Source of the DNA: Thiotrichaceae bacterium
GTDB lineage: Bacteria; Pseudomonadota; Gammaproteobacteria; Beggiatoales; Beggiatoaceae
Reading direction: 5' to 3'
Assembly: GCA_016745055.1 (NCBI GenBank)
Contig: JADGDF010000013.1
Location: 1 to 44,506, forward strand
Length of the DNA stretch: 44,506 nucleotides
Numbering within the stretch: the first letter of the stretch is position 1; each line of letters opens with the position of its first letter. Shown here one piece after another: positions 1 to 44,506 of the stretch. A model generated the notes under the pieces. The model ran no database searches and was not told the DNA's origin. It saw only the letters and a program-made list of their open reading frames with translations. Both the position numbers and the translations under genes were made by a program.

Positions 1-86
1 GGGCTCAAGCTAAGGCTATTCGCAAACGAGAACGCTGCGATGTCGATACCCTATTTACTGTTCATTTCAATACTGACAAATTATAA
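1..86 (+). CDS. C-terminal end of an unidentified protein (partial)
   Basis: From base 3 an open frame runs 27 codons to a TAA at 84-86, giving a charged tail with a short basic run (RKRER) and ending FNTDKL. The 5' part lies outside the window. I do not recognise the family. Only the open frame up to the window edge and the gene-free stretch that follows support it, so it could be a chance frame. Confidence 0.35.
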   Translation, partial: AQAKAIRKRERCDVDTLFTVHFNTDKL

Positions 87-288
87 TGCGCTAGCTATAG
101 GTCAACACTCTTGATGTTTCATCATGCAGTATAAAAAATTAGTATTAAAAACATCAATGCTTGTTATCATTCATTTTGACTTAGTTGCATAGAAATGAAT
201 GAAATACAGTTAATTAAGGAAAGCTGTTTGTCTGCGTACTTTTTTAAGCTCAACCGTTACATGAGCTTTGCTTAATTTGGTTAAATAG

Positions 289-316
289 TTGTGTTTTACG
301 GTAAATTTTATATAAT
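289..316 (+). promoter_or_regulatory. Predicted sigma70 promoter of rplU-rpmA
   Basis: TTGTGT at 289-294 and a perfect TATAAT at 311-316 are separated by 16 bp. Transcription would start near 323, leaving a leader of about 37 nt before the rplU ATG at 360. The rest of 87-288 is AT-rich and shows no gene. Confidence 0.5.
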
Positions 317-359
317 AGGCTGTTTTTCAGAAAAAATTAAAATTGGAGTTGTACCAATA

Positions 360-674
360 ATGCACGCAATTATTAAGACAGGTGGCAAACAATATAAGGT
401 TAAAGAAGGAGATACCTTAAAAATTGAAAAAATAAAAGCTGAACCTGGTTCTAATATAGATTTCGACCAAGTGCTCATGGTCGCCGCAATGGATAATATT
501 CAAGTAGGCGCGCCTATACTTGAAGGGAGCAAAGTCACGGCTGAAGTCGTTAGTCAAGGGCGCGGAAAAAAAGTTCACATTATTAAGTTTAAACGCCGTA
601 AGCACCATATGAAACGAATGGGGCATCGCCAATATTACACAGAAGTTAAAATAACAGGCATTATTGCGGCTTAA
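360..674 (+). CDS. rplU: 50S ribosomal protein L21
   Basis: Structural protein of the large ribosomal subunit that binds 23S rRNA. The 104-residue product starts [14 protein letters not shown], the invariant L21 N-terminus, and carries the basic C-terminal [16 protein letters not shown] segment. The frame is open upstream to a GTG at 291, but the ATG at 360 fits the family length (about 103) and has GGAG at 345-348, so I chose 360. It is followed 15 nt later by rpmA, the usual L21-L27 operon. Confidence 0.96.
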
Positions 675-689
675 TTTTAGGAGCATAGC

Positions 690-953
690 ATGGCACATAA
701 AAAAGCAGGTGGCAGTAGTCGAAACGGTCGCGAATCAGAATCAAAACGTCTTGGCGTTAAGCGATATGGTGGTCAACATGTACTGGCAGGTAATATTATC
801 GTTCGCCAACGAGGTACAAAATTTCATCCTGGTGTAAATGTCGGAATTGGCAAAGACCACACTTTGTTTGCAAAGGCTGAAGGGTATGTTAAGTTTGAAA
901 TTAAAGGTTTGAAGAAACGTAAGTTCATTAGTATCTTACCAATGACTGCTTAA
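690..953 (+). CDS. rpmA: 50S ribosomal protein L27
   Basis: Large-subunit protein whose N-terminus reaches the peptidyl transferase centre. The 87 residues begin [24 protein letters not shown], diagnostic for L27, with the conserved [13 protein letters not shown] block in the middle. The start is set by AGGAG at 679-683, 7 nt before the ATG. It is co-transcribed with rplU. The GTPase gene obgE that commonly follows rpmA in proteobacteria is absent; a terminator-like hairpin follows instead. Confidence 0.97.
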
Positions 954-1002
954 TTTAATAATTCAGGTTAGTTATCGCTAATTGACCTATGTTTTGAAAG
1001 AT

Positions 1003-1024
1003 GTTGGGTTTTCGCTAACCCAAC
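1003..1024 (+). terminator. Hairpin after rpmA, probable terminator
   Basis: GTTGGGTT (1003-1010) pairs perfectly with AACCCAAC (1017-1024) across a 6-nt loop, followed by TTAATT. The stem is short and the T tract weak, so termination may be inefficient. It lies about 50 nt after the rpmA stop. Confidence 0.5.
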
Positions 1025-1204
1025 TTAATTCCTACAATCTATTCAATACATGTTACCGTACTAAAACTTTTCTTTTGTTCATCTGAATTGTTCCAAAAAG
1101 CCAATCATCAATTTCTTTCACCTACACAATCTTTGTTGTGGATGCTAAAATGATCTTTGATTTCTTTTAGTTAACCACATTTTCCATTCTTTTCATTAAT
1201 AATT

Positions 1205-2617
1205 ATGCAACATTTCTCTCAAACGCCACTTTGTGTTGATTTAGATGGCACATTAGTCGCTACTGACACACTTTGGGAAAGTTTCTTGGTCTTGCTGAGA
1301 GAATATCCATGGATTTTATTTTTATTACCTTTCTGGCTACTAAAAGGAAAGGCTTATTTTAAGCATCAAATTTCACAGCGTGTTACATTACCTGTAGATA
1401 CGTTGCCTTATCGTGATGAAATTTTAAACTTTCTCAACGTTCAAAAAAGCCAGGGATGTTATTTAGTGCTTGCAACAGCAGCACATCATCACATTGCCAA
1501 TGCCGTTGCGGAATATCTTAAATTATTTGATGAAGTTATTGCGAGTGATGAAAATTCAAATATGAAAGGCACTCAAAAACGCGATAAATTGCGACAAAAG
1601 TTTGGTAATTATGATTACATTGGGGATTCTTTAGCTGATTTACCCATTTTATATACGGCCCAACAAGCTTATTTAGTTGCGCCTAACCAGCAATTACGTA
1701 AAAAATTTCCGACAGCATATATTTTTGAAGCCCAAAAACCTACTTTGAAAACTTGGTTACGCGCGTTACGTCCGCATCAATGGGTTAAAAATGGCTTGCT
1801 TTTTGTGCCATTGATGCTTTCTCATCAGTTTCTTGAGCCAGAAAAATTATACCCCACTATTTTTGGCTTTTTGGCTTTTTGTTTAGCGGCATCAGCCGGT
1901 TACATTCTTAATGATTTACTTGATTTAAGTGCAGATAGAAGTCATAGCACTAAAAAAGAGCGTCCTTTTGCATCAGGTATATTACCTATTCCCTATGGTT
2001 TATTGTTATTTGTTGGTTTATTGATTGCAAGTATCAATTTAGCCTTTTGGCAAATATCTTTCCCCTTTACTGGCATGATTTTGCTGTATTTAATTATGAC
2101 AGTCACTTATTCGTTTTATTTAAAACGAAAAATGATTTTAGATGTGATGGTGTTGGCGATCCTTTATTCTCACCGATTATTTGCTGGAGGCATTGCAGCA
2201 TCAATAGATATTTCTTCATGGCTATTGGCATTTTCTATGTTTATTTTTACTAGCCTTGCGTTTTTAAAACGTTATACGGAGTTATTACAACTCAGTGAAG
2301 AAAAAATTATCAAAAATCGTAATTATTCCGTGGCTGATATTGAAATGATTGCTAGTGCTGGGCCAACCAATGGTTATTTGGCAATATTAGTCTTTGCTCT
2401 ATATATTAGTGGTGAAAATATGGCCCAATTATACCCTGCAGGCTTTTTTCTTTGGTTTATTTGTCCACTATTATTATATTGGATTACTCGTATCTGGTTT
2501 ATTGCCCATCGAAAACAAATGGTAGATGATCCGGTATGGTTTGCATTGACAGATAGAACCAGTTGGTTTGTTATCGTTAGTATTGTTGGCTTATTATTCT
2601 TAGCAAAATTTCTATAG
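1205..2617 (+). CDS. HAD phosphatase-UbiA prenyltransferase fusion protein
   Basis: A 470-residue two-domain protein. Residues 1-170 are a HAD-type hydrolase: DLDGT (catalytic Asp12/Asp14), a central LATAA segment and a GDSLADLP metal-binding loop. Residues 178-470 are a polytopic UbiA-family transferase with LRPHQWVKN, the prenyl-diphosphate motif NDLLD (N236-D240) and about eight hydrophobic helices. LRPHQWVKN is typical of decaprenyl-phosphate phosphoribosyltransferase-like UbiA members, so the substrate may be a polyprenyl phosphate rather than a quinone ring; this is inference. The HAD domain could dephosphorylate the product. I see no clear ribosome binding site. The next gene starts 2 nt after the stop. 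Confidence 0.85.
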   Translation: MQHFSQTPLCVDLDGTLVATDTLWESFLVLLREYPWILFLLPFWLLKGKAYFKHQISQRVTLPVDTLPYRDEILNFLNVQKSQGCYLVLATAAHHHIANAVAEYLKLFDEVIASDENSNMKGTQKRDKLRQKFGNYDYIGDSLADLPILYTAQQAYLVAPNQQLRKKFPTAYIFEAQKPTLKTWLRALRPHQWVKNGLLFVPLMLSHQFLEPEKLYPTIFGFLAFCLAASAGYILNDLLDLSADRSHSTKKERPFASGILPIPYGLLLFVGLLIASINLAFWQISFPFTGMILLYLIMTVTYSFYLKRKMILDVMVLAILYSHRLFAGGIAASIDISSWLLAFSMFIFTSLAFLKRYTELLQLSEEKIIKNRNYSVADIEMIASAGPTNGYLAILVFALYISGENMAQLYPAGFFLWFICPLLLYWITRIWFIAHRKQMVDDPVWFALTDRTSWFVIVSIVGLLFLAKFL

Positions 2618-2619
2618 TT

Positions 2620-3078
2620 ATGTGGCAAAGACAGAAATTTACTCAATTCTTTATTGTTGCAAGTTATTTGAGCACGCTCAGCATAACCTCACAAGTTTTT
2701 GCTGAAGAAGAATTAATGCGTTTACTCACAACACCGATGGAAAGAGAAAAAATAGATAAATTACGCTCTTGGCAAGAGGCCAATGTTTACCTTAATAAAG
2801 ATATACCTGAGCCTCCACCTTATATCACATTTAATGGTATAATCAAAAGATCAGATGGTAATGTGACTTTATGGGTCAATGATGCACAAAAAATCCAGCA
2901 AAAAGGATTTGAGATAAAAGTTGAAGCTGTGGAGGATATTTCTTTACCCATTTTATTGGCCAAAACTAATCAAGTCATTTACCTAAAACCAGGACAAACC
3001 ATAGATATTTTAAATGGCAAAACATTAGAGAGTTATGATAAGCTGAAAGAAGAAAAGTTAGAACCAGCTAATAATTAG
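2620..3078 (+). CDS. Small secreted protein of unknown function
   Basis: A 152-residue protein with a signal peptide (hydrophobic core about residues 9-25, likely cleaved after QVFA). The mature part has a helical, charged LRSWQEA segment, a PEPPPY linker and a small beta domain (TFNGIIKRSDGNVTLWVND ... VIYLKPGQTIDI). The layout resembles periplasmic accessory proteins of type IV pilus or type II secretion systems (PilP/GspC-like homology region), but I cannot assign it. It starts 2 nt after the HAD-UbiA stop and is probably translated with it. No pilus genes are nearby. Confidence 0.7.
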   Translation: MWQRQKFTQFFIVASYLSTLSITSQVFAEEELMRLLTTPMEREKIDKLRSWQEANVYLNKDIPEPPPYITFNGIIKRSDGNVTLWVNDAQKIQQKGFEIKVEAVEDISLPILLAKTNQVIYLKPGQTIDILNGKTLESYDKLKEEKLEPANN

Positions 3079-3177
3079 TGTCGTCAAATGTTTAGTTGCA
3101 GCGAAGCTTGATACTTGTAGTAATAAATTATTGATGGTCATGGAAATTGTATACCATATAAAATTGGGCATCTTTTA

Positions 3178-4305
3178 TCAATTTTCCTGAGAGTTATAAC
3201 TAACTTCGTTCATACTGCCTGCCATCAAATTGATTTCAGTATGTACGCTGTCAAATTTATCTGCCATTTCTTCAAAAGTAATAGTTTCATTACCTTGACG
3301 ACCAATCAGTACGACTTCTTCGCCCCAAGTGACCTCTTCTTGTAAGTCAGTAATATCTACAGTAATAATGTTCAACGAGACTCTTCCCACCACGGGGCAA
3401 CATTGCCCTTTAATGAGTACAATACCTTTGTTAAACAAGCTGCGCGGGTAGCCTTCGCCAAAACCAACCGGTAGTGAAGCAATACGGCTATCACGAGAAG
3501 TTGTGAACAAACTACCATAACCTAATGTTTTTCCCGCAGGTACGTAGCGTATTTCAGCAATACGGGTTTTGATAGACATCACGGGTTGCAGTGCGGGTGG
3601 ATTTTGGAAATGTTGGGACGTACGCATTCCATAGCAAGCTGCGCCTATTCGTATTAAATCCTGTTTAAATTCTGGCAGACGTATTGCCGCTGCACTGTTG
3701 TGCGTATGTACTAAAATATTTTCTGGTAACTCATCTCGCAATGATTCTTTAAGTTCATAAAAAATCTCTAATTGATTGTGAGTATCCATCAAATCAGCGG
3801 CATCAGCTTTCGCAAGATGGGTCATGATACCCACAATATTTAGGCCAGACAGAGTACAAACTCGCTTCAACTCCTCTAATTGTTCAGGGAAAAAACCACT
3901 ACGTCCCATACCTGTGTCAATTTTTAGATGCACAGGTACGGGTTTGCCACGTCGCTGTCCTGCCTGATTCAAGTATTCAGCAATCTCCAATGAACCAACT
4001 TGTTCTTCAAGGTGTAAAGTGGTGAGAGATTCAGTCAATTCTTCTGGCAAAGCCATACGTAAACGCATTACTGGTATTTCAGGATAGCGCTGGCGGATTT
4101 GCCAGGCTTCAGGGTTAGTGCAAATACCTAAATAATCGGCACCGGCTTCCACTGCAGTTGAAAGTAGTGCTTCAAGCCCATGACCATAAGCATTGGCTTT
4201 CATTACCACACAACATTTCGTTGGCGTCGAAGATTGGCGTAAATAACGAATATTGGCTCCAAAAGTATCCTTAGCTATGTTAACTTGAATGTGATGTTGA
4301 TGCAT
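3178..4305 (-). CDS. alr: Alanine racemase (PLP-dependent)
   Basis: Interconverts L- and D-alanine for peptidoglycan. The 375 residues are the normal length. VMKANAYGHG carries the PLP lysine (Lys36), and Tyr263 in LGYGS matches the second catalytic base, followed by an SLPVGFGEGYPR block. The usual Met-Asp of the GRVSMD motif reads Leu311-Asn312 (GRVSLNIITVD), an unusual substitution also known from broad-specificity racemase relatives, so substrate range may differ. The gene is convergent with the small secreted gene and lies downstream of a glycosyltransferase on the same strand, with a MITE-like element in between. Confidence 0.9.
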   Translation of the reverse strand: MHQHHIQVNIAKDTFGANIRYLRQSSTPTKCCVVMKANAYGHGLEALLSTAVEAGADYLGICTNPEAWQIRQRYPEIPVMRLRMALPEELTESLTTLHLEEQVGSLEIAEYLNQAGQRRGKPVPVHLKIDTGMGRSGFFPEQLEELKRVCTLSGLNIVGIMTHLAKADAADLMDTHNQLEIFYELKESLRDELPENILVHTHNSAAAIRLPEFKQDLIRIGAACYGMRTSQHFQNPPALQPVMSIKTRIAEIRYVPAGKTLGYGSLFTTSRDSRIASLPVGFGEGYPRSLFNKGIVLIKGQCCPVVGRVSLNIITVDITDLQEEVTWGEEVVLIGRQGNETITFEEMADKFDSVHTEINLMAGSMNEVSYNSQEN

Positions 4306-4367
4306 TTTGTCTATTCCTTTTTATTTTGATCCTAAATCCCGCATCTTTTCACTGCCCCTAAAACAAT

Positions 4368-4472
4368 TAAGGAATAGGAATTAAATAACATCCATCAGTT
4401 TTCAATCAGACCTGGCAGGTTTTTAAAACCTGCCAGGTCTTGTTTCTGATTTTATTTAGTTCCCATTCCTAA
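4368..4472 (+). repeat. MITE-like palindromic element, copy A
   Basis: A 105-bp non-coding element with imperfect terminal inverted repeats (TAAGGAATAGGAATTAAATAA-type ends of about 21 bp). At its centre is a perfect 16-bp stem, AGACCTGGCAGGTTTT (4408-4423), with its complement at 4425-4440. Three more copies occur at 16201, 30397 and 37712. It lies between the glycosyltransferase stop (83 nt away) and the alr start, so its hairpin could end transcription or stabilise mRNA. Confidence 0.85.
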
Positions 4473-4555
4473 GTACTTATACTTTTATCATATCCAGTTT
4501 TTTCTTGTGTCCTGCAACGCGCAACAAAAGAAAACTTATAAAACAGCCGACATGA

Positions 4556-5254
4556 TTAGTTTTGAGGATTGCAGTTGGAAGTATAATAGAATTTTTTTAA
4601 ATAATTGGGAGAAAAACCTAAAAAATAGCCTAGTCTCAATCCCCACATGAGTAAAATAGTTCGGATAATACCTTTTTCTTCCCAGCGACGGCTGGAGGTA
4701 ACGACTTTCTGTTGCATACAAATCGGCCTGGAAAAACGTTTTAAACGTCGACTAATTTCAATATCTTCCATTAAAGCTTGGTCAGGAAAACCGTTTACTT
4801 TATCAAATAAATGACGTTTGATAAAAATGGCTTGATCCCCAGTGACGATACCTGTTAGACAAGAACGTTTATTCATCAGCCATTCAATAATGCGTAATAG
4901 TTTTGCTTGTCCTGATAATTGCACATTAAATCTACCCCAGTCAGATGAATGAGTTTGTAACGCATTAATAATAAGCTGATCTATGTGTTGTGGTAGCAAA
5001 GTATCTGCGTGTAAAAATAATAAAATATCCCCTTTTGCAGCTTCGGCACCCTGATTTAACTGGGTAGCACGCCCACGGGGACTAATAATACATTGGTCAG
5101 CTAAATTTTCAGCTAATTTTGCAGTGTTATCCTCACTGTGACCATCCACAATGATGATTTCATGACCTATTTGCCGCAAATAATGTAATTGACGCAAGGT
5201 ATTTTCAATCATGACTTGCTCATTAAATGTGGGAATAATGATTGAAAGTTGCAT
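4556..5254 (-). CDS. TIGR04283-type family 2 glycosyltransferase
   Basis: A 232-residue GT-A fold enzyme. It has the N-terminal IIIPTFNE, the nucleotide-binding IIIVDGHSEDNT, the GRATQLNQGA and LFLHADT blocks (DxD-like metal site), WGRFNV, GDQAIFIKR and MEDIEISRRLKR. This order is characteristic of the rSAM/selenodomain-associated transferase 2 family. The acceptor is unknown. The protein lacks membrane helices, apart from a moderately hydrophobic stretch near ILLMWGLRLGYFLG. It is divergent from nuoH. No radical SAM partner lies next to it, although members of this family often have one. Confidence 0.85.
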   Translation of the reverse strand: MQLSIIIPTFNEQVMIENTLRQLHYLRQIGHEIIIVDGHSEDNTAKLAENLADQCIISPRGRATQLNQGAEAAKGDILLFLHADTLLPQHIDQLIINALQTHSSDWGRFNVQLSGQAKLLRIIEWLMNKRSCLTGIVTGDQAIFIKRHLFDKVNGFPDQALMEDIEISRRLKRFSRPICMQQKVVTSSRRWEEKGIIRTILLMWGLRLGYFLGFSPNYLKKFYYTSNCNPQN

Positions 5255-5423
5255 AAGTAAACTCAGGTAATGACTGCGATATAAGTTATTATTTATCTGT
5301 AAATACTAGGGAAATAAGGTTGTTGCATTTACTCATATAATGAGATACCCTAGTTTCCCTTAAAATAGTTTAAAACTTTTGACCCTTGCAAACACAGATT
5401 GCTCTGTAAATGGATACTAACTC

Positions 5424-6497
5424 ATGGTGGACATGTCAACTTTCATTGATGTTGCAGTGTATTTAGGCATTATTTTAATAAAAATATTAGTACTGGTTTT
5501 TCCTCTTTTTATTGTTGTTGCCTACTATACATTAGCTGAACGCAAAATCATTGGTTATATGCAAGTGAGAGTCGGGCCTAACCGCGTCGGTTTTGACGCA
5601 GTTCCTGGTTTACGCAGGATACGAGGTTTAGGTCAGCCAATTGCTGATGCTGTTAAACTAATGTTTAAAGAAATTGTGATTCCCACTAATGCCAATGTAT
5701 TTCTATTTGTCATTGCCCCAGTATTATCGTTTGCCCCCGCTATTGCAGCCTGGGCAGTGATTCCTTTTGATGATGGTTGGGTTGTCGCTGATATAAATGT
5801 CGGCTTACTTTACTTATTAGCCATGACATCAATTTCTGTTTATGGCGTGATTATCGCGGGCTGGGCTTCTAACTCAAAATATGCATTTTTAGGCTCAATT
5901 CGTTCGGCTGCACAAATTATTTCCTATGAAATTGCCATGGGCTTTACCTTAGTTGGCGTTGTACTCGCTGCAGGTAGTTTAAACTTATCCGATATTGTCA
6001 TGGCGCAAAAAGGTAGTTTAATTCATTGGTATTGGTTGCCACTCTTTCCTCTGTTTATTATTTACTTTATTTCGGCCACAGCAGAAACCAATCGGGCGCC
6101 ATTCGACGTTGCAGAAGGTGAATCAGAAATTGTAGCTGGTTTTCACACCGAATATTCAGGCATGTTATTCGCCGTATTCTTCCTGGCCGAATATGCCAAC
6201 ATGATTTTAGTGTCTGCCTTAGCTGTCATTATGTTCCTTGGCGGATGGTTATCCCCTTTTGAAGGCACAATTCTAGGTGAGACTATTTTAGGTCAACACG
6301 GTATTGTGTGGTTTCTATTAAAAACATCCATTTTCATGTTATTGTTTCTCTGGTTTCGGGCAACCTTTCCTCGTTATCGCTACGATCAAATTATGCGTTT
6401 AGGTTGGAAAATATTTATTCCTATTACTTTAGTTTGGATTGTGGTAGAAGCTGCGGCTGTACTTGCAAACTTACCCCCTTGGTTTGTAGAAGGATAA
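5424..6497 (+). CDS. nuoH: NADH-quinone oxidoreductase subunit H
   Basis: Membrane subunit of complex I that forms part of the quinone chamber. The 357 residues contain the signature [19 protein letters not shown], the E-rich loop [24 protein letters not shown] and [17 protein letters not shown] near the C-terminus, with about eight membrane helices. ATGs at 5424 and 5433 are both possible starts. It is the first gene of a short nuoH-nuoI group. The peripheral-arm genes nuoA-nuoG that normally precede it are not adjacent, since the next gene upstream is a divergent glycosyltransferase. Confidence 0.96.
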
Positions 6498-6515
6498 AAT
6501 AAAGGATAAAAATGC

Positions 6516-7007
6516 ATGAGTGCTGTTAAAAATTATATTAAAAGCCTGTTTTTGTGGGAATTGCTGAAAGGCATGCGCGTGACAGGAAAATTTTTCTTTA
6601 CTAAAAAATTAACGCTGTTTTATGGTGATGGTGAAAAAACACCTCAATCACCTCGTTTTCGGGGACAACATGCATTACGCCGTTATGCTAATGGTGAAGA
6701 ACGGTGCATTGCCTGTAAATTATGTGAAGCTGTTTGTCCTGCTTTAGCAATCACTATTGAGTGCGATGAACGTGAAGATGGTACCCGCCGCACAACCCGT
6801 TACGATATTGATTTAACTAAATGTATTTTTTGTGGTTTTTGTGAAGAATCCTGCCCAGTTGATTCTATTGTTGAAACCCGTAATTTTGAATATCACGGGG
6901 AAAGCAAGCAAGATTTGCTCATGACTAAAACAAAATTATTAGCCATGGGGGAAACTTATGAGCCGCAATTGGCTGCTGATCGAAAAGCTGATGCAGCTTT
7001 CCGTTGA
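6516..7007 (+). CDS. nuoI: NADH-quinone oxidoreductase subunit I
   Basis: Iron-sulfur subunit carrying clusters N6a and N6b near the quinone site. The 163 residues include two 8Fe-ferredoxin-type motifs, C64-C67-C70 with C74 ([12 protein letters not shown]) and C103-C106-C109 with C113 ([12 protein letters not shown]), and the conserved [26 protein letters not shown] stretch. It follows nuoH by 18 nt in the same operon. Confidence 0.96.
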
Positions 7008-7035
7008 TTGCTTTTTGTCATAACAGGAGGTAATA

Positions 7036-7737
7036 GTGCGACATTTAAATTTACTAATAGGTAGTTTGCTACTTATTCTACCATTGTACAGTGCAGCAAA
7101 AGAGCTACCAGAAAAATTTTTTTATGATAGTGGAAATATCCAATTTGAATTAAGTTACTTGGACGGCCAAAAACATGGAAACATTAAAGAATTTTATGAA
7201 ACTAGCGAACTTAAAGCAGAAGAAAATTATGATCGTGGTAAATTAAAATCTGCTAAACAATACCGCAAAGATGGTAAGCTGGAGTACGAAATGCGTTACT
7301 CTGGTGGTAAAAAATTGGAAACACAAATTCAATTTTACAACAGTGGTGAATTGTTCCGTGAGCGCAGCCTAGTCAATGGTAAACGCGAAGGTCTTGAAAA
7401 AGACTACTACCAAAATGGTAAAATTAAAGCAGAACGTCATTATATCAATGGTAAAAAAGAAGGTAGCGCACGAGGTTATCATAAAAATGGCAATCTTCAA
7501 GGTGATTGGGTATTTGAAAATGGTGCGCCCATCTCTGCAACTATTTATTATCGCACTGGCGAGTTGTGGCTTAAACACACAGATTTTGTTGATGGTCGCT
7601 TAAACGGCATATCATTGGAATATAATAAAGATGGTGATTTAATTGCAGAACGATTTTATGAAAATGATCGAATGGTCAAACGGAAAAGAGTGATTGAATT
7701 TAGCTTACTCAGTTTGATTTCATGGATTTGGGATTGA
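7036..7737 (+). CDS. Secreted MORN-repeat protein (YwqK-like) between nuoI and nuoJ
   Basis: A 233-residue protein starting with GTG at 7036, supported by AGGAGG at 7025-7030. It has a signal peptide (about residues 1-21, ending SAA) and then about seven to eight short repeats of the MORN_2 type (YxNGxIKAExxYxNGKKEG). Such repeats occur in proteins annotated as YwqK-family antitoxins, but no toxin lies nearby and a signal peptide argues for a periplasmic or surface role. It sits in the nuo operon on the same strand, 28 nt after nuoI and 37 nt before nuoJ. No role in complex I is known to me. Confidence 0.8.
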   Translation: MRHLNLLIGSLLLILPLYSAAKELPEKFFYDSGNIQFELSYLDGQKHGNIKEFYETSELKAEENYDRGKLKSAKQYRKDGKLEYEMRYSGGKKLETQIQFYNSGELFRERSLVNGKREGLEKDYYQNGKIKAERHYINGKKEGSARGYHKNGNLQGDWVFENGAPISATIYYRTGELWLKHTDFVDGRLNGISLEYNKDGDLIAERFYENDRMVKRKRVIEFSLLSLISWIWD

Positions 7738-7774
7738 TAACATGGTACCGCTTATTTAACAAGGTTCTTAATGT

Positions 7775-8362
7775 ATGATTAAATTTACCTTTTATTTTTT
7801 CTCCATTATTTTAATTTTTGCCGCAATGCGACTGATTACAGTGCGTAATCCCGTACATGCTGCGTTGTTCTTGGTACTGTCATTTTTCTCTTCAGCCTCA
7901 ATTTGGCTGTTACTACATGCAGAATTTTTGGCGATTGCACTTATTTTAGTCTACGTTGGTGCGGTTATGGTCTTGTTCTTATTTGTGGTGATGATGTTGG
8001 ATATCAATGTTACAATGATTCGAGATGGGTTTGCACGTTATATGCCAGTTGCAACACTAGTAGGTGTTGTGATTTTAGTTGAAATGGGTTTAGTTATTTT
8101 TTCCCATTTGCCAGAAGTACAACCTGTAGTGATGGCAGCAGATGTTTCTAATACTAAAATGCTTGGCCAAGTTTTATATACGATTTATGTCTACCCATTT
8201 GAAATTGCAGCAGTCATTTTACTAGTAGCGATGGTAGCTGCGATTGCATTAACGCATATACCTCGTACCCGAATGAAATATCAAACGCCTTCGCATCAAG
8301 TCAATGTAAGACGTCAGGATCGTGTGCGTCTTGTTAAAATGCCCACAGAGCCAAAGGACTAA
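7775..8362 (+). CDS. nuoJ: NADH-quinone oxidoreductase subunit J
   Basis: Membrane subunit of complex I. The 195 residues begin with a hydrophobic helix, then [53 protein letters not shown], the family core, and end in a hydrophilic tail. AAGG at 7761-7764 is the likely ribosome binding site. It follows the MORN-repeat gene and precedes nuoK by 2 nt. Confidence 0.95.
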
Positions 8363-8364
8363 TT

Positions 8365-8670
8365 ATGCCAACATTGAATGAATTTCTTATGCTGGGAGCT
8401 ATTTTATTTTGTCTCAGTATTGCAGGTATTTTCCTGAATCGAAAAAACTTGATTATTTTGTTGATGTGTATTGAGTTAATGCTATTGGCAGTTAATATGA
8501 ACTTTATTGCCTTTTCCTATTTCAGCGGCGATATTGCAGGGCAGGTATTTGTTTTCTTTATTTTAACTGTTGCTGCCGCAGAAGCCGCAATTGGCCTAGC
8601 TATTTTGGTTGTCTTATTCCGCAATAGAGCAACTATCAATGTTGATGATCTAGATAGTATGAAGGGTTAG
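8365..8670 (+). CDS. nuoK: NADH-quinone oxidoreductase subunit K
   Basis: Mrp-antiporter-like small subunit of complex I. The 101 residues have three membrane helices. [16 protein letters not shown] carries the conserved membrane glutamate of helix 2, and [14 protein letters not shown] carries the second one. AAAGGA precedes the ATG. The antiporter-like genes nuoL, nuoM and nuoN do not follow; the next gene is a DsrE-like protein about 300 nt away. Confidence 0.96.
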
Positions 8671-8967
8671 CCATCTATACTTTTGGCATGTCAAAACTAG
8701 AACGCTTATTTTGCCGCGCACTGCGTGGCATGAGAAAATCATAAAAAATACTGTCTGTATGATTAATATTGAATATATAACCTCATATCAAAAAAGTGAA
8801 TAATTTCTACATTCATAATACACCGCATATTTTTACCTAATTTTTAAAACACTTAATTTTCAAACTGACTTTTCGTATTTTTAGAATGGTTAGTGTCAGG
8901 CATTAGTAACGCTCTGCTGATGTTTGAGTGATATTAAATAGAGCATTCTTACAGGAGTAATATTATA
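8671..8967. other. Intergenic region after nuoK
   Basis: AT-rich with no credible gene. An imperfect GC-rich hairpin lies at 8712-8730 (TGCCGCGCA, one base, TGCGTGGCA), about 40 nt after the nuoK stop. It may end the nuo transcript, though no clear T tract follows. No trace of nuoL is visible. Confidence 0.4.
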
Positions 8968-9408
8968 TTGGTGATGACTAAAATGAGAAATATTTTATTA
9001 ATTTTTTTATTGGTATTAACTTCAAATGTAGCTTTTTCTGCAGATAATAGCCAAAAGTTATTTGTCAATCTATCAAGCGATGATTTAAATCGTGCAGCAA
9101 TGGCAATCGGTTTTAGCACTAAAGTTCGGAAGAAAAAAAATATTCCGGTGACCCTTTTTCTCAATGTTGAAGGGGTAAGAATTGCAGATAAAAATGCTCC
9201 TGGAAATAAACATGTGTCAGGAAAATCCCTACAAGAAATGTTGGTAGGCTTTATGAAAGAGGGTGGACGAGTCATTATTTGCCCTATGTGTATGAAAAAT
9301 GTGGGCAGTTTGGACAAAATGGAGCTAATTGATGGTGTTGAAATTGGCGGACCTAGTGTAACATGGCCAGCGTTATTTGCTGAAGGAACCGTTGTATTAA
9401 GTTACTAG
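8968..9408 (+). CDS. Exported DsrE/DsrF-like sulfur-relay family protein
   Basis: A 146-residue product with a signal peptide (hydrophobic core about residues 9-20, likely cleavage after AFSA). The mature domain shows the DsrE-like pattern: LFVNLSSDDLNRAAMAIGFST, VTLFLNVEGV, a flexible DKNAPG segment, GKSLQEMLVGFMKEGGRVIICPMCMKNVG, then a final beta strand. Cys105 and Cys108 (CPMC) could carry sulfur or form a disulfide. The start is uncertain: TTG 8968, GTG 8971 and ATG 8974 are in frame behind AGGAG at 8953-8957. A periplasmic sulfur carrier or thiol-related role is inference. Confidence 0.75.
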   Translation: MVMTKMRNILLIFLLVLTSNVAFSADNSQKLFVNLSSDDLNRAAMAIGFSTKVRKKKNIPVTLFLNVEGVRIADKNAPGNKHVSGKSLQEMLVGFMKEGGRVIICPMCMKNVGSLDKMELIDGVEIGGPSVTWPALFAEGTVVLSY

Positions 9409-9723
9409 TTAGCAAAACAGTGAAACTACCAAAATCATCATTATAGTTTCGCTCTATTTATTCTAAATTTCATCAATTTTTAGCAGGTATTCGAAACTTG
9501 CCAACAAGATAAATCGTACCTACTTTAAAAAAATCTATTACCTGCCAGAAAGGATAGTTGAGTTTTTTGTGATTTTATGCAGATATTAATAAAATAGCAT
9601 TTTTAAAATTTATCACTACTTATACAAAACTATCCTTATTTGGTTATTCCATGCAGAAATACCTTAGCCAATACGACGAGCCATCTTTTGCCCCCTCAAT
9701 AAAGGCTTGGAATAAACCAATTG
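9409..9723. other. Intergenic region between dsrE-like gene and prmB
   Basis: No gene visible. AGTGAAACTA (9419-9428) can pair with TAGTTTCGCT (9444-9453) over a 15-nt loop, a possible terminator for the DsrE-like gene. The two flanking genes converge here. Confidence 0.4.
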
Positions 9724-10629
9724 CTATGTTAAATCATACGTCTGCAATTGTTCTGCTGTCAGCAAAAAAACACCTTCGCCACCATGTTTAAACTCTAACC
9801 AAGTAAAAGGTATATTTGGATAAGACGCTTCTAACGCAGCTTGACTTGCCCCTACTTCCACAATTAATATGCCTGAAGGATTTAAATGTTGTACAGCCTC
9901 GTACAATATTTGCCGAACAAAAAATAATCCGTCTTTGCCCGCTTCTAATCCTATTTGTGGTTCATGATGATATTCTGTTGGCATATTTTTTAAAGCCACT
10001 TCATCAACATAAGGCGGATTACACACAATCAAATCATAATGAATACCATGTAAATTGGTGAACAAATCCGAGTGTACGGCATGTACCTTTTCGGAAAGCC
10101 CATAACTTTCTATATTTTGCCTAGTTACCTCCAAAGCTTCTGATGAGATATCAACTGCATCAATTTCTGCATTTGGAAAAGCAAATATAGCACCAGCAAT
10201 AGCAATACATCCACTGCCTGTGCATAAATCCAATACACGATGAATTTTTTCAGGGTCAACCCAGGGTGTGAAGCTTTGCTGAATCAATTCAGCTATTGGG
10301 GAACGAGGAACGAGTACCCGTTGATCCACATAGAAATCTAGTCCAGCAAACCAGGCTTTATTGGTCAAATAAGCCACAGGAATGCGTTGTTGAATACGTT
10401 TTTGAAATAATTCAACAATATTATTTTTTTCTGGGTAGGTTAAACGAGAATGCCATAGTGTTTCTGGCAAACTATGCGGCAAATTTAAGGCGAATAGCAC
10501 TAAAGCAATAGCTTCATCCACGCCATTATCCGTACCATGTCCGAAATATAAATCGTTTTTATTAAATTGGCTGGCGCCCCAACGGACAAAATCAGCTAAA
10601 GTATGTAATTCGTCAATCGTATGATCCAT
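9724..10629 (-). CDS. prmB: Ribosomal protein L3 N5-glutamine methyltransferase
   Basis: SAM-dependent enzyme that methylates a glutamine of ribosomal protein L3. The 301 residues have an N-terminal helical domain (TIDELHTLADFVRWGASQFNK), the AYLTNKAWFAGLDFYVDQRVLVPRSPIAELI linker, SAM motif I DLCTGSGCIAI, the catalytic NPPYVDE and EYHHEPQIGLEAGKDGL. The D-less NPPY with the PrmB-type linker separates it from PrmC. The neighbour usual in Enterobacteria (aroC) is not present; the gene stands alone on this strand. Confidence 0.93.
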   Translation of the reverse strand: MDHTIDELHTLADFVRWGASQFNKNDLYFGHGTDNGVDEAIALVLFALNLPHSLPETLWHSRLTYPEKNNIVELFQKRIQQRIPVAYLTNKAWFAGLDFYVDQRVLVPRSPIAELIQQSFTPWVDPEKIHRVLDLCTGSGCIAIAGAIFAFPNAEIDAVDISSEALEVTRQNIESYGLSEKVHAVHSDLFTNLHGIHYDLIVCNPPYVDEVALKNMPTEYHHEPQIGLEAGKDGLFFVRQILYEAVQHLNPSGILIVEVGASQAALEASYPNIPFTWLEFKHGGEGVFLLTAEQLQTYDLT

Positions 10630-10748
10630 AAATTTAGGGACTTAAAATGATTTAGAAATATTTGAGGTTAAACATCATACCGTTGCTAAACGTATATTTC
10701 AATCTAACTTATTTTTTACGCTTTATATTGTTTAGCGCAATCAATGAA

Positions 10749-13700
10749 TTATTTATTCTTTTGTAAATTTATATTGGCAGAGGATTTGGTTCCTTCAAAA
10801 TCGTCTAAGCCAAAGAAGTCGCATACACTAGAAAAAACACGCTTATAGACAGCTTCCTGCTTTTCTTGTAAATTCCCAGAAGTATCTGTATGTTCTTCTG
10901 TTGCGATTTTCCTATTCGTCAAAATTTCACTGACTTTCTGGGAAAACTCAGGATTTTCCTTCATCAAAGGCAAAATGTCATCTTTTGCAATTTCGTAAAT
11001 CACAATATCTGTGATAGCAATGACAGTGGCCGCACGAGGCTCACCAGTGAATAAGGCCATTTCCCCAAAAAAGTTGCCAGCCCCTAAACGAGCGACTTCA
11101 ACCAATGAATTTTGCTCTTTACTAGTGCAAACACTTACGCTGACTGCTCCTTCAACGACAATAAACAAAGAATGTCCTTCTTCACCTTGCTTGACTACCA
11201 ATTGGTTAGATTTAAAAATATGGCAGCGTACTTGCTGGCTTAAACGTTCTTTTTGGGCTTGAGTAAAATATTGAAATACATCAATTTCTTTTAATAAAGT
11301 GATGGGTTTTGTAGCTTCTTCTTTGCCTCGAGATTTAACCCCTCTAAAGGTATGAATTTCTTGACGTTGAATGGCAGGCGCAATCCCTGCGCGATTTAAA
11401 TGAATCCAAATACGTTTCCATAGATTTTGCCGCACCATTTTCCGTTTTTTGTATTTATTGACGGAAAAAATCACAATGTAATCAGCCGCCCAATCACTGA
11501 CGCCTCGGTAGGCTACAATAGGCCCTGGATCATCTAATATTCCTTCTGTAGATAATACAGCGTCTAGTAAAATTTTTTCTACTCTTTCAGGTGGATGATG
11601 ATAATCAATATGTAAGCTAATCATTGATTTACATAAATCGCCGGTATAACTAAAATTATGAATAATCGCTTCGGACATTTGACTGTTGGGGACGCTAATA
11701 GTGTGTCCATCGCGATTTAAAAGTCGGGTAGTTCGCCAAGTCATATCGACTATACGTCCGTCGTTTTGAAAGCGACGAACTTGTATTTTAACTTTATCGC
11801 CAATACGAAAAGGTCGTTCTAAATTAATCATCACGCCAGATAATACATTTGCAATATTGTCTTTAATCGCTAAGCCGATAACGGCTGTGACAATGCCGGA
11901 AGTGGCCAGTAAATTAGTAATTGAATGTTTAAAAACAAACGCCACAATGCCAAAACTGGCAAACAAGTAAATAATGAGTGTAATAAATCCTTTGACAATC
12001 TTTGGAATTGAACGACCACTCCGTTCTTCTAAAGGAGCCAGTAAAAAATGCTTAATTAACAAGTCTAATAGAAAAGCAGGGGTTAACCACCATAAAATGT
12101 CAAAAAGAGTGTCCAACCTGTCTAAGTATTGAACAGATAAACCCGTTACAACAATCCAGCCTGCAACCGTTTGTTTAGCAAACTGCTCAGCTAAAATTAG
12201 TACACCAAATACAAGTAATAACCTTAGAAACCAAATAAGGTTAAACAGAAAACGGTATTGAGTGATAATGTCTGCTAAACGCATCAAAGCCATGAAACTT
12301 GTTACCACAGCCGTCCAAATCGCAGTATATTGTAAAAAAGGGTAAAATGCTTGTGTTTGGTAAATATCTAAAAAAGAGAATGGGTAAGTTAAGATAACTG
12401 CAAACAATATCGTTAAAGCACGTTTGAACAAGGATTTAAATTTAAAAAAGGATAAAATCATTATAAAATACAATCCACCCATCAATATCAACTCTTGCCA
12501 TGATATACCATTAATCAATATAGTTATCAAAAAAAATGCGGTAGCAATAACAATGACACGAATTAGCCAATGAATTTTGAATAAAATCAGAAATAGGGCA
12601 ATCAGTAAAACAAAATACTCTTTTTGCAATGGAATAAGATAACGCAGGCCAACTTGAGTTTCTGCAGCAACAACACCCAAATTAAAACGAGAATAGCCTT
12701 GGGTTGAATTTTTGATAGAAGTGGGATCGCCTAAAGTATCTGGTTGGAAAACATCCTGAAAGATAAAAGCATCTTTGATAAACCATTCTTTACCCAACTT
12801 TAATACTTGTTCTTGACGTAGCTTATTGCGTAGTCTCATACGGCTAGAAAACCCCATCCCAATTACATCAGGCACATAAACCATATGAGTATTAGGATTT
12901 TCACGGTGATGAAAACTAATCCCAAATAAATGTTGTTGATGAGGTAAAAAATTAGTTAAAAAATCACTACGGAAACGGCCTTCACCGTAGTATAATTGGT
13001 ATTTGAGACGACCAATCTGTTTGGTTTCCTTTAAAGTGAGTTTAACTGCTTCAACGGCATTGGTAAATTGAATATTGTTGGGATGGGTATTTCCAATAAA
13101 ACGAAACCAAAGTTTAAAATCCACTACATGCGTTAGTTCTTTGGGATTAATATCTCTAATTTTATCAATTTTGACCCCTGTGTATACAATATGCGTTTTA
13201 TACGCACGTTCTCCTTCACTCAGCGGTACAATCCAATGATTATCTATTTCTGCTTGTAAATTGGTCTGTGTTTCTGTGCCCATCATGGGTTGAAACTGGC
13301 TTAAAGCAGGCACAACTTGCTTATCTTTATACACAGCAATGTAAGGAAAGCGCAAAGAATTTCCATTTTTATCAAAATAATTAAAACCAGTAATGCTTTC
13401 AACTGCATTTTCAATAGTATTAAGGCTGGCTAAATAACTTCTAATTTTTTCACGATTGAGTTGAATTTTATCTGGTGCACTTGAAACAAGTTTAGATTTA
13501 AGTGCTTTGCCCATTATCATTGCTGCGTCATAAGCTAAAGTGGCAATAATCCAGTGAGTTACGCCCCAGCTTTCAACGGCTTCTTGGTACTGTTGACGAA
13601 AATGTTCTTTAAATTGATAAGCTTTCAAATTGGCTGTATCGCTTAAGAAAGGTGAAATGACATACATATCATCAGTGTAATTTGTTGATTTATTAGCATT

Positions 13701-14546
13701 TAAACTTTCTAATAATTCAACTTCAGTGACAAATTGATGATGTAAAAAGGAGCTGGGGCCAATGAGTACATTTTGAATATTGGCTTCTTTAAGCAAACTG
13801 ACAAATTTTGCCCCATAGCTAGCGTCAACAGCAAGTAATATTGGACTATCATTGGAATTGGATTTTAAATCGTTAATAATATCTTGTGAACGCGAAAAAA
13901 AATCACTTTGGGTGAATGACCACTGATGATTAATTGTCACACCAGTTTGCTGTGCAGTGGACTCAAATCCCTGCTTCAAGCTCAGTCCATAATCATTTTC
14001 TATATAAATAATATTGGCAGAAGTTTGTTGTAAGATATGTTTAATGGTGTAAGCAAGAAACTTAGCTTCTAAAGTCTCACTCAAGGTCATTTTAAAAAAC
14101 CAAGGATTTGCTTGAGTAATGTGAGAATCAGTCGCCGATGGTGTAATGGCTGGAATTTTGTGTTGAGCATAAATTTTTCCCCCCACCATTGCCGTTGAAG
14201 AGAGAAAATGACCTAATACCGCAACAATGCGTTTGTCTTCAGCAATTTTCTTGCTAATAATCGCTGTTTGTTTTGGGTCTGCTTGAGTATCATAGATTTT
14301 TAAAATTACCCGTTTTTGTGCCATCTCTTGTTCTTGATTCAACTGACTAAAGTAAAGTTCTATGGCATGAAGCATTAATTTACCTTGTTCTGCCAAATGG
14401 CCTGACAAAGGTAAAGCAACTGCAATATAAATGGCATTGGGGTCTTCTGTTTCATCTATATTTAAATGTACAAGGCCAATTTTGTAGAAAATACCGATGA
14501 GAACAGTGATTATCACAATAATGCGCATAGTTTTTCGACGTAGCAT
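10749..14546 (-). CDS. Putative multi-ligand channel: periplasmic-binding + pLGIC-like ectodomain + MscS + cyclic-nucleotide-binding
   Basis: A 1265-residue membrane protein. Residues 8-25 form a membrane anchor. About 38-430 is a type I periplasmic binding domain of the Leu/Ile/Val family (IYIAVALPLSG, AVLGHFLSSTA, ITPSATD). About 440-640 looks like a pentameric ligand-gated channel ectodomain: VYTGVKIDKIRDIN, VVDFKLWFRF, FLPHQQHLFGISF, EWFIKDAF, then YSRFNL and RYLIPLQ before the membrane. About 640-860 holds several helices. About 860-1090 is an MscS core (TSGIVTAVIGLAIKDNIANV, LERPFRIGDKV). About 1100-1230 is a cyclic-nucleotide domain with the intact phosphate cassette FGEMALFTGEPRAATV. 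Cyclic-nucleotide-gated MscS relatives are known; the added ectodomains suggest gating by external ligands too (inference). It has no operon partner. Confidence 0.8.
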   Translation of the reverse strand: MLRRKTMRIIVIITVLIGIFYKIGLVHLNIDETEDPNAIYIAVALPLSGHLAEQGKLMLHAIELYFSQLNQEQEMAQKRVILKIYDTQADPKQTAIISKKIAEDKRIVAVLGHFLSSTAMVGGKIYAQHKIPAITPSATDSHITQANPWFFKMTLSETLEAKFLAYTIKHILQQTSANIIYIENDYGLSLKQGFESTAQQTGVTINHQWSFTQSDFFSRSQDIINDLKSNSNDSPILLAVDASYGAKFVSLLKEANIQNVLIGPSSFLHHQFVTEVELLESLNANKSTNYTDDMYVISPFLSDTANLKAYQFKEHFRQQYQEAVESWGVTHWIIATLAYDAAMIMGKALKSKLVSSAPDKIQLNREKIRSYLASLNTIENAVESITGFNYFDKNGNSLRFPYIAVYKDKQVVPALSQFQPMMGTETQTNLQAEIDNHWIVPLSEGERAYKTHIVYTGVKIDKIRDINPKELTHVVDFKLWFRFIGNTHPNNIQFTNAVEAVKLTLKETKQIGRLKYQLYYGEGRFRSDFLTNFLPHQQHLFGISFHHRENPNTHMVYVPDVIGMGFSSRMRLRNKLRQEQVLKLGKEWFIKDAFIFQDVFQPDTLGDPTSIKNSTQGYSRFNLGVVAAETQVGLRYLIPLQKEYFVLLIALFLILFKIHWLIRVIVIATAFFLITILINGISWQELILMGGLYFIMILSFFKFKSLFKRALTILFAVILTYPFSFLDIYQTQAFYPFLQYTAIWTAVVTSFMALMRLADIITQYRFLFNLIWFLRLLLVFGVLILAEQFAKQTVAGWIVVTGLSVQYLDRLDTLFDILWWLTPAFLLDLLIKHFLLAPLEERSGRSIPKIVKGFITLIIYLFASFGIVAFVFKHSITNLLATSGIVTAVIGLAIKDNIANVLSGVMINLERPFRIGDKVKIQVRRFQNDGRIVDMTWRTTRLLNRDGHTISVPNSQMSEAIIHNFSYTGDLCKSMISLHIDYHHPPERVEKILLDAVLSTEGILDDPGPIVAYRGVSDWAADYIVIFSVNKYKKRKMVRQNLWKRIWIHLNRAGIAPAIQRQEIHTFRGVKSRGKEEATKPITLLKEIDVFQYFTQAQKERLSQQVRCHIFKSNQLVVKQGEEGHSLFIVVEGAVSVSVCTSKEQNSLVEVARLGAGNFFGEMALFTGEPRAATVIAITDIVIYEIAKDDILPLMKENPEFSQKVSEILTNRKIATEEHTDTSGNLQEKQEAVYKRVFSSVCDFFGLDDFEGTKSSANINLQKNK

Positions 14547-14722
14547 AGTATTTTAGTGCAGCTTTTAAGCAGGCGTTTTTATATTAGTCTTTTTACATTG
14601 TTTTGAATCCCAAAATGCATGATACATCATCTTTGTTTTTTTACTATGTTTAATAATGGTTATTAGGGCAGAATTTATTTATTGATGATGGAAAGAATTT
14701 TTTCAGGTAAATTTTTCCATTT

Positions 14723-14762
14723 TTGATCTAAGTCAAGGTCATATTCATAGATATGATATAAC
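14723..14762 (+). promoter_or_regulatory. FNR/DNR-type site and promoter of hcp
   Basis: TTGATCTAAGTCAA (14723-14736) matches the FNR-family consensus TTGAT-N4-ATCAA except at one position. A -10-like TATAAC lies at 14757-14762, placing the site centre about 40 bp before the expected start, the class II activator position. Control of hcp by an FNR or NO-sensing relative is well known in other bacteria, so anaerobic or nitrosative induction is likely. Confidence 0.6.
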
Positions 14763-14803
14763 CTAAGCGATAATTTTTACATCCAAACTAAATAGAAAAT
14801 GCC

Positions 14804-16147
14804 ATGAAAGACAATAAATTATCAATGTTTTGCTACCAATGTGAAATGAGTGCACCTCCGGGTTGTGGCGCTAAACATCAAAAGCAGGGAACTTGCGGTA
14901 AAGATGAAAATCTTGCTCGTCTACAAGATATTATGATTTTTGGTTTAAAGGGCTTGGGTGCTTATCGTGAACATGCAAGAGAGTTGAAAGCGGACACTCA
15001 AGCTGTTGATGATGTAATTTCTGAAACCTTATATTTCACCATGACTAACGTGAACTTTGATTTTGATCAACATATTACTCAACTTATGCGCGTGGGGAGT
15101 GCGGGGGTTAAAGTAATGGATTTGTTGAGCGATGCCCATACCAATCATTTAGGTATCCCTTCTCCCGTCAATATTTCTCAAAATCAGGCTGAAGGTAAAG
15201 CTATTTTAGTCAGCGGACATAATTTGGATATGTTGCATAAATTACTGGTCGCAACTCAGGACAAAGGTATTAATATTTATACCCATTCTGAAATGTTACC
15301 TGGCCATGGTTATCCTGAATTACGTAAATTTTCCCACTTAAAAGGCAATATTGGTGGTGCATGGCACGATCAAACGGATTTATTTGAAAAATGGCAGGGT
15401 GCAATTATTGTCAGCACTAATTGTATTGTACCGTTAAAAGCTAAAAATCATTATGCTGATCGTTTATTTACTTACAAAACCGTAGGGACTAAAGGGGTTA
15501 AACTCATTGAAAATGATGATTTTACGCCTGTCATAGAAAAGGCGCTCAGTTTGCCAGAAGTCACAGGGTTTGAAAGTAATGCGACGTTAACCACGGGCCA
15601 TCATTACAAAACGATACTTTCGTTAGCACCTCAAATTATTGAGGCGATTCAGCAAGGTAAGATTAGTCAATTTTCAGTCGTTGCAGGGTGTGATGCGCCA
15701 GGTAAAGAAGGTAATTACTACCGCGAATTAGTTCAGAATTTACCCAAAGATAACGTGATTATTACCAGTAGTTGTGGTAAGTTCCGTTTTAACGATATTG
15801 ATTTTGGGATGATTCCAGGTACAGAAATTCCACGTTACTTAGATTTAGGTCAATGTAATGATAGCAATGGTGCAGTACATATTGCTTTGGCATTGAGTCA
15901 GGCTTTAAATACTCCTGTAAATGAATTACCTCTTTCTATCGTATTAAGTTGGATGGAACAAAAAGCTGTCATTATTTTACTGGCCCTATTCAGTTTGGGA
16001 ATTCAGAACATCTATGTTGGACCTAAACCGCCTCAGTTTGTTAGCCCTGCTATCTTAAAATTTTTAGTAGAGCAGTTTAATTTACACATAACGACGACAA
16101 TAAAGCAAGATTTACCCGCATTATTACCTTTGAAAAAAGCTGCTTGA
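14804..16147 (+). CDS. hcp: Hybrid cluster protein / hydroxylamine reductase, short form
   Basis: Contains a hybrid Fe-S-O cluster; the family reduces hydroxylamine in vitro and nitric oxide in vivo. At 447 residues it is about 100 shorter than E. coli Hcp, which fits the short class lacking part of the N-terminal helical domain. N-terminal cluster cysteines are C10, C13, C21 and C31 (spacing 2-7-9, longer than usual at the end). All expected hybrid-cluster ligands are present: H139, E163, C207, C296, C324, E341, C351 and K387. The Hcr reductase gene is not adjacent. An FNR-type site lies upstream. Confidence 0.9.
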   Translation: MKDNKLSMFCYQCEMSAPPGCGAKHQKQGTCGKDENLARLQDIMIFGLKGLGAYREHARELKADTQAVDDVISETLYFTMTNVNFDFDQHITQLMRVGSAGVKVMDLLSDAHTNHLGIPSPVNISQNQAEGKAILVSGHNLDMLHKLLVATQDKGINIYTHSEMLPGHGYPELRKFSHLKGNIGGAWHDQTDLFEKWQGAIIVSTNCIVPLKAKNHYADRLFTYKTVGTKGVKLIENDDFTPVIEKALSLPEVTGFESNATLTTGHHYKTILSLAPQIIEAIQQGKISQFSVVAGCDAPGKEGNYYRELVQNLPKDNVIITSSCGKFRFNDIDFGMIPGTEIPRYLDLGQCNDSNGAVHIALALSQALNTPVNELPLSIVLSWMEQKAVIILLALFSLGIQNIYVGPKPPQFVSPAILKFLVEQFNLHITTTIKQDLPALLPLKKAA

Positions 16148-16160
16148 CATAAAATTTAAG

Positions 16161-16200
16161 GTGTGCAAGATTTATCTTGCAAAACAAGTTTTGCACTCCA
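16161..16200. repeat. Small palindromic repeat after hcp (copy 1)
   Basis: Two adjoining hairpins: GCAAGATTTATCTTGC (16165-16180) and a GCAAAACAAGTTTTGC stem ending in GCACTCC. An inverted, diverged copy lies at 20797-20846. It abuts MITE copy B and may act as the hcp terminator. Confidence 0.6.
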
Positions 16201-16305
16201 TTAGGAATGGAAACTCAATAAAATCAGAAACAAGACCTGGCAGGTTTTTAAAACCTGCCAGGTCTGATTGAAAACTTATGGATGTTATTTAATTCCTATT
16301 CCTAA
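16201..16305 (-). repeat. MITE-like palindromic element, copy B
   Basis: 105 bp, the same element as 4368-4472 in reverse orientation, with TTAGGAAT ends and the central GACCTGGCAGG palindrome intact. It fills the space between the convergent hcp and histidine kinase genes, 10 nt from the kinase stop, where a symmetric hairpin could terminate both. Confidence 0.85.
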
Positions 16306-16314
16306 CTAGCGATT

Positions 16315-19300
16315 TCAAGAGGCTTTATCAATAAATTGTTTAATAAATTGCTGTAACTTTCTTTCTTGGAAACTACGCGCTAATTGACAGACTTCTTGTA
16401 CAAAACCCTTCAATTCAGGTTCATCCTCTTCTAACGATTGTGCGTATACGACAATGCCGTGAATGTCACCTGCCTTTGCTAAATCTAACAATTCTACTGC
16501 TTGTTCAGACGAAGGAGGCACTAATTTTACATCAGCACTTGCCGTTTTTTTACTTAAGACATTGGGTGCCACTGCGGCACCACTCACTGAACTATCGCAA
16601 ATCCATTCTATTTCACAGTATTTTTCCAACGTTTCTAATAATTGTTGAGTATCCACAGGTTTGGGCAAAAATGCTTGACAGCCGGCGTCGTAACATTGTT
16701 GTTGATGATCACCGACAATATCCGCTGAAATTCCAATAATGACGCTATCATTAGCATTCAAAAACTGTCGTATATGTTGACTAGATTCAATACCATCCAT
16801 CACTGGCATCACAATATCCATCAAAATAATCTTTGGTTTTAAAGAATAAGCTTTATCTAAGGCTTCTTGACCATTTTCAGCTTCAATAATTTCAAAATTC
16901 AAGGGTTGTAACAAACTAATTAACATACTGCGGTTTTGCCATTTGTCGTCCACAATCAATATGGTATGCGGTTGACCTTTATAACCGATAATGGCGGCTT
17001 GTTGTGCAGCGAGTTTCTCTTCTTCCACATCAACTTTTACTGGGACCATAATACTAAAATAAAAACAACTTCCTTGATTGATAACACTTTTAACTTGTAA
17101 CTTCCCTCCCATCATACCCACTAATTTTTTGCTAATCGGCAAACCTAAGCCTGTCCCTTCTACGGTTAAACTTTGTGAACCTACTTGTTGAAAAGGCAAG
17201 AATATTTGCTCAATTTCCTCTTCAGAAATGCCAATACCTGTATCTTTTACGCCAAAAGTAAACTTTTTAAAAGTCTCTTTATGCCCATCATCAATATGGT
17301 GTTCTTTTAATTCCTGTGGATTCAAGACAGATTCCACTTTAATTGATAAGGTTACATCTCCTTTTTGAGTAAATTTAACCGCATTGCTCAATAAATTTAG
17401 TAATATTTGCCGTAACCTTTTTTCATCTACGCTTACTTCTGGCGGCAAGTGGTCGGATGCTTGATAAACAAAATTGATATGATTTTGTTGCGCGCGCATC
17501 CGAAATAATTCTACAATGGTATGAATAAATTCGGGTAAATGACAGATACTGGGTGCGAGTTCTAACTTACCTGCTTCAATTTTGGAGATGTCTAAAATAT
17601 CATTAATTAAGGTTAGTAAATGTTCCCCACACTGGCGAATAATATTAATCCCTTTCTGCTGATTTTCACCCAACGTAGCATCTGCTTGTAAAATCTGTGC
17701 ATAGCCCAAAATTCCATTTAAAGGTGTGCGTAATTCATGGCTCATGTTGGCCAAAAAAGTACTTTTAGCTTTGTTAGCTTTTTCTAATGCTTCTTCTGCT
17801 TGTTTGCGTTGAGTAATGTCTCGAGAAAAAATAGCCACATGAGTGACTTCTGAATCATCATTAATCACAGGGTAATAATTTCCTTCATACCAAATACCAT
17901 CTTTTTGGTCAACAAAAACGAGTGGCTTTTTAAAGCTAACGACTTGATCAGCAATTGTTCGTCGTCGTGTCGCTAGATCATGAGGTAATAAATCGAATAA
18001 ATAATCACCGATCACTTGCTTGGCAGTTTTTCCAAATTGTTGAGCGCCTGTTGGATTGACTGTTACAATTTTGCCATCAATTTCCATCATCAAAATAGTG
18101 TCTGTGGTGGCATCTAAAATAGCTTGTAATGTTTGCTCACGCTGTTGTAAAGTGGCCGTGCGTTTTTCTACTTGTTGTTCTAATAATTGCGCGTGATTTT
18201 CTAAATGTTTATTAATTTCTAGCAATTGTTGAGCAAATTCTAAACGCTCTGCTTCTGCATGTTTACGTTCAGTAATATCTTGAAATGCCACAATGGCGTA
18301 AGCAATATTGCCTTTTTCATCAAAAATAGGACTCCCCCAACTTTCAATGGGTGTCACGCGATCGCCTTGGTGCACTTCCATGTCATCTACTGAAGATACT
18401 TCCCCTTTTAAGGCACGAGTAATAGGACGTGACTCATAAGGATATAAATCATTTGTACCAGAAATATACAACTGGTAAAGTTCGGGTAATTCATGCGTTG
18501 TGTTGGCCAACATAATGCCGGAACCCAGTAATTCTTGTGCCTTTTGGTTAAAATAATAAGGTTTACCCTGTGCGTCTAGCACAGAAACACCTAATGGCAT
18601 AGCGTCAATAAACTGACTGAGGCTATTCTCACCCTCTTTTAATTTTTTATTCAGTAAATATAAATCATAAGCAAATTCTATACGCTCTTCGTCAGCACGT
18701 TTACGTTCGGTAATATCCTGAAAGGTAGCAATGGCATAAGCAATGTTGCCTTGTGCGTCGAAAATAGGGCTGCCCCAACTTTCTAGTGGAATAATTTTTT
18801 CATGGCGAATTTCCAAATTATCAACCATTGTTGACTCTCCCCATAATGCACGCACAATGGGTTGCCAATCACGCGGATAAGGTTGGTTTGTGCCTTGCAC
18901 ATAAAGTGGATAAGTCTCCATGAGTTTGTCATAATCATTTTTTCCATCAATGAATTCTTGAAAGTCTTTTTTACCTAATAATTCTTTGGCCTTTTTGTTC
19001 AAATAATAAGGGTATCCATCGCCATTGAGCGCTTGAATACCAATGGGCATCGCTTCTAAAAATTGAACCAGTTTTTGTTCGCTTTCTCGTAACTTTTTAT
19101 TAAGATGAAATAAATCATAAGCAAATTCTATGCGTTCCATTTCAGTGCGCTTACGATCGGTAATGTCTCGAAATGCTGTGATTGCATAAGCAAAATCACC
19201 CTGTTGATCAAAAATGGGTGTTCCCCAAACCTCAAACGGAGTATTTTTGCCAGCTTGATGGATTTCTATATCATCCACTGTGCAAGATTCTCCTTGAAAA

Positions 19301-19923
19301 GCCCGTAAAATAGGTTGCTTTTCTTCAGGGTAAGGCTGTTTGGTCCCTGCTAAAAAGGTTTGGTGATTTTTGACAATTTCATCTAAAGTCGATTCTTTCA
19401 CCACATTTTTACCTAGAATATCTTGGGCTTTTTGGTTGAGATAGTAAACTTTACCCTCTTTATCAATAGTCACAATGCCAACTAACATGGATTCCAAAAA
19501 TAGTTTCAGTTGATTTTCATTTTTTTCCAAGGCGAGTAATTTAGTTTGCCAATGTTCAACGACTTGGTTAAATATTTGAAATAATGTTTTAGTTTCAACG
19601 GGTTGACTAAATAAAGATAAGGGTTGCCACTGATCTTGCAATAATACTTCACATGCATGGTGTAATTGCTTGACCGAATATTTAAAATATTGTTTGATCA
19701 GATACCGTAATACCAGAGTCAATCCTATTATTGTTGGTATCAAACCCAGCGTTAATACATGCACAAATAGTGCAGGGGAATAGTAATAATAGTAAAGAGA
19801 AATACTGAATAAAGGAATAAAGGTACATAGAGTGAGTAAAAAAATAATAACAGTTAAAGGCAACCAGTGAAATAAGCGCATATTATTTAAGCCATTGAGA
19901 AATCTTAAATTTGATAAAAGCAA
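16315..19923 (-). CDS. Hybrid sensor histidine kinase with four PAS domains and a receiver domain
   Basis: A 1202-residue protein. Two N-terminal membrane helices (about 17-75) are followed by four PAS domains near 141, 288, 441 and 603. The first three are close copies of each other (AMPxGI ... YYLNxKAxELLG ... ESWGSPIFD). Then comes HisKA with phospho-acceptor His729 (NMSHELRTPLNG), a HATPase (NLLSNAVKFT, DTGIGI, GTGLGLPIS) and a receiver domain with Asp1036 (LMDIVMPVMDG). A roughly 110-residue C-terminal helical tail follows. The signal is unknown. The frame opens at TTG 19923; ATG at 19881 (MRLFHW) is an equally likely start. No partner regulator is adjacent. Confidence 0.9.
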   Translation of the reverse strand: MLLSNLRFLNGLNNMRLFHWLPLTVIIFLLTLCTFIPLFSISLYYYYYSPALFVHVLTLGLIPTIIGLTLVLRYLIKQYFKYSVKQLHHACEVLLQDQWQPLSLFSQPVETKTLFQIFNQVVEHWQTKLLALEKNENQLKLFLESMLVGIVTIDKEGKVYYLNQKAQDILGKNVVKESTLDEIVKNHQTFLAGTKQPYPEEKQPILRAFQGESCTVDDIEIHQAGKNTPFEVWGTPIFDQQGDFAYAITAFRDITDRKRTEMERIEFAYDLFHLNKKLRESEQKLVQFLEAMPIGIQALNGDGYPYYLNKKAKELLGKKDFQEFIDGKNDYDKLMETYPLYVQGTNQPYPRDWQPIVRALWGESTMVDNLEIRHEKIIPLESWGSPIFDAQGNIAYAIATFQDITERKRADEERIEFAYDLYLLNKKLKEGENSLSQFIDAMPLGVSVLDAQGKPYYFNQKAQELLGSGIMLANTTHELPELYQLYISGTNDLYPYESRPITRALKGEVSSVDDMEVHQGDRVTPIESWGSPIFDEKGNIAYAIVAFQDITERKHAEAERLEFAQQLLEINKHLENHAQLLEQQVEKRTATLQQREQTLQAILDATTDTILMMEIDGKIVTVNPTGAQQFGKTAKQVIGDYLFDLLPHDLATRRRTIADQVVSFKKPLVFVDQKDGIWYEGNYYPVINDDSEVTHVAIFSRDITQRKQAEEALEKANKAKSTFLANMSHELRTPLNGILGYAQILQADATLGENQQKGINIIRQCGEHLLTLINDILDISKIEAGKLELAPSICHLPEFIHTIVELFRMRAQQNHINFVYQASDHLPPEVSVDEKRLRQILLNLLSNAVKFTQKGDVTLSIKVESVLNPQELKEHHIDDGHKETFKKFTFGVKDTGIGISEEEIEQIFLPFQQVGSQSLTVEGTGLGLPISKKLVGMMGGKLQVKSVINQGSCFYFSIMVPVKVDVEEEKLAAQQAAIIGYKGQPHTILIVDDKWQNRSMLISLLQPLNFEIIEAENGQEALDKAYSLKPKIILMDIVMPVMDGIESSQHIRQFLNANDSVIIGISADIVGDHQQQCYDAGCQAFLPKPVDTQQLLETLEKYCEIEWICDSSVSGAAVAPNVLSKKTASADVKLVPPSSEQAVELLDLAKAGDIHGIVVYAQSLEEDEPELKGFVQEVCQLARSFQERKLQQFIKQFIDKAS

Positions 19924-20063
19924 GAGGTTGATTATGAGGGTGAACTAAAATCTGCTATACAGATTACACAAATTTTGATTAGCTGGAAATGAATTTAATT
20001 TATTGTGTATTATGCGTTCATTAACTCAAATTCAAGATGATATTGGATAGGGGATTTGAAATT

Positions 20064-20366
20064 TCACTTATGTTGACTTGCTTCATAATCTATTGCTTGT
20101 TCCATATCTTCTAAACTAAGTGGACGACCTTGATGTAAAGAAGGCATGTCTGGTGATTCCAGTTCGCTTACTTCTGATATATCATCATCTAAAAAAACGT
20201 TATAAACTGAAGGAATATCAGAAAGTTCTACTTTGTTTTTGGTAAAGTGTTTCATCCATTCTTCTGGCATTTCATCAAAATTATCAGAAATTTTTACTAA
20301 GCCTTTTGCTTCACCTAAATAACGGTTTGATTTTTTATTAAGTTGTTTTTTATAAAAATTTTTCAT
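20064..20366 (-). CDS. Small acidic protein, antitoxin-like
   Basis: 100 residues behind a GAGG ribosome binding site. The N-terminus is basic; LGEAKGLVKISDNFDEMPEEWMKHF resembles the short DUF2281-type antitoxins, and the C-terminal RPLSLEDMEQAIDYEA resembles the tail of AbrB/MazE-type antitoxins. No toxin gene overlaps it on either side, so it is an orphan or not an antitoxin. Its start lies 19 nt downstream, on the same strand, of a degenerate restriction-modification gene end. Confidence 0.55.
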   Translation of the reverse strand: MKNFYKKQLNKKSNRYLGEAKGLVKISDNFDEMPEEWMKHFTKNKVELSDIPSVYNVFLDDDISEVSELESPDMPSLHQGRPLSLEDMEQAIDYEASQHK

Positions 20367-20384
20367 ATTAAATCCTCATTCAAT

Positions 20385-20490
20385 TTATAATTCTAATTCC
20401 TCCAACCTATCCACAATCCCTACCGTCTCCAAACTAACTGTTATCACTTTCCCAACCAATTGCAATATATACTCTTCATCGTCTTTACGA
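20385..20490 (-). pseudogene. Remnant 1: last 35 codons of a type ISP-like restriction-modification gene
   Basis: On the minus strand this reads RKDDEEYILQLVGKV, then TVSLETVGIV and LEELEL-stop. It is nearly identical to the C-terminus of the intact gene ending at 22728. The similarity stops abruptly at 20490, where a 40-bp tandem repeat begins. Confidence 0.85.
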
Positions 20491-20590
20491 TTTTATATGT
20501 AAAGTTAAGTAAGAAAATTTACATATAGTTTTTTATATGTAAAGTTAAACGTAAAAAATTACATACAAGTTTTTATATGTAAAGTGATGA
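20491..20590. repeat. Three 40-bp tandem AT-rich repeats
   Basis: Units start at 20491, 20531 and 20571 with TTTTATATGTAAAGT, exactly 40 bp apart; the third is truncated. Each full unit is itself a weak palindrome (ATGTAAA ... TTTACAT). The core ATATGTAAAGTTA occurs once more at 22702-22714, upstream of the DUF488 gene. The role is unknown; protein binding sites are possible. Confidence 0.7.
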
Positions 20591-20796
20591 CTTGTTTTAA
20601 TCAGTAAAAATTTTGAGATATTTATCGAATACAAAAAGACGATTTCTTTGATAACCAGTTGTTTATTTTAGTATTTCTAATTTTTCAACTCGTAACCTAA
20701 AATGTAAAATGTGGTGAGGAAACGAGCCGCATCAATCAACCATATTATTACTCTCGTTCCCACGCTCCAGCGTCACTGTCATTTAGTTAAGCGCGT

Positions 20797-20846
20797 AGGA
20801 GTGCAAACTTTAGTTTGCACAGGCAAGATAAATCTTGCACTCCTAT
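20797..20846. repeat. Small palindromic repeat (copy 2)
   Basis: Hairpins GTGCAAACTTTAGTTTGCAC (20801-20820) and GCAAGATAAATCTTGC (20823-20838), framed by AGGAGTGC and GCACTCCT. It is an inverted relative of 16161-16200 and lies inside the gap between the two restriction-modification remnants. The preceding 20591-20796 shows no gene. Confidence 0.65.
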
Positions 20847-20848
20847 GT

Positions 20849-21038
20849 AATATATATTCTTCGTCATCTTTGCGGTTGGGATCGTTGATAATGCCGCTTC
20901 TTTTGTCGGTTTTGATTCGGTATTGGTCGATAACCCATTCTAGGGTGGAACGGTTGCCTAATTTGTAGTTGAAAGTTTCTGGTGGGATACTTTTTAAGGT
21001 TAGGAAATTGTTGTAGATTAGTTGGGTTTTGTCTTTGA
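20849..21038 (-). pseudogene. Remnant 2: C-terminal segment of a type ISP-like restriction-modification gene
   Basis: The minus-strand translation reads KTQLIYNNFLTL, then YKLGNRSTLEWVIDQYRIK and TDKRSGI with PNRKDDEEYI, matching residues about 930-1000 of the intact enzyme. Its 3' end repeats about 27 bp also present at the 5' end of remnant 1, so the two remnants overlap in content. It ends 12 nt from the stop of the next gene. Confidence 0.85.
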
Positions 21039-21049
21039 ATAACTTCTTA

Positions 21050-21877
21050 TTAAAGTGTTAATTGTAATTGTTTTTCTAATGGTGGATAAAAAACTCCGAT
21101 AATTACAAAAGGATTTCTAGCCCAACCATGATATTGACGTGTTGTACCTAAAAACAAGTAAATATCCTTTTCAGAAAATTTATCAAGATATTTTTTTCTA
21201 ACCAGATTAATAGCTTTTTTTTCATCATTATCAGATGATTTTAAACTATTCCAATATAATGCACCTATTTCCCAATCTTCAATCATAAGAGTGCTTTTTC
21301 TTCCAGCGTCATCTATGAAATGATAAGAAAATTTATAGGGTAATTTATTTACGATTAAAAATTCTCTTTCAACTTTCTCTATACTATCAAATAAGGAATA
21401 TTGACTAGCTTTTTGCTTGAGTAAGTCTAAGTTTTCTTGATTCCATTCTCGTTCTGTATTCTTAACAACTAAATTCAATATTTCTGTTGGCTTGAAGATA
21501 GCAAGGGACAGTTCATTATTATTGGCTTTTTTTATCAATTCATCTAAATTACGATAAATAATACCATTTTCTAAAATAATTTTTTTCCGTTCACTCCAAT
21601 CATTTTTTGTATCTATAGAATCACCCAAACTTATTTTAGAAATATCTTCCACCTTATGACTTTCGGGTCTTGGATCATTCTTATTTTCTACTAATGGTAG
21701 CGTCATCCATTGATATTTTTTATATTGATTTTCATAGTCCAGCTTTCTAAATGGTAAAGGATAAATACGTACCCAACTACCATTTTCAAGAACACCAGCA
21801 GTACAAACAAGCTCGTCATATTTCTTTGATAATGTAGGATAAGTCTTAACTACAATAAATACCTTGCTCATTTTCAT
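21050..21877 (-). CDS. Conserved protein of unknown function, partner of a DUF488 gene
   Basis: 275 residues, soluble. The N-terminus KVFIVVKTYPTLSKKYDELVCTAGVLENGSWVRIYPLPFRKL reads as a beta-rich domain, followed by charged helices. The C-terminus has IEDWEIGALYWN and DIYLFLGTTRQYHGWARNPFVIIGVFYPP. I do not recognise a named family. It overlaps the upstream DUF488 gene by 4 nt (ATGA, 21874-21877), so the two are co-translated. Position next to a restriction-modification gene suggests a defence-related unit (inference). Confidence 0.75.
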   Translation of the reverse strand: MKMSKVFIVVKTYPTLSKKYDELVCTAGVLENGSWVRIYPLPFRKLDYENQYKKYQWMTLPLVENKNDPRPESHKVEDISKISLGDSIDTKNDWSERKKIILENGIIYRNLDELIKKANNNELSLAIFKPTEILNLVVKNTEREWNQENLDLLKQKASQYSLFDSIEKVEREFLIVNKLPYKFSYHFIDDAGRKSTLMIEDWEIGALYWNSLKSSDNDEKKAINLVRKKYLDKFSEKDIYLFLGTTRQYHGWARNPFVIIGVFYPPLEKQLQLTL

Positions 21878-22680
21878 AAATGTATCACTTTAACATTGTT
21901 TTTTGTTTGTAAATAGTCAGATATACAATGTCTATGACATTCTTGATGTTTTTTTTCAAAGCAAGTAATAGCAATATGTTGATATTTTTCTAATAAATGA
22001 ATTAAGTATTTAAGACTTGTTTTCTTTTGAGGTAAAGAAACTTGGTATTTATCAAATAATTTCAAATATTCTTCCTTAGTTTTTAAATCTTTGCGTGCTG
22101 AAGATTCAATACCTAATTCTGGAATATGTTCATATTGAATATCTATTTTTTGCAACAGTTCTAACATAATGTTTTTTGAAAAGCCAAATTTTCGACTAAA
22201 GGCATTTTTTCTAACATCACAAATTAAATTTATTTTATTTTTTAATAAGTGATTTACATAAGCATCAAAACTAATACCTTCATATCCGATTGTAAAAAGC
22301 GTATTCGTTTTATTATTGGATTGGGATTGGGGAAAATTACTTGTCTTTACTAAAACAGATTTTTGCTTTGAAAGATAATCTATTTTTAATATATCTTTTA
22401 CATTATTAGATTGATTAATAATGGATTTTAATAAAACTATATTATCTCCAGATTCTTTTAACCAGCCTTGTTTTTCCAATATATTTATGTCATTTTCTGC
22501 TTGAAATGAATAATAATTTGAATGGTAAGGAATAAAATCATAATAGGCAAATTCTGCCTTTTGATGTAAAAGGAATAATTGTTTAAAAAAATCAGCTTTT
22601 AACAAAATTCCATTGCTTTTTTCTAAAACATATAGCAAAAAACGTTGGCGATGAAATTTCGGAATATAGAGTTGTGGCAT
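21874..22680 (-). CDS. DUF488 protein with N-terminal winged-helix-like domain
   Basis: 268 residues. About 1-90 (FHRQRFLLYVLEKSNGILLKADFFKQLFLL ... YYDFIPYHSNYYSFQA) resembles the DUF4065/Panacea-like helical domain. About 125-268 is DUF488: TLFTIGYEGISFDAYVNHL, CDVRKNAFSRKFGFSKN, HIPELGIESSARKDL and CFEKKHQECHRHCIS, with conserved Cys/His residues suggesting metal or catalytic chemistry. DUF488 has no established activity. The gene starts 48 nt after the restriction-modification stop, same strand, and overlaps its partner gene by 4 nt. Confidence 0.85.
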   Translation of the reverse strand: MPQLYIPKFHRQRFLLYVLEKSNGILLKADFFKQLFLLHQKAEFAYYDFIPYHSNYYSFQAENDINILEKQGWLKESGDNIVLLKSIINQSNNVKDILKIDYLSKQKSVLVKTSNFPQSQSNNKTNTLFTIGYEGISFDAYVNHLLKNKINLICDVRKNAFSRKFGFSKNIMLELLQKIDIQYEHIPELGIESSARKDLKTKEEYLKLFDKYQVSLPQKKTSLKYLIHLLEKYQHIAITCFEKKHQECHRHCISDYLQTKNNVKVIHL

Positions 22681-22727
22681 ATTTTAAGTTGAATAATTTC
22701 CATATGTAAAGTTATGGATTTAAGTAA

Positions 22728-25700
22728 TTATAATTCCAATTCTTTCAATTTTAACACAATCCCTACCGTCTCCAAACTAACCGCCACTACTTTCCCAACC
22801 AATTGTAATATATATTCTTCGTCATCTTTGCGGTTGGGATTATTTACAATGCCGCTTCTTTTATCGGTTTTAATTCGGTATTGATCGATAATCCATTCTA
22901 GGGCAGAACGGTTGCCTAGTTTATAGTCGAAGGCTGGTTTGGGGATGCCAGTTAGGGTTAGGAAATTATTGTAGATTAGTTGGGTTTTATCTTTGGAGAG
23001 CCTCATTTTTTCTACTTTTAGGCTGAAGGGGTATTTGGGATTTTCTATTTGTGCTAGTTGGTAGGGTTGAATTTGTTCGTAATTTAGGTGGAGTTCGGCG
23101 AGTTTTTGACCAGCTTGAGCGAAGTCCCAGAATGTTGGGGTGAGTGGTAGGCGTGGGAGTTCTCGTTTTAGGTTTTGGGCGTATTTTTCTCGGTATTGGG
23201 GTTGGTGGAGCAAACTGTAAACGTAGTGGAATATGTCCCATTTGGTTATTTTTTTATCTTGGTAGTGTTGTTGCCAGTGGTTTAATGCCCAGTCGGTGAT
23301 GTTTTCGGTGCGATTGCTGCCGTCTTCGTTGTAGGTGTAGAAGGGAAATGCTTGACCATTGCGTCCGCCTATACATAAATCTGGAATACAATCAGTTATT
23401 TGTACTACAAACGGAATTTGTGAATGATTAGTACAATAAATAACCCTATTTTCCGCTTCTGTTTCTGGAGTGGGGAAAATCTTTGGAAAATTATAAACAT
23501 CTTCATTAAAAATTCTTTCAAAATAGTAAAACCGTTTGGTAAAAGGACGGTACAATGAATGACGAATTTTTTCTTCATTAAAAACGACTTCTTTACCACG
23601 TAACAAGCTTCTTTTAGTGTACCGAATCCATTTCAAGACTCTTTCATCGATGTTTAAAAAACCTTCAATTTCTTTGGGTTGTCCTTTGTGTATCCATCTA
23701 TTTTGTTCAGAACCGTAGTTTTCTACCATTCCTTGAACTATTTCAACGAGTTTAGCGGAATCAAAATTGTACAGATAAGCATCACTGTTAGTTTTCACAC
23801 CGTTACTGAAAATCTTAAAAACAACTCCCTCAACTTCTTTCTTAGTTGCTTTCGTTTCCTTTGTACCCAATGGAACAAATTTATCAAATTCTTCATGCAG
23901 TCCTTCAGTTAGCCAGATGTGTTTTTTGTCCGCACACACAAGTTGCATTGGAATACCAGAATAACTTTTAGCAGAGTCTAAGAAATTTTTCTTGTCATGG
24001 GCCTTCAAGTAATCATCAATGGAATATAACCATATTTCGGCATTTTTGTTAGCCAATTGTTTGCTTTTTATGAAAAATGTAATACCAACACTTACCCTAA
24101 TACTATCATCAAAAACATTACCACCTTCTTGACGACGACGTTCTCCTGAAGTACGAGCATTACCTTTTAAATTAATATGATAAATCTTAGAAAAATCTTG
24201 AGCCAAATGCTTCCGCATCCCATCAAACGCAATGCTATCTAAAAAACTATTATTAGTCACAAACGCAACAATGCCTTCATCTTTAATTCGCTCAGAAGCC
24301 CATTTAATCGCTTTCACATAAGGATCGGACAAAGAATTTTTCAAAGTCGCCTTAGAATCTTTAGCATAAGTTTCTTTCACCCAATTCCCTACAGTTTTAT
24401 AAACTTGATTCTTATTATTATCATTCTCATTATTTTGACTTGCATTATAAGGCGGATTGCCAATAATAACGAAAAAATCAGTTGCTTTTTGCTTCTCAAC
24501 CCGCTCAGTATTTTCTGGTGCAAATAGATCAGGTTGTTTATCCTCCACCAACTCAAACGTATCTGCCAAACAAATTCCCTCAAATGGCAGATACCGCCCC
24601 ATCACATCCATATACTGATGCTCAATATTCATACAAGCCAAATAATAGGGCAACAACATGATTTCATTGCAATGCAACTCATTTTTATACTTATAATCCA
24701 ACTTCATTTTTCCATGCGAACCCAACGCCCGAATCACTCGACTAATAAAATTACCCGTTCCCACAAACGGATCTAAAATATGCACCCCTTTATCCGCCAA
24801 CGACTTACCAAAATCCTGCTGTAAAATCTCCTCCACCGACCGCACCATAAAATCTACAATCGGCTGGGGCGTATAAACAATTCCATGCGTATCAGCCACT
24901 TTAACCGAAAAACCCTGAAAAAATCGCTCATAAATCGTATTCAAAAAATGCTGCTTATAGCTATATTCACTAATCGTGGCCGCCACCCCTTCCAAAGCCT
25001 TATAAAAATACTGCAACTCCGCAAAAAAAGCATCTCGATTAAAAGACTTAGCCGTTAATTTCTCAATCACCACCTCAATTTCACGAGCAATAATATTGCG
25101 TTTAGCAAACTCTGAATAACTAAACAAATTTCGAAAAATCCGCTCTGTCAATAAATGCTGAATTAACATTTCCTCAATCGCAGCGTCAGCCAAATTCGGA
25201 TTAATCGCCTGCCGACATTGTTCCGCAAAACTATTAAAAGCTTTGTTAAACGGCTTATCTTTCTGCAAAGCCGTCCGAATCACTGCCAACAACCTAGCGC
25301 CCAACTCCGGCACACGTTCCTTAAACTCAATCGCCGCTTTGTCCCACGCATCATATTCTGGACGCTTAAAATCAAAAAACTGCTCAACCACTGCCAGCAA
25401 ATTTTCTGGTTTAGCCAACGGGACATCCAACACAACTTCACCATTTTGAATCAGAATGGCATGACTAGGCTTTTGAAATACAATATTATCTTGCGGATAG
25501 CCTTTGCCATATAACTTCTCCTGAATGGCAGGCTCCAATTTAACTGACTCCCTCTTCGCTTCCCAATAACCACGAGGAATTTGAGACTCATCAAACAAAG
25601 TGCCATCCAAACGGATAGCTTGCAAAGTCTGCTCTTGAATTAAAGTCCAATTCCGAGATTGGGCATAAGCCTCTAAAATATGTTGAAAAGCCTGCTTAAC

Positions 25701-25793
25701 GGTATCTTCCTGCGTTTGGTTAGCCCGCTCAAAAGCTTGCAATTCCTGATAGTAATTCTTGATTATTTTATGGTTGGGCGTTATTTTTAGCAT
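22728..25793 (-). CDS. Type ISP/IIG-like single-chain restriction-modification enzyme
   Basis: 1021 residues combining nuclease and adenine methyltransferase. Near the N-terminus RLDGTLFDES followed by GYWEAKRE gives a PD-(D/E)xK nuclease site. The centre has SAM motif I DPFVGTGNF and catalytic motif IV NPPYN. The C-terminal third (TKWDIFHYVYSLLHQPQYREKYAQNLKRELPRLP ... YKLGNRSALEWIIDQYRIKTDKRSGI) is the type ISP C-terminal domain that reads the target. The helicase of true type ISP enzymes is missing, so it is closer to a IIG layout. It would cut and methylate DNA by itself. The 3' end is duplicated in degenerate form at 20385-21038. Confidence 0.88.
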   Translation of the reverse strand: MLKITPNHKIIKNYYQELQAFERANQTQEDTVKQAFQHILEAYAQSRNWTLIQEQTLQAIRLDGTLFDESQIPRGYWEAKRESVKLEPAIQEKLYGKGYPQDNIVFQKPSHAILIQNGEVVLDVPLAKPENLLAVVEQFFDFKRPEYDAWDKAAIEFKERVPELGARLLAVIRTALQKDKPFNKAFNSFAEQCRQAINPNLADAAIEEMLIQHLLTERIFRNLFSYSEFAKRNIIAREIEVVIEKLTAKSFNRDAFFAELQYFYKALEGVAATISEYSYKQHFLNTIYERFFQGFSVKVADTHGIVYTPQPIVDFMVRSVEEILQQDFGKSLADKGVHILDPFVGTGNFISRVIRALGSHGKMKLDYKYKNELHCNEIMLLPYYLACMNIEHQYMDVMGRYLPFEGICLADTFELVEDKQPDLFAPENTERVEKQKATDFFVIIGNPPYNASQNNENDNNKNQVYKTVGNWVKETYAKDSKATLKNSLSDPYVKAIKWASERIKDEGIVAFVTNNSFLDSIAFDGMRKHLAQDFSKIYHINLKGNARTSGERRRQEGGNVFDDSIRVSVGITFFIKSKQLANKNAEIWLYSIDDYLKAHDKKNFLDSAKSYSGIPMQLVCADKKHIWLTEGLHEEFDKFVPLGTKETKATKKEVEGVVFKIFSNGVKTNSDAYLYNFDSAKLVEIVQGMVENYGSEQNRWIHKGQPKEIEGFLNIDERVLKWIRYTKRSLLRGKEVVFNEEKIRHSLYRPFTKRFYYFERIFNEDVYNFPKIFPTPETEAENRVIYCTNHSQIPFVVQITDCIPDLCIGGRNGQAFPFYTYNEDGSNRTENITDWALNHWQQHYQDKKITKWDIFHYVYSLLHQPQYREKYAQNLKRELPRLPLTPTFWDFAQAGQKLAELHLNYEQIQPYQLAQIENPKYPFSLKVEKMRLSKDKTQLIYNNFLTLTGIPKPAFDYKLGNRSALEWIIDQYRIKTDKRSGIVNNPNRKDDEEYILQLVGKVVAVSLETVGIVLKLKELEL

Positions 25794-25863
25794 AATTAAT
25801 AAGAGAGCTTTTCACGGTTATGAGATACAGCCAATAAAACCTAATTTGAATAGTAGGTCATTA

Positions 25864-25946
25864 TGCGGGGACAAGTTTACAACCTGCACCCAAACGTTTT
25901 AGCAAACTTTGAAATTCATCAAAACGTCGGATCAAGGTTACAAACC
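25864..25946. repeat. Left part of a palindromic repeat split by an insertion
   Basis: Matches the first ~83 bp of the intact 97-bp repeat at 41434-41530 (ACAACCTGCACCC, then CGTTTT, AAATTCATCAAAACG, GGTTACAAACC). It breaks at GGTTACAAACC (25936-25946), exactly where the DUF559 element begins. The remainder continues at 26439. Confidence 0.75.
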
Positions 25947-26438
25947 AAAGGTATCTACACAAGTTGTTTTATCCCCCCTCCTCGCAGGAGGGGGTTAGGG
26001 GGTGGTGATAAAAACAGTATTCTTTAATATTTCAAACCAAGTTTTGCTTTAATAAATATTGGGCAATTTCTTCTTTTACAGCCTCTAACTCCATAAATAC
26101 TTGGTGATTCCAAAAACGCATTACTTGATAGCCGAATCTCTCTAAATATTCTGTGCGTTGGGCATCAGCTTGTTGCTGTTCTGCATGTTGCCCACCATCC
26201 AGCTCAATAATCAGCTTAGCTTCAATACAAACAAAATCAACAATATAATGCTCAAAGACTTGTTGACGGCGAAACTTATAGCCCAGCATTTGCCGTTTAC
26301 GTAGAGGCTGCCAAAGTAAACGCTCGGCATCTGTAGGTGCATTGCGTAAATTTCTTGCCCGTTATTCACCACCCCCTAACCCCCTCCTGCAAGGAGGAGG
26401 GATAAAACCCGTTGTTACCAACTTGTGTAGATACCTTT
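25947..26438. mobile_element. 492-bp DUF559-carrying element with 20-bp perfect inverted ends
   Basis: The ends AAAGGTATCTACACAAGTTG (25947-25966) and its exact complement (26419-26438) enclose a second inverted pair of G/C-runs (GGAGGGGGTTAGGGGGTGG type, about 25971-26010 and 26368-26402) and a DUF559 reading frame. It is flanked by GGTTACAAACC (25936-25946) and GGTTAAAAACC (26439-26449), an 11-bp near-perfect target duplication inside a palindromic repeat whose uninterrupted copy is at 41434. No transposase is encoded, so it would be mobilised in trans or by the DUF559 nuclease (inference). Confidence 0.75.
26032..26289 (-). CDS. DUF559 Vsr-like endonuclease, apparently 5'-truncated
   Basis: 85 residues from the ATG at 26289. 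MLGYKFRRQQVFEHYIVDFVCIEAKLIIELDGGQH and YLERFGYQVMRFWN are the core of DUF559, a Vsr-like PD-(D/E)xK fold (catalytic D and E in VDFVC/IELDGGQH). Family-like sequence continues in frame upstream without a start codon (RNLRNAPTDAERLLWQPLRKRQ, up to 26361) until a TAA at 26362-26364. The normal N-terminus has therefore been lost, and either the short form or nothing is made. It is the only gene of the element around it. Confidence 0.75.
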   Translation of the reverse strand: MLGYKFRRQQVFEHYIVDFVCIEAKLIIELDGGQHAEQQQADAQRTEYLERFGYQVMRFWNHQVFMELEAVKEEIAQYLLKQNLV

Positions 26439-26461
26439 GGTTAAAAACCTTGACCCACGAG
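26439..26461. repeat. Right part of the palindromic repeat split by the DUF559 element
   Basis: GGTTAAAAACCTTGACCCACGAG completes the repeat whose left part is 25864-25946. Compare GGTTACAAACCTTGACCCGC in the intact copy near 41510-41530. Confidence 0.7.
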
Positions 26462-26497
26462 AATTTTCCCAGAAAAGTTGATAAGATATTGAATTTT

Positions 26498-27082
26498 TTA
26501 CAATGCTGCTTTCAAAGCGCGACGAATCAACACTTCGCTCGTTAACCCTTCCTCTGCAACCTGATGGACTAATTTACTAGCTTCTTGTGGTTTATAACCC
26601 AACGCAATCAAAGCATGGGTTGCATCATCCACAGCACTGGTCACACCTTGGGTTAAACCATCTGCTAGCGGCATGTCTAATTTGTTTAACCGATCTCGCA
26701 TTTCAATTACCAAACGTTCAGCCGTTTTTTTACCGACACCAGGAATGCGGGTAAGGCGAGAAATATTGTTTTCTTGGATATATTGAGCAAAAGTTGCCAA
26801 ATCCATCACGGATAAAATACTGAGCGCTAGTTTTGGACCAACACCACTAATTTTAATTAATGTTTTAAATAATTGTTTTTCTTGTTCGCTGAAAAAACCA
26901 TATAACACATGCGCATCTTCACGAATGCTTAAGTGAGTAAATAAGGTCACAGTTTGGTTTAAACCAGGCAAACGCTCAAAAGTAGATAAAGGTGTTTCGA
27001 TTTCATAACCTACACCCTGTACATCAACAATAATAGAAGGGGGATGCGTTTCTAGCAAAAGTCCGCGAAGACGGCTAATCAT
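26498..27082 (-). CDS. ruvA: Holliday junction branch migration protein RuvA
   Basis: Binds four-way junctions and loads the RuvB motor. From the ATG at 27082 the product is 194 residues ([28 protein letters not shown]), the usual length, with the helix-hairpin-helix segments [17 protein letters not shown] and [24 protein letters not shown] and the C-terminal RuvB-contact domain. An upstream in-frame start would add 19 unrelated residues, so it was rejected. The ATG overlaps the ruvC stop by 4 nt (ATGA). ruvB does not follow; the DUF559 element does. Confidence 0.95.
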
Positions 27083-27582
27083 AAAGGTTTGGTTCGTTGA
27101 GTTAAAGTTGTTTGGGTTTGATAGGTATGTGCGTGACAAAGCGCAATGGCCAAAGCATCAGCCGCGTCAGGGGGCGGCGCATCAGGCAAACACAATAAAA
27201 TCTTAATCATATGTTGGACTTGAGATTTTTCAGCGTGGCCTTGGCCAACAACCGCTTGTTTTACTTGATTGGCTGCATATTCATAAATGGTTAAGCTTTG
27301 TTGTGTACCCGCAACAATGGCAGCACCCCGTGCTTGTCCAAGTTTAAGTGCTGAATTAGCATTACGATACATAAAAACTTGTTCTATCGCAAGTACAGTA
27401 GGTTGGTACTGTTGGATAATTTCTGTGACACCCGTGAAAATTTCTTGCAAACGGTTTGGCAAATCATTTGATTGCATCCGAATACAACCGCTTGCAATGT
27501 AAATACTTTGTTGCCTCTGCGTTTTAATAATGCCAAAACCAGTCATGCGAGAACCTGGGTCTATACCGAGAATACAGGTCAT
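27079..27582 (-). CDS. ruvC: Crossover junction endodeoxyribonuclease RuvC
   Basis: Resolves Holliday junctions by paired nicking. 167 residues, with the four catalytic acids at D8 (GIDPGS), E67 (AIEQVF), D139 and D142 ([15 protein letters not shown]), one residue offset from E. coli. It is translationally coupled to ruvA. yebC, a frequent upstream neighbour, is not seen; a small membrane protein gene lies 12 nt upstream. Confidence 0.96.
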
Positions 27583-27594
27583 TTAAGTGTTTCT

Positions 27595-27864
27595 TTAATC
27601 TTGTTGTCGTCTATTTTGTTCTTCTCTATAATGTCTATTGGCTTCTTTGATCAGTGAAGTCAGGCAGTAAACAAATAAAATGAAAAATAGGCTGATGAGT
27701 GCAAGTGAACTGCTTACCCAAAGATTAGCTTTATCTGCTGGCCATCTTTCTGGTGCGACAGTGCTAATCCATGAATAGAAAATAACGCTAATTCCTGCAT
27801 ATGGAAAGGCTGGCAATGAAAATATTAACCCAATCCACAGCCACATTTTTTTACGTTTAGTCAT
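27595..27864 (-). CDS. Small membrane protein of unknown function
   Basis: 89 residues with two membrane helices (about 8-30 and 49-70), a short loop with APERWPADKANLW, and a basic C-terminal tail rich in R and Q. It is not recognised. It lies immediately upstream of ruvC-ruvA on the same strand and may share their transcript. Confidence 0.6.
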   Translation of the reverse strand: MTKRKKMWLWIGLIFSLPAFPYAGISVIFYSWISTVAPERWPADKANLWVSSSLALISLFFILFVYCLTSLIKEANRHYREEQNRRQQD

Positions 27865-27971
27865 GTAGCATTTTCTTTATTTTTTAGCGCAATGGGCGGG
27901 CAGCAAAGGTACTTCGTAACCTGCGGCAAAATCAATGAATGTTTTTTGCTGCAATTAGACATAATTAAGCG

Positions 27972-29237
27972 CTAAGTCGTTAAAAATTGTTCATAAAGTG
28001 CCATGGCGTGATCAATTTTTTCTTCCCAGCCATAATGCGCCTCGGCACGTTGCCTTCCTATAAGACCTCGTTGTTGCCATTTTTCAGGATTTTGTACAAT
28101 ATCATGAAACTGCATGACTAATCCATCAATAACCGCGTCTACGCCGTCTGGTTCAATCAATGCACCGACCGTTTCATCAATGACTTCACCAGGCCCTCCA
28201 AAATTAATAGATATCACAGGTCGCGCACAGGCCATTGCTTCAAGTAGTACTGCACCACCAGATTCTCGGACGGAAGGTAAACACAATACATGGGCTTGAT
28301 GTAATTGTTTTGAAATCTCTGGGGCACAAGCAGTGCCGTACCAATTAACGATATTATCTAATTGTAGCTCAGTTGTTAAAGCTTGCCATTCATTTTGTAA
28401 AGGTCCCTCTCCAATTAATGTAAGTTTTACTGGATGCTCCTGCTTAAAACGTGCAATGGCCCTAAGTAACATAGGTACACCTTTAAATGGTAAAAGACGC
28501 CCAACATAAATGATATTTAGCGGTTGTGCAGCAGAAGGGGGTTGTGGCCAAGGTGCAGGGGTAAAAACTTTTAAATCAACGCCATTTTCCAAAAAAGGGA
28601 TGCAGCGCGAGTGATAACGTGCGGGAATAGAGTCTAAAGTCGCTTGAGTTGCAGTTAATAAAGCCGCCGCATGGCGCGTGGAACCCAATAAAAAATCTAA
28701 CCCTTTACCTAAGTTTCTTAAGGAATAAATCCAACTGGCATCTTGCTTCATGATGTCTTCAAAATGAGTGGGAATTTTTAATCCTCCATTCCAAGGCCCT
28801 AGTAAAATTGGAAGATTTAATTTATGTAGACGGGTATAAGCTTTTGGGGAAACGGGAGTCACTGAATGCACAATGTCCCATTGTTTTCCTTGTTTTTGTA
28901 ATACTTTTAATTTTTTAACGGCAATCCAATCATATAAGTAAAAATCTAAGGAAGAGAGTAAAAAAGTTGCATGTTCACTGTAAGGAAAAAGCTTATTTGC
29001 CCAGCGGTAAAGTGGTCTTGCAAGCCATTCTGTATCAATATAAATAACCTCAGAATTTTCAAAGGGTACACCTATTTGCGACAATACAGCTTGATTTCTT
29101 ATGTGAGTGACTAAAGTGACAGGACAGCGCTTTGCTAAACGTGCATACCATTGCCAACCTATTTGAGAGACCGCCTTAATGACTGGACTGCATTGATAGG
29201 CTGACAGCAAAACATGTGGGGTATGTGGTGTGGTCAT
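27972..29237 (-). CDS. Family 4 glycosyltransferase
   Basis: 421 residues with the two-domain GT-B layout. The N-terminal domain has the unusual opening VLLSAYQCSP followed by IGWQWYARLAKR and a WNGG segment. The C-terminal donor domain has NIIYVGRLLPFKG, LIGEGPLQNEW and PSVRESGGAVLLEAMACARPVIS, the retaining GT4 E-x7-E motif. It probably adds a sugar to a surface polysaccharide or glycolipid at the inner membrane face. It stands alone, with a 407-bp gap to the next gene upstream, so the pathway cannot be inferred. Confidence 0.88.
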   Translation of the reverse strand: MTTPHTPHVLLSAYQCSPVIKAVSQIGWQWYARLAKRCPVTLVTHIRNQAVLSQIGVPFENSEVIYIDTEWLARPLYRWANKLFPYSEHATFLLSSLDFYLYDWIAVKKLKVLQKQGKQWDIVHSVTPVSPKAYTRLHKLNLPILLGPWNGGLKIPTHFEDIMKQDASWIYSLRNLGKGLDFLLGSTRHAAALLTATQATLDSIPARYHSRCIPFLENGVDLKVFTPAPWPQPPSAAQPLNIIYVGRLLPFKGVPMLLRAIARFKQEHPVKLTLIGEGPLQNEWQALTTELQLDNIVNWYGTACAPEISKQLHQAHVLCLPSVRESGGAVLLEAMACARPVISINFGGPGEVIDETVGALIEPDGVDAVIDGLVMQFHDIVQNPEKWQQRGLIGRQRAEAHYGWEEKIDHAMALYEQFLTT

Positions 29238-29644
29238 TGTTTTTAATGGGTCAACTTACTGTAATGTACGATGACACTTTGTTTCCTGTAAAGTAAACGT
29301 TAATATCACATAATAATAACACTGCTAAAATAATTCATAATAACTTAAATGACTTAGTTTGCTCATAAAATAAAATAATACTAACTTATCTAACATAACA
29401 TCTAACGACAATACTCTAACAATAGCAAGAAATCTACCATAAAATTAATCCTTGTGACAATAACCTAGTGTACCAAAATCAGTTATTGTCAGATCCAATA
29501 TTGCTTTAGATTAAGTAAATAATGGAGATAATTAAGTGGATATGTATTTAAAAAAATGACAGAAAAAACTAATATAATTCAGTGGTTTTGTAAAATATGT
29601 TTTTGGTATGATATAAATTTAAAACATTGACAAGGTTAGTTTTT
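29238..29644. other. Divergent intergenic region with a 10-bp inverted repeat
   Basis: 407 bp, very AT-rich, no gene, serving both the GT4 and methyltransferase genes. TGACAATAAC (29455-29464) and GTTATTGTCA (29482-29491) form a perfect inverted repeat across 17 nt, which could be an operator or a hairpin. No convincing promoter hexamers stand out. Confidence 0.4.
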
Positions 29645-30391
29645 ATGTCCTGGAAAGATAACTTTTCTCAACAAGCTGATATTTATGCGCAATATCGGCC
29701 CCATTATCCTCACACATTATTTGATTTTTTAAGTAGCCTTGCATCCCAAAATCAATTAGCTTGGGATTGTGGCACAGGCAATGGTCAAGTGGCTACTCAA
29801 TTAGCTTCGCACTTTAAAAAGGTTGTAGCAACTGATGCGAGCCAAGCTCAAATTGAACACGCAAGCTTGTTAGAAAATATTGATTACCAGGTAACTACCG
29901 CTGAAAATTCAGGATTAGACACACATTCTGTTAATTTAATTACTGTTGCACAGGCAATTCATTGGTTTAATTTTGAACACTTTTATCAAGAAGTTAGACG
30001 TGTTGCCTCCAAAGATGGAATTTTAGCAGTATGGGGATATGGTTTATTACGTATTACGCCCCAACTTGACGCAATTATTGATTATCTTTACACAAACATT
30101 GTTGGTCAGTATTGGGATCAAGAAAGACGATATTTAGATCATGCTTATCAAACAATTCCTTTTCCTTTTGAACAATTAAAAATACCTAATTTCAAAATGA
30201 CGTTAGCTTGGAGTTTCCCTCAGTTAATTGGCTATTTGAACACTTGGTCAAGTGTGCAAAAATTTATTGTCCAAAATGATATTAACCCAATTACTCAATT
30301 AACAGCAGATTTAGCCAACTGTTGGGGAGAACTTGAATCTCGTAAAGCTATCCATTGGGATATTTTTATGAAAGTTGCCAAAGTAATTTAA
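29645..30391 (+). CDS. Class I SAM-dependent methyltransferase
   Basis: 248 residues from ATG 29645, preceded by AAGG at 29632-29635; an in-frame TTG at 29627 has worse context. Motif I is WDCGTGNGQVA, followed by VVATDASQAQIEHA (acidic ribose-binding Asp) and ITVAQAIHWFNFEHFYQEVRRV, a pattern of the trans-aconitate methyltransferase/TMT1-like group (Methyltransf_11). The substrate is unknown. A MITE copy begins 6 nt after the stop. Confidence 0.88.
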   Translation: MSWKDNFSQQADIYAQYRPHYPHTLFDFLSSLASQNQLAWDCGTGNGQVATQLASHFKKVVATDASQAQIEHASLLENIDYQVTTAENSGLDTHSVNLITVAQAIHWFNFEHFYQEVRRVASKDGILAVWGYGLLRITPQLDAIIDYLYTNIVGQYWDQERRYLDHAYQTIPFPFEQLKIPNFKMTLAWSFPQLIGYLNTWSSVQKFIVQNDINPITQLTADLANCWGELESRKAIHWDIFMKVAKVI

Positions 30392-30396
30392 GCTCT

Positions 30397-30483
30397 TTAG
30401 GAACGGGAACTAAATAAAATCAGAAATAAAACCTGCCAGGTCTGATTGAAAACTGATGGATGTTATTTAATTCCTATTCCTTA
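30397..30483 (-). repeat. MITE-like palindromic element, copy C (deleted arm)
   Basis: 87 bp. Both ends match the 105-bp element, but 18 bp forming one arm of the central palindrome are missing, so only AAACCTGCCAGGTCTG remains and the strong hairpin is gone. Same orientation as copy B. It lies 6 nt after the methyltransferase stop. Confidence 0.8.
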
Positions 30484-30843
30484 ATCCACATTAAATTCTG
30501 CTAAAATTAGACTTGTAGTTTTTGAGTAACATACAATTTTATCGTTTATTTAATACTTATTGTTCAGCTATACTTTTATAGATTGATAGAATCACATTTA
30601 CGTTATAGAAATTAATGTTTACTGATAAAATTTTCTATCTTGACTTTTAATTATAAGTAGTAATCACAAAATATATTGTATACTAATGCCTTAATGGTTG
30701 CCTTATCAACAAAATTTAATAGGTTCTTTTAAAAGAAATTAGGAAAATCGTCAGAAGGTTATTTTGTTTAAAAACAGAAAATTAACATTTTTTAAATGGC
30801 AAATTCACTTTATGCCTTTAATGTTTATGTAGGAGAGTTACGA
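30484..30843. other. Leader region of the giant secreted protein gene
   Basis: 360 bp, AT-rich, no gene. TTGACT at 30640-30645 and TATACT at 30679-30684 are promoter-like but 33 bp apart, too far to pair. The frame is open from ATG 30796, but the real start is taken as 30844. Confidence 0.35.
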
Positions 30844-33800
30844 ATGTTTCCCGAATCCCAAATTCACAGGCGCAATATGTCGCTTGGTTGGCAAAAGAGT
30901 CTATTATTATGGCTACTTGTGTTTATTTTACCTTATGTGATTGCCCCTGTTTATGCAGTCACAGTGTCTACCCAAGTATGTAGTTCTTCCGTGCCAATGA
31001 CCATTCCTGATCAAAACTCAAGTGGTATCACGGGTATTATTAACATTCCTAGCACTGTCAAAATCAAAAATCCAAGTGTCATACTTAGCGCAAATCATGG
31101 ACATATTGGTGAATTAACCATTAAGCTAAAACATGATAGTACAACGGTCAATTTATTGGATAAGCCTGGTACTAACAGTAGTAGTCTGCAAGGCTGTGCG
31201 GGCAAAAATATCACAGATTTGAGATTAAATGATTCAGGGACAGAAAAAACGCAAGGTAGCTGTGGTTTTACTGACCCTGCTTATGATAAAAATTTTGTTT
31301 ATGAACCAAAAGGCAGCTTAAATAATTTTGATGCCCAGCCTCTGGGAGGAGATTGGATTTTAAGCATCGTAGATGCATTTGATTATAGTAAGGTACCAGG
31401 TGCATTGACCAAATGGTGTTTGGAATATGAGACTTATGCTAGCAGTGGGTTAACATTTACCTTTAGCCCAGCTTCCTTAACCTTCAACGGGGAAGTTGCT
31501 GTCTACGATAAAGCAATCCAAACCTTTATAATTACGGCCCCTGGTGAAGATATTATTATTTATGATTATAAATTTGAAGATATTTCTCCAACGGATAGTT
31601 ACAAAAGTTTTACGCTAACTAATCCCTTTGGTAGTGATTTTCCCATGATTATTAAAGCAGGCGAAACCAAAACTTTTTCTGCTAAATGTGAACCAACGCA
31701 AGAAGGAACGCTGCAAGCAAATTTGGTCTTGGAAACTAATATTGAAGGTGCCTCCAAAATAAAATATCCATTACAATGTGCTTCTGTTGCTGCAAAATAT
31801 GATTCCTCGCTGAACAATGGTGCAACGCTTGATTTTGGAAGTATGACCGTTGGGCAAACCACAAGCCCTCAAACATTTACTGTAAGTGAAACTTCAAATA
31901 AAGTTGATCTAAAACTAAAGTATTCAATAAGAGGCACTCATCGTAACGATTTTAGTTTGGTGATTAAACCAGACTCTGTAGCGAAAAGTGGTTCTGCAAG
32001 CATCGCATTGGTTTGTAAACCTATAGATGTGGGCACAAGAACAGCAGAGTTAGAAATTGTTACCAATGATCCCACTAAAAAAACTCAAGCTTATAAACTA
32101 ACTTGTGTGGGAGAAGGTGCAGTTTATAAATCTACTCCCGTACCTGGCGAATTTAATTTGGGCGCTGCAATCCCCGGCAACTCTGTTGGGCGCGATTTAA
32201 ATTTACGCAATGAGGGAAATAAGAATTTAGATATAAAAATTACCGATGTGTCACTTATTGGTGATAGTAGTATTTTCTCTGTTGCAATGAATGTAGATTT
32301 AAGTATTGCAGCTAATGGCAATAGTAATATTACTGTTAGTTGCCAACCCAATGCAGAAACCATTTATACTGCCACATTAAAAATATCCCATACAGGCGTT
32401 AATCAACCCAACCCTGCTGAATATCCTTTAGTTTGCTCGGGTTCAACTAATGCTGTACCTGTATATGATTCTACGCTAGAAGCTACAAAAGAACTGGATG
32501 TGGGAGACGCAATTAGTACCACTAAACCGGCCGCTAAATTTTTTACAATTAAAGAATTGGGCAATGCTGCACTTGAAGTCAGTAATTTTCTCATTACGGG
32601 TAAAAATCCAGACAGTTTTTCTATTGTAAGTCCCTCTTTTCCCATTAATATTGCAGATGGTGGTAATCCTATTGATGTTGAAGTCAAATGTGACCCTAAA
32701 GAAACGAAGCAGTTAAGGGCAGATTTAGAATTAGTTACTAATGATCCTAATAAACTTAATGTGACTTACCGTTTAAAATGCTATGGCAGACGGCCCATTT
32801 ATAACTTTATACCGACTGCTGACTACCAAAATGCCACAAACACGCTGAAAATTGGTACGCAAGTCTTTGGTGGCCGCGTTAGCAACGAATTACAAGTTAA
32901 AAATACAGGTAATCTTGGCTTAAAACTCACGCTTCCTGCAATACCAATTGATGGTCCACATGCGGGTGATTTCAAAATTATTAATCCAACACCTCCTTCA
33001 ACACCTGGAAGTAAATTTCTCAATCTTTATAACAGTAAAATTAAAAAAATTACGATTGAATGTGCTCCGACAGGTTTAGGCTCACGGGATGCTACCTTGC
33101 ATTTACTAACAAACGATCCAGATTTTCCTGTCGTCGATTACAACTTAACGTGTATGAGTGAACGCCCTTTGGGTCCTGGTTATGACTCTGAGCCTGCTCC
33201 AGGGAGTGTGATTAAATTTGGCCAACTTTCTGTGGGAGAAACCAAAGTTTTGCCGTTAGTGGTAAAAGAAGTAGGCACAACTGTGCTTAATGTGAGCTTT
33301 GCTTCCCCCGCAATTAGTGGTACAAATGCAGACATGTTCACGGTGGAAACCTCTGCATTTACCCGTCCAGCTAACCCCTCTTATCTTTCTGATGGTGAAC
33401 CCCCACGTACCATCAATGTGACTTGTAAACCTACTAAAGAAGGAGAATTTGAAGCAACGTTGACTTTGAATTCAGACGACATTGTATTTCCTAAGCCCAA
33501 ATACATTTTACAATGTATCGCAGGTCCTATTATTATTCCACCGGATGATCCCGATGATCCAACACCAATCACACCAGATACGCCTCCTGGTCCAATCCCT
33601 CCTGGCAATCTTTACCAAGTGCTAAAAGTGGCGACAACCGGTTCTGGGGAAGGCTTTGTTAAAAGTGCCCCTCCAGGTATTTCTTGCTTTCATCTGGAAA
33701 ATGGTGAAAAAGACTGTGAAGAAGAATATGAACAAGGCACGACTGTCATGTTAGCGCCCACGTCTCAGCCTGGTTCTATATTTGGTGGTTGGAGTGACAA

Positions 33801-36800
33801 CTGTAGTAGTGGTAGAATCACTTTGGATGAAGATCAAACTTGTACAGCACAATTTGTCCGAAATTCTTATACCTTACAAGTGACTTATGAAGGCAACGGA
33901 ATTGTGCGTAGCAGTAGCGGTGACCTTAATTGTGGAACGGGTGCATTGATTTGTGATAATCCCTTTCAACCTGGGCAGTTGATTAATTTAAGTCCTCGTC
34001 CTTTTGACGGTTGGTACTTTGACCGTTGGGAAGGTAATTGTAGTACCAGTAGTCAAGTACGTATGGAAAGCGACAAAACTTGTCATGCTGTTTTTTCCCT
34101 TGAATCTGACCGACCCGACCCACCACCCGTGGTTGAAAATAATGTGATGTTAAGTGTGGAAAAAATAGGTAAAGGGACAATCATGAGTCAAGCAAACTGT
34201 GTAACAGACAGTGCAAATTGTGAATTTGTGGTCAATATTAATTGCGGTGACACGTGTCAGGCTGACTATCCGCTTGATTTGAAAGTTACCATCATGGCAA
34301 CCCCTGCAGAGGGTTATGAATTTAAAGGCTTTACTGGCGACTGCGATATGAATGGTGGTGTTGTTATGCAAGATAATCGACATTGTACTGCAACGTTTAT
34401 GCCTGCTGAAACTTTGTATACTTTGACTGTAAACAAAACGGGTGAAGGCACTGTGACGAGTCAGGCCATTTGTGAAGCCAATAGTCAAACCTGTGATTTG
34501 CCTGCGCATATTAATTGTGGCACAACCTGTCAGGCACAATACCCACCACAAACCTATCTAGGACTTATTCCTCAGCCGGCGGATAATTATCTATTTGAAG
34601 GCTTTAGTGGTGACTGTAATTCTGTTGGTCACGTGGTAATGAAAGCAGATCAGCAATGTATGGCCAAATTTGTGCTTGTTGAAATCCCTGACGATAAAGA
34701 AACTAAAAGTATCATTGGCTTCGTTAAATCTTCCTATATCGTTAAAGAACAAGCGGGAATAGTGATGATAACAGTCGCGCGTACTGGCAGTGCTCAAGGG
34801 GACGTTAAAGCTATTTATGTGACTGAAAGTAGTTCAGCCATTGCTGACCAAGACTTTACTTCACTCAATGGGGTTGTGAGTTGGAAAGAAGGTGAACAAG
34901 CCGATAAAACAATCTATGTCAGTATTTCTGACGATAGTTTGCTAGAACCTGATGAATCTTTCCGTTTACAACTGGTTACTTTGGAAGGTAATGCCATTTT
35001 CGGTTTGAAAACTACGACCATGACTATCCAAGATAATGATAGTTACCGACCTGATGAACCAGAAGACCCAGCCGAAAAGAACAAATGTTCTGACGACATT
35101 AATAACAAAGTAGCCGTCTGTAATGGCGATGGCCGCACTTATCAGGATGTAACCATTAATGAAAAAACCAGCATTTCTAATTTAAAATTAGTTGGCAATA
35201 ATCAAAATAATGGTTTGCTATCAAATATTCTCATTAAGAAAGATGCAGAACTCAGTGGTGGGTATCTGACAGGCAAAATTGATAATAAAGGCACAGTAAA
35301 AGATACTACCTTTGTGGGCCGCGAATTATGTGGTGGCACATTGGCAGGTACGATTGAAAACAATGCGGAAGAAGGCAAGATTTGTGATGTCACCCTGGCT
35401 GAAAATGCCAAAATTATGGGAGGGCGCGTCCAAGGTCGCATTGTTGGTAAATCTGCGGACGAGCCTGGTCATCTAAAAAATCTAGTTATTCTTGAGGGCA
35501 GTTATCTCGAAAATGTCATTATTGGTAAAGGCGTTAAAATCGCACGAGAAGTGACCTTTGGTCCTGGCGTTTATTCAGAAGAAGGTAAGTTGATGTTACC
35601 GCCGGGTGGGCCAAATATTGAAGCCGATGGGACAATTCGTTTAGAACCCAACGTATATATCTCTGAAGATATTGCAAAAGGGATTTATATTGGCGATCCC
35701 AATGCCATGCCCATGTTAGAGCATTTAACAATTAAAGCCAGTAGTTACGTTGCTATGGTCATTATTGGCCAAAATGTAGTTAATGAAGGCACTATTGTTG
35801 ATTTTGAATTTAGAGGTAGGACACTCAAAGGAGGTACCTTGGGAGGCACTATCATCAATTCTGGTGGTGGCACCCTTAGTGATGTCTCCCTGGGGCCAAA
35901 TACCTACCTTGTCGGTGGACATTTAAAAGGCTGTACCAAAGGCGATGCAGAGGCACCCGCATTAATAGAACATGTTCGAGTCGTTGCTAATAGTTGTTTG
36001 GACAATGTTATTTTGGGTGATGGGGTTTATTTGGCTGAAGGTATTGAACTAGGAGGCAATGTCAAGCGTTTGTTTGAAAAACCTGAAGAAAACACTGATC
36101 CTGAGGAAGGTGCCACAGCACTTAAAATTTATCCACCTGAGTGGAAAATCGTCATCAGTCCTGCTGAATTTAAAGGCCAAGTACAAGTGTGTGGCAAAGT
36201 GCGCAATCGTCATGCCATGCTGTCCCGCCGTGAAGCAAAAACAGTCGGTATTTCCAGTTCTTTGAAAATTGAATTGCTCCATGTAGGCAAAGCCGCAGAA
36301 TTACTGGTTGTAGCCAAACATCAGCTCAATGCTTACGAAAGCCATTACTATATGCGCGTTGGTCAACATGAGTGGCGTCATTGGGATGAAAAAACAACCA
36401 GCTTATTACCTGCTGGAGATTTAGGCACGTTAAGTCATAGAACGATGGATATCCCAATTTTTAGTGGAAATTTACAAGATATTCGGGGTGAATTAACGAT
36501 TTATCTGGGCTACCGCTTAAAAGAGGATGGAACAATTGTTTTTAACGGACTAAGCACAATTCATTTTTACGTCGACGCAACACCTGAGCATTGTTTGGTC
36601 TATGTTGTCAATGATGCGGGTTTGAATGACACTCAATTTTTAATTATTGATTTAAGCAAAGGTTTGCACGGCGATATAAAGACGCTTGGCGGACTTTATA
36701 AGGGACGTGACATTGAAGGTATGGCCTTGCATCCTCATAATTCCAACGTAATTTATGCCTCTTCTGGCAATGAATCCAAAGTTGGTTTAAAACGAATGAA

Positions 36801-37464
36801 TGGTCATATTTACCAAGTCGATAGAACCACAGGTGAACTAACCTCACTCAGTTCAACTGGCTATGACCAAGTAACTAACCTCGCAGTTCATCCAATTGAA
36901 GAAACCTTGTGGGCTTGGGCTAAAAATAGCAAACCTAAATGGATGGGACTGATAGAAATCAATCCTGCAAATGGCAAAACCCAAGCAATTCATCAAGTTG
37001 AATATCAAGACAAATATGACATGGGTGGATTAACCTGGGATCATGATGGCTATGTGCTGTATGCTTCAAGCAAAGACACCATTTGGCAAGTTTATGAAAC
37101 GGGTAATCCTATGAATGAACCACAAGCTGTATGTCAAAATGTGACTGATGACATTAATACATTTTGTCGGAGTGCATCGCAGAAAGCACAACAAGATTCT
37201 TGTGAAAGTTTGCCACAAGATAAGCGGGCCGAAATTGAAGGTTTAGATATTCAACCTAATGGACTACTGTTATTGGGCATTGACTATCAAAAAGCCATCA
37301 CTTCGACTATTGTTGCTTACGATGTACAAACTTGCCAAGTTACTAATATTCGTTCTTTTTCCAATCATGTTTACAATGATTTGGAATCCATTGTTTGGCC
37401 AAGCAAAGAATGTAACGACCAATCATGGTTAGGTCAAGAGAAAAGTGCCTGTCCTACAGATTAA
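30844..37464 (+). CDS. Giant modular secreted protein: P-domain, six ASH-like repeats, four Cys-rich repeats, Calx-beta, beta-repeat array, propeller-like C-terminus
   Basis: 2206 residues from ATG 30844, chosen because GGAG lies at 30832-30835; an in-frame ATG at 30796 lacks one. A signal peptide (KSLLLWLLVFILPYVIAPVYA) is followed by a proprotein-convertase P-like domain (to about residue 195). Then come six choice-of-anchor/ASH-type repeats of ~110 residues (to about 892), a Pro/Asp linker and four InlB-like repeats with paired cysteines (FGGWSDNC ... CTAQF). A Calx-beta domain (about 1287-1400, YIVKEQAG ... IQDND), an array of GGxLxGxI beta repeats (about 1416-1742), a domain shared with the protein at 38477, and a beta-propeller-like end (DIEGMALHP, VTNLAVHP) complete it. 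It is probably a surface or matrix protein; there is no LPXTG or autotransporter end. Confidence 0.85.
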   Translation: MFPESQIHRRNMSLGWQKSLLLWLLVFILPYVIAPVYAVTVSTQVCSSSVPMTIPDQNSSGITGIINIPSTVKIKNPSVILSANHGHIGELTIKLKHDSTTVNLLDKPGTNSSSLQGCAGKNITDLRLNDSGTEKTQGSCGFTDPAYDKNFVYEPKGSLNNFDAQPLGGDWILSIVDAFDYSKVPGALTKWCLEYETYASSGLTFTFSPASLTFNGEVAVYDKAIQTFIITAPGEDIIIYDYKFEDISPTDSYKSFTLTNPFGSDFPMIIKAGETKTFSAKCEPTQEGTLQANLVLETNIEGASKIKYPLQCASVAAKYDSSLNNGATLDFGSMTVGQTTSPQTFTVSETSNKVDLKLKYSIRGTHRNDFSLVIKPDSVAKSGSASIALVCKPIDVGTRTAELEIVTNDPTKKTQAYKLTCVGEGAVYKSTPVPGEFNLGAAIPGNSVGRDLNLRNEGNKNLDIKITDVSLIGDSSIFSVAMNVDLSIAANGNSNITVSCQPNAETIYTATLKISHTGVNQPNPAEYPLVCSGSTNAVPVYDSTLEATKELDVGDAISTTKPAAKFFTIKELGNAALEVSNFLITGKNPDSFSIVSPSFPINIADGGNPIDVEVKCDPKETKQLRADLELVTNDPNKLNVTYRLKCYGRRPIYNFIPTADYQNATNTLKIGTQVFGGRVSNELQVKNTGNLGLKLTLPAIPIDGPHAGDFKIINPTPPSTPGSKFLNLYNSKIKKITIECAPTGLGSRDATLHLLTNDPDFPVVDYNLTCMSERPLGPGYDSEPAPGSVIKFGQLSVGETKVLPLVVKEVGTTVLNVSFASPAISGTNADMFTVETSAFTRPANPSYLSDGEPPRTINVTCKPTKEGEFEATLTLNSDDIVFPKPKYILQCIAGPIIIPPDDPDDPTPITPDTPPGPIPPGNLYQVLKVATTGSGEGFVKSAPPGISCFHLENGEKDCEEEYEQGTTVMLAPTSQPGSIFGGWSDNCSSGRITLDEDQTCTAQFVRNSYTLQVTYEGNGIVRSSSGDLNCGTGALICDNPFQPGQLINLSPRPFDGWYFDRWEGNCSTSSQVRMESDKTCHAVFSLESDRPDPPPVVENNVMLSVEKIGKGTIMSQANCVTDSANCEFVVNINCGDTCQADYPLDLKVTIMATPAEGYEFKGFTGDCDMNGGVVMQDNRHCTATFMPAETLYTLTVNKTGEGTVTSQAICEANSQTCDLPAHINCGTTCQAQYPPQTYLGLIPQPADNYLFEGFSGDCNSVGHVVMKADQQCMAKFVLVEIPDDKETKSIIGFVKSSYIVKEQAGIVMITVARTGSAQGDVKAIYVTESSSAIADQDFTSLNGVVSWKEGEQADKTIYVSISDDSLLEPDESFRLQLVTLEGNAIFGLKTTTMTIQDNDSYRPDEPEDPAEKNKCSDDINNKVAVCNGDGRTYQDVTINEKTSISNLKLVGNNQNNGLLSNILIKKDAELSGGYLTGKIDNKGTVKDTTFVGRELCGGTLAGTIENNAEEGKICDVTLAENAKIMGGRVQGRIVGKSADEPGHLKNLVILEGSYLENVIIGKGVKIAREVTFGPGVYSEEGKLMLPPGGPNIEADGTIRLEPNVYISEDIAKGIYIGDPNAMPMLEHLTIKASSYVAMVIIGQNVVNEGTIVDFEFRGRTLKGGTLGGTIINSGGGTLSDVSLGPNTYLVGGHLKGCTKGDAEAPALIEHVRVVANSCLDNVILGDGVYLAEGIELGGNVKRLFEKPEENTDPEEGATALKIYPPEWKIVISPAEFKGQVQVCGKVRNRHAMLSRREAKTVGISSSLKIELLHVGKAAELLVVAKHQLNAYESHYYMRVGQHEWRHWDEKTTSLLPAGDLGTLSHRTMDIPIFSGNLQDIRGELTIYLGYRLKEDGTIVFNGLSTIHFYVDATPEHCLVYVVNDAGLNDTQFLIIDLSKGLHGDIKTLGGLYKGRDIEGMALHPHNSNVIYASSGNESKVGLKRMNGHIYQVDRTTGELTSLSSTGYDQVTNLAVHPIEETLWAWAKNSKPKWMGLIEINPANGKTQAIHQVEYQDKYDMGGLTWDHDGYVLYASSKDTIWQVYETGNPMNEPQAVCQNVTDDINTFCRSASQKAQQDSCESLPQDKRAEIEGLDIQPNGLLLLGIDYQKAITSTIVAYDVQTCQVTNIRSFSNHVYNDLESIVWPSKECNDQSWLGQEKSACPTD

Positions 37465-37490
37465 CATTAGTTAAAAACTAACGTTACGCA
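37462..37490 (+). terminator. Hairpin after the giant gene
   Basis: AACATTAGTT pairs with AACTAACGTT (one mismatch) over a short A-rich loop, overlapping or just after the stop codon. There is no good T tract. The following 37491-37711 holds no gene. Confidence 0.4.
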
Positions 37491-37711
37491 CCTACAATAG
37501 AAAATTAAAGTGACTGATTTTTGGTAGGTCTGCGTAACATGAGTTAATCAGACGGTCTTGTTTTTGGTGGTTTTCACTGCGCTCTACCCGGATATAATTA
37601 AAAGTGCGGAGATTTAGTGAAGATTTTTTCTTGTTACCAAGTTCCAGCCTGATAATGCTTGCCAGCAAATCCCTGCTTAAGAGTGAGGAATATTGTCAGG
37701 TTATACTCCAC

Positions 37712-37816
37712 TAAGGAATGGGAATTAAATAACTTCCACAAGTTTTCAATCAGACCTGGCAGGTTTTGAAAACCTACCAGGTCTTGTTTCTGATTTTGTT
37801 TAGTTCCCGCTCCTAA
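37712..37816 (+). repeat. MITE-like palindromic element, copy D
   Basis: 105 bp, same orientation as copy A. The central palindrome has two changes (TTTTGAAAACCTACC). Its right end (37800-37816) overlaps the end of the Xre gene and supplies that gene's last codons and stop. Confidence 0.85.
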
Positions 37817-38255
37817 CTTGATTACTTGGCTCTTGTTTAAGAAGGGTAATTATTTCTTGTAGTTGTGAAATTTGCTGCTTTAGATTTTCATTTTCTTTAT
37901 CACGTTCTTGCAATAATAATTGTGTTTTTTCTAATTCATTTTTAAATACTAATTTTTCCATTTCATTTGAAGGAATACTCATATGGTAGCTGTTATAACC
38001 GTGATTATCTTTCTGAGTAATATTAAAAATGATTTTTTCATTCCAGCCTAACAAATCAGGCAAAGCAATTTCAAATGCTTCAGAAATTTGTGCTAAACGG
38101 GTAATAGGAATATCAACTTCTCCCCGTTCAATGCCTCCATAACCTGCTACTGATATATCTAATTTATCTGCTAGTTGCTGACGTGACCAACCTTTTATAG
38201 CGCGTAACTGCCTAATTTTTATACCCACTTGCTTTTTAAATTCAGTTTCATCCAT
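37800..38255 (-). CDS. Xre-family transcriptional regulator with coiled-coil tail
   Basis: 151 residues. About 8-65 is a Cro/C1-type helix-turn-helix (IRQLRAIKGWSRQQLADKLDISVAGYGGIERGEVDIPITRLAQISEAF). The C-terminal half is a predicted coiled coil (ELEKTQLLLQERDKENENLKQQISQLQEIITLL). The last residues RSGN and the TAA are read from the end of a MITE copy, so the original C-terminus was replaced or extended. It is divergent from the secreted protease-like gene and may control it. Confidence 0.85.
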   Translation of the reverse strand: MDETEFKKQVGIKIRQLRAIKGWSRQQLADKLDISVAGYGGIERGEVDIPITRLAQISEAFEIALPDLLGWNEKIIFNITQKDNHGYNSYHMSIPSNEMEKLVFKNELEKTQLLLQERDKENENLKQQISQLQEIITLLKQEPSNQVRSGN

Positions 38256-38260
38256 TTTGC

Positions 38261-38301
38261 ACTCTATCCAATATACAAAAAAACACTCTAATTATACAAA
38301 A
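38261..38301. promoter_or_regulatory. Possible Xre operator: direct repeats upstream of xre
   Basis: ACTCTA followed by TATACAAAA occurs twice (38261-38280 and 38285-38301). The TATACAAAA copies are 21 bp apart, two helical turns, just before the xre start codon and in the divergent space with the secreted protein gene. Autoregulation is inference. Confidence 0.35.
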
Positions 38302-38476
38302 TAGTAGTGACACTTGTAGCAATCAATAAGCTTATTCTATTATAGTGATTTTTTGAATATTACCTTTCTAACATTTGAAGAAATATTGTAGCATTTAATG
38401 CTTAAAAACATTTGTTTTGCACATTTTTTTAGATTTGAAGGATATTTTACAAACCTCTAACTTTGAGAAATCTACG

Positions 38477-41377
38477 ATGAAGTTATATGTTCAAATTTTT
38501 GGAGCGATATTCGCTGCCTTGTATTTAATACCTGTTTATAGTGATTCCCTACCCCAGATTGATGATGTTTACTTTATTTCCCCCAACTCCTCAGACAACA
38601 GTCAGTTTGGCAATGAGAGTTCTGCGAAATTTTACGGTGGTATTTCAGTAGATGGTGGAAGTATTCTGCTGGATAACCAGAATGTCAAACAAGGTCAGAC
38701 CATTGCGGTTAATGGAAAAATCATTCCAGCCCCTGAGCATGGTGGTCAAGAAGCAGAAATTGTTGTTGTAGGACTTTATCTCAGTGACAACGAGATTGCT
38801 GAAGCCACAGAAGTCGACAATTGTGATGTTACCAAAGGCAGTTGGTACATGAACACTCGTTATGTTGCAAACCCCCAGGATAATCAATACTGTAATTGGA
38901 TTAGCCAATCTGCAAATGGGGGAATACTTCAACCTGGCGCGATTTGTAATAACCGTCCTACATTGCGGCGTAGTACTCCAGAAAGTTATTGGAATGCGTG
39001 GAATGGTAAGTTAGACCCCAATAATTTACGTTCTTTGTACACAGTGCAGTTACCCTCTGATCAAACAGCAGTGGAGTTTACCGTAGACAGTGGCAAGGTA
39101 TTGTATCAGGATGCAGTGACTTATACCGGACAAGTGTGCATTCATTTTGGTTATCGGTTGGTGAAAGATGGCACATTAGTTTTTAATGGGAAACCGGTGA
39201 CATATCGGGTTAATTCTGTGCCATCTAGTGAAACAACACCTTCTCAGAAAAAAGTTATTGCAGAATACAATGAAGCAGTCATCCCTGAAGGATTTACGAA
39301 AATGTCATTGCAAGATGCTATTTTGCGAGATGAGGCATTTTCTTACTTGGAAACAGCAGAATCTGCAAGTCCAGAGGAAAAAGAGTTAACTCTTAGTAAA
39401 ATTAATGGACTAAGAGATATTTCTTGCACTGAATTTAGCTGTATTTTTACCCTTCCAGATGGACATGAATCGTCTTATATTTACCCTGTTGTTGAAACTA
39501 ATCCTAATGTCTTAGATTTTTTATCTCAAGTCTCAATAACAACAAAAACTCGTAAAACTAGAAAAATAACTCATGGGAATACTACAGATATTGGCGTAGA
39601 ACCAATAAATAAGAAAGTGTTAATTTTAGAGTCTACTACTCCAACGTTTAGTGATGAAGTCAATGCTGGAATACAATATCAGTTTGAACTAATTAGCAAT
39701 TTATTACAGGAATTTGATTATACTGTAGATTGGTATAGAGGCGCTGATGCAACTCGTCCAAAGTTTGAGCTTGCAAAATCCCCTGAGTATGACCTTGTGT
39801 TAATTTCTGCTCATGGCTCACACGATGGTAGTATACAAACAGCCACTACGTGTAAGTATTGTGATGATGAAAATCAATTTAATATTAGACATTACAGAAG
39901 TGCCGGAACTCATGGACCAGAAGGTGATGCACTATATTACTTTAATATAAAGCCTGTGTGGTGGCAAGGTGCTAATTTAGATAAGAAACTCCTAATTTTT
40001 TCAGTTTGCGAGGTATTTTCTGAAAAAAGTACTCTACCTAATATACTCCTTAATACAGGTGCGTCCGCCTTAGGATTTGAAAGTTTATCTTATGCTGTTC
40101 TTACTGACCACTATATACTTCATTTTATTGCTAAAGCTTTGAGTGCTCAAGTAAATCCCAAGAGCATTGATATATTTGAATCAAATTATTTACCTATATT
40201 TAGTGCATATAGTCTTTCTAAGACATTGTTTATTAATTTTTTGAATGAAGACCGCCTTGGCCTTACTAGCCAAAAGCGTGACTTATTAGAGTCTCACATT
40301 GTAGGTCATTCTTATATTTTAGGAAACAGGAATCTCTATCTTTCATTACCTTCAATTGACATCCCAATTTTAAGTATAACTGGTGGAGATAGCCAACTCA
40401 CTTTATCTTGGACTGAAGTAACCGATGCTGAATACACACTCTATCTTGACAAAAGTGACAGAACAGAGGTTATTTACACAGGTAATGCTACAAACTATGT
40501 CCATACTGGTTTAACCAATGGAACTAACTACACTTACCGGATTAAAGCAACGGTTAATGAAGTAGATAGCGAATTATCAGCTCCAGTTTCCGCTACGCCA
40601 GTTGCATTATTAACTAAACCCACACTTGAAGCTGTGGCTGAGATTGAACAAATTAAACTCTCTTGGAATAATGTTGAAAATGCCGCTTCATACAATATTT
40701 ACAGAATCCCCGCTTTTGGAAGCCCTGTAAATGTGACAACGTTGACTTACAACGACACAAACTTATCTTCATCACAATCTTATTGTTACCAAATAAGTGC
40801 AGTTGCAAACGGCAACGAAAGTGAACGCTCCGAACAACGCTGCGTAACACCTTTGACAGCACCCAAACCACCTGAAAATACTACTCCTGCACCTGAAGAG
40901 GAGGAGGCTTACATTACATTTTCAGAGGGCTCTTGCAAGTTTAAGTTTGGCAACCAAGACTATGAAAAAATATATCCTAACATGGCAACTGAAGACAACC
41001 CATTGAAAGTCCAAGAATATTGTCTTAACATCCTGGGAGTAGTTAATACATCTGATTACAGTGGTTCAGAATGTCGTTGGAGTTTACAAACTTACGATAG
41101 CCAACAGAATAAATACACCAATACACTGTATTATGGTGGTGATAAAGAGTTCACAGACGAATGCAGCACAAGTGGATTTATGTGGTTTAGTAAAACAGAT
41201 GGTGATTCTGAAATTGGCCATGATAACAGTTTTGAGCCTGGTTTTTACGAATTAACTTTAACTCATAATGCAAGTTTAGAAGACCCTGATGTAACCCAAG
41301 AGAATAGTTTTTTTTGGATAGATGATATTGATTATGGCTGGCGTCACTTTACATGGTATTTTGAAGTTGTGAAGTAA
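38477..41377 (+). CDS. Secreted clan CD (caspase/gingipain-like) peptidase-like protein with two FnIII domains
   Basis: 966 residues from ATG 38477, where a signal peptide begins (MKLYVQIFGAIFAALYLIP); upstream in-frame codons would place it internally. About 40-245 is an N-terminal domain ending FGYRLVKDGTLVFNG, shared with the giant neighbour. About 370-620 looks like a caspase-fold domain: VLILES, YDLVLISAHGSHDG (His446) and LLIFSVCEVFSE (Cys511), the His-Gly and hydrophobic-block-Cys pair of clan CD. Two fibronectin III domains follow (about 630-800), then a Pro/Glu linker and a C-terminal beta domain of about 150 residues with several cysteines. Protease activity is inferred from motifs only. 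Confidence 0.78.
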   Translation: MKLYVQIFGAIFAALYLIPVYSDSLPQIDDVYFISPNSSDNSQFGNESSAKFYGGISVDGGSILLDNQNVKQGQTIAVNGKIIPAPEHGGQEAEIVVVGLYLSDNEIAEATEVDNCDVTKGSWYMNTRYVANPQDNQYCNWISQSANGGILQPGAICNNRPTLRRSTPESYWNAWNGKLDPNNLRSLYTVQLPSDQTAVEFTVDSGKVLYQDAVTYTGQVCIHFGYRLVKDGTLVFNGKPVTYRVNSVPSSETTPSQKKVIAEYNEAVIPEGFTKMSLQDAILRDEAFSYLETAESASPEEKELTLSKINGLRDISCTEFSCIFTLPDGHESSYIYPVVETNPNVLDFLSQVSITTKTRKTRKITHGNTTDIGVEPINKKVLILESTTPTFSDEVNAGIQYQFELISNLLQEFDYTVDWYRGADATRPKFELAKSPEYDLVLISAHGSHDGSIQTATTCKYCDDENQFNIRHYRSAGTHGPEGDALYYFNIKPVWWQGANLDKKLLIFSVCEVFSEKSTLPNILLNTGASALGFESLSYAVLTDHYILHFIAKALSAQVNPKSIDIFESNYLPIFSAYSLSKTLFINFLNEDRLGLTSQKRDLLESHIVGHSYILGNRNLYLSLPSIDIPILSITGGDSQLTLSWTEVTDAEYTLYLDKSDRTEVIYTGNATNYVHTGLTNGTNYTYRIKATVNEVDSELSAPVSATPVALLTKPTLEAVAEIEQIKLSWNNVENAASYNIYRIPAFGSPVNVTTLTYNDTNLSSSQSYCYQISAVANGNESERSEQRCVTPLTAPKPPENTTPAPEEEEAYITFSEGSCKFKFGNQDYEKIYPNMATEDNPLKVQEYCLNILGVVNTSDYSGSECRWSLQTYDSQQNKYTNTLYYGGDKEFTDECSTSGFMWFSKTDGDSEIGHDNSFEPGFYELTLTHNASLEDPDVTQENSFFWIDDIDYGWRHFTWYFEVVK

Positions 41378-41433
41378 ACTTACCTAGCTCCCAAATTTCT
41401 CTCGTTCCCAAGCTCTGTTTCCCGATTCGCAAA

Positions 41434-41530
41434 CTTCGCGGGTGCAGGTTTGTAACCTGCACCCGAACGTTTTCAGACTCCGAAATTCATCAAAACATTC
41501 GGGCCAAGGTTACAAACCTTGACCCGCAAG
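41434..41530. repeat. 97-bp palindromic repeat, intact copy
   Basis: Ends are inverted relatives (GCGGGTGCAGGTTTGTAACC and its near-complement at 41508-41527). The left arm itself forms a perfect 11-bp hairpin, GGGTGCAGGTT/AACCTGCACCC (41440-41464). The other copy, at 25864-25946 plus 26439-26461, is interrupted by the DUF559 element. Confidence 0.75.
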
Positions 41531-41560
41531 TACTTTATCAAGGTAGAATTGACGGGCACA

Positions 41561-41613
41561 GTAGGGTGCGTCTTACGCACCGAAAAACGCCTGGTGCGTG
41601 AGACGCACCCTAC
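41561..41613. repeat. REP-like GTAGGGTGCGTC hairpin
   Basis: GTAGGGTGCGTCTTACGCACC (41561-41581, written here in parts: GTAGGGTGCGTCT + TACGCACC) pairs with 41593-41613 with one mismatch over an 11-nt loop. It is a strong REP-type stem found once in this window. Confidence 0.75.
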
Positions 41614-41738
41614 GAAATAATCTTGGCAGAGTACTAGACCCTATTCCCTTTCAACCAAGGAGGGGAAATTAGCTTAAGGTAATCCGAAGAAAAAATCTTG
41701 ATGGCAATATTGCTCAATATTTACCTGTTAATCCACTG

Positions 41739-42614
41739 TTATAACCGTCTTTCTAAATGAGCAACATAGTTAACGGGCGTGTGATCTGCCAAAAATTCAG
41801 CGGGATCATACCAATGACGAAAATTAGTGGGCTCAGATAAATTTGGATCTGTTTGTTTACGATCAAATTTAATTAATTCATCTGATGGATTAAATAAAAA
41901 TTGGTTGTTACTCGCAATATAAATAAGTTTACCCTTATGCGAAAAGTTAAAAAATCTAGCAGGTACGGTGGTAAATATGTCACAATGATTAACCACGCGA
42001 TAATGAGGGAAGCCTTGAAGCGTTTCAGTAAATGCTTGGTTACCAACCCGAGGACAACCAAAAGTATATAAAGCATAAGGTGGACGCCGTGATGCAGCAA
42101 GTACTGTCATGGCACCACCTAAACTGTGACCTGTGTAATAAATCGGGACTTGTAAAGTTTCTAAATAACTGTCAACAGCTTGCCAAACAGCTTCAAAAGA
42201 TTGCTTAAATCCTGCATGCACTGTCCCACCCATCTTCCAGGTAGCGGGCCAAGTATTTAAGTTTAATAACCAATTATATGCATCGTGAGTGCCACGAAAT
42301 ACAAGTACCGCAAATTGTTCATTTTTAGGCGCAAAAACAGCACATTGCGTACTTTTATGATTAAAAAAGCGTAATTCTTGAAAATTAACTTGTTGTAATA
42401 CAGATTGGCGCGTTAAACCATCCGCATTTTTCCCCAATTCATCTTGTTCCTGGCGATAAATTAAACGGGAAAATTCAGCTAACCACCAAGCGTTGATTTT
42501 GTTATAACTTTTGTCCTCTAAATGCATATCAGGTAATGTTTCTAAATTAAAGTAAGTTTTAGCTCTACCAGGTTTAGAAAGTGCAATCCAACTATTATCA
42601 AATAAAGTGGCCAT
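41739..42614 (-). CDS. Class 3 lipase family protein
   Basis: 291 residues, alpha/beta hydrolase. The nucleophile elbow YYTGHSLGGAM gives Ser164; Asp212 (HCDIFTTVP) and His278 (LADHTPVNYV) complete a plausible triad. FAVLVFRGTHD supplies the oxyanion region. No signal peptide is visible, so it is probably intracellular. Its ATG shares a base with the stop of the upstream deacetylase gene (TAATG), so translation is coupled. Substrate is unknown; members hydrolyse acylglycerols. Confidence 0.88.
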   Translation of the reverse strand: MATLFDNSWIALSKPGRAKTYFNLETLPDMHLEDKSYNKINAWWLAEFSRLIYRQEQDELGKNADGLTRQSVLQQVNFQELRFFNHKSTQCAVFAPKNEQFAVLVFRGTHDAYNWLLNLNTWPATWKMGGTVHAGFKQSFEAVWQAVDSYLETLQVPIYYTGHSLGGAMTVLAASRRPPYALYTFGCPRVGNQAFTETLQGFPHYRVVNHCDIFTTVPARFFNFSHKGKLIYIASNNQFLFNPSDELIKFDRKQTDPNLSEPTNFRHWYDPAEFLADHTPVNYVAHLERRL

Positions 42615-43540
42615 TATTCTATTCGCATTAAAATTCTTAAATGGTTTAATACACTACGTGCCAGTGAAGGTAAATGATAACCGCCTTCCAAAGTAGACAC
42701 TACCCGACCTTCTGCATATTTATCTGCGATGAGCAAAATTTCTCGCGTTATCCAACTGTAATCTTTATCCGTTAAATTTAGCATAGACATATGATCTTCT
42801 TGGTGGGCATCAAAACCGGCTGAGAAAAATATTAATTCGGGTTTGAACTTATGCAATGCGGGTAACCAAACTGATAAGATAGTTTCACGATATTTATCGC
42901 CACTTGTACCTGCAGACAGTGGCGTATTGATAATATGTTCATTACCACTACTTGCACCTGAAAAAGGATAAAAGGGATGCTGGAAAGTGGAGCATAGCAT
43001 CACACGAGGTTCATGAGTAAACATAGTCTCAGTCCCATTTCCATGATGGACATCAAAATCAATAATGGCAATTCGTTTAATACCATATTCCGCGATTGCA
43101 TGTGCAGCGCCTACTGCGACATTATTAAAAAAACAAAACCCCATTGCTTGACTAGGTAATGCATGATGTCCTGGTGGGCGTACATTGCAATAAGCTTGAC
43201 GAATTTTCCCTTTTAACACTAAATCCGTCGCTAAAATTAACGCACCTGCTGATCGCAAAGCAGCTTTTGGCGTTTGAGGTGTAATCATAGTGTCTGGGTC
43301 AAGATAAGCTGACTTATTTTTGTGTTCAAATGACAACACTTCTTCAATATATTTTGAGTCATGTACGCGTTCAAGTTGTCTGACCGTTGCAAGTGGCGCC
43401 TGATGGTGCTGTAGTAAATCAAATATACCAGAAGCAATGAGTTGATCTTCAATGGCATTCAAACGATTAGGTTTTTCAGGATGGCCTTCACCCATTTGAT
43501 GCAGTAAGCAGTCAGGGTGAGAAATGTAAGCAATTGTCAT
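42614..43540 (-). CDS. Histone deacetylase family protein
   Basis: 308 residues of the zinc-dependent arginase/deacetylase fold. RPPGHHA carries the His125-His126 pair, DFDVHHGNGT gives zinc ligands Asp163 and His165, SAGFDAHQED gives Asp244, and LEGGYHL gives the catalytic Tyr288. Bacterial members deacetylate acetylated lysine, polyamines or acetoin-related substrates; this one could be an acetylpolyamine amidohydrolase-like or HDAC-like enzyme. It is the first gene of a two-gene unit with the lipase, linked by a TAATG overlap. Confidence 0.92.
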   Translation of the reverse strand: MTIAYISHPDCLLHQMGEGHPEKPNRLNAIEDQLIASGIFDLLQHHQAPLATVRQLERVHDSKYIEEVLSFEHKNKSAYLDPDTMITPQTPKAALRSAGALILATDLVLKGKIRQAYCNVRPPGHHALPSQAMGFCFFNNVAVGAAHAIAEYGIKRIAIIDFDVHHGNGTETMFTHEPRVMLCSTFQHPFYPFSGASSGNEHIINTPLSAGTSGDKYRETILSVWLPALHKFKPELIFFSAGFDAHQEDHMSMLNLTDKDYSWITREILLIADKYAEGRVVSTLEGGYHLPSLARSVLNHLRILMRIE

Positions 43541-44424
43541 TTTGATTCTTCACTTTTAACTAGTTTCTCTTTCACGCATTGTGTGGAATGCGGATAAAGA
43601 CTTACAGCGTCTTAATGTGACCAGGATGTTGGTGTGTCACTGCCGTGCTGTCAAGTTAATTTCTGCCATCTCTTCCTTAGTAAAGAAAACGAAGGGGTCG
43701 GAAACTGCTTAACTTAATGACAGTAGCGCTAGTGCATAGTTACGAGATAAACTACCAATCTTTCAAATTATAACAGTCGTTCAGGCAAAAAATAAGCCCC
43801 CATTTGTGTAAGGAAGGGGTCCCTATTCTTCGTGCAAATAATAAACCGTTGTACACCACTTGAAGTTACTAATTGGTTTGGATATTTAAGAACTGCTTGT
43901 TCATCACAAAATGCCGAATGACTGTAAAGCCAAAACAGCTTTTATTGTCTTCGAATTTGATTTGCCTACGCCCTGAATAATTGTTTCCAGTATTTTGCAG
44001 AAATTTCACGGTGTTCGTGGAATATCTCTGTTCCTTGGAACAATTCAATTTTTCAGCGAAAACGTCATTGATTGCCCCGACCCATCCAGTCTCCATTGAG
44101 CAGATTACACATTTTGGGATTTTGATTTTCGTTGTGTCAATCAGGATGAAGGAGAATGTTGACAGGTTGTGCCTGTGCTTTTAGCCAATGTGAGACTTAT
44201 GTGTATGATTTTTGATAAATTTACACACATTGCTCATCAAAACTTGATGTTTATAGTGATCGTTAACTCTTACAATACTAAGTAGTAAACGAAATGATAG
44301 ACTGTAAATATCAACATAAATTTTGAGTTTATTTACGATATTTTGAGGTTTTAGCTAAATTAGTTTTGAATATTTTATTTTTCCTAAACAGCAAACCTGT
44401 TGGAAGTACTATAGTCACCGCCCC
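43541..44424. other. Gene-poor region near the window end
   Basis: About 880 bp with only short overlapping frames on both strands, none with a recognisable motif or good start context. TTAACTTAATGACAGTAGCGCT (43714-43735; read as TTAACTTAATGACAG + TAGCGCT) resembles, inverted, AGCGTCACTGTCATTTAGTTAAG near 20769-20791 (AGCGTCACTGTC + ATTTAGTTAAG), so it includes repeat debris. 43869-44184 may be a decayed gene that I cannot identify. Confidence 0.4.
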
Positions 44425-44506
44425 TCAAAAATCGGTTTCTGGAGCAGCAATAAGCTGAAAATTCTCGGCCAATAATGAGCGAAGTAATACCACATGCTCA
44501 CAGGCT
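44425..44506 (-). CDS. C-terminal end of an unidentified protein (partial)
   Basis: On the minus strand an open frame enters from the window edge and runs 26 codons (ACEHVVLLRSLLAENFQ, then LIAAPETDF) to a TGA at 44425-44427. The composition looks coding (amphipathic helix then a Pro-containing tail), but the family is not recognisable. Confidence 0.35.
   Translation of the reverse strand, partial: ACEHVVLLRSLLAENFQLIAAPETDF

Follow-up and report, generated by a model that had tools for sequence, protein, structure and literature searches.

The window analysed here is the whole stretch of 44,506 nucleotides from contig JADGDF010000013.1 of a Thiotrichaceae bacterium (assembly GCA_016745055.1). 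Its reverse strand, to which all coordinates below refer, holds a complete coding sequence at positions 10749..14546, which starts with ATG and runs through 1265 codons with 0 internal stops. The encoded protein of 1265 amino acids combines a periplasmic binding domain (PBP), a pentameric ligand-gated ion channel (pLGIC)-type ectodomain, an MscS pore and a cyclic-nucleotide (cNMP) domain, and a paralog as well as relatives keep the same order. A preliminary description had proposed these four modules in a single chain, based on the motifs VYTGVKIDKI, DFKLWFRF, LPHQQHLF, EW, YSRF...RYLIPL and FGEMAL...RAATV. All of these motifs are present in the translation and in the order claimed, and the four-module chain is borne out by the uninterrupted reading frame, by Pfam and by the homology and fold of the ectodomain. 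The full-length AlphaFold2 model reached a pTM of 0.58, with a weak membrane region that includes blocks at pLDDT 35-60.

The N-terminus contains a hydrophobic segment (residues 9-27, 14466..14522), which a hydropathy scan predicts to be a signal anchor or a signal peptide. Residues 39-394 (13365..14432) form the Leu/Ile/Val-type PBP that the preliminary description had recognized. Peripla_BP_6 (PF13458) matches this segment with E 2e-27 over model positions 2-325 of 343, which corresponds to a full-length bilobal domain. Sequence matches comprise LivJ/LivK-type proteins, including 3hut (E 1e-15), and around GHxxSS and PxAT, lobe 1 can be aligned with leucine-binding protein. In Foldseek, the full-length model also matched 3hut (E 6e-24, TMt 0.83), but its list was filled by PBP matches and was uninformative on the remaining domains.

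Pfam is blank between residues ~400 and ~890, and the domain at residues 437-644 (12615..13238) belongs to no Pfam family. A profile of the window ectodomain retrieved nothing convincing in Pfam and, when used alone against the PDB, matched no chain. Because these direct searches were empty, homology was demonstrated via sister proteins, profiles and fold. The ectodomain profile of the MscS-type proteins (A1) aligned in hhalign with that of sisters that keep a pLGIC pore (A2) at 100% probability (E 1.3e-65), co-linear over 203 columns, and with canonical bacterial pLGICs of ~370 amino acids at 98.4% (E 8e-15, 168 columns). The same A1 profile retrieved canonical ~370-aa pLGICs in genome scans with E 4e-12 to 7e-8. 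GLIC, in turn, was matched by the A2 ectodomain profile (4.5e-6) and by L133, a member of the canonical set. AlphaFold2 modelled residues 437-644 with a pLDDT of 88.3; VIA placed this model closest to sTeLIC (Z 15.7), with GLIC, ELIC and GABA-A receptors only slightly behind, and Foldseek matched it to AChBP/nAChR/ELIC at E 1e-9. A beta-sandwich that merely converged on the pLGIC fold would agree with the failure of the window profile to match a PDB chain or a Pfam family on its own. This reading is nevertheless extremely improbable, considering the co-linear profile homology to both pLGIC-pored sisters and canonical pLGICs, the recovery of the latter in the genome scans, and the sequence GYPIDKH that still occupies the Pro-loop in D. 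limicola (L103). Thus, the segment that had been singled out at residues ~430-640 is a Cys-loop-type beta-sandwich homologous to known pLGICs, and the absence of Cys-loop similarity, named beforehand as a refuting outcome, did not occur.

In pLGICs, the Pro-loop (Y/F-P-x-D) belongs to beta6-beta7, and its proline is the sole absolutely conserved residue (Jaiteh et al. 2016, PMC4795631). In the window protein, the loop is degenerate: alignments place FLPHQQH at residues 533-539 (12930..12950), where pLGICs have Y/F-P-x-D-x-Q, and the LPHQQ segment keeps the proline but has lost the aspartate. The Y/F-P-x-D signature is missing in 88 of 89 relatives (alignment A3). Both the Pro-loop aspartate and the pre-M1 arginine are present in all pLGIC-pored sisters compared (12/12 each), in contrast to a single one of the 32 MscS-type ectodomains in either case. 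The nearly complete disappearance of these two residues indicates that the canonical coupling between ectodomain and pore was lost when the pore was exchanged, and that any coupling in the MscS-type proteins is non-canonical. The ectodomain core has invariant positions, including the tryptophans of LWFR and of the GW motif (32/32 MscS-type ectodomains) and V134, D136, G139, G182 and others across 90 aligned rows.

Between the ectodomain and the MscS core lies a transmembrane region (residues 645-853, 11988..12614) with ~7 predicted helices, ~4 more than typical relatives have, based on a hydropathy scan and low-confidence AlphaFold2 helices. The MscS core follows at residues 854-1060 (11367..11987) and consists of the last two helices, one of which is the pore helix ...LLATSGIVTAVIGLAI..., of the beta domain and of a C-terminal alpha/beta domain. 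As had been claimed, its identity is clear from MS_channel_2nd (PF00924, residues 898-966, E 2e-15), MS_channel_3rd (PF21082, residues 976-1055, E 2e-7) and phmmer matches to YnaI and MscS chains. The four-helix pore of pLGICs (Neur_chan_memb, PF02932) has no match in the window protein; its pore is that of MscS. By hydropathy, ~9 helices are predicted to separate the ectodomain from the MscS cytoplasmic domain in the window copy, compared with 5 in typical relatives. The helix count after the ectodomain is odd both in the window copy (9) and in Desulfonema magnum (5), which supports a topology with the ectodomain in the periplasm and the MscS cytoplasmic domain inside. Conservation in the family is particularly high in the pore helix and the MscS beta domain, where many columns at model positions 832-879 are invariant or almost so. 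Such conservation is expected of a working pore and argues against a non-conducting sensor, in which the MscS fold would only be a scaffold that relays the periplasmic signal to the cNMP domain or to partner proteins. We consider this very unlikely, even though in Desulfamplus and Desulfoluna a channel lacking the cNMP domain is followed by the gene for a DASS-type symporter with such a domain, which suggests signalling or transport partners.

The C-terminal cNMP domain (residues 1080-1215, 10902..11309) carries the phosphate-binding cassette FGEMALFTGEPRAATV, which aligns with PKG and PKA domains. Pfam cNMP_binding (PF00027) covers residues 1111-1198 with E 1e-21, further matches include PKG/PKA regulatory domains and mlCNG, and FGEMAL...RAATV is retained, in agreement with the initial assignment. 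Most relatives that the motif search recovered show RTA in place of the RAA of the window protein (20 versus 2), and judged from this sequence difference, cAMP/cGMP preference is expected to differ between the two groups. The genome contains 19 matches to class III cyclase domains.

The architecture recurs widely. The search for the same domain order in other genomes, which had been proposed as a check, returned 80 complete PBP-ectodomain-MscS proteins in named genomes of several phyla, 39 of them with a cNMP domain. Most relatives from the family of the window bacterium share the domain order, as does a paralog of 1167 amino acids on another contig of its own genome, and this recurrence places the architecture far above chance. 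The complete Desulfonema magnum chromosome (L060:4702-8145) encodes PBP, ectodomain and MscS pore as well. An artefactual joining of genes through a sequencing frameshift, a missing stop codon or an assembly error is therefore rejected, and its probability appears negligible: nothing was found in its favour, the genome being an assembly of 356 contigs, and it is contradicted by the single open frame, the paralog, the D. magnum chromosome and the 80 complete relatives. The frameshift that had been named as a refuting outcome is excluded by these many relatives of the same architecture. Shorter MscS-cNMP proteins (461-470 amino acids) without PBP and ectodomain are present in relatives (L034, L035). 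Among the loci compared, no single neighbour is common to the whole family. At loci with two copies, the copy without a cNMP domain lies directly upstream of the copy with it, on the same strand, in 14 of 16 cases.

In the ectodomain tree, all 91 sampled MscS-type ectodomains lie on one side of a branch with an SH-aLRT of 100, and this single clade supports a single origin. Of these, the window copy sits on the longest branch (1.76) and is a divergent member of the family; together with its extra helices, this suggests that it may have diverged in function.

Taken together, the window protein is one polypeptide of four homology-defined modules, with an ectodomain of pLGIC fold that has lost the canonical pLGIC coupling residues. 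The explanation that we favour, and hold to be probable as a whole, is an MscS-superfamily channel that acquired its periplasmic half once, from a bacterial pLGIC already bearing a PBP, and that is gated from two sides. PBP and ectodomain would reside in the periplasm, and the cNMP domain inside the cell together with the cytoplasmic domains of MscS. The PBP may bind an amino-acid-like ligand or a small carboxylate, and its closure would reorganise the ectodomain ring. The ring could then pull or rotate the helices that lead to the MscS pore helix, rather than acting through a Pro-loop/M2-M3 contact. From inside, binding of cAMP or cGMP to the cNMP domain would shift the open probability, comparable to bCNG channels. 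The pore would let out ions or small solutes, with membrane tension probably still helping, and this flux would depend on one signal from outside and one from inside the cell. Hence, a periplasmic ligand and cytoplasmic cAMP/cGMP likely set the opening of a tension-capable MscS pore jointly.

Alternatively, PBP and ectodomain could passively decorate an otherwise ordinary tension-gated MscS/bCNG channel, or serve it as a ligand trap, with no transmission to the pore. The loss of the Pro-loop aspartate and the pre-M1 arginine in 31 of 32 MscS-type ectodomains would also suit a mere spacer, and so would the variable helix number between ectodomain and pore. However, the invariant ectodomain core and the lasting linkage of PBP, ectodomain and MscS in the 80 complete proteins are not readily explained by decoration, which we regard as unlikely. 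Against the two-sided channel stands a mismatch in ring size, since pLGIC ectodomains are pentamers and MscS channels are heptamers. Whether the family constitutes a widespread class of chimeric channels, in which a Cys-loop ectodomain ring drives an MscS pore without Pro-loop coupling and integrates periplasmic ligand, cyclic nucleotide and possibly tension, is in our view evenly balanced. It is part of this proposal that tandem pairs may hetero-oligomerise from subunits with and without cNMP domain, and that the conflict between 5-fold and 7-fold symmetry has to be resolved.

Cys-loop receptors and MscS, two of the most studied channel superfamilies, share neither fold nor symmetry nor gating, and yet a single conserved chain unites them here. 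Should the ectodomain prove to gate the MscS pore, the neurotransmitter-receptor ectodomain would be a portable ligand-sensing unit that works without the Pro-loop contact long held essential, and MscS pores would be ligand-gateable from outside. The question of ectodomain-pore coupling thereby becomes a direct comparison of natural sisters that share PBP and ectodomain and differ in the pore. This is testable in the cultured hosts Desulfonema magnum, Desulfoluna spongiiphila, D. butyratoxydans and Magnetospirillum moscoviense. No published description of the PBP-pLGIC ectodomain-MscS-cNMP design, which dozens of bacteria across several phyla carry, was found: the literature covered, which was open-access only and thus gives weak evidence of absence, contained no relevant report of an MscS protein with a pLGIC or Cys-loop ectodomain.

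Known systems resemble the window protein in parts. E. coli MscK, MscM and YnaI belong to the MscS superfamily and carry extra helices or a large periplasmic domain. They share the MscS core and additional upstream helices (phmmer and NCBIfam matches), but are not known to have a pLGIC ectodomain, a Leu/Ile/Val-type PBP or a cNMP domain. The bCNG channels share the MscS core and a C-terminal cNMP domain with phosphate-binding cassette; they have short transmembrane N-termini and are not known to carry a PBP or a pLGIC ectodomain. The bCNG channels meant here are those of Caldwell et al. 2010, to which PMC4560390 refers. N-terminal accessory domains are found in DeCLIC and other pLGICs, and DeCLIC likewise places a periplasmic accessory domain ahead of the pLGIC ectodomain, but its pore is still that of a pLGIC, and jelly-roll lobes instead of a PBP make up the accessory domain (PMC12664993). 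A PBP-I domain at the N-terminus has been described for bacterial pLGICs (Tasneem et al. 2004, PMC549065). The genome of the window bacterium encodes such a sister (L004:1285-3645) of 787 amino acids with PBP, homologous ectodomain and Neur_chan_memb (E 6e-6). Like these proteins, the window protein has its PBP at the N-terminus, ahead of a homologous pLGIC ectodomain; unlike them, it replaces the four-helix pLGIC pore by extra helices and an MscS pore, lacks the Pro-loop aspartate and the pre-M1 arginine, and gains a cytoplasmic cNMP domain.

The ORF at 10749-14546 (minus strand) runs uninterrupted for 1265 codons from an ATG start. Pfam places Peripla_BP_6 at residues 39-394 of its product, MS_channel_2nd at 898-966, MS_channel_3rd at 976-1055 and cNMP_binding at 1111-1198; the periplasmic binding domain (PBP), MscS and cyclic-nucleotide (cNMP) modules of the preliminary description were thus each recovered in one ORF, and every motif quoted there is found in the translation in the order given. 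Between Peripla_BP_6 and MS_channel_2nd, no Pfam match was obtained. The source genome (4.65 Mb, 356 contigs) appears to share one family with Thioploca, Thiomargarita and Parabeggiatoa genomes. The ORF adjoins a methyltransferase gene, presumably PrmC-like, and a prismane/hydroxylamine-reductase gene, with no evident functional tie to either. The window also encodes a Type ISP restriction-modification enzyme (22728-25793, minus) and a 2222-aa protein with Calx-beta, InlB-type and HYDIN/ASH-like Ig repeats (30796-37464, plus).

The middle domain (residues 437-644) is a pLGIC ectodomain. By sequence alone, neither it nor its close relatives found a convincing match in Pfam or the PDB, and homology was built stepwise via sister proteins, profiles and fold. 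In a 787-aa sister from this genome, a pLGIC pore (Neur_chan_memb, E 6e-6) follows the shared PBP and a middle domain homologous to the window's, a layout repeated by further sisters in relatives. A profile of 11 such pLGIC-pored ectodomains matched GLIC in the PDB (E 4.5e-6) and aligned at 100% (E 1.3e-65, 203 columns) with a profile built from 23 MscS-type ectodomains. The MscS-type profile also matched canonical ~370-aa proteins of other Gammaproteobacteria (E 4e-12 to 7e-8), four of which gave 98.4% and E 8e-15 against it; one of the canonical proteins, L133, itself has a GLIC match spanning ectodomain and pore. The AlphaFold2 model of the ectodomain (90 sequences; pLDDT 88.3, pTM 0.81) retrieved AChBP, nicotinic and GABA-A receptors, ELIC and sTeLIC in Foldseek; VIA-align gave Z 15.7 and 2.5 A over 153 residues for sTeLIC, and Z of at least 8 for all 1000 re-aligned chains. 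Profiles, model and fold comparisons together bear out the pLGIC-type ectodomain proposed from the motifs.

A named-genome scan with peptide patterns from MscS-type ectodomains returned 75 loci holding 80 complete proteins with PBP, ectodomain and MscS in this order, of which 39 also have a cNMP domain, and partial copies occur elsewhere. The hosts are Gamma- and Alphaproteobacteria, Desulfobacteria, Spirochaetota, Deferribacterota, Cloacimonadota and a few others; given the origin of the patterns, these taxonomic counts are not a census. The Desulfonema magnum copy lies on a complete chromosome, with PBP, MscS and cNMP recognized by Pfam and the ectodomain between them. The architecture is therefore a family and no accident, albeit a patchy one, since the ectodomain profile matched 15 of 369 sampled genomes of the class, pLGIC-pored and canonical forms included.

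In 14 of 16 two-copy loci, all from the sulfur-oxidiser group (the 14 being L074, L079, L080, L090, L091, L094, L097, L098, L100, L101, L102, L119, L122 and L127), a PBP-ectodomain-MscS gene directly precedes, on the same strand, one that adds the cNMP domain; this gene order suggests mixed (hetero-)oligomers. Eight Desulfamplus/Desulfoluna loci encode a channel without cNMP; three were checked, and in each the channel gene is directly followed by one that fuses a cNMP domain with a Na+/sulfate (DASS) symporter domain (L089:7627-9534, L083:7736-9643 and L106:7561-9498, all plus). Relatives of ~1190 aa (L051:8861-12469 and 614-4156, minus; L052:1001-4570, plus; L055:1307-4864, plus) carry PBP-I, a pLGIC-type ectodomain and a C-terminal SBP_bac_1 domain, hence different binding proteins at either end; in L055 Pfam detects the pLGIC pore between ectodomain and SBP_bac_1. 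A DUF697 domain precedes a PBP-ectodomain protein at L033:838-3708 (plus). In the window's own genome, a gene judged by eye to be TRAP transporter large subunit-like (DctM type; L003:3686-4897, minus) lies beside the typical paralog.

Of 107 ectodomains placed in a tree, 91 are MscS-type, and these all fall on one side of a branch (SH-aLRT 100) next to pLGIC-pored PBP proteins; the tree is quick, built on one short domain and rooted on canonical pLGICs, with several long branches including that of the window copy, whose place is unsure. The simplest history would be that a PBP-pLGIC swapped its own pore for an MscS pore once and then spread. According to Jaiteh et al. (2016, PMC4795631), the pLGIC ectodomain meets the pore through the Pro-loop together with the pre-M1 Arg, and a salt bridge is part of this contact. 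Pro, Asp and Arg are all kept in 12 of 12 pLGIC-pored sisters; among 32 MscS-type ectodomains, Asp and the pre-M1 Arg each occur in one and Pro in two. The window copy keeps the Pro, with Q and E at the Asp and Arg places. Y/F-P-x-D is missing from 88 of 89 relatives in the MscS-type alignment, the exception being a Desulfonema limicola bin copy (L103:1-2712, plus) whose GYPIDKH is possibly a Pro-loop remnant and which may represent an intermediate. With Asp and Arg nearly gone, the canonical contact has disappeared along with the pore swap.

A hydropathy scan gives the window copy an N-terminal anchor and then nine helices from ectodomain to MscS cytoplasmic domain, and the D. magnum copy five; these counts are approximate, because three segments within soluble domains of the window protein are also flagged and fewer helices are found in some relatives. 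An odd number in both copies puts the ectodomain on the outer and the MscS/cNMP part on the inner side of the membrane, which agrees with expectation. AlphaFold2 of residues 36-1220 reached pLDDT 77.9 and pTM 0.58, with a weak membrane region.

The window PBP resembles branched-chain amino-acid binding proteins in sequence and fold, and its aligned lobe shares with leucine-binding protein GHxxSS and PxAT, which we take to be ligand-backbone contacts. The cNMP domain aligns with those of PKG and PKA with FGEMALFTGEPRAATV intact; when relatives were searched for the motif, 20 had RTA, whereas RAA occurred in two proteins, including the window's. Cyclic nucleotides are plausible ligands given 19 class III cyclase domain matches in the source genome. 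The architecture and homology of the window protein are established, and most likely it is a two-input channel, in which an outside ligand and an inside cyclic nucleotide would act on one MscS pore. The main competing view is of an ectodomain that has become passive.

PBP-pLGIC fusions are already known from a 2004 survey, in which bacterial forms are said to retain LBD plus four-helix pore as their core and MscS is unmentioned (Tasneem et al. 2004, PMC549065). Channels that join MscS to cNMP are known as well, under the name bCNG (Caldwell et al. 2010, as cited in PMC4560390). In the open-access papers searched, no account of an MscS pore bearing a pLGIC ectodomain turned up. The window protein has PBP and pLGIC ectodomain in common with the former, but its pore is MscS instead of four-helix, and MscS and cNMP in common with bCNG; it combines two known kinds in a single chimera whose junction is rewired.

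Follow-up and report, generated by a model that had tools for sequence, protein, structure and literature searches.

Type ISP enzymes of the LlaGI/LlaBIII type are the reference point for the restriction-modification (R-M) gene described here, with which they have in common an ISP coupler, an ISP C-terminal specificity domain and an N6-adenine methyltransferase (MTase). The DUF488 domain encoded next to this gene was reportedly placed in the rhodanese-phosphatase superfamily by Burroughs and Aravind in 2023, and DNA-end processing in conflict systems is said to have been predicted there. The closest catalogued system is the PADLOC candidate PDC-M19; guilt-by-embedding is the approach that yielded the PDCs, most of which lack validation (PMC12988326). 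The PDC-M19 entry carries no description or mechanism, whereas the folds and the natural fusion reported below come from the present analysis. Two neighbouring genes in the window (the whole stretch of DNA analysed, 44,506 nucleotides from a Thiotrichaceae bacterium) match its two profiles with high scores (PDLC04505 for M19A, PDLC04508 for M19B), in identical order and strand, and by these profile matches the pair can be assigned to PDC-M19. The pair here differs from the catalogue entry in lying behind a type ISP-like IIG gene accompanied by relics of R-M 3' ends. An initial annotation of this DNA had treated the 275-aa partner as unrecorded, which no longer stands, as PADLOC already lists the pair. 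The features of the locus are as follows.

20064–20366, minus strand: VapB-like antitoxin gene (55% to L179 3298–3603, E 8e-26)
20385–20492, minus strand: relic 2, R-M 3' end (aa ~986–1021 plus stop), from a third allele (82% over 108 nt to 22728–22835)
20491–20584, no strand assigned: 40-nt tandem repeats, CTTTACATATAAAA at 20491, 20531 and 20571; also in L173
20600–20686, minus strand: 3' relic of a Fic-family gene, last 29 codons (tblastn to the Fic of G060, L173)
20795–20845, no strand assigned: dispersed palindromic repeat (MITE/REP-like) that terminates relic 1 (87 genomic near-copies of its core)
20846–21051, minus strand: relic 1, R-M 3' end (aa ~930–1001; 84% over 206 nt to 22804–23009)
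21050–21877, minus strand: M19B, 275 aa, predicted tandem OB folds (PADLOC PDC-M19B 4.2e-113; model pLDDT 90.5)
21874–22680, minus strand: M19A, DUF488 gene (Pfam DUF488 1.7e-21; PADLOC PDC-M19A 1.6e-75)
22728–25793, minus strand: R-M gene, type IIG / ISP-like, intact, 1021 aa (Pfam, PADLOC, motifs)

Along the minus strand, the order runs from the R-M gene through the DUF488 gene, the 275-aa gene and relic 1 to the dispersed palindromic repeat, and beyond it to the Fic 3' relic, the 40-nt tandem repeats, relic 2 and the VapB-like gene. M19A starts 47 nt past the R-M stop in the same direction, M19A and M19B overlap by 4 nt (ATGA), and relic 1 begins immediately past the M19B stop codon. The previously proposed layout of an intact R-M gene, a DUF488 gene, a 275-aa gene with a 4-nt overlap and R-M 3' relics is confirmed, with corrections as to the origin of the relics (below); the dispersed repeat, the Fic relic and the 40-nt repeats between the relics had gone unnamed. 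No tRNA attachment sites were found in the window. Elsewhere, the interval from the R-M gene to ruvA contains two nested inverted-repeat pairs (25929–26456; arms of 50 and 38 nt, ~90% complementary) that enclose a DUF559 ORF (26032–26289), and three 147-nt repeats of 67–77% identity (18199–19233) lie within a histidine kinase gene whose PAS units are repeated.

The R-M protein matched the Pfam families Type_ISP_C (4.7e-94), ISP_coupler (2.1e-17) and N6_Mtase, and the PADLOC profile REase_MTase_IIG across its full length (2e-192). Its C-terminal part is the ISP specificity domain, and the ISP coupler is also present. The MTase motifs (DPFVGTGNF and NPPY) are intact, as is a putative nuclease-like motif (DGTLFD..EAK), the latter assigned by reading the sequence only. 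With nuclease motif, N6-MTase and ISP specificity domain together in one chain, the protein classes as type IIG / ISP. In contrast to type ISP enzymes, the coupler is preceded by just ~160 residues, so that there is no helicase domain, and the PADLOC label is type IIG.

Relatives of M19B were detected in a scan of GTDB species genomes (at least 496), with a sporadic distribution (8 of 299 genomes in a phylum-wide sample). Of 98 loci, 95 have the A gene directly upstream of the B gene (94 according to gene calls and L057 according to tblastn; L036 and L043 in this sample are two names for one locus), a further locus (L039) encodes a natural DUF488-M19B fusion as a single protein, and the remaining two are interrupted by contig ends. 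Computation thereby shows that M19A and M19B are nearly inseparable. On a Pseudomonas plasmid and in Gordonia phages the two genes are still adjacent, but with DUF488 facing M19B, and on a Sulfolobus plasmid the gene next to M19B has no Pfam match. In the temperate Gordonia phages, M19B is positioned behind the immunity repressor, facing the DUF488 gene and near an integrase. In Gordonia phage Nymphadora (L267), gene 42 carries a HipA toxin annotation but encodes a DUF488 protein (Pfam 1.2e-29), the product of gene 43 is related to M19B, and both genes lie between immunity repressor and integrase. Relative to G035, dN/dS is ~0.22 for M19A and ~0.24 for M19B, values that reflect purifying selection. 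Some A proteins have no N-terminal domain, including the L039 fusion, the short A proteins of L137 and L138, and the DUF488 proteins of 150–158 aa in the Gordonia phage and on the Pseudomonas plasmid. The core of the system would therefore be DUF488 plus M19B.

M19A scored 77.5 bits against the DUF488 family (PF04343; gathering cut-off, 22.2), with the CHR motif present, and it also matches Pfam DUF488-N3a. Seven residues (C240, E242, C248, H249, R250, D155 and R157) are invariant in all 38 sequences compared. In the predicted structure (pLDDT 92), the DUF488 domain resembles the PTP phosphatases SsoPTP, laforin and PRL-2 (Z 8.0–8.6, 103–115 residues), with C240 probably aligned to their catalytic cysteine, as judged from the aligned ranges only; it also matches tetrapyrrole/diphthine methylases, of which the tetrapyrrole methylases score as well as the PTPs. 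The N-terminal domain has its best structural match in the DarTG complex, over 109 residues of one chain (7yk3_D; Z 10.2) that is presumably the C-terminal domain of DarG, and winged-helix proteins are matched as well. Sequence relatives of M19A in the PDB were limited to a marginal match to MmeI (E 0.4). For the window's own M19A, Panacea (PF13274) gave no match at E 1, short of its gathering cut-off, while 7 of 38 relatives had a weak match (best E 0.0019); together with the DarTG-chain match, this upholds the earlier assignment of a DUF4065-like N-terminus. The models suggest that M19A combines a winged-helix, Panacea/DarG-like N-terminal domain with a PTP/rhodanese-like DUF488 domain that has intact active-site cysteines. 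In its predicted PTP-like fold the protein appears similar to the DUF488 clade of the rhodanese/PTP superfamily, with which it also has an active site of conserved cysteines in common, but it differs by its near-obligate partner with predicted tandem OB folds. Compared to Panacea (PanAT) and DarTG systems, its N-terminal domain is weakly Panacea-like in sequence and DarTG-chain-like in fold, while M19A adds an intact DUF488 domain, the pair is without a DarT-like partner, and forms without the N-terminal domain occur.

It could be argued that the pair is a toxin-antitoxin module, with M19A as antitoxin by virtue of its Panacea-like N-terminal domain, M19B or the DUF488 enzyme as toxin, and addiction stabilising the R-M locus. 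The resemblance to Panacea and to the DarTG chain, probably the DarG C-terminal domain, would fit such a role, as would the toxin-antitoxin modules in many R-M loci of this bacterial family. An intact and invariant DUF488 active site is, however, unlike a plain antitoxin, and the forms without the supposed antitoxin domain (L039, L137, L138, the Gordonia phage and the Pseudomonas plasmid) also speak against the idea, which is considered quite doubtful.

M19B matched no Pfam family over its cut-off and has no sequence relatives in the PDB. Its predicted structure matches RPA, Teb1, HIN-200, the telomere end-binding protein, RMI1 and LEF-3, a baculovirus ssDNA-binding protein. The Foldseek match to an RPA filament reached 4.9e-6, and the telomere end-binding protein, RMI1, RPA and HIN-200 gave Z of 6–7.2, where values <8 mean that the topology is possibly coincidental. 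The models suggest that M19B consists of tandem OB folds like those of ssDNA-binding proteins. It is similar to RPA, Teb1, telomere end-binding proteins and LEF-3 in this predicted tandem architecture, but is unrelated to them in sequence, remains at Z <8 and has its own set of conserved residues, acidic and aromatic.

Around the pair, R-M genes account for 33 of the 149 genes within 1.5 kb, compared to 2 of the 276 genes >5.5 kb away (Fisher p 2e-14), and a DNA methylase family is absent among the commonest Pfam matches of the far genes. Four loci have the type III order mod-A-B-res, others the type I orders hsdS-A-B-hsdR and hsdR-A-B-hsdS, and still others adjoin type IIG genes. Computation thus shows strong enrichment of the pair next to or within R-M loci of three types (I, IIG and III). 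A recognised R-M gene is present within 3.5 kb at 25 of 80 sampled genome loci and lacking within that distance at the other 55, about two thirds; some loci adjoin housekeeping genes (e.g., prfB or lysS), and plasmids carry the pair with no R-M gene nearby, which shows that the pair also occurs alone. The matches to PDC-M19A and PDC-M19B, the near-invariant pairing and the enrichment at three R-M types all bear out the proposal, made from the window alone, that the two genes form a candidate defence unit. The same position inside R-M operons would suit a helper of DNA repair or modification that shields the host from cleavage by its own R-M system instead of attacking phage, and OB folds joined to an end-processing type of enzyme would suit repair equally. 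Against this, temperate phages (behind a repressor) and R-M-less plasmids carry the pair, which is better explained by defence or exclusion; host protection is the least probable of the readings considered here.

The relics match the R-M gene far above chance (protein-level E of 2.3e-31 for relic 1 and 5.5e-10 for relic 2). They share 32 nt of the R-M gene but differ in sequence there, so they represent two separate alleles, and that of relic 1 is also distinct from the intact gene. Relic 1 is 88.5% identical to the R-M 3' end of G020, compared to 86.2% for the adjacent intact gene. The expectation of degenerate R-M 3' copies was correct as to the presence of two relics, but relic 1 is not a recent copy of the adjacent gene. 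The differing 32 nt exclude that an insertion, duplicating its target site, divided one original copy, and the closer G020 allele excludes recent copying from the adjacent gene. The notion that the 3' end is the best-conserved part of the gene, favouring recombination, found no support, as the MTase core is more conserved. Between the relics, the core of the dispersed repeat has 87 near-copies genome-wide, compared to 0 for a reversed control pattern. The Fic relic is 83% identical (tblastn, E ~1e-8) to aa 357–385 of an intact Fic in G060, a member of another genus. That locus (L173, G060:C510) has the order R-M 3' end, intact Fic, the same 40-nt repeats and R-M 3' relic; the repeats, with no other occurrence in the window's own genome, likewise lie there between Fic and the R-M relic. 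The nucleotide alignment of the Fic relic and repeat region to L173 scored 281 (shuffled maximum, 144). From this order, with its intact Fic and matching relic and repeats, it follows that a Fic cassette formerly occupied the bracket here. Computation on these sequences shows relics of two different R-M alleles together with a relic of Fic.

Relatives place this bracket in context. The R-M 3' end is present in 31 of 42 genomes of the bacterial family, and two or more such ends occur within 4 kb on one strand at ~10 loci (a manual count from tables) in six genera. The bracketed cargo consists of a lipoprotein and BrnT/BrnA in L033, an intact Fic in L173, a DNA methylase in L042, and AlbA_2, an unknown gene and VapBC in L171. 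Other brackets are without cargo, with tandem intact R-M genes in L174 and decaying tandem copies in L034 and L169. Relics in L034, L169 and L171 keep N-terminal or specificity-half start fragments, and those in L171 show an internal deletion; the retained fragments show that at least some brackets are deleted tandem copies. The brackets examined showed no integrase-like gene, and no recombinase or precise junction that would explain cassette entry was found. The idea that R-M genes insert at a conserved site beside ruvCA was rejected, as 0 of 29 relatives have R-M beside ruvA within the sequence stretch examined, and for the same reason no exact empty site of the M19 pair is demonstrable. L171 also contains two fresh duplicates of the R-M 3' end, one joined to a split specificity-half start (4203–4466; 98% over 211 nt) and one with a copy of the start of the next gene, AlbA_2, behind it (7816–7960), an apparently recent case of array turnover.

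Recombination and decay among R-M copies explain the relics, which therefore need no dedicated insertion mechanism, and recombination and deletion among many R-M alleles account for the bracket picture as a whole. Of the initial annotation's cassette at the R-M 3' end, the recurrence of the same bracket with other cargo in relatives (Fic, BrnTA, DNA methylase, AlbA_2 with VapBC) stands, but L174, L034 and L169 are the plain tandem or decaying R-M copies that it had named as the contrary case, and a dedicated cassette-insertion mechanism is only partly supported. The broken gene ends around the pair show that small defence and toxin-antitoxin genes have repeatedly been gained and lost at this site. 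The bracket could even be mere tandem R-M duplication followed by decay, the pair being a chance arrival with no functional relation to R-M, as the intact tandem of L174, the decaying copies of L034 and L169, the internally deleted relics of L171 and the ordinary chromosomal genes that come next after most R-M 3' ends of the family would all allow. Chance arrival is nevertheless thought somewhat unlikely: elsewhere, unrelated R-M operons belonging to three types show enrichment of the pair, which in some of them stands between mod and res, and here it is co-directional with the R-M gene at a short distance from its stop.

The ISP-like R-M gene is also rearranged in six genera of the bacterial family, where it is split at aa ~577–586, the boundary of the methylase and specificity halves (L271 819–4505, L272 783–4557, L270 713–4455, L179 1571–5314, L178 5303–9952 and L176 4963–7538). 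The inserts between the halves are toxin-antitoxin-like (VapB-PIN, a UPF0175-like antitoxin with a PIN-like gene, PIN alone, or an antitoxin with RhuM/Fic), and the four genes of L271 follow one another almost without gaps. The VapB-like gene of the window is homologous to the VapB within the split R-M gene of G059, though its match to NCBIfam TA_VapB is weak (2.7e-4, under the cut-off); no toxin gene adjoins or follows it (20064–20366), making the antitoxin an orphan.

Overall, it is moderately probable that M19AB serves as an accessory immune cassette, mobile and directed at DNA ends or ssDNA, and is situated here in an R-M array rebuilt by recombination and deletion. The cassette would travel with R-M operons, and the array here would have been rebuilt repeatedly between alleles of one R-M family, leaving R-M 3' relics and the remains of an earlier Fic cassette. 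Given the folds and the adjoining end-making enzyme, B may recognise ssDNA or DNA ends and A may act chemically there. M19B would bind ssDNA or ends of invading DNA, e.g., after cleavage by the neighbouring R-M enzyme, and recruit M19A, whose DUF488 domain would alter the DNA end or a bound nucleotide such that the cut genome is beyond repair or replication, with the winged-helix N-terminal domain gating this activity. Chemistry at DNA ends, gating by the N-terminal domain and an antiviral effect of the pair are all predictions. A broader proposal, offered tentatively and judged unlikely, concerns the ISP-like R-M genes of this bacterial family and the cassettes M19AB, Fic, BrnTA, VapBC and DNA methylase: the R-M ends and the inter-domain break would be trading sites for cassettes through allele recombination, with M19AB as a DNA-end-directed back-up on R-M-cut DNA.

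The candidate family was already catalogued; the present analysis adds the probable folds of its proteins, their natural fusion and a documented cargo turnover in the R-M bracket, and cargo exchange at R-M 3' ends is the fresher part compared to the pair itself. If the immune-cassette reading is right, a tandem OB protein and a cysteine enzyme at DNA ends would provide a testable mechanism for a widespread, unvalidated defence candidate, and the locus would preserve a sequence record of R-M loci gaining and losing immune cassettes, with L173 as the intact counterpart of the decayed Fic.

Follow-up and report, generated by a model that had tools for sequence, protein, structure and literature searches.

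A DUF559 nuclease cassette inside an IS4-type element of a Thiotrichaceae bacterium: probably two nested mobile units

Solo G/C palindromic repeats are widespread in bacterial genomes. The closest described counterpart of the arrangement reported here is the REPIN/RAYT system with its REPtrons and TIRtrons (Bertels and Rainey, 2011, PMC3116915; PMC3733652), and at least one class of palindromic repeats, the CGTC repeats, has no known mobilising enzyme of its own (PMC3733652). The protein family DUF559 had previously been assigned to the EDxHD homing family, and the homing endonuclease I-Bth0305I carries a long additional DNA-binding region (PMC3943268). In Caulobacter, the DUF559 protein VsrA has a functional link with an orphan cytosine methyltransferase (PMC12907096). 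No description linking DUF559, COG2852 or ycjD to palindromic repeats was found in open-licence full text, and the novelty of the DUF559-hairpin association is provisional. Here we describe a locus within a stretch of 44,506 nucleotides (the window) from a Thiotrichaceae bacterium (contig JADGDF010000013.1). Two mobile units are probably nested at this locus, an IS4-type outer element and a REPIN-like cassette of DUF559 gene and hairpins which would be copied via cutting by its nuclease.

The outer element and its IS4-type relatives

The exact complementarity of 20 bp between positions 25947-25966 and 26419-26438, noticed in the initial annotation, was confirmed, and a chance origin of these ends was excluded by comparison with shuffled sequence (expectation of 0.02 matches). 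The pairing runs one base pair further (CAAAGG...CCTTTG), so that the element covers 25946-26439 (no strand assigned) and measures 494 bp instead of the 492 bp given before. Compared with the intact copies, 11 bp are missing directly after its left terminal inverted repeat CAAAGGTATCTACACAAGTTG (25946-25966, plus strand), while the right one is retained as a full 38-bp arm (26402-26439, minus strand). A search of the genome for other copies with these ends yielded DUF559-free sites and two longer copies of 532 bp each (C192:6392-6923 and C78:4275-4806), both with about 91% identity to the window stretch. All three DUF559-bearing copies are bounded by 9-bp duplications, perfect in the two longer ones (GTTTGTAAC, AATCTGCAC) and matching at 8 of 9 positions in the window, where GTTACAAAC (25937-25945, plus strand) and GTTAAAAAC (26440-26448, plus strand) show the single mismatch already seen between the flanks. 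Insertion with target duplication was thereby supported, but the duplication measures 9 bp and not 11 bp as first proposed, because this is its length in the two perfect cases; the extra bases of the earlier 11-mer stem from the palindromic nature of the target itself. On the basis of the two 532-bp copies with their common ends and duplications, the window copy was classified as a decayed non-autonomous IS4-type element carrying a DUF559 cassette.

All three insertions lie in dispersed repeats with GGTTTGTAACC-type palindromes, apparently members of a single family. The stretch at 41434-41530 (no strand assigned), regarded in the initial annotation as the uninterrupted target, is indeed without an insertion, but it represents a paralogous copy of the family hosting the element and not the orthologous empty site. 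It is adjoined by an inverted repeat TAGGGTGCGTCTTACGCACC...GGTGCGTGAGACGCACCCTA at 41558-41613, probably another dispersed repeat family. The outer ends CAAAGGTATCTACACAAG were also found to bound a decayed DDE transposase copy and DUF559-free sites, three of them fragments with a common transposase-like C-terminus and one a 118-bp MITE; most DUF559-free sites again adjoin a GGTTTGTAAC-type repeat. A scan of genome contigs with one protein yielded two loci only. At a further locus (G000:C289) an HNH-nuclease-like ORF adjoins a fragment with an outer IS4-type end.

The window element contains no transposase, as had been stated before, and transposases with such ends were found elsewhere. A decayed copy with related ends is present in the same genome on C172, with an end CAAAGGAATCTACCCAA directly after GGTTACAAAC; its fragment matched PF14706 and PF01609 weakly, under both cut-offs. 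In a relative from another genome, an ORF beside the end CATAGGTATCTACACAAG carries the motif YYWRWNIESWFKLLK, and its homologues in the genome of the window, the C172 copy among them, are decayed. A full-length relative, intact with 1434 bp, was detected on a Citrobacter plasmid. It shows matching ends (CATAAGAATCTACACA/CATAGGCATCTACACA), a perfect 9-bp duplication and a DDE_Tnp_1 domain reaching the Pfam cut-off. Its best transposase models in NCBIfam were those of IS4, with 63.8 and 80.9 bits at a curated cut-off of 160, and since these scores stay under the cut-off we use the looser label IS4-type. Terminal inverted repeats in common with a DDE transposase-bearing element, and a target duplication as long as that of this element (9 bp), were both looked for and present. 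Given the agreement of ends and duplication with the full-length relative, the window element is best read as a non-autonomous derivative of the IS4-type group which carries the nuclease cassette as its cargo. Within this genome, an IS4-type system most likely mobilised the three copies sharing the 20-bp ends as cargo, and the inner cassette has apparently spread here only as part of the outer element.

Rfam reported no match within the window. The large ORF adjoining the element (22728-25793) carries Type ISP restriction-modification domains, and Pfam reports no N-terminal nuclease or helicase domain for it. Another ORF of the window, with 1265 aa (10749-14546), represents an unusual fusion of a periplasmic ligand-binding domain, an MscS-type channel and a cyclic-nucleotide-binding domain.

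Hairpin units, mobility and conservation of the DUF559 cassette

The second, inner inverted pair of G/C runs described around the gene was likewise found. The left unit (25974-26008, minus strand; fold z -2.6) consists of the hairpin CCCCCTCCTCGCAGGAGGGGG with a tail TTAGGGGGTGGTGA pointing to the gene, the right unit (26366-26400, plus strand; fold z -2.3) of the tail TCACCACCCCCTAA and the hairpin CCCCCTCCTGCAAGGAGGAGG. The gene enclosed by them (26032-26361, minus strand) had been correctly recognised as a DUF559 nuclease gene, with 145 bits to PF04480 at a curated cut-off of 20.6 and one stop inside, but in the window it is a broken remnant of 109 residues plus stop: the start region including the start codon is deleted, and an in-frame stop lies immediately upstream. 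The copy on C78 encodes an intact DUF559 protein of 116 aa, which comprises the catalytic domain only, the long DNA-binding region being absent. Among 62 proteins with a median identity of 48%, E20, D49, E60, D62, H66, D73 and R76 (numbering of the C78 protein) are invariant, and E20, D49, D62, H66 and D73 follow the EDxHD pattern. The window protein was modelled with AlphaFold2 (mean pLDDT 86), and the model matched the fold of 3hrl from N. gonorrhoeae (Z 16.8), the catalytic domain of I-Bth0305I (3r3p; Z 12.4 over 94 residues) and E. coli Vsr (Z 10.7).

A further DUF559 gene, the fourth in this genome (C328), is without outer ends and lies between several CCACCCCCNARCCCCCTCC hairpin units. 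The layout of a DUF559 gene between such units was also observed in relatives and across Pseudomonadota, as well as on plasmids from Deinococcus, cyanobacteria and others; DUF559 genes with units occur in Pseudomonadota, Deinococcota and Cyanobacteriota. Using at least 8 paired bases as criterion, a G/C hairpin was found no more than 250 bp away from 58 of the 63 compact DUF559 loci, and 27 loci have one on each side. The 63 loci are in part dependent on one another, since eight belong to a single genus and three represent the window's own element. The corresponding controls gave 2 of 53 for stretches at a distance of about 1 kb and 1 of 18 for genes carrying DUF559-type domains of other kinds. 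The inverted-repeat score between both flanks had a median of 16, compared to 8 for distant stretches. One unit pattern was counted against DUF559 in 299 genomes without conditioning on position: 47 genomes had both, 30 DUF559 only, 14 the unit only and 208 neither (odds ratio 23), and by genus the corresponding counts were 31, 16, 8 and 99 (odds ratio 24), with phylogenetic non-independence and G+C content as caveats. The reversed unit pattern, used as a control, occurred once across all genomes. The tested pattern is thus absent from 30 of 77 DUF559 genomes; other lineages use unit sequences of a different kind. DUF559 was present in 3 records only of the phage genomes, which argues against phages as the main carrier in that collection.

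Comparison of sequences across genomes demonstrated the association of the cassette with hairpin units, and likewise its mobility, its miniature forms and strong purifying selection on its gene with an invariant active site. Occupied and empty sites, whose comparison had been proposed at the outset, were found for the inner cassette in two genera. In the alphaproteobacterial-type genus g125, the cassette lies between convergent genes in G233; this site is empty in seven of the examined congeners (32-41 bp between the two reference points), and other congeners have other inserts there. Eight copies of the G233-type cassette from three genomes, one of them truncated at one end, lie at unrelated loci with sharp boundaries and unalignable flanks. 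Their arms of about 100 bp form double hairpins (TIRs; fold z -6.3). The left arms are 96-100% identical between copies, and the genes have diverged with a dS of 0.4-1.9 and a dN/dS of 0.05-0.22. As the arms are near-identical despite the divergence of the genes, either both arm sequence and protein are constrained or the arms were homogenised. The cassette also occupies different junctions of the hpa operon in different species of Deinococcus; the oxidoreductase-hpaE junction is occupied in strain NW-56 and empty in D. deserti, D. ficus, D. radiophilus and D. proteolyticus. A target duplication of the inner cassette was not definable, the intergenic junctions of g125 and Deinococcus being too divergent between species.

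The empty-site test in Azospirillum showed the cassette kept in all close full-stretch matches, and no other place in A. lipoferum was found to have the two cassette flanks side by side. With the DUF559 cassette as query, 19-39 separate places per Azospirillum replicon were matched, which suggests that these replicons carry many solo units. E. coli was considered as a further occupied/empty pair and rejected: strains free of ycjD carry the eef efflux operon at that place (PMC12817139), and since this operon is an alternative allele, the site is not a clean empty one. Between sapF and fabI, ycjD with its units and the efflux operon were observed as alternative alleles of one locus. At least 80% of the ycjD stretch was present in 3361 of 5426 E. 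coli genomes, and some cassettes, such as that of ycjD, look long-resident at a single site.

Gene-less doublets of units were found at unrelated loci in G203, where five aligned doublets with unrelated flanks have conserved ends and variable interiors, as expected of miniature forms; similar pairs occur in G100. One gene-less doublet in G100 (C3:25300-25650) lies in frame inside a coding gene which resembles uracil-DNA glycosylase (Pfam UDG, weak, under the cut-off). It is reminiscent of the in-frame palindromic elements of Rickettsia. Moreover, open frames of 270-274 codons in three genomes (G251, G302 and G228) join a DUF559 gene and its units in frame to a CbiG C-terminal (cobalamin synthesis) domain, which follows downstream.

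Proposed mechanism and rival explanations

The initial annotation had left DUF559 as either cargo or mobility factor of a selfish class. Both parts hold, in different layers. Cargo most likely describes its place in the outer layer of this genome; in the inner layer, where the cassette is a mobile unit in its own right across bacteria, the nuclease is the likely, still putative mobility factor. We propose that a transposase recognising CAAAGGTATCTACACAAG-type ends moved the outer element in trans, and that the insertion would have left the 9-bp duplications with a preference for the palindromic GGTTTGTAACC repeats of the genome. The cargo is, on this reading, a member of a widespread REPIN-like element in which a DUF559 nuclease of 110-130 aa, with a Vsr/EDxHD-homing fold and complete active site, lies between inverted G/C hairpin units, and the gene-less unit pairs scattered in the same genomes are its miniature forms. 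The nuclease may introduce a cut or nick into the hairpin units or the target, and repair of the break may copy the whole unit-gene-unit cassette in a homing-like or REPIN-like manner, so that DUF559 would stand in for the HUH transposase RAYT. Several observations count against this proposal: 30 of 77 DUF559 genomes have no match to the tested unit pattern, 14 genomes have units but no DUF559, no target duplication could be assigned to the cassette, its spread in the window genome seems confined to the outer element, some copies look long-resident, and the protein has no counterpart of the long DNA-binding regions of I-Bth0305I.

Three other explanations were weighed. DUF559 could be a passenger: RAYT-like HUH (Y1) transposases would move the G/C palindromes as ordinary REP/REPIN-type repeats, and DUF559 genes would often become trapped between these. 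Inverted doublets, hairpins and dispersed solo copies do match the REPIN organisation (PMC3116915), a GGGGWSAS motif, to which the unit sequence GGGGTGAG fits, occurs in the TIRs of some RAYT-like genes (PMC3733652), and seven unit-rich genomes are without DUF559. However, a Y1 transposase was absent (E<=0.001) from 11 of 20 unit-rich genomes, and none of the fetched Y1 loci is flanked by units, compared to 58 of 63 DUF559 genes. RAYT as the mover is disfavoured by these two observations, and we regard the passenger explanation as rather improbable. The outer layer alone would matter if an IS4-type MITE had caught a random gene and the G/C repeats belonged to the MITE. All three copies of this genome with a G/C-flanked close homologue do lie inside outer ends, but the gene on C328 has the units and lacks these ends, and the outer end was found in just 7 of 299 genomes (at most one mismatch), while DUF559 with units spans three phyla. 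The occurrence of the inner element without outer ends contradicts such an explanation and leaves it very improbable indeed.

Finally, DUF559 might be a host or defence nuclease for Vsr-type mismatch repair or restriction, the palindromes being terminators or regulatory hairpins and the copies being swapped by ordinary recombination. This would agree with the Vsr-like fold, with the tie of VsrA of Caulobacter to an orphan cytosine methyltransferase (PMC12907096) and with two cyanobacterial DUF559 copies adjoining BREX or DUF1156 genes. On the other hand, the remaining annotated neighbourhoods seen (a few kb each) contain metabolic or transport genes and no cytosine methyltransferase, although unlinked pairs are known to exist, and the match to the Vsr profile TIGR00632 is weak (15 bits, cut-off 97.85, E 0.022). 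A selfish element accounts better for the up to eight DUF559 copies per genome and for multi-copy elements with sharp boundaries and near-identical TIRs. A host function for the cassette as a whole is therefore unlikely in our judgement, and single-copy members such as E. coli ycjD may have a host-repair role.

The best reading of the inner cassette thus is, from the sequence comparisons, a REPIN/RAYT-like selfish element using a Vsr/EDxHD-type nuclease. A wider generalisation, which we consider about as likely as not, is that compact DUF559 nucleases with C/G-run hairpin units constitute an autonomous class of mobile elements in at least three phyla, in which the nuclease and not a transposase drives the copying of palindromes, with many solo G/C palindromic repeats as non-autonomous offspring. 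If true, a dedicated nuclease would give repeats of this kind an origin, a family of "unknown function" including YcjD of E. coli would gain a role, and the REPIN/RAYT lifestyle would be served by a second enzyme unrelated to the first. The model is open to direct test, as empty and occupied sites, a protein of 116 aa and the solved structure of a relative (3hrl) exist. The palindromic repeats RIME1 and Box C are, we assume, possibly solo units of the same kind; a link of either to DUF559 was not found in open-licence papers.

Comparison with known systems

REPIN/RAYT is the nearest analogue of the DUF559 cassette in behaviour. Each places one small nuclease gene between palindromic units in inverted orientation, is accompanied by gene-less inverted doublets elsewhere in the genome (for the cassette, in G203 and G100), and persists over the long term. 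They differ in the two defining features of REPIN/RAYT: its enzyme is a Y1 HUH transposase, that of the cassette a PD-(D/E)XK-type nuclease, and its GTAG tag is conserved, whereas the window units and most loci have no GTAG and the tag varies between copies where present. With the EDxHD homing endonucleases (I-Bth0305I), the cassette protein has the catalytic fold and the E..D..x..H..D residues in common. In contrast to them, it is free-standing, intergenic and flanked by palindromes, with about 116 aa and no long DNA-binding part, and lies outside introns and inteins. Vsr of E. coli also has this fold, and VsrA of Caulobacter belongs to DUF559 as well, but DUF559 of the cassette is multi-copy with TIRs, and most of the neighbourhoods seen do not link it to a methyltransferase. 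IS4-family insertion sequences and MITEs have in common with the outer element the ends, the 9-bp duplication and a DDE transposase with the same kind of ends, whereas the window copy is free of a transposase and carries another mobile unit as its cargo.
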